Shown here piece by piece: positions 1-64,000 of a stretch of DNA of 64,000 nucleotides (the first letter of the stretch is position 1; each line of letters begins with the position of its first letter). Both the position numbers and the translations under genes were made by a program. The stretch comes from Halichondria panicea (lineage: Eukaryota; Porifera; Demospongiae; Suberitida; Halichondriidae): assembly GCF_963675165.1 (NCBI RefSeq), contig NC_087383.1, forward strand, positions 3,502,979-3,566,978, read 5' to 3'. The notes under the pieces were generated by a model. That model was not told the DNA's origin and did no database searches. It saw only the letters and a program-made list of their open reading frames with translations.

Positions 1-335
1 TCATGCAGAATCTTGACTTGTATACATTCTATAGCTATATCATGCATTTATTCGTTGTATTTTAAGGCAGGCCTCAGACGACGCTGACAGATAATACTTC
101 CGTAGTTTCCTAGGCAACACCTGGGTGGGCGAGACAAAAGTACCTGCACCTGTAGCATGCATTGAGAGTGGGCGTAATCTTGGTAGAATGCGGTGCATTA
201 ATTTTGTATCTATATATACATGTACATGTATAGTTTACGGTACTGTTTTGTACATTGTACATTTAAAATGACTGTTGATTAGTTACCGTACGTATGCTTG
301 TGTACTGTAGCACTATGGTATGTTACATTCTTCAG

Positions 336-2323
336 CTAAAGGAGAAGAACAGTCGGATTGAAGAGCTTGATGGGGAGGTCGTGTCGCTACAGGGACAGCT
401 GGAGAATGTCGCCTCCTGCACTCTTGATGTTAATGTCAGTTAGAAGTACTGTCATATACATGTAGTCAGTATACTGTACATGTATTGTATATTATAGTCT
501 CTCCTATGTACATGCACTACATGCACTAGCTTGTATTGACGATGTGCCTACAATGTGTATATGGAAGGTTCCTTGTAAACATAAAGTCATACAGGGTCTC
601 AGCCAAGAGAAGGATGCTTTGATTAAAGAAGTGTCTGATCTCAAGGAGGAGTTGGTCGTAGCAGAGCAAGAAAAAGACAAGGCTATTAAGGAGAAAAAAA
701 TCTCTGAGGACTTCGAGACTAAACTGGAGATTGAGAGAACTAAACTGCTCAGAGAGGTATACATGTATGTATATAGTTACACATTCAACGCTTTGTAATT
801 CAGCTACATGTATAAAGTCATGCAGTGTTCATGCATTTACCCTGACTGTTACATGTAGTTACATGTACTAGTAGTTACGTATGTTACATTCTTCAGCTAA
901 AAGGGAAGAACAGTCGGATTGAAGAGCTTGATAGGGAGGTCGTGTCGCTACAGGCACAGCTGGAGAATGTTGCCCCCACTCTTGATGTTAATGTCAGTTA
1001 GAAGTATTGTTGTATGTAGATGTGCAATATTATAGTCTCTATACATGTACATGCACTAGCTTGTATTGACGATGTGCCTACAATGTGTATATGGAAGGTT
1101 CCTTGTAAACATAAAGTCATACAGGGTCTCAGCCAAGAGAAGGATGCTTTGATTAAAGAAGTGTCTGATCTCAAGGAGGAGTTGGTCGTGGCAGAACAGG
1201 AAAAAGAAACAGCTATGAAGGAGAAGAAAATTGCTGAGGACTTCGAGACTAAACTGGAGATTGAGAGAATTAAACTGCTCAGAGAGGTATACAATGTACA
1301 TAGTATAATAAAATTATTATGTAGAATGAAAATTATACATGTATATTATAGTTACACATTCAACGCTTTGTATAACTCAGCAGCTACTCGTACATGTATA
1401 TACATGCAGTATACGTGTTCATGTATTTACCTTGACTGTTGCATGTAGTTACGTATGTTATATTCTTCAGCTGAAGGGGAAGAACAGTCGGATCAAAGAG
1501 CTTGATGGGGAGGTCGTGTCGCTACAGGGACAGCTGGATAATGCCGCCTCTACTCTTGACGTTAATGTCAGTTAGAAGTATTGTTGTACATGCACTATAG
1601 CTTGTATTCATGATGTGCAGCCTACAATGTGTATATGGAAGGTTCCTTGTAAACATAAGTCATACAGGGTCTCAGCCAAGAGAAGGATGCTTTGATTAAA
1701 AAAGTGTCTGATCTCAAAGAGGAGTTGATCTTGGCAGAGCAAGAAAAAGACAAGGCTATAAAGGAGAAAAAAATCTCTGAGGACTTTGAGACTAAACTGG
1801 AGATTGAGAGAACTAAACTGCTCAGAGAGGTATATGTATACAGTAATACTGTACGTATGTAGAATATACAGTGTGTACATGTACAGTTACACATTAATTT
1901 TGGTCAACACTTGGTAATTCAGCAGCTACATTGTACATGTGCATGTACATGCATTTACTGTTAGATACATGTACATGTACTATAGTTACGTACGTTATGT
2001 TCTTCAGCTAAAGGGGAAAAACAGTCGGATTGAAGAGCTTGATGGAGAGGTCGTGTCACTACAGGGACAGCTGGATAATGCCGCCTCCGTTCTTAATGTT
2101 AATGTCAGTTAGAAGTGTTGTCGTATGTACTGTAGATGTACATGTTTGGAAGGTTCCTTGTAAACATAAGTCATGCATATAGGGTCTCAGCCAAGAGAAG
2201 GATGCTTTGACTAAAGAAGTGTCTGATCTCAAGGAGGAGTTGATCATTGCAGAGCAGGAAAAAGACAAGGCTATGAAGGAGAGGAAAATTGCTGAGGACT
2301 TTGAGACTCAACTGCTCAGAGAG
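336..2323 (+). repeat. Four tandem copies of a two-exon coiled-coil cassette
   Basis: Each unit of roughly 560 bp holds a short exon (99 or 96 bp, about 33 residues containing SRIEELD and QGQL) and a long exon (162 bp, 54 residues starting GLSQEKDALI). All exons are phase 0 at both ends, so units can be added or lost without frameshift. Intron sequence is also conserved between units, for example the stretch before each long exon containing TATGGAAGGTTCCTTGTAAA. The fourth long exon is shorter by 21 bp (141 bp, seven codons removed in frame). Confidence 0.85.
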
Positions 2324-5300
2324 GTAAAGAAAATGCGCATAAGTATTCGAGACTTATCGAGTTTTTTTACTCTCCAGATGAAAGAAAAAGACGAAAAAAT
2401 TGAATATCTCGAAAGCCAACTCAATCAGAAGGTGATTATTCTGCATACCGTATGGCGGGAAAGCTTTGTGAGGTGCAAATTTGCGTTATTCTAGGGTAGA
2501 GCACTTAAGGCGAAATTAAAACTGGGAGAAACTCCCACGCACTCAAAGGAGGTTGGACACGATCACGTGCACCACTTTTTGGCTGAGCTGGCACAGATTA
2601 TTGACAATGAGTTTCTATGTAAACTTCTAGCTGGTGTTACACAGTCATTGGAGACTGAAGATACATATATATGTATCTCTCTGGCTACATGTACTTTGGA
2701 TATAGAACTTTCACTATAACCAACCCAATCCCCAGCGATCCCCTCTATTCTGGCGAGTTCTCAGTGCATACTAGATTTTTGCTAGCCAGTACAGACAGCA
2801 TGCACCACTGAACTATACTCTACCCTGTAGTCTAGCTAATCTTGGTCCAGCCAGACAACAGACACAGCTAGTCAGGTGTTATAAGTCAGCAAAGCAAGAG
2901 TTGCATAACTTTTTGTACAGTAATTCGGTATCTATGGTAACCTGAACAAAGACGTTACACATAATTGATTATGCGTGGCCAACCTCCTCTGCCACGCACC
3001 GGTACATGTATTTCACATGCAAAGCTCTTTAATTGTGGGGGTTTGGTTTTCTGGCATTGAAAATATTGCAACCCATGAACATTTCTCCTAGGGCAAATAG
3101 TGAGTACGGTATACAATGTACATGTATATGCATGTATTATATATAATATTATAATATAATCTTCATGTGTGTACAGGTTTAGTGCATTCTTGACGTTGTA
3201 TAAATTATTGTGATTTACTCCCGGGATACTTGGACACGCATATGCCTGGTCACACCATCCCGGGTTGATCCTGGGATCCCTATATCATGCTTGTGGAGAG
3301 GCATAATTAATGCTGGGACATCCTAGGATAATACCATAATTGTACATACTCATGGGCAACTTAGGATTACATGTCTTGGCGTCTTCGGACACGAGTGTAT
3401 GTTTGTCCAATTATGTGTAGGAGCATGCTGAGAAGGTGCAGTCTCTGGAGAGAGCTCGAGGTGTCAGCTCTCGACAAGGCCAGCTGGACACTGTCACCTC
3501 CTCTGTGAACGTAAATTTATGGAATACACAAATTATAAGAAATGTGTTTTTCATATGCCAGGCCATGTTTTGAAATATGTACATGTGCATTTAGGCAAAA
3601 TTATTGACTAAGTTTATTGAGGCAGCAATTAGTACTACACGCTGTCATGTTTCCCATTTAGAAAGAGAACCATGTGCCAGAGAGCGAAGAAGTAGCGAGT
3701 ATCAAACGACAGCTGCGAGATATGTGCAAACTGGTGAGTATTTTGTCACATTCTGGTTAGTGGTCGTTGTGTTATTGCATGTGCTTGTGCTGCATGTACA
3801 GAGAACAGCTGATCTGAGACAGCATAGATTCACAACGGCTGAATTGGAAGACACGTGAGTACCAGCAATGTCTATTGTAGGGTCTTTACAGGGTTTCATC
3901 CAGGATTTTAAGTTTGGGGGGAAAGTTTAAAAAAACCGCGCGCGGATGTGCTACAAAAGCAATGGATAGATTTGTGGTAAGATGACCAATCATCCTCTAG
4001 CAAAGCTACATGTAGCAAAAGACCGTGTTTAGATAATGTTGGTTATAGTACCCCTCTCTCTCTCTCTCTCTCTCTCTCCCTCTCTTTCCCTTTCCCTCCC
4101 CCTCTCCCTCTCCCTCTCCCTCTCCCTCTCCCCCTCTCTCTCCTCCTATTTTCCCCTCTCTTTTGGGGGGGAAGCTTCCCCCCCACCCCCCCCCCCCCAC
4201 TAGATGAAACCCTACCTTAATAATAGTGTGTTGAGTCTACTGTACATGTATATTGTCACTGTGCACACTAAATATTATTGCGTAAGAACCTAACTCCCCC
4301 ACACGCACACACACACACAGGCTAGAAGCTGTGAGGAGAGAAAATAGGAAACTAGTAGAGAGGATTCAGATCGCAGGCTCTCAACCTGCCAGTTAGTGAA
4401 CCACTTAAAATAATATGCACACGTGTGGTTTTCAACTTATATGTACATGTACATGTACAGTTGATTTTCCCTCTAGAGAGGACTTCACACATTTACACGT
4501 ACTTTTATTACACATTCACTGTATAATTTATAGCAAGTTCAAAATATGCGAGTGCCCCACATCTACTTGTAGTCCATGTGTTTGTGTATTGACTGATGTT
4601 CCCTCCCTCCTCTTACAGTGCCCAAGTACCCGACTACAGCTAGCTCTGGGGTTATCACGGATATGATCTATCACCACACTATATTTGAGCACGAAAAACT
4701 AAAAAAAACATCAGATAAAGAAAGGTACATACATGTATACTGTACATGATTGTACAATTGTAATTCAATGTACCGTATTTAGGATTATCCATACACAGTG
4801 TATATTACAATATGACTAAAGTTAGACCCAAATCATTGACATGTAGTAGGATTGCAATTGGCACTCTTCATTTATGTCAGGAGAGCACTTCACCATGTAT
4901 TACCTTTTCCCTATAGGGAGGAGATGAAGAGGTATCGCTCTGAGAGGAACTCGTATCGAACCAAGTTCTTTGCTGTCCAGAAGTACTGTAACTGCAGCGC
5001 CATTGAAAGAGCACAGGAGGAATGTAGAACAAGTGGGTTGCTTGGTTTCCTAAAAAATAATTATCTGTTTATGTAATTAAGTAATTGGCTATAATTATAT
5101 TATAATACGTGAAAATGTGGCCATTGTTAGGCTATAGACTATATTGATTTCATGGCTGGCATTCATGCACTCTTGGACTATAATATTCAGTCTGCGGAAC
5201 CTTTATTATAATGACCACCTTTGAAGAGCAACCACCACTCGCTATAAAACGGCCAAGAGCTCAGATCCGAATTGAAGCTACAATGTGAAGCTACAATGAT

Positions 5301-6189
5301 TTCAATGTAAAGCAACCTCTCTACTCCGTATAACGAGCAGCTTTATAGTCCCCAATCAGCTTTACATGTAATAGAAAATAAATTCGCAGAACAAACATGC
5401 AGCCACCTAAAATTAGCAGAAAGTATCGAGATAGCATTATTTTACAATCGTGAAAACCAACTGTAGCTCTCATCCTTACAGCCTTTTCAAAGCTTGTATG
5501 AGCAGTATAGTTAGTTAGTAAAGCTCTATGCATTTGCGGCAGGAATTGACTCATAGTGACATGCATGTAGACCATACATGTATAGTAGGCAATTGAAACC
5601 TCTCAACGAAGACCACCTCTCAATCTCAATAACAGCCTTTTGGCTGTTCCCCAATGGTATGCATTTTTATGGAGGTTTTCCACTGTGTACGGCATTCGTG
5701 TTACAATATTGTATTTGTGACTTTCAGGTATGTAACACTATTTTTTCTGCAGATCCTGACTTCAAACTTACGTGAGTGACTATATATACATGACTATTTC
5801 AGTAATTGATTAGATAGCTATAATTTGTGTTCATTAGTACTTTCAGCTAATTTCAGTTTCAATTTTGGTCATACATAATAACAAGTCGTGTGTAACTATG
5901 TTTAAAACCCAGTTTACATGACTGTGCATGTAAAAACTGCATCTGTAGCAGCATAGTACAGGTCCCAAATGAACAGTTTGTGTACAAAACAACCTCTCAA
6001 CACCTCTGTTGTTCCCCAAAGGTGTCCGTTATAGAGCGGGTTTCACATAATTATATAGATTGAACATTCCTCAATGATAATTATTAGATACTGTTGCGCA
6101 ACAATAATTGTTGTTATATATATAGAACAGAAACCAATACTCTTGACTCAATCCTACCCATGCATGCATGCCATGCAGTGGAGAAATAA
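336..6189 (+). CDS. Coiled-coil protein gene, 5' end outside window
   Basis: I do not recognise the family. Exons with consistent phase: 336-434, 595-756, 897-992, 1125-1286, 1471-1566, 1668-1829, 2008-2103, 2183-2323, 2378-2431, 2495-2551, 3421-3510, 3662-3733, 3802-3854, 4321-4391, 4619-4724, 4917-5032, 5753-5771, and a possible last exon 6126-6189 ending in TAA, followed by AATAAA at 6206. The first eight exons encode charged heptad-like segments such as KEVSDLKEEL and SRIEELDGEVVSLQGQL, typical of a long alpha-helical coiled coil. The exon at 3421 is a diverged copy of the short repeat exon. The C-terminal exons (PKYPTTASSG..., then a Cys-containing segment with KYCNCSAIERAQEEC) are not repetitive. 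No start codon or first exon is visible. The donors at 2551 and the last two exons are the weakest parts, and the gene could be two genes. Confidence 0.6.
2552..2718 (+). other. Possible retained-intron coding extension
   Basis: The reading frame of the 2495-2551 exon stays open past its weak donor (GTTGGA) to a TAA at 2716-2718, adding about 55 codons that include LAELAQIIDNEFLCKLLAG. This could be an alternative C-terminus of the coiled-coil protein or the true end of one transcript. No domain is recognised. Confidence 0.35.
2743..2880. repeat. Interspersed repeat, second copy at 54585-54735
   Basis: The stretch around TAGCCAGTACAG and CAGACACAGCTAG is recognisably shared with 54585-54735, far away in the window. 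No coding signal is seen. It lies in an 869-bp intron of the coiled-coil gene (2552-3420), which holds nothing else clear apart from a second repeat fragment near 2990-3110 resembling 17600-17700. Confidence 0.6.
4050..4200. repeat. Long polypyrimidine tract and C-run
   Basis: About 150 bp in the 3855-4320 intron is almost entirely C and T on the + strand: a CT dinucleotide run, then CCCTCT repeats, then runs of C. This strand asymmetry can form triplex DNA. It is a low-complexity tract and not coding. Confidence 0.9.
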
Positions 6190-6205
6190 TCCTAATTTGT
6201 ATAAA

Positions 6206-6211
6206 AATAAA
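6206..6211 (+). promoter_or_regulatory. AATAAA polyadenylation signal
   Basis: A canonical AATAAA lies 17 bp after the TAA of the proposed last exon of the coiled-coil gene, supporting that 3' end. The stop codon of the convergent oxygenase gene A is only about 50 bp further on, so the two 3' UTRs must abut or overlap. Confidence 0.5.
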
Positions 6212-6259
6212 CACAGCAGTCTTACATGTGAGTGCTAGATTTATAATAATGCTAGAGGT

Positions 6260-9200
6260 TCACTCCAGGGCTGAAGCAGGTACAAATATGCCGTGGACAT
6301 CTTTGTGCCACTGAATGCCTGGAAACTCTACTCTAGCCATCTCTGCCATTGTCCTGGCATCCAGCACCAGCAGGAACGGTGGCTGACTCTCATCCACGCG
6401 GAGAACAGCCGACAGGATTACTCCTATAATTATATACATGATTAACACAGCATGCATTATAATTATATACAGGGCCGATTATTATTGACGAATCCCCGGA
6501 CATGCACCCGAGTGCTTTGGTCCTGGAAGAGGAGGTTAATTAATGGAAACATACTATATATCTATCATCATGATCTATTCTTCTAGCTATACCGTATATA
6601 GCGGGTAATTTTCGTGGGGCAAAATATTCGTGTTTTTGTGGTTGAGGTCTGACCACGAATATTTTACCCACTAATGAAGCGACCTTGCCTACCTTTACCT
6701 GCAGTGCAAGCAATAACATTAACCTTTTCTTTTCTTTACGAAACCCTGTCGGGTTTTACCACTGTTGTGGCTGACGAGGGTCTGAAGGAAGCTTGAAGCT
6801 TATTGTGTCAGATCCCCTGGGACCTCCGGCTTTACATCCCATCCGTCAGGATGTGGTGAACAGTGATGAACACCTACTCATTTTTTAAGGGCAAAGCTGA
6901 GTAAACTCCTTAGAAAATGTTTCTGCTACTGATGGGACTCGAACTTTCAACCTTGAAAATATATTACCCACGAAATGTCTCAATATTGCTGAACCACGAA
7001 CATTTTGTCCCCCGAAAATTACCTGCTCTATATATATAATTATGGTGTATTCAAAAAAGGGGTGTTCAGAGGTCATGCAGAGTTCACAATGGCTGCTGCT
7101 TCTGGCAGACAACTTTACAAGCTTACCGTCATCTTCCCCAGAGCTCTCAGGCTTGCCAACAAAAACAGGTTCAGACGCACTGCAGCCATTCTCTGACCAT
7201 GTTAGGCACTTCTTGGTCTTCACGTCCGTCTTGATGAGATCCTACAAGATTATTTAATAGCACATGCATGCAATCACAGACATTGATATTTATATCAAGG
7301 CTATAATTATATAGAAGAGTTATATTATAAGCTGAGTCCAAGGTCTCTACGCTAATTCAGATATCCGAAGGTCTGAGACTGTTACATGCAGAGTGTAGCG
7401 AAGACACTGCATGCGTATAGAGAACATTGTGCGAAGGGAGGATCTGCAGAGAGGTTAACATTCACAATGGCGCTCTTCCCTCATAATACTCTCTTTTAAT
7501 ACTTGTAAATCTACCTAAAAATAGCTGAAGCGCTTGCAATAAGTTGAATAGAAACTTTGTATAAACAGATGATGCTACGAACGATTCTGAAGAGACTGCA
7601 ACAGCTTTTTTTTCAGCCCAGAAACTTTATTATAGCCAAATTCAAGATAACGTGGCTAAAAACCTATATTATTGTTATAGTTTCCGTCGCATTGTTGGGC
7701 ATGCAATTACAGCTGGAACACATGCACATAATATATAAATTATATACAGTCAGCTTTACCGTATTTCTCCAGAGGCTATGCCTCAAAGCATAAAAATGGA
7801 CCACTCACAGTCAGTGACCAATCAATTGTGACAAGCAAATTCTAAATCAATTTATGCAATCAGCTAACGAACACCTCAATAAATTTATAGGACTAGAAGA
7901 CGTACGATAATTATGTATATTTATATTGGAGTCAAGGAGCGTAAATTATATAATTTTATAATACCAAAGCCCCCTAGGGCATGCATATCCAGTAGATTAA
8001 CCGATCCACAGAAGTATACACTAACCTCATATGTTTCATTCAGTCCATACGCAAATTGGTAAGGCCTTCCATTGAATTTCTCATAGTGGATACGTGGAAA
8101 CTCAAATGCTGTAGATGCACATGCAAATGAACAGTATCATTGAACAACAGTGTGAGCAACAAGTGTAATATTATACATTTCTCCGAGATGGATTCGGGCT
8201 GACACAAGATACTGCCATCTTCTTGAAGCTGGGCAGTGGCTTCAGTGTAATCCAGAGTTACTAAGTTCTCTTTAGAGGAATCCTATAATTATACAAAAAA
8301 GTAAAGGTGCAGCTTGAGTGAAGTACTTACAGCTAGCACTTATTTTGTGTCACTACAATTGATAATTCATTAGAGTATCAATGCTTATTCACAAAGCCCC
8401 TTTAAGCAAAAGCAAATATTTGCTAATACTATAGATGTCTTACATGCAGAGTTTGATCAATGGGGAGCACATAGCGTCTGGGAATTGTAGTAACGTCACC
8501 TTCAACTCTCGAACTGTTCATGTCTTCAAGAGTTAGGTTACTGTATAGTACCTCACCGTTGTCATAGCCACAGACATCCACAACTACGTGACCTATACAT
8601 ATACATGGTAAATGAGAGCTAGAACATAAATCAGTCTTGTTTTCCTTAGCAATGACAATTTGCCCACTTTATAACGCATATAATTATCATTATCACTCTC
8701 TGTCAATTCATTGTGTATAATTATTGTGACACGTGCTGAAGATACCTTTGTCCTCATAAGCATTGATGTGGTGTAAGACCATACCAGTAGGAGCAAAAAA
8801 CTTCCCTGGAAGAATGTTACCACTGCTCTTCTCCACAATAAAGAATCTGATCTGTGGGTATGAATAATTAAAGATTTAATTATTATGAATCAAAGTTCAC
8901 TCATGCATACCAACTCATTTTCCTGCCATTCAAATATTCCGTCAGCTAGAATTGGCTTGTTCAGGAGAGCATCCTTTATAACTTTTAGTACATTGATGCG
9001 AAAAGGCTGCTCTAGTAGTACAAAGTAATTCTCAGTTGCACCAAAGCTGCGAGAACAAAGATATACATGTCGAAACAAATTAATGAGTGTGTGTTTGTTT
9101 GATAACCTGTGACTATAGGCTGGCTTAAGCTTGTTCTTTGGTGGTACATCGCACAACACACTAGCCTTGTCCATCACATGTGAATCTACAAAAAGGTCAA

Positions 9201-12200
9201 GCTAAGTAGAGCAAACAAAAATGGTAGAAATTGAAAGTATTGTTTCTAGTACTTCTTCTACCGTATACCAGGAGTGTATGAAGAGGAGTATGCGACTCCC
9301 ACGCACATTCTATTCTACCTTAAGGTGACATATTTTCACAGGTAGATTTGTTTGCGTTTTTACAGTTTTGTACATTTTGCTGGTATAATTGTTTGCGAAT
9401 GTCGATCTGGATACATTAAACAAGAGGGCGGCCAATTATTTGCGAGTACTAATTTTTGCGATTTTACTCCATTCGCAGAAATAGCAGAAATTAATACACG
9501 CGAAAATATGTCACCTTAAGGTACATCCCGGACTGATTCCGTCACTAACACTTGTAGTTGTGTAAACTGTTAGCCATGAATAAAATTAAATGTGGGCTGG
9601 AGGTACACACCACATGCGTGTATGCTGATATCATAATTAACCACTACACCTACGCACCCACTTAAGATGTTCCTTAGAAACCGCTGGGAAACACAGATGG
9701 CACCGGAAGTGCACCCCGTTGCCAATCCCTCTCTCTTCAATCTATGATGTAATCCTTGCTACATTTTTACAAGATACTGATTGCTGAAAAAAACATAAGC
9801 TCTACAATTATAGTGTTCTGGCGACCATTGCATGTTGAAGACCCAGTCTTCTCCATTTGCATAATCTTGCTACAATCAGCCAGATGCTGCTCTAGTTACT
9901 TACAAGGTCCAGGAACTTGGTCCATGCTCAAGTGTTTCTTCCTATCATGCACACTCTTTCTTTTTAGCGCTTGACCTCTGAAACTGAGGTACATGTAGCT
10001 TACTATATTATATACCTAGCTATGATCACAGTCACTGTCCTCTCACTCAACAAGGCATGAGCATATATATTCTCACTGTATAGCTGTCCTAGAACCTCCC
10101 TGAGGTTGTACTGCAAAGATATTGTGTAGCAATTACCAAACGGTCACTTTTCTTTCGATGCTTCTTTGACTCGAAGCAAATATCACCCGAAAGAACAGCT
10201 CCAATGCACATGTGCTGGTATGGTGGTACCTGCAGCGTGCGCATAGCTCAAACACAGTGTCCATTTTTTGACAGTAGCCATACTGTTACACGCTCATTCT
10301 GTAATCTGTTCCTGCTTATATAATGAAAGCACCGCAGGTGCTGATGCCTCGGTGGAAATGCCAAAGCTACATAACATAAAGCTACTAATAGCCCATGATA
10401 AACAATTTAATTTTGCTGCATGCAAACACCCAGAGAGTGGGTAATGATCGACCATGATTGTTGTTAAAAACAATCGATGCCAAAAGTTCAAGTCTAAAAT
10501 TGCATTAGCCGAGCCTTGCAGTTCTCTTTTCACTATTGCAGCTACCAATAGCTAGCGTTCTAGTGCAGAACTACCTACTAAGTAGAGTAGCAACACTCGT
10601 TAAACAAGTTTGACTACGTGCTCTTCTGAAAAGGCTGCAATGGCATTCCAAGTAAGCAAAACTAGGCATAACTCGAGAACGAAGCTTTGCAAATCCACAA
10701 ATTAAAATCCAAGTAAACATGACTAGAAAGCCTATAGAAACTCTTACTAGCACTTGATTCATCCTTGAGCAGCTGTAGCAGTCTACACACACACACACAC
10801 AGAGACACATAAACACACTACCGTATACCTCGCTTGCGCATGCGCACCGAGGCATTAATTATACATAACCTTTTCCAGTGGGAGGTATCTTGATGATGGT
10901 GTATCCATTTGCAGAGCTGCCGAGGTTGTACACTGTTCCATCAACATCAATGTGCGGATGAGCAGTGGCCGAGTTAACAGCTACATACTTAGAGAGCTGA
11001 ATCTAGTGAAAGAAAGTCAGGGCAATGTATGCGTGACAAAGCATATCAACCATGAATACACAATAGTACATGCATGCACGTACAAAAACTTATAATTATG
11101 TTGAAACCTTTTGTTGTGCATCGAGTGTTTCTGGGGAGAAGACGTGAACAAAATCAGATTCTGTGGAAGCAATGTACTTGTCTCCAGCCGGCCAAATATT
11201 GACGAGGCAGTTATCAGTTATTTTCGTTGAGGGGTCAGTTAGCGATGTGAAATAAGACTGCACCCTATATAATTTGAGAATTTTCACTCAGTATAGGTTA
11301 ACCTGCTGCATGCAAGTTCATTTGTGCTAGGTGGGGGGTGGGGCTAACTATATAGTACAGTAATGCTATTGAGAGTATAAAAATTTGTTCACTAGCTAGT
11401 AGACCAATTTTCACCGCTGAGTGGACCTGCAGTATAATTATTATTACTACAATTATTATACCTTTCAAACAGAGTCATACATGGGTCTGGGACAGCTCCT
11501 GTTCCAAACTCTGATACTACAAGTCTGTTGGCAGCCATGTTCTTAGTGTAGGCGTCGCTGCGCAGGAACTTGCTTGCATAAAACACTTTTCCTGTACGAC
11601 CAGGTAAACACTTCAATAGCAGTCACTTGCAATTCAATTGAATGCAAGTCAGGAGGCAGAACATAACGATTACTGTATTACTAGAATGTTTTGTGAGCAT
11701 CAAACATTTGCAAACTTTGCGATGGTTGATCAATTCGCAACAATAAAATCCGCAAAACCTAAATTATTACTAGTAAATACACACGATCCTTGCCAGAACG
11801 CAATAGTTAGATCGCAAAGGGTTAAATTTTCTGCTGATCTGGCTCATTTGCAAAGGTTTTTCACCCGCAAAACATTCTAGTAATACGGTATACAACTTTA
11901 TCCACTTGCCTGACTTTATTGTGAAGCTGTGCAACAGAGCCATTCCATCGAACCAATGGTTCAGTTTAGTGTCTCCAATCTCAAATAGCCCTGGTCCATT
12001 TCTGATCAGCTTTCCACTCAGCCAGTCAGGAAGGGATCCTACATCCAAATGAAAGATCAACAATAATCATGGGAAATTATCAAAAACAAGGCAAATATAA
12101 CCAATAATTATGTAGACTCTATAATTAGCAAATTAATAAACTTAGCAAGATCTAGCCACGATTTTGTCATGCCTGACAGCGAGAGAGTAGACTACCACGT

Positions 12201-12651
12201 AAGTGCATGAATCAAGGCTAAAAGTTTATACTGACGTAAAAATGGTAGGTAGATGGTAAAATTAGCTCTAGAAATTTGGTGCTCATATAAGGAAACCAAA
12301 ACAACACAAGAGCCATAACAATAGACTAGTTGATCGTGTTGATGATCTAGCGCTATTTAATATTTAATAACAAATATAGCATTTTTGGCCGGCTCTGAAC
12401 GACTTTACTTCTCTACCTTGGATTTTTCCCTCCACAGGTACAGTTTGCTCTGGAACTGACTTGAACAATTCTCCCCTGACACTGGTTGTGGATATGGATA
12501 ATCTTATCCATGGCCTCTGGGGAGGGGAGGGATAGAATTGAGCAAGTTAGAGTAGCTCTACTTAGTCTAAACTCATGCAACTTACTAGGATGACCTGAAG
12601 AGATGTTCTAAGAGAATTGTAAGACCTCTGCTTGAGCAACACACTTGCCAT
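6260..12651 (-). CDS. BCO2: Carotenoid cleavage oxygenase (BCO2-like), copy A
   Basis: Non-haem iron dioxygenase of the BCO1/BCO2/RPE65 family; family members cleave carotenoids oxidatively. Fourteen exons, 5' to 3': 12586-12651, 12417-12516, 11910-12038, 11462-11591, 11108-11264, 10870-11002, 9107-9185, 8911-9046, 8746-8851, 8444-8592, 8177-8282, 8026-8108, 7127-7241, 6260-6423. The product is 550 residues, normal for the family. Family signatures: [12 protein letters not shown] and [10 protein letters not shown] (exon 3), the four putative iron-binding histidines in TAHPHID (about 209), YSHSFG (264), LHHINAYED (337-338) and DVHGIF (540), and PDPC. Exon 1 ([19 protein letters not shown]) is basic and serine-rich without acidic residues, like a mitochondrial presequence, which fits BCO2. 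The intron after exon 3 uses a GC donor. BCO1 versus BCO2 orthology is not settled by sequence reading alone. Confidence 0.93.
6590..7035. mobile_element. MITE with TACCGTATA termini, filled by a SINE-like insert
   Basis: The terminal inverted repeats begin near TACCGTATATAGCGGGTAAT and end in ACCTGCTCTATA, in the last intron of oxygenase A. A related, shorter copy lies at 24982-25176. The middle (about 6712-6966) is absent from that copy. Confidence 0.75.
6712..6966 (-). mobile_element. SINE-like insertion
   Basis: Read on the minus strand, the segment starts near GTTCGAGTCCC, which matches the B box of a tRNA-type RNA polymerase III promoter, and later contains GGGATGTAAAGCCGGAGGTC, which resembles the conserved 3' domain of several metazoan SINE groups. 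No convincing A box is left, so the 5' end looks degraded. The empty version of the site is at 24982-25176. Confidence 0.5.
9316..9523. mobile_element. MITE with TACCTTAAGGTGACA termini
   Basis: Terminal inverted repeats of about 22 bp (TACCTTAAGGTGACATATTTTC and its complement) enclose about 165 bp of AT-rich DNA in the intron between exons 7 and 6 of oxygenase A. No ORF. Confidence 0.8.
10321..10855. mobile_element. Interspersed element, copies also near 20252 and 36144
   Basis: Starts near GCAGGTGCTGATGCCTCGGTG and ends GCGCATGCGCACCGAGGCA, so the ends carry short inverted repeats (CCTCGGTG/CACCGAGG). Copies lie at about 20252-20796 and 36144-36720, with a truncated one at about 36750-36960. 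This one sits in the exon 7-6 intron of oxygenase A. Short ORFs inside it look incidental. Confidence 0.75.
11675..11887. mobile_element. MITE with TATTACTAGAATGTTTTG termini
   Basis: Inverted termini TATTACTAGAATGTTTTG and CAAAACATTCTAGTAATA bound about 210 bp in the intron between exons 3 and 4 of oxygenase A. A second copy is at 33677-33890 in a CatSper2 intron. Confidence 0.8.
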
Positions 12652-14532
12652 AATCAGCTCAGAGGAAGAGGTCAGACATCACTTGACCTTTTGCTGACAT
12701 TCCCGGCAGCCAAATTGCTTTTCGTTTTTTGCTGACTGAGAATGGCTTGTATTTAGTCTCATGAATCAGCCGCACTTTCCAAGTGCGGCTAATTCATGAG
12801 ACTAGCTTGTATTATGTCTAGCCTCGATCCCAGGCCGCTCTTCCTCTTCAGGCCGGGCTAGGGCCGGGGAGGCTAGTGAAGGAGGCTAGTATTATGCGAC
12901 ACCAAACACAACTAAAGTCTATTTGTGTTGATTGACCTTCATAAAGTTGTCATAACTTTGTCATACTTTACTGTAAGTTTCATATACCATTGGATTCCTT
13001 GTTAAGAAAGCGCTTCTATTTAATGTAGAGCTGGTAAGCTCCAACCAGCTAAAAGTATAATAGCATTTCCATGTAAAAGTCCCAGGCATACTTGTCCACC
13101 ACATAAAGCATAAATAAATTGACCACATAACTTCCGGGGTCGAACTCAACGCGAAGAGACTATCAGTCTGCCCTAAGACCCCCAAGTTTTCAGTATTTGC
13201 AAGACAAGACAGGAAATACATACCGCAAGTATTTTAATGGCATTCATAAGGATGACATCACAAAAACATTGTTTTAATGAAATTCATAATTATATAATGA
13301 GATTCATAATGATGCACCCTACAACTCTGTCAGATTGTAGTGAAGGGTGATTTTTTCTGAATTTCCAAAGCTCATAACACAGACCATTTACTGAACTAGA
13401 ACTTGTTACTAGGAGATAAATTAGTTCAATATGGAATGTATTGACTCAGCAAGTTTGGACTGGATTGAGATAGTGTGAACAGCTTGCGCAAACTCTCAAA
13501 GTTAGCTCATTCTGAATAATCTCTGTGGTTGGTGGAACTCATGGCTGCATATCTCCAGATGTGAATGGAACCAGAGACTGCCTAAAGGATCAACTAGTGC
13601 ATCTGATGCATGTGCATGCTTAGCAGCAAGCTAGAAGGCTTGAAGTCATTCATGAAGTGTTCTATGCTATTGCCAAGTTGTGTATTTATTTCAAAGTTTG
13701 TGTAACTGCTTTGCAAACACCATTCATTTGTATGGCATTTACCTTGAATATGTTGTAATTTAGATCCTTTTGATTTGATCAACCAATTTTTAGCTTGCTA
13801 CGTTGATGGTGAACAGCTTGCTCAAACTCTCGAACTTTCCGCAATCGTTTTCACAACTTAATGCCAGTTTGACCCAAATTCATATTTTAAAGTGTTTATC
13901 GTATGTTAAACTGTCTTCTTATTACATATTTCAACTTAGATAGCTCTAAAAACCTTTACTTTTATCAGAAACAAAGAAAAACTGTTCTCATTAATATATT
14001 CATGAGGCAACTTGTAGCACTTCCTGTCTTACAACATTTGGGGTCTTAGGGCAGACTGTATACTTTAGTTGTCAACAGATTCAGCGACAGAAACCGTGCA
14101 GAAGCATTGTCTCATGAATCAGTCGCCCTCTATAACATAGATTCGTGATTAGGCCGCCTAACTTTTAGAGGGCGGTCTAGTCGGATTTCTTGTTTCTATA
14201 TACGCTTTTAGTGTTCCCCCGGCCAATCCTAGCAACTTTTCATATAGCGAATATTTTTGTGGTGCTTGTTCAATTGTAGTCTCATACTATATCACAGTGA
14301 CCCTAAATTTTGTACTCCTTTGTTTATCATGATCTACACAGCCCGTCTGGCCACGCCCTAGCTCCCTCAACGGCTCAACCTTTGTAAAAGGAGGCTGGGT
14401 AATTGTATGCCCTAGATCCAGAGCCCTAGAGCAGAGAACCTATAGAGGCACAAAATTAATATCAAATACCATGCACACACGTACCCCACAATTATAAAAA
14501 GTAGATCTACAGCTTTGTTCAATGCTAGAGGT
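12652..14532. other. Intergenic region between oxygenases A and B
   Basis: No gene is seen. It holds a near-perfect palindrome at 12754-12804 (24-bp arms around TCC; inner arm CCGCACTT/AAGTGCGG), an inserted element at about 13165-14057, and 3' flanking DNA of gene B that closely matches the 3' flank of gene C at 25318-25823. Confidence 0.7.
13165..14057. mobile_element. Inverted-repeat element inserted in the gene B 3' flank
   Basis: Bounded by AGTCTGCCCTAAGACCCC and its complement GGGGTCTTAGGGCAGACT. The flanking sequence is continuous at 25360-25375, where AAGAGACT runs straight into TTAGTTGTCAACAG, so that locus is an empty site. TAT lies on both sides of the element and may be a 3-bp target duplication. 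The ORFs inside show no recognised protein, so it is probably non-autonomous. Confidence 0.7.
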
Positions 14533-17500
14533 TCACTCCAGGGCTGAAGCAGGTACAAATATGCCGTGGACATCTTTGTGCCACTGAATGCCTGGAAACT
14601 CTACTCTTGCCATCTCTGCCATTGTCCTGGCATCCAGCACCAGCAGGAACGGTGGCTGACTCTCATCCACACGGAGAACAGCCGACAATATCAATCCTAT
14701 TAACAAAGCAATTAATAAGAGGTGTAACATCACAAAATTTATGAATATTTGCATGCATGGTATAAAAAAAATCTTTTCTACAATTAATGTTGTAACAATT
14801 TGCTATAATTATAACCGGCTATTGGCCCACATAATGTTGTCGTAACTTGTCATACTTTCATATCATACATGCACGCATAATAGTTATAGACACAGTTTAG
14901 GAAATTTCTACATGGAAGCCCAAAGGGCTGGTTGTAGTATCCCGAACGTAGTGAGGGTTCTATAGCCCTGAGGGCTTCTAAGTATTATTTAGAACACACC
15001 TAGCCAAGATTAAGTGTTTTAATCTGCGTGCCGAGGATGGCCTCGAGGTTAACGTGGTGCTCGAGGCGCAGCCGAGAGCATTACGTAACCGAGAGGCCAT
15101 CCGAGTGCACCAGATTAAAACACGTGACTTGGCTAGGTGTGTTCTAAAGGATTTAGTGCTGTCACGTGAGCTCTAGCCTCGTGGCAGCTAGATCTAGCTA
15201 CATTTTAAATCAGTTGCTGCGCTGGTGGCTAGCTAGCTAGCTAGACGTAATAGCAAGTTTTAGTAGGTTTGTAGATCCAGTAACTGATGCAAAGGAGAAG
15301 GAGATACTATCTAAAGCTATCTGGACTGACTGGGCATGTTCTCGACTTATTTCTCCTGCTGACCAACAGTCCCGATCCCACTACTGGATATGCCTCCAGC
15401 TGATCTGGCTTACTGGATGGGAAACTTTGTGCGCAAACTATATGGCAATGAGTATCTGGTTTGCTCTTTTGGAACGCTATGATATTCAAAGCACCTTTGA
15501 TGAAACGATTATATGGATCTGGCTTAGGTACAGGTACGTACATCTTCGAAGCAAGCTGAGTCTATTTCTCCAGACGAAAAAGCGATGCTATGGTCAAGTC
15601 AGCAATTCGGTACACTTACTACACATGAAACAAGTCGAAACGATAACATTCAACTTTCTAATACTTTTCAGCTTTGCTTGTGTACGTATTCAATCTGCTT
15701 GTATTATTATTATAATTATGATGACATTCAGATTCAATCTGCTTGTATTATGGTTGTTTGATAAAAAGTGTGCATTAACAAACCTACTTAAAGCACACTT
15801 AACCAACTTAAAGCACACTTAAGTGTGGATTAAGTTATTTAATCCATGGTCACCTGACTGCTTTCAGATAAGCTGATTGGCTGGAGATCATGTGATCAGC
15901 ACTAAATCAGGTAGAAACTTCCTAAACAGTGTCTAAGCATTTTAGATCATAGCAACCATGAGTCTCTAGCGAATCAGATTTGAATGTTCTTATCTAATCT
16001 TTGCTACATGATTGTCTAAGTGTTGTCACTTTATACTTTATGAGAAGAATCGGGAATATAGAACACAATTATTTTATCAGGGCCTATAGCTAGAAATCGA
16101 GGCAAGTAGACTGAGTCAGATCAAGCTACTTCCAATTAGATGCGACTCTCTAAATATGCAACATTGACCTCCAAAAGAAGCGACCTCTGGCTTCGTAATT
16201 ATTAAAAAGTGTCACCTTAATTAGAGGTATTACGGTACTAGCGGGTGGAAAACCGTTGTAGATATATCCAAATCAGCAGAAAATTTGACCCTTTGCGATC
16301 GAATTATTGCGTTCTGGCAATAATTATGATATCGTGTCAATACGAGATTTTATTGTTACGAAGTGATCAACGCAATCAAAACCTCTCAACAAAGACCACC
16401 TCTTTATATATATAACGGCCAGGCTGTTTCCCATTGGTGGAGGTTCCACTGTAATTATGTTTGATGCTCACTATAGTAATCATATAGACAATAATGCTTT
16501 AGAGGTGATAAGCTTCAAAACCAGCTAAAAGTTAGCATTTTACATGACTGTATAGAAGTTCCTGCATGGCATACCGTAGCCTCGATTCCAGGCCGCATTA
16601 AAATATGGCCTGGTACCTATTGCATGGGTGATAGTGCGCATCCGCTTTAAATTACCCAGAATAATTATGGGTAATTGTACTACAAACGTAAAACCTTAGT
16701 AAATTATACAGGAAATTAGTTCGTTTACTAAGAATATGTTCCGTAATACTTTATCTCCATGACTGAGTTCCGTGAAGCTGTGGCTTATGCCGTCTATTGC
16801 GTTGGTCTAGAAGGCTTGAACACTATAGTTTTAAGACAGAAGAGGCTCTCATCTACGTCTAAGATGGTCCTATAGCCAGGTTGTCTTCGCAAGTAGCAGT
16901 TTGAGGCACCATACACTTCCCATAGCCTGTACAGATTCAAGGTAAGGCATCCTGACCATACAACCGTCATAGAGGTAGATGAGAGCCTCTTCTGGCTTCA
17001 GACTAGTGTGAAAGCCTTCTGGAACAACGCAATAGAGAGCTAAACTGATGTACATAGATAGAAAATAGATGAGGGAAAGAAAAGAGGAGATTCCCCAGAT
17101 TCTGGAGAATAAACTAAACGCATGTCACCATGCATGGGTATACCAGGCCGTATTTTAATCGGCCTGGAATCGAGGCTAGGCATACCGTGCAATCAAGCAT
17201 AATTGACCACATTATTACTTTTGGGGCCAAAATCAACGCATGCAAATAGACCTATAGTTTGCATACTCATTTCCTGGGTCATATACCATAAAGCGGGTTA
17301 TTTTCGTATGGTGGAAATGTTCGTATATTTCGTATTGTATATAGGGCGTCATACGGAAATTAAATTATTTTACCGCAATACGTATGTTCAACTATCCTAA
17401 GCTGTACGAATATTATTGTATATTTAATTGGGAAAATTACCCACCATACACATACGGTACCATGTAATATTATAATGGGAAAATTAAATGAGACATTTGA

Positions 17501-20500
17501 ATTGAATTGGCGGTTTCTAATTTGGCGTCTCAGGCGTGGCGACTACAGCGCACTATGCATGCATCCAGCTCAAAAGAGGGAGAAACTCCCACTCACGGCT
17601 GGCCCGGGGTATTTCACATACAAAGCAATACTCTTGGTGGGTGTGGTTTCCTGGCATTGAACTGCGAATATATTACAACCACGAACATTTCTTCTGAGGG
17701 CTTTCGAGCCAAATAACTGCTATACGGGCTGACACTACAGTGTATAAAATAATGTCACAGCTAGGAGTTTACCGTCATCTTCCCCAGAGCTCTCTGGCTT
17801 GCCAACAAAGACAGGTTCAGACATACTGCAGCCATCCTCCGACCATGTTAGGCATTTCTTGGTCTTCAGGTCTGTCTTAATGAGATCCTATACAATATGT
17901 AATTATACAGTCACAGCTACATTACAACTAGGACATGAATAATAAAGTAAGTAAAATGCTAGCTATAAGCAGCAAGTATAACAGGAGCTAGAGGCATGTT
18001 GAAACTTTTAGAACTAAGAACGGAGTTTTAGTAATGTATGAGACATAATTCATTGTATAGGATCACATGAAAGAATTAAGCCTGGAGTCTTAGAAATAAT
18101 GTATGGCTCCTGTGGTATGTTCTGGGGCTAGGATCAGGGAAAGTAAAAGAGGCCAACAATCATAATTCTATAGCTTTCTACTTTTATTAGTGACCCTGTT
18201 CCATTGTTCCTGGGTACGGGATCACTTCAGCTGTAAATACGTCGGACCTACCTCAAAGGCCAGGTGTATATATAGCTATCTAGCCAACGCTTTTTAGCTT
18301 TAACATTAAAATCTACCACTATTAATGTACCTTGTTGTGTGAAGGCTATCCTATCCGTGCTGTAAATGCAGCGCTGTGGAATCCAGGTGAGTAAACTCAT
18401 GCGTCACAAACAAACAAACGGACTACTGTGGCCACCCATGCGTGCCTCAGGTAACAAACCAGACAACTATACCATACCCGCTGACCGTGGCACGGCCTCG
18501 GGTATAACTAAGCTATGAGAAACCACTATGAAGGATACGGCCCTTCCTATATAGTACCGTAGTCGGCAGTGTTACGCACTTGGGAACTATAGTGTTGTTA
18601 AGAATAAGGATAAAGAAAATAAGAAGCAAAATAATAGTAAAGAATTTTACTTCATGTCATATCAATGCCAAGCCTATTTCCATGGTCCCCATAATTTATG
18701 GCTAAATGAGGACAACACAGAGATGCATTAATTGTGACTGGTCATCTTTATCATTACAAGTGAGTCAATCATTGAAGTATACGAATGATCCCTAAAGCGA
18801 TTAATGCTTCAAATATGAAAAACTGGAACACATAATAATATTATAACACAAGAATTAATAGATTTGCCGAATTGTAGATTCATTAGTACGTGTATAATTA
18901 TTAATTTGAACCCCCTTTTTCTACAACTATATACAGACTGATATGACTGTTGAACTATTGAACAATTGGACGACACTCTTAATAAGAAAATATCTAAAAT
19001 TTGATCATCACAGAATTGTGATTTAAAAATAGACGCATTATGTCATGTGCATGTATAGATAGATGTATACTAACCGTGAAGAGCTGATTCAATCCGTACA
19101 CGAACTGATAAGGTCTCCCATTGCACTTCCGGTAATTGATTTGTGGCAATTCAAACGCTGCATGCATATTATATAATGTTGACTGAGGTACAGATGCTAC
19201 ATATGCAGTGCTGATTTATACCTTTCTCTGAAATAGTACCATGATGACACATGATGCTGCCGTCTTCTTGAAATTGGGCAGTAGCTTCAGTGTAATCTAA
19301 AGTTACGAGGTTAGTCTTAGTAGGATCCTGCACAAAGGAAAGAAACAGCTCCTAAACGTGTTAGACATTGGCCATTAATTACTTCCCTGCTAGCCTATAA
19401 TTATATATGTATTATAATGAACCAGTATAAAAATTCGATACACATGCAGTGCCCAATCTTGTTAATTAACATACTCTGCAGAGGGTCCTAAAAACACTCC
19501 AATACCAAACCTTATATATATATAGTAACTGTAAACTAGCCAGCTATACCTGCAGTTCGTGAGCGATGGGAAGAACGTAGCGTCTGGGCTCCACTTTGAT
19601 TTCTTCCAGAAGAAAGTTTGAGCTCAGGTCATTCAAACTTTGTACATAGAAAGAGTCGTACACTCGCCAGTCTCTGTATGCACATCCATCCAGCACAATG
19701 TGCCCTATATACAAACAGCACGTCAGAATAATAACAACTTGAGGAGGGTGCTATCAAGCTTGCAAAACACCACTATTTGTATAATTATGTTGGTGCATGC
19801 ACGGTATACCTTATTACGTAATATTTACTACAATTTAAACCATAAATTGCTGCTGTCAAGTTGTACTTTGTACTCTAGCATTTAGCCTTGTTCATGTGAG
19901 CCCCACCCATTTTTTACTCACTTTAGAAAAAAAGCTGCACTGTTTGACAGCAGCCATTACTTTTAGACTTTGAACTGTAGACATCCTTTTCAGCAACAAT
20001 CGTGGTTGATCATTTCTCACTCTTTGAGTTTCCTCGTGATTTTTCCTGTATCACAGTTGGCACAGCAACTATGAAGTCAATTAGCATGAATGCTTGCTAT
20101 AACTTAGCTACAGTTTGTAGAATTGTTCAATTACATAATATATATAATATTATAGCGAAAGAGAACCAGTTTCTATTTTAGATCTAGCCTGTCTAGCATC
20201 TTAGCTAACCAATTTGTCTATACCGAGAAAGGGCTCAAACAATATACATTCTGAAAACGCCACAGGTGCTGATGCTTTGGTGCATGGTTGTGTCAAAGCT
20301 ACATAAAGCTACTAGCTAGCTAAAGACAATTATCATGATGTACATTTTTACAATTGCATACAGGAAAAATCACGGGGAAACTCGAAGAGTGAGAAATGAT
20401 CAACAATGATTGTTGCTGAAAAGGATGTCTATACAGTTCAAAGTCTAAAAGTAATGGCTGCTGCAAACAGTGTAGCTTTTTTTCTCACTCTTGCAGCTAC

Positions 20501-23184
20501 CAACAGCTAGCGTTCTACTAACTATACTAACTAAAGTAGAGTATCAACACTCTATGAACAAATTTTACTATATATACTCTTCTGAAAAAGCTGCAATTCC
20601 AAGTAAGCAAAACTAGGAATAACTCGACAATAAAACATTACAAATCCAAGATTGAAATCCAAGAAAACATACATGACTATAGAAGCTCTTTCTTGAACTT
20701 CATTGATCCTCGAGCCACCGTATAGCTGTCTGTACAGACACAGACACACATTATAAACCGTATATATATACTCGCTGCGCATGCGTACCTGAGGCTAATA
20801 GTATGCAGCTGCATGCTTAAGTGAGCACAAGTTATAATACTGTATACCATTGTCCTCAAAAGCATTAATGTGATGCAGGATAACAGCAGGAGGAGCAAAG
20901 AACTTTCCTGGGAGCACATTACCACTGCTCTTCTCCACAACGTAAAATCTGATCTGAGGGACGAAACAATCAAAATAAGTCACAATTCTATTAAGCACTA
21001 CAATTTACACATACATAATATACAATCATACATAACCCATGTACATGCATGTAGCAGGTTCCATACATTTCGCGAATTTCAACAGCTAAAATCCCAAAAC
21101 TACGTGAGTGCTAAAAATAATCAATAGCAAATTATACCTCAAACTATCAAAAATTACTCGCTATAGATCATTCATTTAAGTCTTAGAGAGCAAACAAATC
21201 ATCTCACCATTTCAGTATCATCCCAAGCTAGCAGTTCGTCTCCTAGGGTTTGCTTGTTGAGAAGTTTGTTAGTCAAAACCTTCTGAATGTCCAGATGGAC
21301 AGGTTGCTCAAGAAACACGAAGTAATTCTCTGTAGCACCAAAACTGTAGAAAAGAACGTAGTGTAACTAAAGTACGTACCTAACTAAATTTAGGGGGAAA
21401 CCAGCAAAACTTTACGACACTATAATTATAGTAGCCACATGCACCTGTGATTGTATCCTGGCTTTAGCTTGTTCTTGGGCTCTACTGTACACAAAATACT
21501 GGCTTTATCCATCAGATGCTCACCTACAAAACACCTACAGTAAGTTAAATACATGTATACACTGAAAAAAGAGAAAAACCTTTTCCAGTAGGAGGTATCT
21601 TGATAATGGTGTACCCAGAAGGAGAGCTCCCAAGGTTGTACACAGTTCCATCATCATCAATGTGTGGATGAGCAGAGGCCGAATTAACAGCTACATGCTT
21701 AGAGAGCTGAATCTGAAAATGAAATTATCGTATTACAGTAGAACCTCGATTATCCGGCCGGCCCTCGATTATCCGGAACCTCGATTATCCGGCTTGGCAG
21801 TTTTCGTTTTAATCAGATTACATAATTCAGAAAATGGGCGTGTCCCTCAAATGCGCATGCGCGTTGCAGCTGTTACCATGGAGACATGCCTGCTTTTCTT
21901 TTGCGCATGCACAGACAACATGTGGCACTGCTGTTCATCAATAAAGTGGGTGGATCAAGGCGTGGTTTATCTATTCGATTATCCGGCAAATTCACTTATC
22001 CGGCCTGCTTCTGGAACGAAGGTGTCCGGATAATCGAGGTTCTACTGTACTGCAATGTTTTATACATGCAAACTTGAATAGATTTCCAAAACAAGAACGT
22101 AAGAACCTACACTTATATACATTATGTACTTTTATGACATCACAATCCTTAATCGCAAAGTTAAACGGCAAAATTTTTGCTTATTTATTTATTGCTCGCA
22201 AAATAATCATTGATACGGGGGGCAGGCGTAATAATTACACACTCATACCTTTTGCTGAGAGTCAAGTGTTTCTGGGGAGAAGACGTGAATAAAATCACTT
22301 TCTGTGGCTGCAACGAACTTGTCTCCAGCAGGGTACACGTTAATGAAGCAGTTATCATTCATACCACTTGTATGGTCAGTCAAAGACGTAAAATAAGACT
22401 GAACCCTGAGAGGAAAGTATACATGTAAGTTTTGTTTCATTTGTGATGTATTAATACAACATTTCGTTCTATAGCGTCGTCTGACAATTTTACTTGCTAC
22501 AATTTCAGTGTGAACCTTTGGAACATGGTTTTGCAAGGGTCTGGCACTGCTGCGGTCCCAATCGAACTCATCACCATTCTTTTGGCAGCCATGTTATTGG
22601 TGTAGTAATCACTCCGTAAGAACTTACTGGAGTACATTACTTTTCCTGAGTGTACAAGATGGAGAAGTTAATTGACAAGGTAATTAGATCAGTCATGCAG
22701 TTCAAAGAGAGTAGCATTATACCTGACTTTATTGTGAAGCTGTGCAGTAAAGCCATTCCATCAAACCAATGGTTCAGTTTAGTGTCTCCAATTTCTAATA
22801 GACCTGGCCCATTTCTGATCAGCTTGCCACTCAGCCAGTCAGGCAAAGATCCTACATGCAAATGAAGCAATTGGTAATGAATGCACTCGTTAATAAGAAA
22901 AATAAAGACACAGACAACACAGGAACGTAGACAAAATGTCCTATAATTATAGAACCAGTCTCGGTTAGGACCCCCTCTTTTATAACGCCTATATCTACTA
23001 CATGTACCATATACAATGTTTCTAGTTATTTTTTACTGGTGCTATATTGATTAAAACAATTACGGTATATCTGATCGATGCATGATAATACATTATTTTA
23101 TCCGACAGTAGATCTAGACTCACCTTTGATCTTCCCTTCTAAAGGTACACTTTGCTCTGAAACTGACTTGTACAGCTCACTCAT
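14533..23184 (-). CDS. BCO2: Carotenoid cleavage oxygenase, copy B
   Basis: Second tandem oxygenase. Exons 5' to 3': 23124-23211 (possible start ATG at 23184), 22723-22851, 22516-22645, 22249-22405, 21580-21712, 21445-21523, 21208-21343, 20848-20953, 19550-19704, 19222-19327, 19075-19157, 17773-17887, 14533-14696. From that ATG (MSELYKSVSEQSVPLEG) the product is 517 residues, with the same histidine motifs as copy A (AHPHID, YNHSFG, LHHINAFED, DVHGIF) and PDPCK. Exon lengths match A except the ninth (155 versus 149 bp). Internal exons differ clearly from A and C, but the last exon is nearly identical to both. The exon carrying the ATG keeps a splice acceptor (TTTTCTCAG) at 23212 and stays open upstream of the ATG (AWISTTSE), so a first exon may exist; I could not find one with an ATG. 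The last intron is about 3.1 kb and full of foldback elements. Confidence 0.88.
14886..15935. mobile_element. Foldback element of about 1.05 kb
   Basis: AGACACAGTTTAGGAAATTTC near 14887 is inverted at 15910-15935, and GGATTTAGTGCTGTCACGTG near 15149 is inverted near 15884-15908. A further inner inverted repeat, AGAACACACCTAGCCAAG near 14990 with CTTGGCTAGGTGTGTTCT near 15130, gives nested stems. It lies in the last intron of oxygenase B. ORFs in the middle are not recognised. Confidence 0.65.
16577..17178. mobile_element. Mutator-like non-autonomous element with 9-bp target duplication
   Basis: Terminal inverted repeats TAGCCTCGATTCCAGGCC and GGCCTGGAATCGAGGCTA, flanked exactly by GGCATACCG at 16568-16576 and 17179-17187. 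A 9-bp duplication is typical of the Mutator superfamily. Inner inverted repeats (AGAGGCTCTCATCTAC near 16840 and its complement near 16978) make most of the element a foldback. No transposase ORF. Confidence 0.7.
17284..17459. mobile_element. MITE related to the TACCGTATA group
   Basis: Inverted ends around ACCATAAAGCGGGTTATTTTCG and GGGAAAATTACCCACCATAC, in the last intron of oxygenase B. A separate repeat fragment at about 17590-17720 resembles 2990-3110. Confidence 0.5.
18170..18500. repeat. Partial copy of the 52.8-55.8 kb repeat family
   Basis: Contains GTGACCCTGTTCCATTGTTCC, the donor-like ATCCAGGTGAGTAA and the CAAACAAACAAACG tail seen in the repeat cluster at 52791-55760. It lies in the intron between the exons at 17773 and 19075 of oxygenase B; the rest of that intron (17888-19074) shows nothing further. 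Confidence 0.65.
19925..20796. mobile_element. Foldback built on the 10321-type element
   Basis: About 130 bp at 19925-20055 is the inverted complement of 20360-20490 (for example AAAAAATCACG-type stretches and GTTGATCATTTCTCACTC against GAGTGAGAAATGATCAAC), forming a long hairpin around the start of the element copy at 20252-20796. It lies in the intron before the 20848-20953 exon of oxygenase B. Confidence 0.65.
21736..22047. mobile_element. pogo/Tigger-like MITE with TA duplication
   Basis: Begins CAGTAGAACCTCGATTATCC, ends with the inverted complement GGATAATCGAGGTTCTACTG, and is flanked by TA on both sides. TIRs of this form are typical of pogo-group Tc1/mariner elements. It sits in an intron of oxygenase B. 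A decayed relative is at 45388-45610 in the lamin gene. Confidence 0.8.
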
Positions 23185-23394
23185 CTCACTGGTTGTGGAT
23201 ATCCATGCTCTCTGAGAAAACAGACGTAGTCCTAGCTGATAGCACCTGGTAGATAACATACTGTCCAGCTATAGACTCGACTCGCTGGTATTCCCTCAGT
23301 GCAAGGTACTAGGTGTACGTACGTGGACGTGTAGCACTATCATAGACTGGCCCCTCGTGTACCGCGAGGGACTGGCAAAACTGTCTATCAGTCC

Positions 23395-24677
23395 ATAGAT
23401 ACTGTACACTCCGTGGATGTGAAACGTAGGTAGTATACGGGTAGATTACGGAGTATTCGTGTTCACTCACTGCAACGGCATTACGGCACCCAGCTGCAGA
23501 AATGGACACTTTTAGTGTTGTTTTTCTTGCACAGCTGCGCACTTGTGGCTTCAGTTGAGGAGAAGGTCTGCATGCTGTACTTGTAGGTGAGAGGTAAGTC
23601 TATCATAGAGCATGTATATTGAGCCTGCATTATTAGTGGATAGCCTTTTGGAGCTCATTTTTGTCTGTAACTTACTAGGTGACAAGTTTGTGGTTAGACG
23701 ATCTTTGGTTGGGTTTATGGTTGGAACATTTCGCTTTGCTTTCCTGTTAGTCTATGAAGTGAAGTACTGGGAGAATGTGTTCAGCACTTAAGGAAATGTA
23801 TAAGGCTAGCAGCAAACTGAATGATAGGTCAAAATTAGGTGTTCAACAGTACCTATCTTGTGGTTAGGCGATCTTGCCAACAAAAAGCTCCATCACTTAA
23901 ATAATGTGGTCATTCAATAATATAGATGTCCTTATACCAGGAGAATCTATTTTGACCCTCAGTAAATGTTTTGTTATTTCAGGAAAGCGTGTCTTTTTGT
24001 GGTGAATATGTTTACTCATACAAATGTACTGTATGATGATAATGCATACATGATCGTACAGCGGCCGGAGTAAATTATTATGTGCATTCTAACATACTTT
24101 TTTAATTTAGGTAATGCTCTATCACCAAAGGAAGCGGAAAGGAGCATAATTATTCCCTGATGCAAGACTAACAAACAAGTGTACGAGCACAAGTAGCGAT
24201 AAGACGAAGAAGAATCCTCCTTCAACTTTAAATCAGTTTTAGTTGTCCATTTAGTTGTCTATTACTAAGTCTATCTCCGTGCATGGATGCCTGCCTATAT
24301 AATATTCTGTGTGCATACATGCTGTGCTATATACAATGTCATCACAAAAATTAAGTCAGCAGTGTACATGTAGCTAGATCTAGATTTGTCAGGTTCCAAT
24401 ATGATTTCTGCATTTCCACTTTCATTCATGAACATCTCTCTTGGCTCTCCCTGCGCAGAGAATCAGTTAGCACTGGAAGAACTTGGACTGGGAGCTTCAG
24501 TTATCCGATCACTCACACATAGTTACTGTTATTATTGTATCCATGCAGTAGATTCCGTATACTATACGGAATTCCGGATACTCCGTCCGTGTCATCCGTT
24601 GCAATGAGTGTTTCAGGACTTTTGGTAGTGGGCGGAAGTGTTTCACATCCACGGAGTGTACAGTATCTATGATCAGT
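23395..24677. mobile_element. Inverted-repeat element upstream of oxygenase B
   Basis: ATACTGTACACTCCGTGGAT near 23400 recurs inverted near 24645-24664, with at least 30 bp of arm identical by eye and weaker inverted similarity further in (CTCACTGCAACGG near 23467). The interior of about 1.1 kb has no recognised ORF. Together with MITE 24982-25176 it fills the interval between B and C (23212-25317), where no gene is seen. Confidence 0.65.
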
Positions 24678-24981
24678 CACTCGTCTCAGCTGCAACGAGC
24701 ATTGCAGCCTATCAGATTGCTCAACGTCATATTAGCCCTGTAATTGTAACCGCACTTACACTTCAGGATATTCAGTGCATTCCATAGTAGCTGAATCTCA
24801 TAGCAAAATTTAACCACATTATCTATAACGATATTCATGTTTAGTAGTGTCATACGATCTATTACACTTCCGCTGAGACGAGTGACTGATAGGCAGTTTG
24901 CCTGTCGCCACCAGTCTAGCACTATCAATGGATTTTGTAATCCTTTGCGGTTTGTGCATGACAATAGGAAACCACATGCAG

Positions 24982-25176
24982 TACCGTATAGCAGGTAATT
25001 TTCGGGGGACAAAATATTCGTGGTTCAGCAATATTGAGACATTTCGTGGTTGGAGCTTGGATTGTAGGTAAAGGTAGGCAAGGTCGCTTCATTCGTGGGT
25101 AAAATATTCGTGGTCAGACCTCCAACCACGAAAACCACGAATATTTTGCCCTGCGAAAATTACCAGCTATACGGTA
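24982..25176. mobile_element. MITE with TACCGTATA termini, empty copy
   Basis: Ends TACCGTATAGC and GCTATACGGTA are inverted repeats. By eye it aligns, in reverse complement, with both halves of 6590-7035 but lacks the SINE-like middle. Confidence 0.8.
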
Positions 25177-25317
25177 TGCTGTGGTTTATCGTCATCATGT
25201 CGGTTAACACCCACTTGAGAAGAAGAATATTCATGGCGGTGTTACATAATGCTGCAGAACAAATCCCAGATAGGCTTGCGACCTCCCGTCAGGGAGACGG
25301 TCGGGCCACGCCTAACT

Positions 25318-25823
25318 AATAATTGACCACATAACTTCCGGGGTCGAACTCAAATGGCGCAAAGAGACTTTAGTTGTCAACAGATTCAGCGACAGAAACC
25401 GTGCAGAAGCATTGTCTCATGATCAGTCACCCTCTATAACATAGATTCGTGATTAGGCCGCCTAACTTTTAGAGGGCGGTCTAGTCGGATTTCTTGTTTG
25501 TACGCTTTTTAGTGTTCCCCCTGGCCATGCAATCCTAACAACTTTTCACTAGCAAATATTTTGTGGTGCTTGTTATATTGTAGTCTCATATACTATATCA
25601 CAGTGACCCTAAATTTTGTACTCCTTTGTTTATCATGATCTACACAGCCCGTCTGGCCACGCCCTAGCTCCTTCAACGGCTCAACCTTTGTAAGGGTAAT
25701 TATATCCCCTAGATCCAGAGCCCTAGAGCAGAGGACCTATAGAGGCACAAAATTAATTTCAAACACCATGTAGACACGTACCCTACAATTATAAAAAGTA
25801 CAGCTTTGTTCAATGCTAGAGGT
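25318..25823. repeat. 3' flank of gene C duplicated at 13118-14532
   Basis: From AATTGACCACATAACTTCCG up to the stop codon of oxygenase C this DNA is nearly identical by eye to the DNA beside oxygenase B, except for the 13165-14057 insertion there. The matching 3' flank is absent beside gene A. It contains no gene. Confidence 0.8.
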
Positions 25824-28800
25824 TCACTCCAGGGCTGAAGTAGGTACGAATATGCCGTGGACATCTTTGTGCCACTGAATGCCTGGAAACTCTACTCTAG
25901 CCATCTCTGTCATTGTCCTGGCATCCAGCACCAGCAGGAACGGTGGCTGACTCTCATCCACACGGAGAACAGCAGACAGGATTACTCCTATATATACATA
26001 ATTAACACAGCATGCATTAGGTCCAATTATTATTGACAAATCCCCCGGACATGCACCCGAGTGCTTAATTCATGTTTGCTTTGGTCCTGGAAGAGGAGGT
26101 TAATTAAAAGAAGTTCAAGGATAGCTAGAAGAATAGATTTATAATTATGATGATAGTTATTTAGTCAAAAAAGGGGTGGAACTGAGAAGAGGTCATGCAG
26201 AGTTCATAATGGCTGCTGCTTCTGGCAGACAACTTTACAAGCTTACCGTCATCTTCCCCAGAGCTCTCTGGCTTGCCAACAAAGACAGGTTCAGACACAC
26301 TGCAGCCATCCTCCGACCATGTTAGGCACTTCTTGGTCTTTACGTCCGTCTTGATGAGATCCTACAATAAGTACGACGAGCACATGCATGCAATCACAGA
26401 CATTGATATTTATATAATTATATAGAATATACATGTATAGGTATCTACGCTAACGTGGCTAAAAGCCATATAAATTACAGAAGGCTATAGTTAAGTTGTT
26501 AGTTTTCGTCGCATTGTTGGGAATACAATTACACAATCATGCACATGCACATGCACATATATATATATATAATTATATATATACAGTCAGCTTTACCGTA
26601 TTCCTCGAGACATAAAAATTGACCTCTCGGTGACCAATCAAATTACACAATTGTGACAAGCAAATTCTATAGCAATCACATGCATTAGCTAACAAACACC
26701 TCAATATAGGACTACATGTAGCAAGACGTATACGATATGCATGTACAGTGGAGTCTCCGAATAAAGGACACTTTGCGGGAGCAGAGCTTTTGTCCTCTTT
26801 TTGGAGGTTGTCCCCCGGTGGGAGGTTACTATTTATAGCCAAATCAAGGAATTATAGATAGTACCGTATATCTTCTAATTTATAGGACAGCAAAAAAAGG
26901 AAATTGTCCGGGTATAATTGGAACAAATTTTTTTATAGAGCTAGCTAAGTTTAATAGAACAGTGTGCGACTGAATAGTTGCACTATAGCTATCTAAAACT
27001 AGCTACTCAAAGCTATCTAACTGCAGCACTCTAAGTCTTACTTGCCGTCTGTGAATGTAACTCAACTATTGTCCGGATATTTAGTAATATTAAAGCACTG
27101 GAGTGTCCGTTGTATTAGAACAACGAAAATTTCCCAAAAGAGTGTCCGGGGTAATTAGAAGTGTCGGATAAATTAGAAGATATACGGTATATGTATTGTC
27201 TGATGGACCCTAATTTTAGGTTCAAGAAGCTAAGAAACTTGCTGAAATCAAAGATATAAAGCATTCTTGCAGCCGGTATGCCAGTAATGGCAGTATATAT
27301 TAAAACTACAAATGACCTCTACCATATTGGACATAAAAAATGTTAGTGTGGTTTCCTGTTTGTCCGTTATATATATAAGAGGCAGTTCAAGTGGTTTGCA
27401 CAAGAGTTAGTCAGTTGGGAGCACGAGGCTTGTCCTCTGTCTGGAATCAAGAATTAAGGTCTGCTTGTGGGAGGTCGTTTCTGTGTATATACTCTATGCC
27501 ATAGCTAGTGACCTTTATATAAAGGTTGCATGTCCTCTAGTAGGAGGGGTCGGTTATGGGAGGTTCCACGTATACTATAGTTATTATTATTGGAGCCAAG
27601 AAGTTATAATTATGTAGCATATAATTATATACAATATCAATACCCAGTAATTTTGTAATTTTGTAATGATTAACCGATCCACATCGTATACACTAACCTC
27701 AAATGTTTGGTTCAGTCCATACACAAATTGGTAAGGCCTTCCATTGAATTTCTCATAGTGGATACGTGGCAGCTCAAATGCTGTATATACACAAATGAAC
27801 ATGCAACAACAGTGTAAGCAACAATTATATTTACATTTCTCCGAGATGGATTCGGGCTGACACAAGATACTGCCATCTTCTTGAAGCTGGGCAGTGGCTT
27901 CAGTGTAATCCAGAGTTACCAAGTTCACTTTAGTGGCATCCTATAAATATAAAAGGTGCAGCTTGACTGATTACACGCCATGCATAGTTCTTATATACAT
28001 GTAGCTAGCAGCTTATGAAAATTAGTATTACAGTCACTACATTTATGTTATACTTATTGCCCACTACATCAGAATTTATGGCAGTAAACCTCCGAGGACA
28101 AGGGCGAAGCCCTGAGGCCAAGGACGGTTTACATAAATTCGATAAAAACGAGCAAAAACGAGCAAAAAGCCTGTCCGTACAGCTTGTAGAATATACCCCA
28201 CTTAGGGTCAGCTCTGTATCATAGCAACTGGGTGGGCATAAACTCCTTTGCCTTGAGCCAGGGTGCATTGATTTTATACTAGATCTACACAGCTAAAAAG
28301 AAGCTTAACGCTTGTTGACAAGGGCAGGACAGATGAGTGGGGCTCACTAAACACCCAGGAAGGCTGGAGAAAGGGTGGGGCTCACCGCTTGGACATAGAC
28401 AAGTTAGTGCGTAGAGCTAGAAGCTTAGCACTGGCTACAAGCTGTACGGACAAGGTTTTTGCTCGTTTTCAATAGTTTTTGAGACTGTTAGCTAGATGTA
28501 TCCAAGGTGAGGTAGCTTAGGTGTAGCACGCAGTTTTCATTCCAGTGGGTATATAACACTTATTGTCCACTACATTCGAATTTATAGCAACGTAAACCGT
28601 TCTTGGCCTAGGGGCTTCACCCTCGTCCTCGGAGGTTTACTTTTATGAATTCTGATGTAGTGGACAATATAAGTACAACGTATCACTTCCAGTCTATAAT
28701 ACGGATGGGATGGATTACCAAACACCTAGTTCAAAAGTAAAGCAATATAGATGTCTTACATGTAGAGTTTGATCAATAGGGAGCACATAGCGTCTTGGAT

Positions 28801-31800
28801 TTGCAAAAATGTCACCTTCCACTATCCCACTGTTCATGGCTTCGAGAGTTAGGGTACTGTATACCCTACCGTTGTCATAACCACAAACATCCAGAACTAT
28901 GTGACCTATAATATGAATGACAGGGAGAGCATTGATCAGGCATTCCCCTCCCTATATATAGCCGATGGCAATTTACTCACTTTTTACAACGTACATGTGT
29001 ATATATCTCTATCATGCATGCAGTCAATTATGTACATCGTGACACGAGCAAGACTTACATATTTACCTTTGTCCTCATAAGCATTGATGTGGTGTAAGAC
29101 CATACCAGTAGGAGCAAAAAACTTCCGCGGAAGAATGTTACCACTGCTCTTCTCCACAATAAAGAATCTGATCTGTGGGTATGAACAATAATTATTATGA
29201 ATCAAAGTTCACTCATGCATACCAACTCATTTTCCTGCCATTCAAACATTTTGTCAGGTATAGTTGGCTTGTTAAGGAGAGTATCCTTCATAACTTTCGG
29301 TAAATTGAAGCAAAAAGGCTGCTCTAGTAGTACAAAGTAATTCTCAGTTGCACCAAAGCTGTGAGAACAAAGATATACATGTATACAGAAACAAATTAAT
29401 GAGTGTGTGTTTGTTTGATAACCTGTGACTATAGCCTGGCTTAAGCTTGTTCTTTGGTGGTACATCGCACAACACACTAGCCTTGTCCATCACATGTGAA
29501 TCTACAAAAAAGGTCAAGCTAAGTAGAGCAAAAAAATGTTTAACATTAGATTACTATTATCTATATAGTATAGTTCTTCTTATTTGATTTAAGGCGACCC
29601 TCTAAATACGCAACATTTAGACATTTTGCTTTTGTTTTGTGTACATGTCTTTGCAAAACGTAATTATTTTTTTAGTGTCGCCTTAAATCAAGTAAGTATA
29701 CATTCCATTATTTTCTCCATCATTTAACTACATGTATTAAAAGTGATCCTTAAATTGCTACATTTTCAACAAGGAGACATAGATATGCACAAGATACTGA
29801 TTGCTAAAAAATTTAACATTAGCCTCCTTCACAAGGCCTCAGAAAAGAGGCCTAGCTGCTACTGACTGCTTGCGCATGCGCAAAATTATTGGATATTTTC
29901 CAGTAAAGTTTCCTGCCAGAAAAATATCCTGCCGGAATAAATATATGGACAAAGAATACAAATTCTAAAGTCATATACACAGAGCTATAATATTATAGCT
30001 AGCTAGCTAGAGACAGAGCTGTGTAGGTTTATTGCAGCAGCAATTTTCTTTCTGAAAGAGAGTCTACATGTAGCCAAAGTTATTACTAGATGGGCGTGGC
30101 TTGTCCATATAGGCTATAGTGTCACCTTTCACTCCGTTCAGACGATTGTCATCCACACTGTTGCAGGCTATGAGTCTGCTAAGAGTAGCTATAAAATGCT
30201 ATGGCTATAGAAACCTTCACAATCAACCTTTAATCCCACTTCCGTTCGTTGTGACGTTATTGTTTTACTGAGCATATACGATTTTATCCGGAGTCCCCAG
30301 TTTCTGGGGATTATGTGGCGCATGCGTATAAACAGTCAATACCAGGCCCATCTTCAGTGCGGCCTGGAATCGAGGTTAATTTAACATAAGCTCTACAATT
30401 ATAGTGTTCTGCATGGCGACCATTGTTGATTATCCAGTCAAAAAGAAAGTTTGAACCAAAGTGAAGGTTTTAATTTACTTTAAAAATTATGGGTCGGAGT
30501 CTCCTCCATTTGACAAAAAATAAATACAGCCTCTTCTGCTTTCTCTTTGCGTAATGTTGCCACAATCACAGCCTTGACCATGCGCGTGCGTAACATGTGT
30601 CCAATTAAATTGCTGCAGCATATGCACTTTTATAAGTTCAGTGGTTGTCTAACTAGCCTTAACAAACCTAACCGCTACTCCAGTTACTTACCAGGTCCAG
30701 AAACTTGGTCCATGCTCAAATGCTTCTTCCTCAGGATTGTCAGGCTCTTTCTTTTTAGCTTGACATAGCTTACTACCTAGCTATGATCCCAGTCATTGTA
30801 TTCTTACTCAACAAGGCCATGCATCACTGTATAGCTGCCCTAGAACCTCCCTGAGGTTGTACTTACGAAGATCTCATAGCAGGTCACTTTTCTGTCGATG
30901 ATTCTGATCGACTCTAAGCATGTGCTGGTACCTGCAGCGTGCGCATTTATATTTTTTATATTCAAACACATGCAGTGTACACAGTGATGTATCGGTAGCC
31001 ATGCCAGCTAAAGCGGGGAGAGGATTAATCTTTATAAGGCAATGCGACGATTAGGAAAGCACACAAGATACGATCCGCGAACCCATGTACACGCTCATTC
31101 TGTAATCTGCTCCATACATACATCACCTTTTCCAGTAGGAGATATCTTGATGATGGTGTACCCATTTGCAGAGCTGCCGAGGTTGTACAATGTTCCATCA
31201 TCATCAATGTGTGGATGAGCAGTGGCCGAATTAACAGCTACATGCTTAGAGAGCTGAATCTGGGGAATAAAAGTCAGGACGGACACTATATAGGCGTAGT
31301 ACATATCAACAATGAATAAACTTGACACAATAGTACATGCACTTAAACTTATAATTTTATGTTGAAACCTTTTGTTGTGCATCGAGTGTTTCTGGGGAGA
31401 AGACGTGAACAAAATCAGATTCTGTGGAAGCAATGTACTTGTCTCCAGCCGGCCAAACATTGACGAGGCAGTTATCAGTTATTTTCGTTGAGGGGTCAGT
31501 TAGCGATGTGAAATAAGACTGCACCCTATATAATTATTAATTTTAGAGAATTTTCACTTAGCATTAGTATTTAAAGCACAAGTTAATTATGATGGGTGGG
31601 GGGTGGGGCTCAACTACATGCACAGTAATGTTTAATATTGAGAGTAGAATTTGGTTTACTACACTGTAGCTAGCAGACTAATTCTCACCGCTGAGTGGAC
31701 CTGCAGTATTATTTTATTATTATTATATGTATATACCTTTCAAACAGAGTCATACATGGGTCTGGGACAGCTCCTGTTCCAAACTCCGATACCACAAGTC

Positions 31801-32716
31801 TGTTAGTAGCCATGTTCTTAGTGTAGGCGTCACTGCGCAGGAACTTGCTTGCATAAAACACTTTTCCTGTACGACCAGGTAAACACTTCAATAGCAGTCA
31901 CTTGCAATTAGGGTCAAGCATACTTATGTAAATGCAAGTCAGGAGACAGAAAATAATAATTATAATGAAGTGCAACTTTATATCCACTTGCCTGACTTTA
32001 TTGTGAAGCTGTGCAATAGAGCCATTCCATCGAACCAATGGTTCAGTTTAGTGTCTCCAATCTCATATAGCCCTGGTCCATTTCTGATCAGCTTGCCACT
32101 CAGCCAGTCAGGAAGGGATCCTATATCCAAATGAAACATCAGGAAATTATCAAAAACAAGGCAAATTTAAATTGATATACCAGACTCTATAGCTAGCAAA
32201 TTAATAAGATCTATATATATATATATAGCCACAATTCTGTCATGCCCAACAGCGAGAAAGTAGACTATACCACGTGTAAGTGCATGGATCAAGGTTAACA
32301 CGTACTGTCTAAAAGTTCACAATCTAAGATGTAAAAAAATGGCAGTTTACTTAGATGGTAAAATCTTATATTGTACGGAAACCAAAACAGCACCCTGACG
32401 ATAGACTATACAATCTGGCCCATCTATTGGTTGATGAACTATATAGCGCTTGGCTCTGAACGACTTTACTTCTCTACCTTGGATTTTTCCCTCTACAGGT
32501 ACAGTTTGCTCTGGAACTGACTTGAACAATTCTCCCCTCACACTGGTTGTGGATAAGGATAAGCTTATCCATGGTCTCTGGGGAGGGTATAGGGATAGAA
32601 TTATTCAGTTGAGCAAGTTGTTCTAAACTCATGCAACTTACTAGGATGACCTGAAGAGATTTTCTGAGAGAATTGTAAGACCTCTTCTTGATGAGCAACA
32701 CACGTACACTTGCCAT
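25824..32716 (-). CDS. BCO2: Carotenoid cleavage oxygenase (BCO2-like), copy C
   Basis: Third tandem oxygenase, closest to copy A. Exons 5' to 3': 32642-32716, 32478-32577, 31992-32120, 31737-31866, 31369-31525, 31127-31259, 29423-29501, 29223-29358, 29067-29172, 28760-28905, 27835-27940, 27698-27780, 26247-26361, 25824-25987. The product is 552 residues with all four histidine motifs ([28 protein letters not shown]). Exon 1 ([20 protein letters not shown]) is strongly basic and looks like a mitochondrial presequence. As in A, the intron after exon 3 uses a GC donor. Intron sequence is shared with A in places, such as the stretch upstream of the last exon. The gene is divergent from the first CatSper2 gene, whose ATG is 344 bp away. 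Confidence 0.93.
26862..27189. mobile_element. MITE with TACCGTATATCTTCTAATTTA termini
   Basis: Inverted ends TACCGTATATCTTCTAATTTA and TAAATTAGAAGATATACGGTA enclose about 285 bp in the intron before exon 13 of oxygenase C. The rest of this long intron (26362-27697) holds no clear feature. Confidence 0.8.
28049..28678. mobile_element. Inverted-repeat element in a gene C intron
   Basis: ACTTATTGCCCACTACATCA near 28053 is inverted at 28655-28676 (TGATGTAGTGGACAATATAAG), and the arms continue inward through AAACCTCCGAGGACAAGGGC-type sequence. It sits between exons 10 and 11 of oxygenase C. Its small ORFs are not recognised. Confidence 0.7.
29580..29697. mobile_element. Short MITE with TTGATTTAAGGCGAC termini
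   Basis: TTGATTTAAGGCGACCCT near 29585 is inverted as GTCGCCTTAAATCAA near 29679, in the large exon 7-6 intron of oxygenase C. That intron (29502-31126) also holds sequence shared with the same intron of gene A near 9890-10260. Confidence 0.6.
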
Positions 32717-33060
32717 GGACAATGCAATGATGGATCGATCATAGATACATTTTATATACTGTAATTTAGGATGGATCTCATGTGTTATATAAGAGGTCAT
32801 GCATGCGTCTTGTTTTCGAGTGTAGACTGTAGACGTACTAGTCTTGTTTTCGAGTGTGCATGTCATCACCTGCGTCTTGTTTTCGAGTGCATGTCACCAT
32901 AGAAATTATTATCTGCTGCATGCTACAGCTGCCTTGCTAGAATCTTTGAAATTTGGCTCATGACTGAGTAAGTCTGCAGTCTGCAGTGTGCATGTGTCAC
33001 ATGTAAGTATAGACATTATAAAATCTACTTTCCTCCAGCTTCGATTCTGTTTTATAAGCA
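32717..33060. promoter_or_regulatory. Divergent spacer between oxygenase C and CatSper2 copy 1
   Basis: Only 344 bp separate the two ATGs, so the promoters must lie here or overlap. It contains three direct copies of CTTGTTTTCGAG at 32809, 32843 and 32876. The same motif, with the following CACCATAGAAATTATTATCTG, recurs upstream of CatSper2 copy 2 (37305-37345). No protein binding to this motif is known to me. Confidence 0.6.
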
Positions 33061-35870
33061 ATGGAGGTGAAATCGCATACACTCTCGCATCGAACTGAAG
33101 TGTTTAGGTCCAAGCTCATAGAAGATTTCCAAATCCTTGAGAGCCTCAGCGAGCAGGGAAGCAAGAAAGTCCCTATATACACCTCTGCTGACATAACTAG
33201 TGAGACACGTATATAAAACCGTGATTGACTGTCATTTGACGAGTAGATCCATATAATTCATTGTATTAAAGCATGACACCAAGATGGATATTAATCCTAT
33301 ACATAAAAGATATAGTGCTGGTGTCAGATCTCGCTGCATGACCCAGCATGCCTCTCATAAAAGCTTGGCCATGCATTCATCAAACTTTTACTAGCTCACT
33401 CACACTCACATTACCGTTGTTGATATAATCATCCCTAAATGCAGAGACTGGTGTCTTGGACAAAGTACTGCTTGAGAACCCCGAGCAGATGATCAAATTG
33501 AAGATATACCAGCGTGATAAGATCAAAGAGATAGACAGCAATGTTGACCGCAGACTCATCCGGGTCAAGAATCAAAATAATATACCTTTGGGCGTCTGGG
33601 CGTCTTGGGTTGTGGAGAGTATCCCATAGTCTTAGTATAGTTATAAAAGCTAGAGGGAGTATAATTATATATATATCGTATTACTAGAATGTTTTGCGAG
33701 CATCAAACATATGCGAACTTTTTTTGCGAGGGTTGATCAATTCGCAAAAATAAAACCACAACACCTAAATTATTACTAGAATAAATACACATGATCCTTG
33801 CCAGAACACAATAGTTATATATCGCAAAGGGTTTGCTGATTTGGCTCATTCGCAAAGATTTTTCACCAGCTATGTATTCTAGTAATACGGTAGCTTTCAT
33901 ATTTTGCAATTATTTTCCTCAACCGTTTACAAGGCAGAGTGTTTCAAAACATGCTGTTGATTCTCATCATCGTAAACGGCATCTCCATAGGCGTTGAAGG
34001 AGGTATATAAACTATATCTTCTGTGTACATTAATATTACCCAATGCTGTTTCTTTTAGAGCTGCCAGTGACGAATGATTTTGGGATTGGCATTCTAAAGA
34101 CGCTCTTGGACTTCATTGATTCATTCTCAGTGATTGTTTTCATCACAGAAATTGTCCTCAAGTGGATTGATAACTTCAGAAGATTCTGGAAGAACCCATG
34201 GAACATCTTTGATTTTGTTGTGACAGTTGTTGTGAGTTCTCTAAAATATCTGTCCTGGTCATTCTGAAATAATATTGTTCTTTCCTTGCAGAGTGCAGTT
34301 CCTCTAATTATAATGTTGCTAACTAATGCCAGAACCTCTCAATTTACCGTCATTACAAAGCAGTTGGCCGTCTTCAGAATTATTAGGGCTCTGAAAATGG
34401 TCAGTGAGGTTAGCAATACTCTGTATGTCATGTGTGTTTCTACAGATTGCTCAGTTTGGTAGCCTCAGGATAATTGTACTGACAGTGTTGCAAGCGTTTA
34501 AGGTACAAACCACGATTGTGTCTGCCTCATAATTTTCTTTGACTCTTATATAATTATAGTCATTGCTGTTTATTGGGATTCTTCTCTTCGTGGTAACCTA
34601 CATCTTTGCTAGCGCTGGAGTCATCTTATTCGAAGCCTACACGATGTCACAGAGAGCAGACCTACAATATTCTCGCAGCTTCAGGTAATTTTGCCGATAA
34701 AAATCATAGAATAATTAATACGTGTAATGACCATTATTTTGATCTACAATTAACAGTTCCTTGGTGGATGCCACCATAACGCTGTTTCAAATTTTTACTC
34801 TGGACCAGTGGTATGTGATCTACAATGATCTCATCAAGGTCATCCACCCAGTATTTGCCTGCACTTACATCCTTCTGTGGGTCTGGATAGGAGCATTCTT
34901 GTTTAGAAACCTCTTTGTTGGAATAATGGGTTAGTCAGTTAATGTGTATCTATAGCACGCCGGGTCACAATGTTGTTGAAACTTGCTGGCAGAGATCTAT
35001 TTTTATAGCAATCTGAATCATCAAATTCAAAATTGTCAGGTGCTGCACTGGTAAAACGTATGAAACATGGCCCTCGTGATTCTAACCAGGCTATATAATT
35101 ATAATTATAAGGCTGTTCTTGATCTATATAATTATACATTGCACGCATACAGTGAATAATTTCCAGACCATAACTGAAGAGTTAGCTCGTAAGCAAGAGA
35201 ATATGGACCAGAATGATGAGCTTGCGAAGTTGAGAGAAGATCTCCATAATGAATTGACTATGCATGAGGCCAAAATGACCAACGCCAGGTACAGAATGCA
35301 ACCAATTGTGGCAATTAATATTATGTATTTTGCAGAAAGTCAATATTTGTTCCGGCATCTTCTGGTCATTCAGCTTCTGGTCATTCAGCTGGCTGCAGTA
35401 CAATTGGAAGGTCAGTTACCATACTCGTTGTGCCAGTTATAACTACATTGATTGCAGTGGGGGAGGAGCTGAGTTGAGACAGCAGATCAGCCAAATGATG
35501 CAAGCGGAAAAAAGGATTTCTTCTGGTATGCAACCATTTCATTTCTAGGTACTTCGTAACTCTTTCTATCAGGATGGGATAAAATTGTGCAATCACATCT
35601 TATGGGTCTGTCTAGCAGCCCAGGTGAAACCTTGTGGCCCCGAGACACATTGTTCAAGTAAGGGTGTTTGTGTGTACGACTTTGATTGTGAATTGCACTC
35701 TTTAAAGGTACTACCAAGTATTGGAGCTTCTAGTGGAGAATCTGGACGAGTATGAAAAGCTTCAAAAGCTTGCAAGTAAGCTCGGCTGGGATTCATGATT
35801 TTTGATTGCTTATCTCTAATTTGTTTGCTCAGATGATTGCCTGATTAATCTTCATGACAGTGATCCCTGA
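33061..35870 (+). CDS. CATSPER2: CatSper2 sperm cation channel subunit, copy 1
   Basis: Pore-forming subunit of the CatSper complex, the Ca2+ channel of the sperm flagellum in animals. Fourteen exons: 33061-33199, 33445-33618, 33934-34002, 34059-34231, 34292-34399, 34446-34502, 34560-34684, 34757-34929, 35153-35288, 35336-35410, 35458-35525, 35573-35657, 35708-35775, 35833-35870. The product is 495 residues (human CatSper2 is about 530). Six membrane segments: S1 about 107-126, S2 142-160, S3 165-190, S4 200-225 (FRIIRALKM), S5 241-262, S6 313-340. The pore has the CatSper T-x-D-x-W signature (FTLDQW, about 295-300). VNNFQ after S6 and the C-terminal LWPRDTLFKYYQVLE match CatSper2 specifically. 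A coiled coil follows S6. Two GHSA repeats (GHSASGHSAG) lie in exon 10. No disabling change is seen. Confidence 0.92.
33677..33890. mobile_element. MITE, second copy of the 11675 type
   Basis: Ends GTATTACTAGAATGTTTTGC and GTATTCTAGTAATACGG, inside the second intron of CatSper2 copy 1. Copy 2 of the gene lacks it, so insertion followed the duplication or was lost from copy 2. Confidence 0.75.
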
Positions 35871-37550
35871 ATAAAACTGGTGCTCCAACTAACTTAACTA
35901 CTTCAGTATTAGATTAGTTGTATAATTATTCTATTATGCCGTATAACATATTTAATTCTTCATGCACTGTAATACAACATTCCTCCCCCCACCCCCCCCC
36001 CCCAATCACGCCTAATTTTCAATGAAATGCAGCGTATTTTCAGGCAACACGTGCATGCTACATATATTATATGCATGCATGCATGGGTGCCAAATTTTTT
36101 TCCCAAAACATAATAAAATAAAAAAAGTTCGAGTCCTATATAAAATGAAAGCACCGCAGGTGCTGATGCCTCGGTGGAGGTGCCAAAGCTACATATAACA
36201 TAAAACTACTAATAGCTAGCTTTTATACAATGATTGATTATAATTATCATGATAAATTTTGCTGCATGCAATCAACCGAATAGTGGGTAATGATCGACCA
36301 TGATTGTTGTTAAAAACGATTGATGCCAAAAGTTCAAGTCTAAAATTAATGGCTGCAAGTCAGCAGAGCCTTGCAGCTCTCTGCTCACTCTTGCAGCTAC
36401 CAATAGCTAGCGTTCTAGTGCAGAGCTAACTACTAAGTAGAGTAGTAACACTCGGTGAACAAGTTTTGCTACGGACTCTTCTGAAAAGGCTGCAATAGCA
36501 TTCCAAGTAAGCAAAACTGGGCATAACTCGAGAACGAAGCATTATTTTGCAAATCCACGAATTAAAATCCAAGTAAACATGACTAGAAGCCTATAGAAAC
36601 TCTTACTTGCACTTGATTCATCCTTGAGCAGCTGTAGCGGTCTACACACACACAGTACAGAGACACACAGACACACAGACACACTACCGTATACCTCGCT
36701 TGCGCATGCGCACCGAGGCATAATTAGTGTTAGGGAAAGCTGTATAATATGAAGCACTGCATGCAGGTGCTGATGCCTCGATCGGTGGGTGCATGTGTCA
36801 AAGCTACATAGTACATAACATGGCTATGCGTGCTATGCACATACACAATGACATGATAATTATCATGATGAACATTTTGCATCAGGCTAATCACAGGGAA
36901 ACTCAAAGAGTGGGAAGTGATTGTTGCTAAGGATGCCAAAAGTACAAAGTCTAAAATTAACTCATAAACAAGGTGACAAAGGTAAATAGTGGATATCTTG
37001 TAGTCTCGCTTGCTGGGGCATATATATCTTGTCAGTATAATTTCGAGTTCACCCCGATGGGATGGATCGACGGTGTAATGGCTAGATTTAAAGATGACCT
37101 CTAGGCTCTAGCTACTTTAAATACACATTTTGAGTTGCTTTTATGCCGAAATTTGGATTCACAGCGTGTATGCTGTGGAATTGGAAACAGAGCTAGAGCT
37201 AGCTAGAGAGAGAGCCATTGAAATGTTAGTGAAAAACTAGCCTCGATTCCAGGCCGGCCTGGAATCGAGGCTAAGCCTAACCGGAAGTTGGTCAATACCT
37301 GCGTCTTGTTTTCGAGTGTGCATATCACCATAGAAATTATTATCTGGTTCAAAATCATGATTTTTACAGCTGTAGACTGAAGAACCTTGGGCCGGCTGAT
37401 GACAAGTAAACTGTTCAGTAATTGAGTCTGCCCTCTGCAGTGTGGCACTTGTAAGTATATAAAGCAATTTATACATTCTAATAACCGTTGAAATCTATAG
37501 CTAGCTACATTTTCCTCCTGCAGCAGTCTTGATTCTGCTAGTGCTAAGCA
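35871..37550. other. Intergenic region between the CatSper2 copies
   Basis: No gene is seen. It holds a copy of the 10321-type element (about 36144-36720), a truncated copy (about 36750-36960), a perfect 36-bp palindrome at 37238-37273 made of two Mutator-type TIRs joined head to head, and the upstream block of CatSper2 copy 2 with CTTGTTTTCGAG at 37305. Confidence 0.7.
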
Positions 37551-40018
37551 ATGGATGTGAAATCGCACACACTCTCGCATCGAGCTGAAGTGTTTAGGTC
37601 CAAGCTCATAGAAAACTTCCAAATTATTGAGAGCCTCAGTGAGCAGGGAATAAAGAAAGTCCCTGTATACACCTCTGCTGACATAACTAGTGAGGCGCAT
37701 TTAAAAATTAAAGACAGTGTAAAATAACACCGAGAGGGGCATAATAGTAATTCTAGTACATATAGTGCTCTTTGCATACCACATAATGTCATTGGTGAGT
37801 TTTGCATACGTATAATGTGCATCAAATTCATGCCGGCATGCCTCTAATAAAAAGTTTGGCCAAAAAACTTTTACCAGCTCAATCACACACACCCACTGCT
37901 ACATTGTTTATATAATCACCCTTAAATGCAGATACTTGTATCTTGGACAAAGTACTTCTTGAGAACCCCGAGCAGACGATAAAATTTAAGACGTACCAGC
38001 GTGATAAGATCGAAGAGGTCAACAACGTTGTTGACCGCAGACTCATCCGTGTCAAGAATCAAAATAAACTGCCTCTGGGCGTCTGGGCCTTGTGGGTCGT
38101 GGAGAGTATCCCATAGTCACAGTATCATAAAGGGAGTAGCTTTCGTATTTTGCAATTGTTTTCCTCAACCATTTACACAGACAGAAAGTTTCAGAACATG
38201 CTGTTAATTCTCATCATTCTAAACGGCATCTCTATAGGCATTGAAGGAGGTATATAAACTAAATCTCCTGTGTATATTAAATACCCGATGCTGTTTCTCT
38301 TAGAGCTGCCAGTGACGAATGATATTGGGATTGCACTTTTAAGGATGCTCTTGAACTTCATTGATTCATTCTCAGTGATTGTGTTCACCGCTGAAATTGT
38401 TTTGAAGTGGATGGATAACTTTAGAGGATTCTGGAAGAACCCATGGAATATTTTTGATTTTGTTGTGACAGTTGTTGTGAGTTTCTCTACTGATGTCCTG
38501 GCTATTCTGAAATAATTATTATTGTTCTTTCCTTGCAGAGTGCAGTTCCTCTAATTATAATGTTGCTCACTAATGACAGAACCTCTCAATTTGCCATTGT
38601 TACAGAGCAGCTCGCCGTCTTCAGGATTATTAGGGCTCTGAAAATGGTCAGTTAGGTTTAGCTTTCATTTTAATTCTGTGTGTCATGTGTGTTTCTACAG
38701 ATTGCTCAGTTTGGTAGCCTCAGGATCATTGTACTGACAGTGTTGAAAGCGTTTAAGGTATATAAACACCGCAATTTTGTCATAATTATTCTTTGACTCT
38801 ATGATTATATATAGTCATTGGTGTTTATTGGAATTCTTCTCTTCGTGGTAACCTACATCTTTGCTAGCGCTGGAGTAATCTTTTTTGAAGCCTACACGAT
38901 GTCACAGAGAACAGACCTACGATATCCTCGCAGCTTCAGGTAATAATTATAGTTATAGATCTACATGTATAATTTACATTGAATCCCCTGTTAACAGTTC
39001 CTTGGTGGATGCCACCATAACGCTGTTTCAACTCTTCACTCTGGACCAGTGGTATAGGATCTATAATGATCTTATCAAGGTCATCCACCCAGCTTTTGCC
39101 TGCACCTACATCCTTCTGTGGGTCTGGATAGGAGCATTCTTGTTTAGAAACCTCTTTGTTGGAATAATGGGTGAGCCAGTTAATGTGTATAGCAGACACC
39201 AGTATAGCTATTTATACAGAAGACTTTTGGCCCTCGTGATTATAACCACTATATAACTGTTGTCACTTCTGTACATGCATGCATGCAGTGAATAATTTCC
39301 AGAACATAACTGAAGAGTTAACTCGTAAGCAAGAGAATATGGATCACAACGAGGAGCTTGCAAGAATGAAAGAAGAACTCAATACTGAATTGACTATGCA
39401 TGATTCAAAAATGACCAACGCCAGGTACAGAATGCGACTCGTGGTGCCAATATTATGTGTTTTGCAATACACAGAAGGTCTATATTTGTTCCAAAAGCAT
39501 CTTCTAGTCATTTAGCTGGCAGCTCCAGTACAGTTGAAAGGTCAGTTACCAGTGCATGGGTGTGAAAATTTGAATCATACTTATTTTGATTGCAGTGGGG
39601 GAGGAGCTGAGTTAAGAGAGCAGATCAGCCAAATGATGCATGCGGAAAAAAGGATTTCTGCTGGTATGCAACCATTTTTCAATTTTTAGGTGCTTTAGTA
39701 ACTTTTTTCAATCAGGATGGGATAAAACTGTGCGCTCACATCTAATGGCTCTCTCTTGCAACCCAGTTGAAACATTGTGGCCTCGAGAGACATTGTTCAG
39801 GTAAGGATGCTTGTTTGTGCAAGTTTGATTGTGAAATGCACTCTTTAAAGGTATTACCAGGTAATGGAGCTTCTAGTCGAGAATCTGGACGAGTATGATA
39901 AACTTCAAAAGCTTGCAAGTAAGCTGTGCTGGGATTCCTGATTTTTAATTACTTATTGTCTGATAATTTGCTCTGCTCAGATGACTGCCTGGTTAATCTT
40001 CATGACAGTAAGCCCTGA
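37551..40018 (+). CDS. CATSPER2: CatSper2 sperm cation channel subunit, copy 2
   Basis: Tandem duplicate of the gene at 33061, also intact. Exons: 37551-37689, 37932-38105, 38181-38249, 38304-38476, 38539-38646, 38701-38757, 38815-38939, 38998-39170, 39289-39424, 39475-39540, 39596-39663, 39716-39800, 39851-39918, 39981-40018. The product is 492 residues; only exon 10 differs in length (66 versus 75 bp), where the GHSA repeat is missing. The pore signature FTLDQW, the VNNFQN segment and the TLWPRETLFRYYQVMELL end are kept. Every intron position and phase matches copy 1. Both copies would be predicted to enter the same complex position, so they may be alternatives or differ in expression. Confidence 0.92.
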
Positions 40019-40479
40019 AAGAACTTGTACATGTACTCCAACTAACTAACTAACTACTTCAGTGGTTACCCTATGATCAGTTTATAATTATGGTGTGTAT
40101 GATGGGAAGGCGTGGCTCAGCTGCGCATGCGCACTAAGAATGCCCCTGTATGACGTGTGTGTGGCTAGTATTTGAAACTCGTGTGCATTTTCAACGTACA
40201 AGAAGAAAAGTCATCTCTCCCTTTGTATTCAGCCCAACAGAGTCTTGAGTCTCTATAAGGGTAAGATCTCATAAATATACAAGTGTACATAGCTTTAAAT
40301 TGTCTGAAAGCTGCAAAGTCCGTTAAATATAATTGATTTATTTTTGCCGCCATTTAAATTTGTTGTGAATACCGCATTTAGATTAGACTAAACATGCTAC
40401 ATGGATTACCTGTACAACATACCTTGTACTTTGAGCCACCTAGTACCTGTACCTATCTTCGTTATGTACAGAAATCAAG
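40019..40479. other. Intergenic region upstream of the lamin gene
   Basis: About 460 bp between the CatSper2 copy 2 stop and the lamin ATG. No ORF or repeat stands out. It must contain the lamin promoter and 5' UTR, but no core promoter element can be assigned. Confidence 0.5.
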
Positions 40480-43400
40480 ATGAGTCAGGAAAACGTTTCA
40501 CCTGCTCGAGCTTCTCGAGTCCAAGAGAAGGAAGAGTTGGCCCACCTCAATGACCGCTTTGTCCAATACATTGACCAGGTAAAATCCATGAAGGAGTTGA
40601 ACCGCCGCTTAGAAATGGAGCTCTGTAGCACCAAAGAGCAATTAGGAACCGAGACAGCGGCTGTCAAAGAACTCTACGAAGGGGAGCTTGCCGATGCTCG
40701 GAATCTTATTGACGAGACTGCCAAAGAAAAGGCTCGCCAGCAAATTAAAGTTAGCAAGCACGAAACTCGCATTGAGGAACTTGAAGCAGAGTGAGCCAAT
40801 ATTGTTACATTCCCGTTACTAGTACCACATTCTGTAATCTAGTTCTTTGATGTCGCTTATTTTCACTTCACGTTATGTGCAGTTGTAGCGTTATTGCCAG
40901 CACATATCCCTTTATGATTGCTGCTATTGTATGGTAGATTTCAACATGTGTTCAATTAATGTGATGTGCATCCTTAGTTGGGGTTTCCTAGAATTTCACA
41001 AGGGTGGTGTATGTGTGTGTTAATTTGAGTGCCAAGTCTGGTCACCATTTATAATTTTCAGGAAAGCTACCCACGTGGCTCTTTGCTTATGTACAAGAAA
41101 CCTGCATATGTCCATTTCGCTTTGGCATGTACAGTGTACAGCCTAGTTAGAGAATTAGACAATGGCTAATGGCTAGCTGACTGACAATGGGCACAATGTG
41201 TATAAATAGAACACTTAACGCTTGAGTATCGTATTGCTCTAATTTGCATATAAATTATGCTGTCTGCAATAAGGCAAGTTATCCATGACATTTTTACCCT
41301 AACCAGGCTGAAGACTTGCAAGGAGGAACGTGACCGTTTTGAGACCCAGTTAACTGCCTCTGAGCGAAGTAACACCTCCCTAGATGCCCAGCGCAAGTCT
41401 GCTCTCGCTGACAAAAACAGGCTCCAGAAGGAGGTGAATTTAGCTCCAACCAGTAATTGTTTGCTTTATAAACCAAACAGCAATAGCAATGTCCAAGGTA
41501 GCCATATTGTACATGTATGTGCCAACGTGTTCAGTTGCCGAGTTAATGACGATGTCCATTTTGTGCTTGTATAAAATTAATACTGGCTAAGTTGATTGTA
41601 TATTGTTATCGTGTGTATCCGAATGACCGTCACTAATTTATGGCCCCTACTGTTTCTGTAGGTGAAAAACCTTCAAGCTGAGTTGGCTGAGATGCGTGAA
41701 GGCTATGAGTCATTGCAGGGTACTTTGGAGGTTGAAACTTTGAGCAAAGTAGACCTGCAAAATAAATGTCAATCTCTTAGAGAGGAGCTCCTTTTCAACA
41801 AAAAACTCTATGAAGAGGTTGGTTCTATTTATTGCACAATGCTCATATAAAGAAGCCATTGTGTTGGTGGTTTGCTATCACTAGATTGGTGAGTGATAAG
41901 CAATATTTTAGGCGCAATTTCCTTTGGGATTATCTAACTAGGCAACCCAAAGCTAAAATTACATGTATGCAACTTTTCTTGCATGACTTGTACATGTACC
42001 GTATTTGCGTGATCAGAGGCTGCGGCTACTAAATGCTCATTTTTCTGGGACAAAGGAGGCTATAATTAGAGAGAGGTGTTTATTAGGCCTACTAACACCC
42101 CAGCAAATTCAGGCACCTTCAGGTTGAACTCAAAAGTTCTTTTTCACTTTCCACTGTTGAGTGTGGCCTTTATCAAGAATGGCCGCTGATCAAGCAAATA
42201 CGGTATACAATATGTGTCATTTAACAATTATAGTAAAAGCTGTAGGCTGGCCTAAAAGTCAAGCTGTTGCTAGTCTATATTGGAGGATGCTAATACAGTT
42301 TTATTCGTCTTAGGACAATGTACATGTGTAGATTTGTGTTATCAATTTCCCTATAATTGTCCACAGGAGCTGTCTGGCCTTCGTAACAAGCTCTCCTGGT
42401 CTGTGTCCACGCCCGACACAGACTTCCAGGCCCAGTTGGACCACCGTCTGGAGATAGCCATCGATGAGTTGAGGGATAAGAGCGAGGCTGACATTGCTGA
42501 CTACAAGATCCAGATCGACTCTGCCTACAAGGACAAGGTACAGTGTGTGTTGCCTACATGTGCCTATGTGTTTGATGTGCGCCGTTGCAAGAGTTGTACA
42601 TGTATTTGTTGATGCTCTAGAATTCCCTGTATTGGTTGTGTTTCAATGATTCTGAGTTGCTTCTACACCTCTCACTTTCAAGTTATCTACGTATGCTATA
42701 GTTATTATAACATTTCTGTGTGATTAGTTCCCTAATCTTGTGTGACGTGCCCCGCTTCAGATCACAGCCCTTGAGAATCAGTGTGCCCGTGACTCTGCCA
42801 CCATCTCTAAGCTAAGCATGGAGATCAATAGGCTCACCTCCGGCCGATCTGATCAGGGCAGCGAAATTGGCAAGCTGCAGAGAGCCGTGAGTGCATTTCT
42901 GTATCACAGTACCTAGTGGAGCATATATAACATATGACAGTGACTACCATTACCAGTTAACATTGAGGACCATTACCAAATACTGTACATATAATACTTA
43001 CTGTATCTGTGTACAGTACTTTTAGTGCACCGATTAGCTTTATCATGTATTTGCATTATGTACATGTACATGTAATCTCCCTAAGTATGTTTATCCTGTC
43101 TTACACGTACACCTTTGCCCCTTGTGTCCGTAGATTGAAAAGCTAGAGTGTGCTCTGCGTGACAAGGACGATGAGCTGGGTCGTGTGTGTCGCCAGCACA
43201 CCGATGATATGTCACAGACGATGGACGAGCTGCGTACCACTCGAGAGAGCTACGAGGTCAAAATACGCGAGTACGAGCAACTCATGGACCTCAAGGTCCA
43301 GCTGGACCAGGAGATTGCCACCTACAGGGCACTACTGCAGGAGGAGGAGACCAGGTGAGGCTCTATTTAAAGCACACTTCTGATAGTAGATTATACACCT

Positions 43401-46400
43401 ATCAATGTGTTGCCCCACTACCCCCCCGGAACATACGGGGGAATTTAACCTGGAATTTTTGCCCCATTCTGGGGGTTTGACCTGGCTTTGCATAGTTTTA
43501 TAACCTGTTTTGATGTGTGCAACTGCTTGGGAATTTGAATACTGAATCCTTCCCCCACCAGGGGGAATGTGATCTCAGGTATGGTCAAATCCCCCATATT
43601 ACCTTTCCCCCTCCTGGGGGGGGGGCAACACTTTGATAGGTGCATTACATGTACAGTACTGTATTACATCAGGGGCTTAGAGAAGAGGGCATGCAACTCA
43701 GTCAGAAGCAGCACCCTTCATCTGTTACTATTTTTACTTGACTTTTGTACAGTACTGGGATTCTATTTATAGTAAATCCTGCCTCTGATATGAACTATGG
43801 TGATTACATAGGGTAGATAGTGCTATGTAGTACCAGGAGCGCATCCTCACATGCTCCTGATAGTACCAAGTGCATGTATGTGCTGTGTATCTATTACTTG
43901 TATGTTCATACAATGTGTAGTCAATTTTTAGGCAATGACATGTATCCTAATTCATGTACCATCAGCATTTTTCCATTAATTTTTATACCGCTATGCACAT
44001 GTGTGTTTGCATGCTCTTACTTTCATTCTCTGTAGACTAAACCTGACCCCTACCCCCCGTGAGAAGCGCACCCGCACTCGCACCCAGACTGGGGGGGAGC
44101 CTGTCCCCATCCCCAAGAAGATGCGTCTGGAGACCCCCCACACCCAGGCCAAAAAGTCCTCAGTGAGCTCCAGCGCTGTCGGTCGTATCCATATCACTGA
44201 CGTGGACCCAGAGGGACGCTACGTCGAGATCAAGAACATGTCCGACGAGGTTAATTTCTACGTGTATATTGGGTTGAGGACATAATTATTGAGCATCTTG
44301 ATTTATTTACTCTGTGTGTTTGTGGACGTTAACTGTACGTGTTCATTTGGTGGTTTCACTATATGCAAAGTTGTCTTTAAACTGTAAGGTGTAATGTGTA
44401 CATTTACTATCTTTTGTTTATTATATCTTTTGTACGTGCTATTTAGAGGATTGTAAGGCGCGTGTGCAAAAATGCGGTGTGATAACTAATGTATAATTAT
44501 ACACGTGTGTGCTTGGATGGTTTGTATCAAAATAACAAATAATATTGATGTCTGGCAGTTAGCTTTGGGGACAAACACTAGCGCTGTCAGTTCAGATAGT
44601 TCGGCCATATAGGTGTTCATAATCATATACACTATGCGGAGGTGGGTTCGTGGTCAGCTACGTAGTTTCCTAACCCAAACAAGCAAGATAGCGACAGATA
44701 CCACACAAATGTGTCTACCGTTGGTGTCAAAGTTCGACTATTGTTTCCGTAAATGCTCACACATTAGTAACTTGATACACCTCTCTCTGTCTAGGTTGAG
44801 CCCATCAAAGGAATCAAGATCCAGCATGAAGTGGAGGGAAGAAGTGAGATGATTTTCCGTTTTTCTGCCAAGTCCAAGCTCCAAGGAGGGGCTACCGTTA
44901 CCGTGAGTGGATTAAAGTCCTTTGTACATGTTTTATGCTATAATGATTATTTCTGTACGTACGTATAGGTAGATGTACATGTACAACTTATAGGATTTGT
45001 ATGTGGGAAATGCACTACAGTTTATGTGTGTGGTGTGCTTTATTTAAGAGAGTTTTCTGTCACCTCTGTTTACTAGGAATGCAGTAGCCATGACTCTAAC
45101 TGTTATTGGTGAGCATTAAGGCTGCCTCTGTGCGTCAATGGACCATTACAAGCAATCTTTATTGCACTACATGTAGTAGATGACATGTACAATGTAGTTC
45201 AGTTGTTTAACAGTACTGACCTCTCTCTGTTTTCAGGTGTGGAGTGGTGATGCGGACGGAGCAGTGCACAACCCTCCCAGCAACCTTATCTGGAAGAACC
45301 AGTCCTGGGGCTCTGGACAAAAGACCGTCACCAAGCTCATCAAGGGATCAGATGTAGGTCCTCGCTCACTTTCATAATCATATTATCGTAGAACCTCGAT
45401 TATCCGGCTTGGTAAGTAATCAGGAAATGGCCATGTACCTTTAAATGCTCATGCGCAATTAGCAGCTGTTATCATGGAGACAGACCTGTTTATCTTTTGC
45501 GCCTAAATTCTCTTTATCAATAAAGATCAAGGCATGGTTTATCTATTCGACTATCTGCCAGTTATCTGGCCTGTCTCTGGAACCAAAGTGTCCGAATAAT
45601 CGAGGACTGTTGTGAAAGCTTTATTACAGTGACCTCAGCATAGCTCATTATTGTAGCCCAGAGGAGGCCTGACATGCGTGAATGTATCACTACATTTTCC
45701 GTGCATAGTGACATGATAACGTCCAGTCCACTTGTAATGATTCGTGCATGTATGTCGGATTTCCTCTGCTTGTAGCCTGTAATGGTATTTACTGTTTAGA
45801 GGAAGTGATCTGTTTGTTTGTCCTATGCTTGGGTTGATCTGAGACATGGTAAACATCATTTTACGTTTTCCGGACACCCTAGCTGTGTATTGGACTAGAC
45901 ATTCTTATTTCTGTTGCCTAGTTTTGCATACCAATGAACTTGTGGATGCTGTCAGCTCTTTTAGGATACACAATGTAGTTCTCATTTCTAAAAGGTGATC
46001 GTAATGTTATAAATAGAATGCTCTTCTGACTTATTTTTATCAGCTATTACCTTGCTTCTCCTTGTATACCCTTATGTACAGTGCATGATACATCCCAGTT
46101 TACAGTTGTGTGTTAGTATTTTTGGTTACACTATGTCCATCTGCCTGCAGACGATTGCCCAGTTCAACCAGAGCATTGAGATCTCCCCATGCAAGCCACA
46201 ACAAGAACATGACAGTGGCACCGGATTTCTTGACTCTAGTACTCGCTCCTTTCCAAGCCTTCCCGACGATGCTACCGAAAGGGATGCTTCTGGTTCTGGT
46301 TCTGGTTCTGGTCGTGTTACCATGACGACTCGCTACAGCTCATCCACCAGCAGCAGCAGCCGTGGGGCCAGGGACCAGAGGGGCGGGGGAGAGCATATGT

Positions 46401-46601
46401 TTCATCAGCAGGTGAGACCTCTTATTGATATGTGTGAATGGTGATCATGAATGGTTAAACCATTAGTCTGAGTAGTAGTTTTAAAATCTGAGTTTAAGTA
46501 TGTGATGGTCACGTTGATGCTTACTCGGTGTTATTCGTCAATTGCTTTTTGTCGTGTAGGGAGACCCAGCTGCTGAGGAGAAGACCTGCGTCATCTCTTG
46601 A
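40480..46601 (+). CDS. LMN: Nuclear lamin, prenylated (B-type-like)
   Basis: Intermediate filament protein of the nuclear lamina. Eleven exons: 40480-40790, 41307-41433, 41662-41817, 42367-42537, 42761-42886, 43134-43354, 44036-44249, 44795-44902, 45237-45353, 46151-46411, 46560-46601; 617 residues. Order of parts: short head with an SP site (NVSPARAS), rod about 16-370 opening with EKEELAHLNDRFVQYIDQV and closing with the intermediate-filament motif LDQEIATYRALLQEEE, a basic stretch with two NLS-like clusters (REKRTRTRT and PKKMR, about 378-400), the lamin tail Ig fold about 422-518 (GRIHITDVDPEGRYVEIKN, LIWKNQSWGSG), an SG-repeat linker, and a C-terminal CVIS. CVIS fits the CaaX box for farnesylation, membrane anchoring and later processing, as in B-type lamins. 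Introns carry two MITE-like elements. Confidence 0.94.
43397..43644. mobile_element. MITE with C-rich inverted ends in a lamin intron
   Basis: CACCTATCAATGTGTTGCCC at the left and GGGGCAACACTTTGATAGGTG at the right are inverted repeats followed inward by runs of C and G. The interior repeats the CCCC/GGGG pattern, so the element may fold or form quadruplexes. It has no ORF. Confidence 0.75.
45388..45610. mobile_element. Decayed pogo-like MITE in a lamin intron
   Basis: Starts GTAGAACCTCGATTATCCGG and ends near CCGAATAATCGAGG. Its interior words also occur in 21736-22047, but several differences and a poor right end suggest an older copy. Confidence 0.7.
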
Positions 46602-48073
46602 ATCAGTCACAGGAATGGCTGAGTTGGCAACATATAGGACTAAAAAAGGTTGATAGGTTTTCTTTTTTGTTACTGTAGTGTATCCATATTAACCCATTTC
46701 ACACCTTCTAAACTGTCAAGACTAGTTATAATTACATGAACTTTAGATTGCTTAGCAAAATATTACATGTGTACACACTTACTTTGTTTCTTTTTGCTGT
46801 TTTCTGTACTTTGGTATTCAACGCCATTAAATGATAAAAGTGTTGTTTCAACATAATTGTCATGGCTATGTTTACTTCGTGTTAAGCGTTCATGTATATG
46901 TATACGTATTATGTTGTTATACTGCATGTTCCCATAAACAAGAGTAAATTTAATTTAATTTAGCAAGTGTTTTATAGTTAGAGCAATGATCTAACTATGT
47001 GTACATAAGGTTGGTGTTAGTTCCTGTTTTATTGGCATCAAAGTTAAGTAGGTAAATACGTTTAGTCTAAATGTGAAATGACATAATGTTAGGCATTGGT
47101 GCATTGGAAAACACATGCACACAACACTTGGTGATGTCATAGACCTACTGTAATAACATCATGTCATTTAGGCAAATTATTTAATGTTGTTCGTCAATTT
47201 TTGTATTAGAGCTTCTATACTTCGGATCACATTCGTTATTTGTTCATGATGTTTAAAGTGCCTAGTGTTTGGGTGTGGTCCCTTGGTGAAAGCTTAACCC
47301 CTTAGAGGAGGTACGACAACATCACGTGGGTGGACAATGGAATTTCAATCAACAGCAGCAAAAAGTTGTGTGAGTGTGGTCTGCATGATAACAGCCCCTC
47401 CCATCATCAGCATTTACTGCATGTTAATGGACATTCCATTGTCACACGCGTGCCATGATGTTGTCGTACCTCCTCCGAGCTTAACCGGCCTTGAAATAGT
47501 ATTATAATTTTCGCATGCTTGTATCATGCATGTGCATGTATTGCGTAGGTGGTTGAAATTGATAGCCAAGATGTACAGACATTGGGTACAGGAAACGAGT
47601 TCTGCTAGAACGCCTTTAGGGAAATCAAGTAAGAGACGTGCTTAAGTTTGTGAGGGATGTCTTGGTAATTGAAATGGATACTCTCTAGAGATGACATGTC
47701 CACTAAAATTGTTAATGCTGGTCCTAGACCATCCTTTCTACATACCCAATGTATTGTTGCAGACTAATTTGAGGTGATAAGATCTCATCAGGCAGCTAGT
47801 CTTTAGCACCACATGGTGTTTATATGTCTGTTCATATAGTTAAGGTTCCATTGTGAGCTTAATAAATTGATTATTGATATGTCTAGACCAAAATGTGTGA
47901 TTGGACTATAATTATGTTTGTACACCAAGCCTTATTTAGGCTCTGGAATTTAGACATCCAATAATAAGCAGACTTCCACTTTGGCAAGCTACTTGGTATA
48001 AATAGCACAATTGCCTGAGAGCATTAAGTTCCATCTTGTGCATGCATATATTCTTTGCTAAAAGTGCTCCAAG
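46602..48073. other. Intergenic region after lamin
   Basis: Lamin 3' UTR and spacer; no AATAAA was found close to the stop. The one clear feature is a MITE at 47303-47478 with inverted ends GAGGAGGTACGACAACATCA and TGATGTTGTCGTACCTCCTC around about 130 bp. No gene is seen. Confidence 0.65.
47303..47478. mobile_element. Short MITE with GGAGGTACGACAACATCA termini
   Basis: Near-perfect inverted ends of about 22 bp. An inner inverted pair (GTGGACAATGGAATTTC against GACATTCCATTGTCACAC) continues the stem. Total length about 175 bp. Confidence 0.8.
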
Positions 48074-51000
48074 ATGTGCAAAGAATTGAAGTCGTGGATC
48101 GTATATATGCTTTTTCTGGTGCTGCTGCACTGCTTGACAACAAGAGGTGATTTATTACGTAAGCTTATATAATCAGTATGCATGCATGCAGCTATAAAGG
48201 TACGTAGCTTGTATATTGTAGCTATAAAAATATATATATTGACATTCAAGTGGGGAATGTGTATATATAAGTAATTTGTCCCCTAATTTGTATACATGTA
48301 TAATAATATCTATGTAACTGCAGGACATTCAGTTTCAGAAGCTCACAATGGAGTGCAGCTGGAGATCACCACTGACCCTCTAGGGCCTGTATACACGGCA
48401 TCTTCCTGGATACGATTTGCATGCAAAGCAACCAATCACTCGAGTCCTGAGACACTCCATTATAAGTGGATAGGTTTCAGCAACGACGTCCAAGGAGCTC
48501 AAACTCTGTTGGACGAGGATCCGCTACTTGATGGAGACCGCTCTGCATACATATGGCTTCTGTCCACATCAGACGTGCAGTATGTGGAGTGTCGTCTCTT
48601 CAACAACACAGACATTCTGCAGAGCACTGGAATGGATATCGCTGTAACTGGTACGCCCCGTGCTTACGTAAATATTTAATGAAAACTGCATGTATCCAAG
48701 TGTTATGAAAGAAATTGTATACATGATTTTGGTTAGTATCTTTGACCTTGCTTACAGTAGTACGGGGTCATTTGAAAGCTGAGCCTGTTGTTTGTTTTTA
48801 TTCTCTGCTCTTTTCCACCTATATATAGGAGCTGGTGTACATTTTGAGAATGCTTTTCAAGGTGCGGTTGCCAACAACACAGCTGTAGTGAACCCAGGCA
48901 ACAATGACCTCGCTCTCCTCTGTCAATCTGCTCTTAGGAACTCCTGCAATACTGGTAATTGGAAGAACCCCAACAACGATGACATCAGCAATAATGTCAC
49001 TTCACTGAGTCAGGTGTGCAACAACTCAGAACCACCAACCAATCAGTTTTTCTCGACAGCTCAGCTGAGCCTGTCTCCGGTGCTCACCTCCGGACTGTAC
49101 ACGTGTGTTATACCGGACGAGACAATGCTGATTAGAAAGGTGTACATTGGAGTCTATAGTGACATCGAAGAGAGAGGTGGGTTTGAACCAGCATGCATGA
49201 TGTACATTATTATATTTGCATTAAGCTGTTGTATCTGCATATGATAGCTGTGTGCAGATGCAAGCATAAGTATTGGTAGCCCTTGATCCCTGAAATTCAA
49301 TTGTTGACTTGCTGGTAATTATTTAATTTAGTGGCTGGCTATTCAATTCACAATGCATACCTATACAAGCTTTGATCTAGACCAGAAGACCCTAATGTTT
49401 CATTTATTGACTACTGCATGCAGTTTACCCATAATCACATTATATGCTTTGATTTGTGCTTGAAAATAGTTAACTCTCTAATTGCATTACAGACACAACT
49501 TTTATGGCTAGGAAAACCACTTCTTGGAGATTTTGGCAGACAGCAGTCTAAACCCTTGTGTAGGGACACATGCACTTAGTATAATGGCTAAGAGTAGCGC
49601 AATATGGGATTAATAGCACCAGTAACAAGCAATGGCAAGGCTACTAATTACACGAGGCGTAGCGGAGTGCTATTAACCTTGCCAGTGCTTGTTATGAGTC
49701 CATGCACGAGTAACCATACTATTGATTTCTAATCGTGATGATGAAGTTCTCTGCAGTTTTTATTAACACTTTCGCCCACGGCCGTTATTTAAAAACAATA
49801 CGTGTCATTGACAGCGTGCAATTACTTGACCGGATATGATACGGGATTAATTACTGTACACTCTCCAGTCACTAATAGCACATATACGATAATAATAATT
49901 AGAATGCAAGCAAGCCCCATTATAGTAGATTTTTAGTGACCACTCAATGCCTATAATTAATTATAGAGCCCCTATTGCGTATCCAACATTGGTTACTTTG
50001 TTAGATTGTTTATTTAATTAATTAATACTTGTATCAAAATATGTAGACTAACAAGTGTTTAATGTTGAAAAAGGTGTGAGCTAAAATGGAATTGTTTATT
50101 TAGTCTCCCACTCCATATATATACTGAAATCGTGCACTCCTCTCCTGTTTAAAAATACCATGTGTACATGTATCAATAAATTATTGGGATACACTATAAT
50201 TATATAATATGATATTATGTCTCCTCTCTTTTCCTCTGTATATAGTGAAACCTTTCAAATCTTCAATGATGTTGACACACCAAACCGATCATGACAACAT
50301 GTTATCGCTCAGTTGTTTAACTCAGATGCTACCAAGTAGCTCGGCCGTCTGGCGAAAGGACGGTAATACGCTGTCACCTACGGATACAATAAGCACTCGT
50401 ATCAGTGTAATAAATGTGACCGATGCACTGTATGAGAGTGAGCTGGTTATGAAGTGGAGTGTCCGTGGAGTCTCGATAGTCAGCTGTTTGGTCCACACTG
50501 AGTGGAGAACATCAGGAGACTACTTCTATGACGCAGCATGTTAGTTGATATGATGACATTTCATTTTTAATTGCCTGAGCAGGCTCATAATCATATTCCT
50601 TTGTTAACAATCCCTCTTTATTGGAAACGCGATATTTAAATTAATTATGATACTGAAACTATTTAGACGAGAAGTAATCGTAATTTAGTACTCAGTTGAC
50701 ATTCTTTGCTGCAAATACAGTGCAATAACATGTCGTCTGTACCATTGTTTGTTATGTGAACACACGTGTGCTCGAGACGGTATACCTAGGTTATTAGATT
50801 GAGGGGGCGTGTGATGTACCGTATAGTGCCAAATTTTCAAGACACTTATATTTCGTGGAATGGCCTCTAAAAGCTTTCGTTGCACTGGGATGACTGTGTA
50901 CCGGAAGCCACGCCTTTAATCTTTGCACGTTATAGTAATTAAGAACAATTTTCGTAGACTTAATTTTCGTGAGATTACTAACCCACGAAAACAGCGAAAA

Positions 51001-51118
51001 TTAAGCCCCTCAAACATTTCGCGCTATACGGTATTACAGTCCCATGCACATTACACCTGCACACCTACACATTGTGTATACAACATCCTCTCTGACAACC
51101 CACCTACATGTACATGAT

Positions 51119-51211
<93 letters not shown>

Positions 51212-51214
51212 CAT

Positions 51215-51279
<65 letters not shown>

Positions 51280-52390
51280 CTAATACAGCTGCTAGTGGGA
51301 ACTTCGTAATAATGGATCTCGGAACATTGATGAGCATAGAGTGCACAGCTCCGAGTAACATTGCTCAAGTTCAGTGGTTTAGCAGCCAAAATCAAATGCT
51401 AAGTACTGGTCAGATTCCAAACGTTAAAGTCCATGGCGACACACTGTCCATAATCAATGCTACAGCCAGTCTGAACGGTGCTCAGTTCCATTGTAGAGGG
51501 GAGGACTTGAATGGAAATGTTCAATTTTGGCAGCATTATTCAATTATTGTTTCAGGTATGCTGCTTAATTTGTTTGGTAAAAACTTTGGCAAATCCATTA
51601 ACGTATCTTCTTACAATTATCAATCAGATAATTAGATCCCAAATTAATACAACTTTTTAAGGCTAATTGATACGTGTACTGTACTTTTAAAATCGTTTCA
51701 GCTTCTTCTCTCTCTTTCCAATAGTACCGACTGACTTTGTTTCCATATCACTGGCTGACGACTACACTGAGCCAGCCTTGGAAGGTGATGCATACAACAT
51801 CACCTGCTGTTATAACACAACAGAGACGGCAGCACCTATAGTCATACGCTGGTACGAAGGGATGGAGGAAATCGAATATACAATCAATCCGAATTTCCTT
51901 GTGTCTGTTGAAGATACGTGCTCCACTTTGCATTTTATGACTGTAAGTGTTGAGGAGGACGGGTATAATTACACATGCAGAGCTGAAACGGACCCACCCT
52001 TGTTGTACACTGGAAGGACTACCCTACACACAGCATATGTGACCTTGAGTGTGGATAAGAGGAACATAGTCGGTACGTATAAGTAACGTTAAGTCATCAC
52101 ATACATAAGTCGATCGTCACATGCATTAATTTTGTTTCGTGCAATGCAACCTAATGTAATTCGTTAAGGTTATTATTATGTGCACGTGGATCACCTGGGG
52201 CACAATATTAATATTGTTGCTGACATAATTATGGTATTCATATTTTCTTTTAGTCACGGATCCTGGCCTATTGGAGTCCAGTACTAGTGCTACCACAGAT
52301 CAAACGGAGTCCAGTGCTGCAAGACTCCTCTCTCTACCAACTATCTCACTTGTTCTTTTACTGACCCTATTCGTAATCTTTGTGCTGTAA
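48074..52390 (+). CDS. Five-domain Ig-like surface protein, probably GPI-anchored
   Basis: Seven exons: 48074-48146, 48324-48650, 48829-49176, 50246-50539, 51289-51555, 51725-52072, 52254-52390; 597 residues. Exon 1 encodes a signal peptide (WIVYMLFLVLLHCL). Each of the next five exons is phase 1 at both ends and holds one Ig-like domain of about 90-115 residues; typical cues are YKWIGF, YVECRLF, AQVQWF, FHCRGED, IRWYEG and YNYTCRAE. Several N-x-S/T sites suggest N-glycosylation. The last exon has a Ser/Thr-rich spacer, then a small-residue SSAA site and a hydrophobic tail (SLPTISLVLLLTLFVIFVL) that stops directly at the terminus, as in GPI-anchor signals. An alternative is a type I membrane protein without a cytoplasmic tail. 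No orthologue is recognised; adhesion or allorecognition is only a guess from architecture. Confidence 0.82.
51121..51280. repeat. (CA)n microsatellite just before a splice acceptor
   Basis: About 160 bp of CA repeats, interrupted only by a short TGCATG stretch and one AAAC, ends immediately before the acceptor TAATACAG of the fourth Ig exon (51289). Reverse-strand ORFs of repeated Cys-Val are artefacts of the repeat. Confidence 0.97.
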
Positions 52391-52559
52391 GATAAACAAG
52401 CGGTGACAAGATTTCATTTACGAACCCTCCAACATGAGTTGTTATACATGATTCTATTGTACGTGCATGCATGTAAATTATCTGTCATATTACACTTGTA
52501 TATATTATGCTTAAAATTTTTTTGGAGAATTGTAAAAGTTATCAAGTTATCAACCTCGC

Positions 52560-52565
52560 AATAAA
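52560..52565 (+). promoter_or_regulatory. AATAAA polyadenylation signal for the Ig gene
   Basis: Canonical AATAAA about 170 bp after the TAA of the Ig-domain gene, in AT-rich DNA. It is the first good signal downstream. Confidence 0.45.
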
Positions 52566-52790
52566 TCATACTTAATAATTATTATCAAATATATATAGCA
52601 AAGCAAAATCGTAAGATCATCATTCATAATTGTATTCATATAATTATACATACATAAGTTATGTATCTCGGTACATGTATACACCATGCGTACGCGTATA
52701 CGAGAACTAATAAACAAAACAATTATAAGTTTAATTTACGCCACCAATATTAATATAAATATTTATATGTGCACAAGAGAAAGTAACACT

Positions 52791-55760
52791 AGAGCACTAA
52801 AGTGCAAACCCTCGGCTGTTGACGTGATAATAAAGAAACCAGAAGAGTGATAATGCAGTGCATGTAGCATGTATGAATAGCAGAGCACAGCAACTCAAGA
52901 GCAATAAAACTAAACTAACAACGTACATGCATGAGACATGCACTATGGACTGGGATCACAGCAAAGAAGCCTGGAGTCTTCTAGCTAGACTATGGCTCCT
53001 TCCAGGCTGGAGTACGTATAGGATCCAGAGTACGTATAGGATCCAGAGTCAGTCAACAACCAGTCACAATTCTACTTTCTTGACAATTGTTCCTGGTACG
53101 GGATCACTTCAGCTGAAAATACATAATCAAGCCTTGACTACGTAAGTTTAAGCTTCTTAGCTTTTGCTCGCTTTTACTCGACAAAGAAGCTTTAACATCA
53201 AAATCTGCCACTATTTAAACCAAGATATTGTTGTGTGAAGACTACCTATGCTGCAAACGCAGTGCTATGGCATCCAAGTGAGTAGATATACTCGTTACAA
53301 ACAAACAAACTAGAGCACTAAAGTGCAAACCCTCGGCTGGTGACATGATTATAAAGAAACCATATAATGTAGTGCATTGCCATAATTATAGTGATGTTGT
53401 TGTCATCATCATGCATGCATGACTTGCACAGCAACTCAGGAGCAATAAAACTAAACCAGACTGGAGGCATGCTGAAACATTTGAGAACAGGTAGTAGTAC
53501 TATAGATATATGCACTGTGGATTAGGATCACAGCAAAGAGAAGCCTGGAGTCTCAGAGAAGTATGGCTCCAGGTCCTGCTGGATCCCAGTCAGCTAAAGC
53601 AAGCTTTCTACTTTAGTGACCCTGTTCCATTGTTCCTGGTATATACAGCTTTCTACTTTAGTGACCCTGTTCCATTGTTTCTGGACCTGGTACAGGATCA
53701 CTTCAGTTATAAGTAACGCATGTGCAAGTTCTGTTCAAGCTACATTTTGCTCGCTTTTATTAGACAACGAAGCTTTAACACCGAAAGCTGCCACTATTAG
53801 AAGTACTGACTTGTTGTGTGGAGGCTACCCATGCTGTAAACACAGTGCTAGAGCATCCAGGTAAGCAGACCCAGTCACAAGCTTCTTAGCTTTTGCTCGT
53901 TTTTATTTGACAACAAAGGTTTAACATGAAATTCTGCCACTATTAAAACTAATAACTTGTTGTATGAAGGCTATCCATGCTGTAAACGCAGTGCTGTGGC
54001 ATCCAGGTGAGTAGATTCACCTGTCACAAACAAACAAACTAGAGCACTAAAGTGCAAACCCTCGGCTGGTGACATGATAATAAAGAAACCAGAAGAGTGA
54101 TAATGCAGTGCATGTAGCATGTATGACTAGCACAGCAACTCAAGAGCAATAAAACTAAACCAGACTGTAGGGATGCTGAAACATTGAGTATGTCACATGA
54201 GACATGCACTGTGGACTGGGATCACAGCAAAGAAGCCTGGAGTCTTAGACTAAGAGAAGTATGGCTCCTTCCAGGCTAGAGTATAGGATCCAGAGTCAGT
54301 CAACAACAACTAGTCACAATTCTACTTTCTTGGCCCTTATCCCTTTCCTTGCCATTCGTGAAATCTGGAACAGGAGCGTCTTTAATTTAGGTCGATCAAT
54401 TAGTGTGGATCCCGCCTCACCACGCCTCCAAGTCATTCTATTAGTCTAGATCCGGCTAGCAATTCTAGCTGGGACTCCCAGTTCTAGCTCCTTTTGTTTA
54501 GCGTGTCAGAGACTGGGAGAAGATGATTGGCACTCCCTGGCTCCTTTGGATGTACAGCTGTCCAGATCCCTAGAACATACCCTCCATTCTGACGAGTTAT
54601 CAGTGCATAGGGTGCTTACTAGATTCTTGCCAGCCAGTACAGTTCAAGCTACACACAGCACCGCTCAACTATTCTCTACCCCATTATCTAGCTAAATCTG
54701 GTCCAACTAGACAGCAGACACAGCTAGTTAATTCAGTAAAGCCAGGGGTAGCCCTACTTCTACGGTTGTTCAGTACCCACGGTAACAATTCCTCTGGGCT
54801 GGGCTAACTAGTTGAGCCACGCCTCCCAATTCTCAAGGCTAGGTACATGTCTCTGTCTAGCTGCTTCTTCAGCTTCTTGCTCAGTTTTGTGGCTTAGAGA
54901 AAGGCCAGCTACTCAGGGGGAAGAGTCCAGATGAAAGTCTGGCAGCCAGGTGACGTCCAAACGGTCAGTTATTCTTTCCACCAACTTTTTAATCTAGTCT
55001 AGTCCTGCTTGCACTGCTACTACTACTGCTGCCTACTGCTGCTACTCTTCCTAGCTAGTCAAAGGTTTCTTTTTTTTTTTTTTTTTTTTTTATAACTACA
55101 TATGCACAAAGAGACATCAAAGCTTACATCAAAGGACACAGATTTTTAGCCTACTTGACTGATAAGGCGGTTACCTAGACTACAGTTTGTTTGTCAGGGA
55201 GGAGCTCACATACAACTTCATCTAATTCATCATAACGATTCCTTACCCATTGTTGTAATTTCTACAACAGATTGCCAAGGAAAGAGTTATTCATGTTACG
55301 GGATCACTTCAGCTGCAAATACCTAGTCAGCAGAGGTAGTAATTCTAGCTTTCTACTTTAGTGACCCTGTTCCATTGTTTCTGGTACAGGATCACGTCAG
55401 CTGTAAGTAACCCATGTGGAAAAATCACAATGTAACATAGGGTATCTCGAATAAAGGCCGCGTGTAGTTAGCAGCTGCCAACGGGCAAGTTTAGCTTTTG
55501 CTCGCTTTTATTCGACAAAGAAACTTTAACATCAAAATCTGCCACTATTTAAATCAAGATATTGTTGTGTGAAGGCTATCTATGCTGCAAACGCAGCGCT
55601 ATGGCATCCAGGTGAGTAGAAAACCCCATCACAAACAAACAAACAAACAAACAAACCAACAGACTACTATACCCGCTGGCCGCGGCACGGCCTCGGGTAA
55701 CAAACAAACAGACAAACAGACAGACTACTATAACCCGTGGCCGCCCACGCGCCTCGGGTT
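52791..55760. repeat. Cluster of three mixed repeat types
   Basis: No gene is seen between 52391 and 55798. Three repeat types recur. One begins CTAGAGCACTAAAGTGCAAA at about 52791, 53307 and 54037. One contains GTGACCCTGTTCCATTGTTC plus ACAGGATCACTTCAG at about 53080-53125 (partial), 53608-53715 (twice) and 55360-55400. One contains TTGCTCGCTTTTATTCGACA and ends in a donor-like CATCCAGGTGAGTA at about 53158-53290, 53745-53870, 53886-54015 and 55490-55620. Part of the family recurs at 18170-18500. The 54585-54735 stretch repeats 2743-2880. A run of about 22 T lies at 55068-55090. The tails contain CAAA repeats. Confidence 0.75.
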
Positions 55761-55798
55761 AAATATTAAGGGAAGCAGTAGTTGCAGTACACATGGTT

Positions 55799-56963
55799 CT
55801 AGTTCAGTACCTCCCCCGGCATAGGCTCTCCTCTTACTCCAGCAAGAATATTTTTGATTGTCATCTCCATCATACGTTTCCTTGTGACAAGTGTAGCACT
55901 GCCTAGAGAATGAAAAAAGGAAATTGAATGAAACTTATACATGCAGGCATTGTATATGCCAGCTTTAATTATACTTATTATGGCATGGTACGTAAGAGTG
56001 AATGAGAAATGTTATATAGAGTTGAACAACGCGTACTAAAAACCAAAAACGTACTTTAAAATTCCCATCCACTAAAATTTCAGTCAACTTACCCCAGTGT
56101 GGTGTGATGGTTACATTCGACAGACTGAGAAGGGGGTGGTCTCGTGGCAATGGCTCGGGGGTAGTTACATCAAGTCCAGCGGCTGCAATTTGATTGGACG
56201 ATAATGCAGCTACAAGGGCATCTTGATCAACAACAACACCTCTTGAAACATTGATGAAAACAGCACTCCTTTTCATAGCAGCAAATTCTGTCTTGCCAAA
56301 CAATTTAACATTTTCTTTACTCCCAGGAACCACCACTACCACAAAATCGGACTTCTGCAAAAGCTCGTGTAACGAGGGAATATAAGAAACAGACAATTCC
56401 TTCTCTACAGCACCATCACATTGCCTTCTGTTGTGGTACAGCACGGTCATGGAGAATGCTCTTCCTCGCTTAGCTACCTCCATTCCGATTCGCCCCAATC
56501 CAACGATACCCATCACCTGACCACTCACTTGGTACCCAAACGAGTTCAAGTCAAAGGATTTTGTTGCCGGATCTCTACAAATATGATCTCCCTCACACAC
56601 CCGTCTTGCTGTCGCCAACAACAGTGCAAAAGCCATGTCCGCCGTAGTATCATTTAGAGTCCCTGGGGTGTTACCTATTCGGATGCCTCTAGCCTTGCAT
56701 GCTCCAACGTCAACAGCGTCATAACCAACACCATTTTTTCCAACCACCTTCACAGCAGGGAACTTGTCCAAGAGCTCCCCATTCACAGGACTTGGGTTTT
56801 TGCACACCAACAGTGCGACAATCTTCTTTCTGAACTTGTCTACTTGGTCAGGCCAAACTATAGTGAAATTTTCATCTATCATTTGCTGCAGTTCAGGATG
56901 GAGCAGCTCCTCTTGGTACACAATAGGCTTGTCATGCTTGTTCTCCTCACACTGGGAAGCCAT
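55799..56963 (-). CDS. D-2-hydroxyacid dehydrogenase (glyoxylate/hydroxypyruvate reductase-like)
   Basis: NAD(P)-dependent oxidoreductase reducing 2-keto acids such as glyoxylate or hydroxypyruvate. Two exons: 56093-56963 and 55799-55902; 324 residues, the usual length. The reading frame continues across the intron to give PHWGSATLVTRKRM. Motifs: NGVGYDAVDV (77-86), the Rossmann glycine pattern GLGRIG (155-160), and the catalytic Arg241 (NVSRG), Glu270 (TTPEP) and His289 (TPHWGS). HNRR after the second beta strand (177-180), in place of an acidic residue, suggests NADPH. The start MASQCEENKH has no targeting signal, so it is probably cytosolic. The large first exon with one late intron is unlike its intron-rich neighbours. 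Exact substrate cannot be read from sequence. Confidence 0.93.
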
Positions 56964-57394
56964 GTTTCAGCCTGGAAATGAACGATGGTCAAGAATCTCA
57001 AGTGAGCCACACCCTTTTTTCTGCAAAAAGAAGGGGCGTGTCTTGTCGTTTTGGTTCTTTGCTGGGCTACTTGTTTTTCTCCAAGATCAAGTATTCTGTA
57101 CTACAGGTATTAAGGTCGATTGAAGAGCTTTTATAATTATATATTGATATTGCATATTGATTTTTCTACAAACTAGACAATGGCTGAAGCTGCAGTTCAC
57201 CCTGAGACAAATTCGCATCACTGAGAATGAGTTAGACATGGTTCCTACGCTGTTGTCATGGAGCTAGAGTATTGAGGCCTGAAATGTGCCGGTAAAAACT
57301 GAATCCGACTCTGAATCCGAGGCGGTACATGTGTTTGACAAAGGAATTCGAAGGAAATGGAAACGAACAATCCCACCCCATGAAGATATTCACC

Positions 57395-57535
57395 AGCAGT
57401 CGTTACTCTCCCAACACATCTGATTGTAGCAGGAGGTATGTTGCTCTATGGTGACTACGTTGATTGATAATGTTGAGATCTACAACATCAAAACCTCCCA
57501 GTGGAGCGAGACAGACAAACTACCATATGCTTAAT
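57395..57535 (+). pseudogene. Kelch-repeat relic
   Basis: A short stretch translates as STHLIVAGG and, after a frame break with stop codons, DNVEIYNIKTSQWSETDKLPYA. This matches the kelch blade pattern (LIVAGG ... VEV ... W ... LP). Only about one blade is present, with stops, so it is a decayed fragment or an isolated remnant of a kelch gene. The surrounding 56964-57866 has no intact gene. Confidence 0.55.
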
Positions 57536-57866
57536 TGTAGTGACCAAAGAGGAATTGTCTGCAACGTACCTATATAATTATATCATTATAATTATATAAA
57601 ACATGATAATTGTAACACTCTTGACCATGAAAGAAAAATTAGTATGTAATTAATTAATGTCGTCACAATTACTACTCTTGACGCATTATGTTTAATTAAT
57701 GCATCATGGGTGCTTAATTTTGGGATTTTTATGCCTCGGTATGCATAATAATAAAATCTTGCACATAGGGTGATGGTGGCCGGTACGAAATTTAACAATT
57801 ATTTAAAAAACAAGAACAGAAGAAAACACAACACATGATGGTGGTGAAAGTGAAAAATAATTAGGG

Positions 57867-60800
57867 CTATTTGACCCGACGAAATTTGCTAATATGTTCC
57901 ATGGCATGGTCTATTTGTTCCCTGTACTTTGGTTGCCTTGTGTCCACAGGATCCTTATGGTTTTGATCTTTGTCAAACACAAAGAAGAACCGTGTACACA
58001 CATGGTCAGAATTCGGGCACACCCAGATGTCTCCAGACTTATTTAGGTTTTTGGATGTCACAACTGAGAGGAGTGTGTGTAAGGGGATGTTAGTAGGTGT
58101 GTGGGTTGAGTGGGTTGAGACAGTGCATGTGAGGCAGTGTGGGTGTGGAGGGAGAGGGTTGGTAAAAGGGGTGGGAGAGGTACATGTATGTATCTCATGC
58201 CATGGAAAAACAAAATAGCATTTCCCCACCTTCACAAAGAGCCATGCACTTGAGGTTGACCTTTCCTACCAAGCTCTCTCTCCCACCAGGAGGCTGCAAA
58301 AATCAATTACAGTATACAGTGTAGGAGGGTTTGTTGGTGATCAATTAAAGACCAAGAGTATAGCAATCTTGTTGGTCAGTACAAGGTTTACATTTCAGTC
58401 AATGACAATTTTCAACAACCGTTCACCATTCACTACTATGTTTGTACATTGACGAATGATAATGATTCGTGACCCTTTGAGTCAGGTACAGCATGTTTTG
58501 CAGAGTCTTATCAATTCTTGTCCTATATATCGGTCTATTCTTGTCCTAGCTGTTGCTGCAACTGCAGCTCCTTCTTTAAAAGCTGTGCAGAAAATTCAAC
58601 CAGCTCCACCTCCACATTTAAGTAGTAGGTGGGGTATGTGGGCTCATTTATTATTGTACGTACTACACTTGTCTAGTCTAATTCAGTGTCCAATCTCGTT
58701 CCTTCCGAAGGTTAGTTTTGAAATGAAGCTAGACGCTAGTAACTAGATGCTGTTTAGGAGGTACTAACTATTATGTACAGATACCTACAATAATAATTAT
58801 GTCCCCATTAAAAGAGCACCCACCTTGGGCTTTGTAATTGCACTGAAATTGCCCATATAGCCAAAGGACACATTAGACGATGGACTGAGGTAGACCCCGC
58901 TACCATGAGCTGCACCGTGGAGCTGTAGTGAGGGCAATGACAATTATGGGTTCACACATTCACAGTCGTTGTACCCAGTTTAGTAGTTGACAATATTATA
59001 TCGATACATGATAGGTATCAAAGCGACGGCGCTAGGGTGTCAACATCATATACAGTGCAGTGCGTACCTGTAGTTTAGTCCCTGAGGCATTGATAAGCCC
59101 CTTCCTCATGATGGAGTGCCAGTTCTCAATATTGGAACCACTGCATTTAGGGAAATCTTTGATAATTTGTCCGATACACGTAGTACATGCATTTACAAAT
59201 TACAATGCACGCAATACATCGGTACAACATCATGCATGTACATTGCATCATAATTTTTCACTAACTATTATACCAGTAAAGATGGATGGTGATACGAATT
59301 CTGAGCTTTTATTTCAAAACTGTGCTACCTACATGTATAAGCTAAAAAGACAGTCTAATAATGACAAACACAGTACTCACTGAAAAGCGAAAGTACTGCC
59401 TGACTTGGTTTTGGCTGCTTGAAATGCTGCTTCCTTTGCAGGAGGGCTACTGATGAGTACAAACTGATACTTGGTTTTAATTGCTTTGATACGCTGGAGC
59501 AAATAATAAAGCTAACACACCGTTGAAGAAGTGTTAGTGCCAATTTAAACTTACCCTGTCTTCAGGGAGTAGGACAATGTGGGCTCTACAAGTGGCAATA
59601 ATCCTGTGGAGATTAGAATATAAAATAAAATTGGGGGAGTGACAATTTGTTTATAGCGGGTATAATTATTTGGAGAGGAAATAAATTTGCGTGAATCAGG
59701 TGAAGATCACCAAAGACTCCTGGTAATGCGTGATCAATAATTCCACGCAGCAATCGTCAACCTAAAAATCGCCAATTAATTATACTTTAATTGCCTCGTT
59801 AACCGCTATACGGTAGTACACATGAAGACAGTACAACCATTGTAGGATTTTAAACTGGGTGCTAAACCAGTACTGCACCAACATGTAGCCTCTCCATGAC
59901 GAGCTCACCATTGCATGAGGGGGAAGGCCAGTCTGTGATGTGAATCCAGCTCCTCCTTTACACCTGTACTCTGACACCGACCAGCCTGTGGGAATGAAGG
60001 AGCAGTGAAAAGGTTGAATATTTGTAGCCGAGGTAATTGTAGATGTATTTTTCATAGGGCTAACATACAGCCATGTACTCAGAGGGTGAGCAACCTGGCA
60101 ATGAAGGCTACATCAAACACGTACATGTATGTACATGTATATTTACAGATCAATTAAGGCGGCACTTGTAAACATATTGACATGCAATTAAATTGTACAA
60201 GAATCTTCTGTGGGTTACTGTGCACTCACCAGCATCAACTCTCTCGTGTTCACCACTTCCTTTAGCACGTCACATACCAGCCTGAAGTCCTGCTTCTATT
60301 TTATTAGCAGTGGGAAAAAAGCAGCAAGGGTGACTACAGAATACGTATACGTGTTGTCAAGGTAACCCTTCCATGCTATTTAATTACACGGTCGCGTAGC
60401 CTCGAGGCATAATTTGGTAAGTACAGTACAGTACAGTGTACATGTATGTACCTTTGGGTTGAGCGCTAACTCGTTGGGATTGTCAGGATTAAGGATGGAT
60501 GGAAAGGGGTCGAAGATGATCTTAGCCCTCGGATTAGTGGCAGCTGCATTGGCCATGGCTATCAGGAGATCTACAACCTATGTGTAGCGTGTGTGTGGGA
60601 GGAGGGTACGTGTTAGAAACCAAAGCCTATACTATTCTCTCACCAGAGAAAAATATTGACATGAGCAAGGGCGTATAAAAGAAGAGAGGGCATGCAATAG
60701 CAAATGAGCAGAGTTCAAACGTGGGCGGATGAATGCGCATGCATGAAATGCTAAAAATAGATATTTCTATTCTTAGCACTTCATGCAAATGCACACATTC

Positions 60801-63800
60801 CTCCGCCCACGTTTGAACTCTGCTAGCTACGTGTACTGATAGCATGCCCTCTCTTCTTTTATACGCCCTTGATTATAGTGTTCTAGTTCACTCACATCTC
60901 CGTCAGTGGCGATGGCCTCCGCGGCATCTGCCATAACTCCGAGAGTTTGGAATGCAAACACACACAGCTCCCTTGTACACACACAAGGCTGGGGGAGAGA
61001 TACAACACATGAGCTTCTGTACAAATACACACAGTTCCCTTGTACACACACAAGACTGGAGGGAGAGATACAACACATGAGTTTCTGTAACTTAATTACA
61101 AAGCTCATAAAATTAATTATAAGCAAAACAATATGGATGGTTGGCAAATTTGAGTACAAAATTAATGAGAGCTGTGAATGGAAATCAGATTGTGAAGTAC
61201 ATCAAGATAATGATGGAACATACGTGTGCATGTAGAGGGCTTAGCAATGTGAGCTAGTGAAGATTCTCAAATTGTTTACGTACCTTTATGAGACCAGTCT
61301 CAATGATGTGTCTCTCATCACAGATAACACAAAATTCGTTTAAAGTGCAGATACGGTTGAGACCATACTGCAAGCACTGCACAACAGATTGAGGGACATA
61401 ATGATTTAGAGCTACTTGAATGTGTGTAGAGTACGAACCTGAACCAAAAATCCATTCTCTAAACCAGGCAGCTTCTTGCAGGCCTGTGAGTGACAATCAC
61501 CAGTGAACAATGAGCACAAAGCATTACCACCCACACACATACACACTTTACTGTATATAGTGACTACCATTGATAGTGGAGTTGTTAAATATGGACATTT
61601 TTAGGACCCATGCATTGTATAAAAAAAAATGTCCTAAATGGTACAAACAAGACAAGAGATTTGAGGTTGAGGTTCTTGCGGGGCCTCTACATTTTGGGTT
61701 TGCACCAAGTTCAAAATTTGGGATTTACATAAAGCATTTCCCTAAGACGAAGTATTATTGAAGCTGCATCCAACATAATATTGTGAATACAAGCACTCAC
61801 CATGGGGTCTGATTCTTCACTCCCCTCAGGGGATCTCATCTGAGCACCCAGCGAGTCCTGGCGGGAGAACTGAGGGCTGTGAGAGAGAGGTGGTATTTAA
61901 ATCACATAACAATATTATCAGATGGATTTAGAGCCGTACCTTGTCACCAGTGTGCCTAGTTCTCCTGGCTTCTCCAGTCCAGCACAGGCCGAGGAAAGAT
62001 CGACATCACTCGCTGACGTATCCACTGAAGCAGAATACATTGGTGGTACTATTGATTAGTTTGCATCACTTACAGTCCACCCTGTTCTTTTCAATGTCAG
62101 CATTTGAGAGATTCTTCCATTGCGAAGCAACAAAGTTTTCAATTATCCTGATTAGCAAGTAAATCGATAAATGCCAATTAATCAATCACTCCTACTTTTT
62201 CAGTTGGTTTCCAATAGCAACCTTCTTCCTATCTACCTTGGAGCTAGTGGGTGACTGGAACACCTCTACCTTGGGCTCTGGAAAGGGAGGGGGGCATGTT
62301 GTGGCAATAGCTAGAACCATCATTACCAAGTGGACATGCACGGAATTTTATTAAAATCTTACTGTAATGTTCAGCATTACCGTCGTACATTTGCACATTC
62401 TTACCTACTCCATTGAGGTACTTGCTCATGGTCCTAACGTGCAGCATGATGACCAGAGGCTCTCTTACTTTGACTCCCCATGCCAGAGCTATGTTTTCCT
62501 GTGGGGACGATTTAAACAATGAGTGAGAGTTCGAGAATTAAATGAGTGTGATCGTTAACAATATTGAGAGTTACGATTAACATTGAGGTTACGGAATCAA
62601 CTCACATCCATGAAGTTATTGAGGTCAATGTTAAAGAAAATGTCCATTTCATCAATTCCAGCATGTATTCTACAATTGAGAACAGAAACGATCATTTACA
62701 TTTCAAAGGTGCTCTGGCCATTATTGGTTACCTTGTCTCAATGGAGTTTCTTCCAAACAGCTGCTGAACTCGGATAACGTCCTCCTCTATGAGTGGGTGG
62801 AGGGTGTCCTCCGTCTCGTAACCCTGGATACGGTAACAATCAGTAAATGTATACCCCTCTCACTAGAAAGTGAACTTACATCATATGAGTCAAAGTCGTC
62901 ATCATCAAAGTCACTGGCATCGGTAGTGTATTCAGAGCTAGCTACGGATACCTGGGGGTACAGAAATTGTGGTCTACATGCAGGTGATCCTACAACACAG
63001 CCAGGTTAATAGTCTCCTTAAGTAGCTTGTGTTTCAACCTGTACTGGCAGGACACTTCTTTAAGTATTGTCACTGTTGGTCTGCCAGAAGGGTAACCGCT
63101 ATAACTTACACAAAGTGTGACACTTGCAGGTTTTACCACACTTAGGCATACAGTGTGTAGGGAGTCTCACCTGTGTGTTGAGCTGTAGGCAGTCTAGTTG
63201 GAAGCTCTCGGGAATGGTTAACTGACGCTCCCTGCACCAATCTGAGTGTGTATGTGTACGTGTAGGAGTAATGAGACTGCTTCAGGAAATAGGGTATTAA
63301 TGTTAATTACATATGCACCACATGACTACGGATCATACAAAGAGTTGTTATATATTATATACATGTACATGTGCATGTACATGTACATGTGCATGTACAT
63401 GCATTTCGTATTTACCAATTAATTAAAATGGCGTGCTAAAGAGAGACTCACCACTCACGAGCGACTTCAGTGCCCACTCTGCTGATTCTGACACTGAGCG
63501 TATGCCTCCTCCCTCCTGACAAACTACGACACCATCTGTGTGTACGGGGTAATCAGAGTGCATGTGTGTGTGTGTGGGTGTGGGGGCATGTGTGTGTGTG
63601 TGTGTGTGGGTGTGGGGGCATGTGTGTGTGTGTGTGGGTGTGGGGGCATGTGTGTGTGGAGGGGGGTATAGATTACTAAGAGATATAAGCAGAGGAAAGG
63701 GGGAAGCTCCTTTGGTTGCAAGCTACTACTTAACAGACTACAAATGAAACACGATGAATTTTCGAAGTGTATATAATAAACAAAAATGTAGATATAGTAG

Positions 63801-63895
63801 AGGTTATATGTTTAGAAACTAACCCACACCCACAACACACACACCTACCGGGGTAGTCTGCTCCAGTGAGTATTGTGTAATGGCTGTTCAGCGAT
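57867..63895 (-). CDS. PARP8: PARP6/PARP8-type mono-ADP-ribosyltransferase, 5' partial
   Basis: Transfers ADP-ribose from NAD+ to protein targets. Exons 5' to 3': 63849-63895, 63452-63523, 63171-63241, 62880-62951, 62732-62823, 62606-62669, 62405-62498, 62196-62277, 62074-62147, 61940-62024, 61801-61876, 61439-61483, 61284-61367, 60896-60988, 60452-60577, 60230-60295, 59909-59985, 59555-59603, 59381-59493, 59068-59140, 58824-58922, 58230-58293, 57867-58063; about 637 residues, all junctions in frame. PARP6/8-specific features in order: LAWGV and VEVFQ region, GNQLKKIIENFVASQW, a Cys-containing NEFCVICDERH segment, TRELCVFAFQTLGVM, FDPFPS, and the catalytic domain with SSPPAKE, FAFHGSNIENWHSI, HGAAHGSGVYLSP, FGY and DHVCTRFFFVFD. 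The first one or two N-terminal exons lie beyond 64000. The donor at 62196 (GTAGGA) is unusual but keeps phase. Confidence 0.9.
60667..60872. repeat. Hairpin of about 205 bp in a PARP intron
   Basis: AAGGGCGTATAAAAGAAGAG near 60668 recurs inverted at the right end, and GCAGAGTTCAAACGTGGGCG near 60710 is inverted near 60805. The arms of about 95 bp meet at 60765-60775. It could be a foldback transposon or the source of a structured RNA. Confidence 0.75.
60959..61091. repeat. 67-bp tandem duplication over a splice acceptor
   Basis: The acceptor and first bases of the 60896-60988 exon (minus strand CCAG then TTGTGTGTGTACAAGGGA) are repeated once about 67 bp upstream. Since 67 is not a multiple of three, use of the distal copy would shift frame. 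Confidence 0.8.
63559..63660. repeat. GT-rich minisatellite
   Basis: Three units of GCATGTGTGTGTGTG followed by GGGTGTGGGG in an intron of the PARP gene. A second short run of alternating ACATGT/ACATGC lies near 63360-63400. Confidence 0.9.
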
Positions 63896-64000
63896 CTGTG
63901 GAGGTAGAAAACAACAAGGAGAGGACCAAAATAAAGTAGGCCTCTAAATAGCAGGAAGCATTGATAAGTGAATATGAAAATGTTGCGGGTCTTTCAATTC

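Follow-up and report, generated by a model that had tools for sequence, protein, structure and literature searches.

CatSper, whose pore motif is T-x-D-x-W, is the calcium channel that drives sperm swimming; CatSper2 is one of four subunits, each of which is present once in the mammalian channel. The excerpted text of Cai & Clapham 2008 (PMC2572835) records, between early metazoans and vertebrates, no additional duplication of a CatSper gene except for a CatSper2 pseudogene of primates, a duplicate of this same subunit reported as primate-specific; it also states that the four subunits are required and that extra duplicates would degenerate, and it reports no CatSper in the sponge data then available, an absence called provisional. 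That CatSper2 normally exists as a single gene, as stated in the first-pass annotation of the locus described below, is in line with these excerpts. Elsewhere, excerpts of PMC12005167 describe the epsilon accessory subunit as forming a larger family in Acropora millepora than in Astrangia poculata, and the excerpts of PMC6660944 and PMC5095125 hold nothing on CatSper2 copy number. Judged by title and opening of the abstract, none of the matches listed from the open-licence literature on CatSper duplicates or sponge CatSper deals with a retained CatSper2 duplication.

The window analysed here, a stretch of 64,000 nucleotides from the sponge Halichondria panicea (contig NC_087383.1, positions 3,502,979 to 3,566,978), is confirmed to contain two intact tandem CatSper2 genes, copies A and B (Table 1). 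They are arranged head to tail, from the ATG of A at 33061 to the end of the stop codon of B at 40018, and their 14 exons are entered in the same phases (0,1,1,1,0,0,0,2,1,2,2,1,2,1). All 13 introns of each copy have GT-AG borders, and the spliced reading frames of A and B contain no internal stop, frameshift or splice-site loss, each closing with one terminal stop. The proteins are identical at 408 of 491 aligned residues, leaving 83 amino-acid differences; the aligned codons differ at 151 of 1473 nucleotides, about 10% (84 transitions and 67 transversions), and the four largest blocks of matching DNA are 81-90% identical. S4 (about residues 210-236) and the filter TLDQW (296-300, within FTLDQW at 295-300 in both) are the same residue for residue, whereas B lacks the GHSA repeat of A and has an exon 10 that is shorter by 9 bp. 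The splicing and the match to the Ion_trans model thus bear out the earlier description of identical exon phases, complete membrane segments and FTLDQW in two copies that carry no disabling change and differ by many substitutions and by the GHSA repeat.

Table 1. Coordinates of the CatSper2 pair and associated features, numbered from the first letter of the window.
Feature	Position	Strand	Details
Three copies of the 16-base motif GTCTTGTTTTCGAGTG	32807..32889	+	starts 32807, 32841, 32874; 34 and 33 bp apart
CatSper2 copy A	33061..35870	+	14 exons, 495 aa; Ion_trans 128.1 bits; chain 7eeb_B 247.4 bits
Copy A exons 1-7	33061-33199, 33445-33618, 33934-34002, 34059-34231, 34292-34399, 34446-34502, 34560-34684	+	from splicing and phases
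Copy A exons 8-14	34757-34929, 35153-35288, 35336-35410, 35458-35525, 35573-35657, 35708-35775, 35833-35870	+	from splicing and phases
Main part of copy A intron 2 insert	33678..33892		matches 11675-11890 at 84%
Exon 10 of copy A with GHSA repeat	35336..35410	+	GHSASGHSA; 15-bp unit, 2.1 copies at 35359-35390
Spacer between copies	35871..37550		1680 bp; dispersed repeat and shared 5' flank of B
Single GTCTTGTTTTCGAGTG copy before B	37303..37318	+	248 bp before start codon of B
CatSper2 copy B	37551..40018	+	14 exons, 492 aa; Ion_trans 126.7 bits; groups with A in tree
Copy B exons 1-7	37551-37689, 37932-38105, 38181-38249, 38304-38476, 38539-38646, 38701-38757, 38815-38939	+	from splicing and phases
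Copy B exons 8-14	38998-39170, 39289-39424, 39475-39540, 39596-39663, 39716-39800, 39851-39918, 39981-40018	+	from splicing and phases

The identity of both copies as CatSper2 is supported by several lines of evidence. Each protein contains a single six-segment Pfam Ion_trans stretch, in which the 241-position model is covered from 2 to 239 by A and from 3 to 239 by B. In a search of solved structures, run with A only, the top match was the CatSper2 chain 7eeb_B; CatSper2 chains scored 247 and 183 bits, and no CatSper1, CatSper3 or CatSper4 chain occurred in the best 60 of 151. A second stretch, aligning residues 433-492 of A to 526-587 of 7eeb_B (30.4 bits), corresponds to the C-terminal CatSper2 segment, which was recognised in B by alignment, in keeping with the CatSper2-type C-termini reported at first sight. 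Chain B of 7eeb and chain B of 9ubw, which we take to be mouse CatSper2, share with A and B the domain order, S1-S6 and a T-L-D-x-W filter, which reads TLDQW in the sponge copies and TLDHW in the mammalian protein. Likewise, the N-terminal motif is FRSKLI in the former and IRSKLI in the latter, and the C-terminal pattern WPRDxLFxYxxxLExLxxNLxExxKLQ is common to A and 7eeb_B, with WPRE and ME at these places in B. Mammalian CatSper2, encoded by one gene as opposed to the two of the sponge, is 37% identical to A (152 of 409 residues), and B has the mouse residue at 149 of 409. Cav3 (T-type) and other Cav/Nav channels have the Ion_trans fold in common with A, and their summed scores are high because four domains match; however, they carry four domains per chain without the CatSper2 ends, and in the printed alignments, some of them incomplete, the score of any single Cav domain against A stays at or below 57 bits, while the main stretch of CatSper2 reaches 219. 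In a tree of six sequences (A, B, mouse CatSper2 and fragments of CatSper1, CatSper3 and CatSper4 from the same sponge), A and B group together (support 0.995) and, jointly with mouse CatSper2, are split from the other three (0.998); the phylogeny against CatSper1-4 called for by the first-pass annotation therefore places neither copy beside another subunit.

It is highly improbable that the pair arose from the assembly joining two haplotypes of a single gene in tandem. The copies differ by a dS of 0.17-0.21, depending on the method, and introns 3-13 are 84% identical, which is too divergent for alleles, as usual allelic differences lie far below 17-21% synonymous divergence. The sequence between and around the copies is unmatched. 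Both copies lie on a single contig without a gap between them, the window containing no Ns, and, a separate array of RPE65-type genes aside, none of the flanking neighbours within the window is duplicated together with the gene. Moreover, when the whole 131-Mb assembly (39 contigs) was searched with copy A, close CatSper2 exons were found only at this locus. The haplotype explanation, named beforehand as what would undo the finding, thus proved unlikely.

The NG86 omega, a value for the A-B pair and not for each copy, is 0.40 (bootstrap 0.29-0.57, with 0 of 1000 replicates at or above 1), and three other estimators give 0.45-0.55, which indicates that the pair is under purifying selection. The value of dN is 0.060 in the membrane part, 0.104 in the N end and 0.114 in the C end. 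Of 2000 simulated runs of neutral change each, 17 preserved an open frame when a single branch was considered (d 0.10) and 1 did so over the full distance of the pair, so that, at the DNA identity seen in the matching blocks, the intactness of the pair is not due to chance. The expectation that both copies have probably been kept is borne out to this extent, and a CatSper2 pseudogene as in primates was rejected as a candidate: the primate pair has one pseudogene, whereas here neither copy carries a disabling change and omega is below 1 in 1000 of 1000 bootstraps. When one branch was simulated as neutral and stops were excluded, the NG86 omega fell to the observed level or below in none of 150 runs at kappa 1, in 9 at kappa 2 and in 34 at kappa 4, and 99-144 amino-acid differences accumulated (95% ranges over the three kappa settings) against the 83 observed; by the kappa 4 count, a model with one neutral copy is compatible with the observed omega at high kappa. 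The omega between human and mouse CatSper2 is given as 0.324 in the excerpts of PMC2572835. With both copies simulated at that value, 13 of 150 runs attained the observed omega at kappa 1, one at kappa 2 and none at kappa 4, so that the pair lies above most simulations of two ordinary CatSper2 copies and one or both are somewhat relaxed or accelerated. In the six-sequence tree the branch of B is longer than that of A (0.136 vs 0.058), but the sites that differ between the copies resemble the mouse residue in A at 13 positions, in B at 10 and in neither at 38; these counts are at odds with the longer branch of B, and mouse, being too distant, is indecisive as an outgroup on the asymmetry. Gene conversion was considered, as dS ranges over 0.12-0.36 in sliding 60-codon windows, but was rejected as unsupported, since synonymous differences are spread no more unevenly than in permutations. 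Searches for relatives in a viral contig collection (with A) and a genome contig collection (with B), neither meant for animals, returned none.

In the same genome, one locus each was found for CatSper1 (C15, 343 kb), CatSper3 (C9, 4.707 Mb) and CatSper4 (C3, 515 kb), all on contigs other than that of the pair; each is named after the best CatSper chain in the 60 matches shown, with multi-domain Cav/Nav chains scoring higher in total. Their pore motifs are TLDDW in CatSper1, TAEGW in CatSper3, where it spans a roughly placed exon join, and TQDGW in CatSper4. They are six-segment subunits of the same channel type as A and B, yet have one locus each, so that only the CatSper2 slot appears doubled. 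Among the accessory subunits, CATSPERB gave two weak exon matches below the cut-off and no clear frames at the locus, CATSPERD a best E of 0.4 and CATSPERG nothing in the genome search, and the control genomes had no match either; because their exons are short these searches are weak, and absence of CATSPERB, CATSPERD and CATSPERG is not implied.

We consider it probable, at roughly two chances in three, that the pair reflects a lineage-specific tandem duplication, with both copies retained and either sharing a single slot of the heterotetramer or dividing it between them. In the lineage of this animal, CatSper2 would have been copied in full together with a short stretch of its 5' flank, early enough for synonymous change to reach about 17-21%, and both genes would have been kept as working CatSper2 subunits. 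Given the single CatSper1, CatSper3 and CatSper4 loci and the one-of-each composition of the mammalian channel, A and B would most likely compete for, or split by cell type or stage, the single CatSper2 position of the CatSper1-2-3-4 channel. The channel would then exist in two versions, alike in selectivity filter and S4 but distinct in their cytoplasmic ends and at some loop residues. Assembly of both proteins into channels, and divided rather than redundant use, are predictions from sequence. Accordingly, the first-pass interpretation stands as regards two intact CatSper2 copies, the pair being under purifying selection, and goes beyond the data as regards alternative assemblies or divided expression.

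Plain redundancy, with A and B co-expressed and interchangeable, or with one of them unbroken yet nearing loss, has a real, if minor, chance of being correct. It would agree with an omega above most simulations of two fully constrained copies, with the longer branch of B, with a neighbourhood that duplicates genes readily and with the lack of AATAAA or ATTAAA in the 460 bp after the stop of B, where A has one such signal at its stop. On the other hand, both copies are free of disabling changes, which a neutral branch seldom remains, and, to judge from the half-lives of duplicates, a dS near 0.2 means long retention for a redundant copy. It is improbable that one copy works outside the CatSper1-2-3-4 channel, e.g. 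with different partners or in larval or feeding-cell flagella: the faster change of the N and C ends and the different number of upstream motifs would fit this otherwise speculative idea, but both copies keep the C-terminal segment, S4 and the filter of CatSper2, and B is about as near to the mouse protein as A.

A retained pair under purifying selection contradicts the published view, as excerpted, that CatSper duplicates degenerate (PMC2572835), and the combination of two copies of one subunit with a single locus detected per remaining subunit is a natural experiment in subunit exchange. It is tempting, although rather doubtful, to consider an early-branching animal with two CatSper channels that differ only in CatSper2, each version having its own promoter and serving, for instance, sperm on the one hand and feeding or larval flagella on the other; if so, the fixed four-subunit channel could be diversified by exchange at one slot. 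The full CatSper1-4 set in a sponge is of interest in itself, given that the excerpts report none in the sponge data of 2008 (PMC2572835).

The three GTCTTGTTTTCGAGTG copies upstream of A stand 187-254 bp before its start codon, and the one upstream of B falls where the 5' flank common to both genes is best conserved; these four are the only exact matches in the whole genome, and the motif is possibly a promoter element. As pointers to alternative assemblies or divided use, the single CatSper1, CatSper3 and CatSper4 loci and the motif number, three against one, may be mentioned. Intron 2 of A (315 bp, against 75 bp in B) contains an insert of about 240 bp that is absent from B and whose ends mirror each other (ATTACTAGAAT ... 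ATTCTAGTAAT), so that it looks like a small non-autonomous transposon. In the spacer, the repeat at 36139-36726 resembles 10317-10861. Three RPE65-type genes lie in tandem next to the pair.

Elsewhere in the genome there are candidates for two more components of sperm signalling, a sperm-type Na/H exchanger and a K channel of the tandem cyclic-nucleotide type. Silicatein, a cathepsin-type protein with serine in place of the catalytic cysteine, was not among four of the best five cathepsin-type loci (77 matches), all four of which have cysteine. Ten exon matches to Wnt, spread over three contigs and making up about four genes by eye, are consistent with an animal that has a small Wnt repertoire, and the introns of this genome are compact.

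The two CatSper2 genes, copy A and copy B, lie head to tail with a spacer of 1680 bp in the window (C7:3502979-3566978, contig NC_087383.1) of an assembly of 131 Mb and 39 contigs. Their exon entry phases are the same, all introns are of the GT-AG type, and each frame contains a single, terminal stop. The coordinates, pore motif, phases and GHSA repeat (a repeat of 15-bp units in exon 10 of copy A) reported by the first-pass annotation all proved correct when splicing and the repeat were checked.

Features of the window (positions are window positions)
Feature	Position	Strand	Remarks
CatSper2 copy A	33061-35870	+	14 exons, 495 residues
CatSper2 copy B	37551-40018	+	14 exons, 492 residues
RPE65/carotenoid-oxygenase-type genes, three in tandem	6248-12644, about 17738-23268, 25812-32703	minus	PF03055
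Apparent detached 3' end of RPE65-type gene	near 14062-14700		3'-end fragment
Short element, two copies	33678-33892 and 11675-11890		84%; mirrored ends ATTACTAGAAT/ATTCTAGTAAT
Dispersed repeat, three in window	36139-36726, 10317-10861, 20383-20743		
16-base motif	32807, 32841, 32874 (before A); 37303 (before B)		exact matches
Intermediate-filament/lamin-type gene, first exon	40480 onward		PF00038, 61.9 bits
D-2-hydroxyacid dehydrogenase gene	55965-56966	minus	long open frame; PF02826, 186 bits

Both copies possess a single Ion_trans domain that covers nearly the whole model. Among solved chains, the top match of copy A is the CatSper2 chain 7eeb_B, which we take to be the mouse protein (247 bits over two stretches, with the C-terminal segment forming a separate stretch of 30 bits), and none of the best 60 of 151 matches is a CatSper1, 3 or 4 chain. 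Copy A was the only query in this search, copy B being placed by alignment and tree. The copies share 408 of 491 residues, and of 409 positions compared with the mouse CatSper2 chain 152 are identical in A and 149 in B. In a tree of six sequences, in which the host CatSper1, 3 and 4 are represented by rough fragments, A and B are sisters (support 0.995) and together with mouse CatSper2 are split from the host CatSper1, 3 and 4 (0.998); thus neither copy groups with another subunit, the outcome that had been named as counting against two CatSper2 genes.

The other objection anticipated in the first-pass annotation, namely that two haplotypes of one gene were joined end to end in the assembly, is unlikely, because the divergence of the copies is several-fold above usual heterozygosity, the window contains no Ns, the flanking genes within it are not repeated along with the pair, and a genome search with copy A revealed no close CatSper2 exon on any other contig. 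All close matches among the 29 obtained fall in the pair itself, and the remaining ones (on contigs C10, C3 and C2) are weak and correspond to other channels.

Comparison of A with B by four methods yields dN of 0.077-0.092 and dS of 0.166-0.211. The synonymous change agrees with the divergence of introns 3-13 (528 of 627 aligned positions the same, 84%), from which introns 1 (75% identity, 214 aligned) and 2 (92%, 74 aligned) were excluded because of long unmatched stretches. The NG86 omega is 0.40 (bootstrap 0.29-0.57, 0 of 1000 replicates at or above 1), and other methods give 0.45-0.55. Under neutral simulation the pair kept a stop-free frame in 1 of 2000 runs, and a single branch did so in 17 of 2000. 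The human-mouse omega of CatSper2, printed as 0.324 in PMC2572835, served in two-copy simulations (equal branches of 0.10; kappa 1, 2 and 4; 150 runs each), and the observed omega sits between the model with both copies at 0.324, which reached it in 13, 1 and 0 runs, respectively, and the model with one copy neutral, which was as low in 0, 9 and 34. Likewise, the 83 amino-acid differences exceed the former (95% ranges within 48-80) and fall short of the latter (99-144). We read these results as showing a pair under purifying selection in which one copy, or both, has been somewhat relaxed or accelerated. Residues compared with mouse are nearly even (13 sites like A, 10 like B), unlike the branch lengths in the tree (0.136 for B, 0.058 for A). 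No evidence of gene conversion between the copies was seen. That two genes have been retained is well supported.

The copies are identical in S4 (about 210-236) and in the filter, TLDQW (296-300); their differences are concentrated in the protein ends (dN 0.104 at the N end and 0.114 at the C end, versus 0.060 in the membrane part). Residue 302, two past the filter tryptophan, is valine in A and arginine in B, and charge changes flank S4 on both sides (K208E before, Q237K after); these three changes may affect gating or conductance. The 5' flank common to A and B is patchy, about 250-300 bp long, and contains a 16-base motif with four occurrences genome-wide; in reversed letter order it has no match in the genome. 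The motif may be a regulatory element, or simply a short tandem repeat that came into being together with copy A. On the 3' side, AATAAA is found at the stop codon of copy A, and neither AATAAA nor ATTAAA is present in the 460 bp after that of copy B.

In mammals, CatSper1-4 form a heterotetrameric channel. The 43 Ion_trans matches in the host genome include three loci that we assign to the other pore subunits; the remaining ones were only looked over. At C15:343 kb, CatSper1 is the sole CatSper chain among the best 60 of 131 matches; at C9:4.707 Mb, CatSper3 scores 142 bits versus 60 for CatSper2; at C3:515 kb, CatSper4 scores 134 bits, with no other CatSper chain among the best 60 of 143. 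At all three, multi-domain Cav/Nav chains have higher summed scores, because several domains add up. When the fragment of each subunit was used as query against the genome, it recovered its own locus, and all other hits were weaker cross-matches; therefore CatSper1, 3 and 4 have one detected locus each and the CatSper2 slot alone is doubled, in a count of best-scoring candidates that very divergent extra copies could escape. Since the other subunits have one detected locus each, A and B would most simply be two candidates for one position of the heterotetramer, either mixed within individual cells or partitioned among tissues or stages; divided use is a tentative suggestion. Of the accessory subunits searched for in the host genome, CATSPERB had two weak exon matches, at 25.5 and 15.4 bits and thus below the cut-off, CATSPERD had a best E of 0.4 and CATSPERG had no match; control genomes were without a match for all three.

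Two further loci are a candidate voltage-sensor part of a sperm-type Na/H exchanger (C10:899 kb), where sperm-specific exchanger chains score 50 bits, below Cav/Nav chains (up to 102), and a candidate K channel with two GYGD filters (C3:2.155 Mb), which among solved structures is most similar to plant GORK/SKOR channels and cyclic-nucleotide-gated types.

The pair belongs to a known family and is not a new kind of system. In the part of the open-licence literature covered, no earlier report of a retained CatSper2 pair was found. Cai & Clapham 2008 (PMC2572835) report that, a primate CatSper2 pseudogene aside, CatSper genes did not duplicate further between early metazoans and vertebrates, and they expect additional duplicates to degenerate; the retained pair is an exception to this generalisation. 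They detected no CatSper in the sponge data of that time, a result they termed provisional. The host genome contains Wnt genes, a family not known outside animals, which marks it as an animal, and its compactness and gene content make a sponge likely.

All six RPE65-type pieces tested match PF03055, and two of them, which belong to the third gene, exceed the cut-off. Between the first and third RPE65-type genes, matched blocks are 72-87% identical, a range that overlaps the divergence of the CatSper2 pair; therefore, the region duplicates genes readily. The 5' end of the third gene (start approximate) faces copy A across roughly 450 bp. The short mirrored-end element, which resembles a non-autonomous DNA transposon of small size, sits with its copy at 33678-33892 inside intron 2 of copy A, and one dispersed-repeat copy is located in the spacer between A and B. 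The intermediate-filament/lamin-type gene directly follows copy B and is preceded by GCGCATGCGC near 40123. Another small tandem array is possible at 52788-55644, where several direct repeats (about 80-430 bp, 73-92% identity) cluster within 3 kb.
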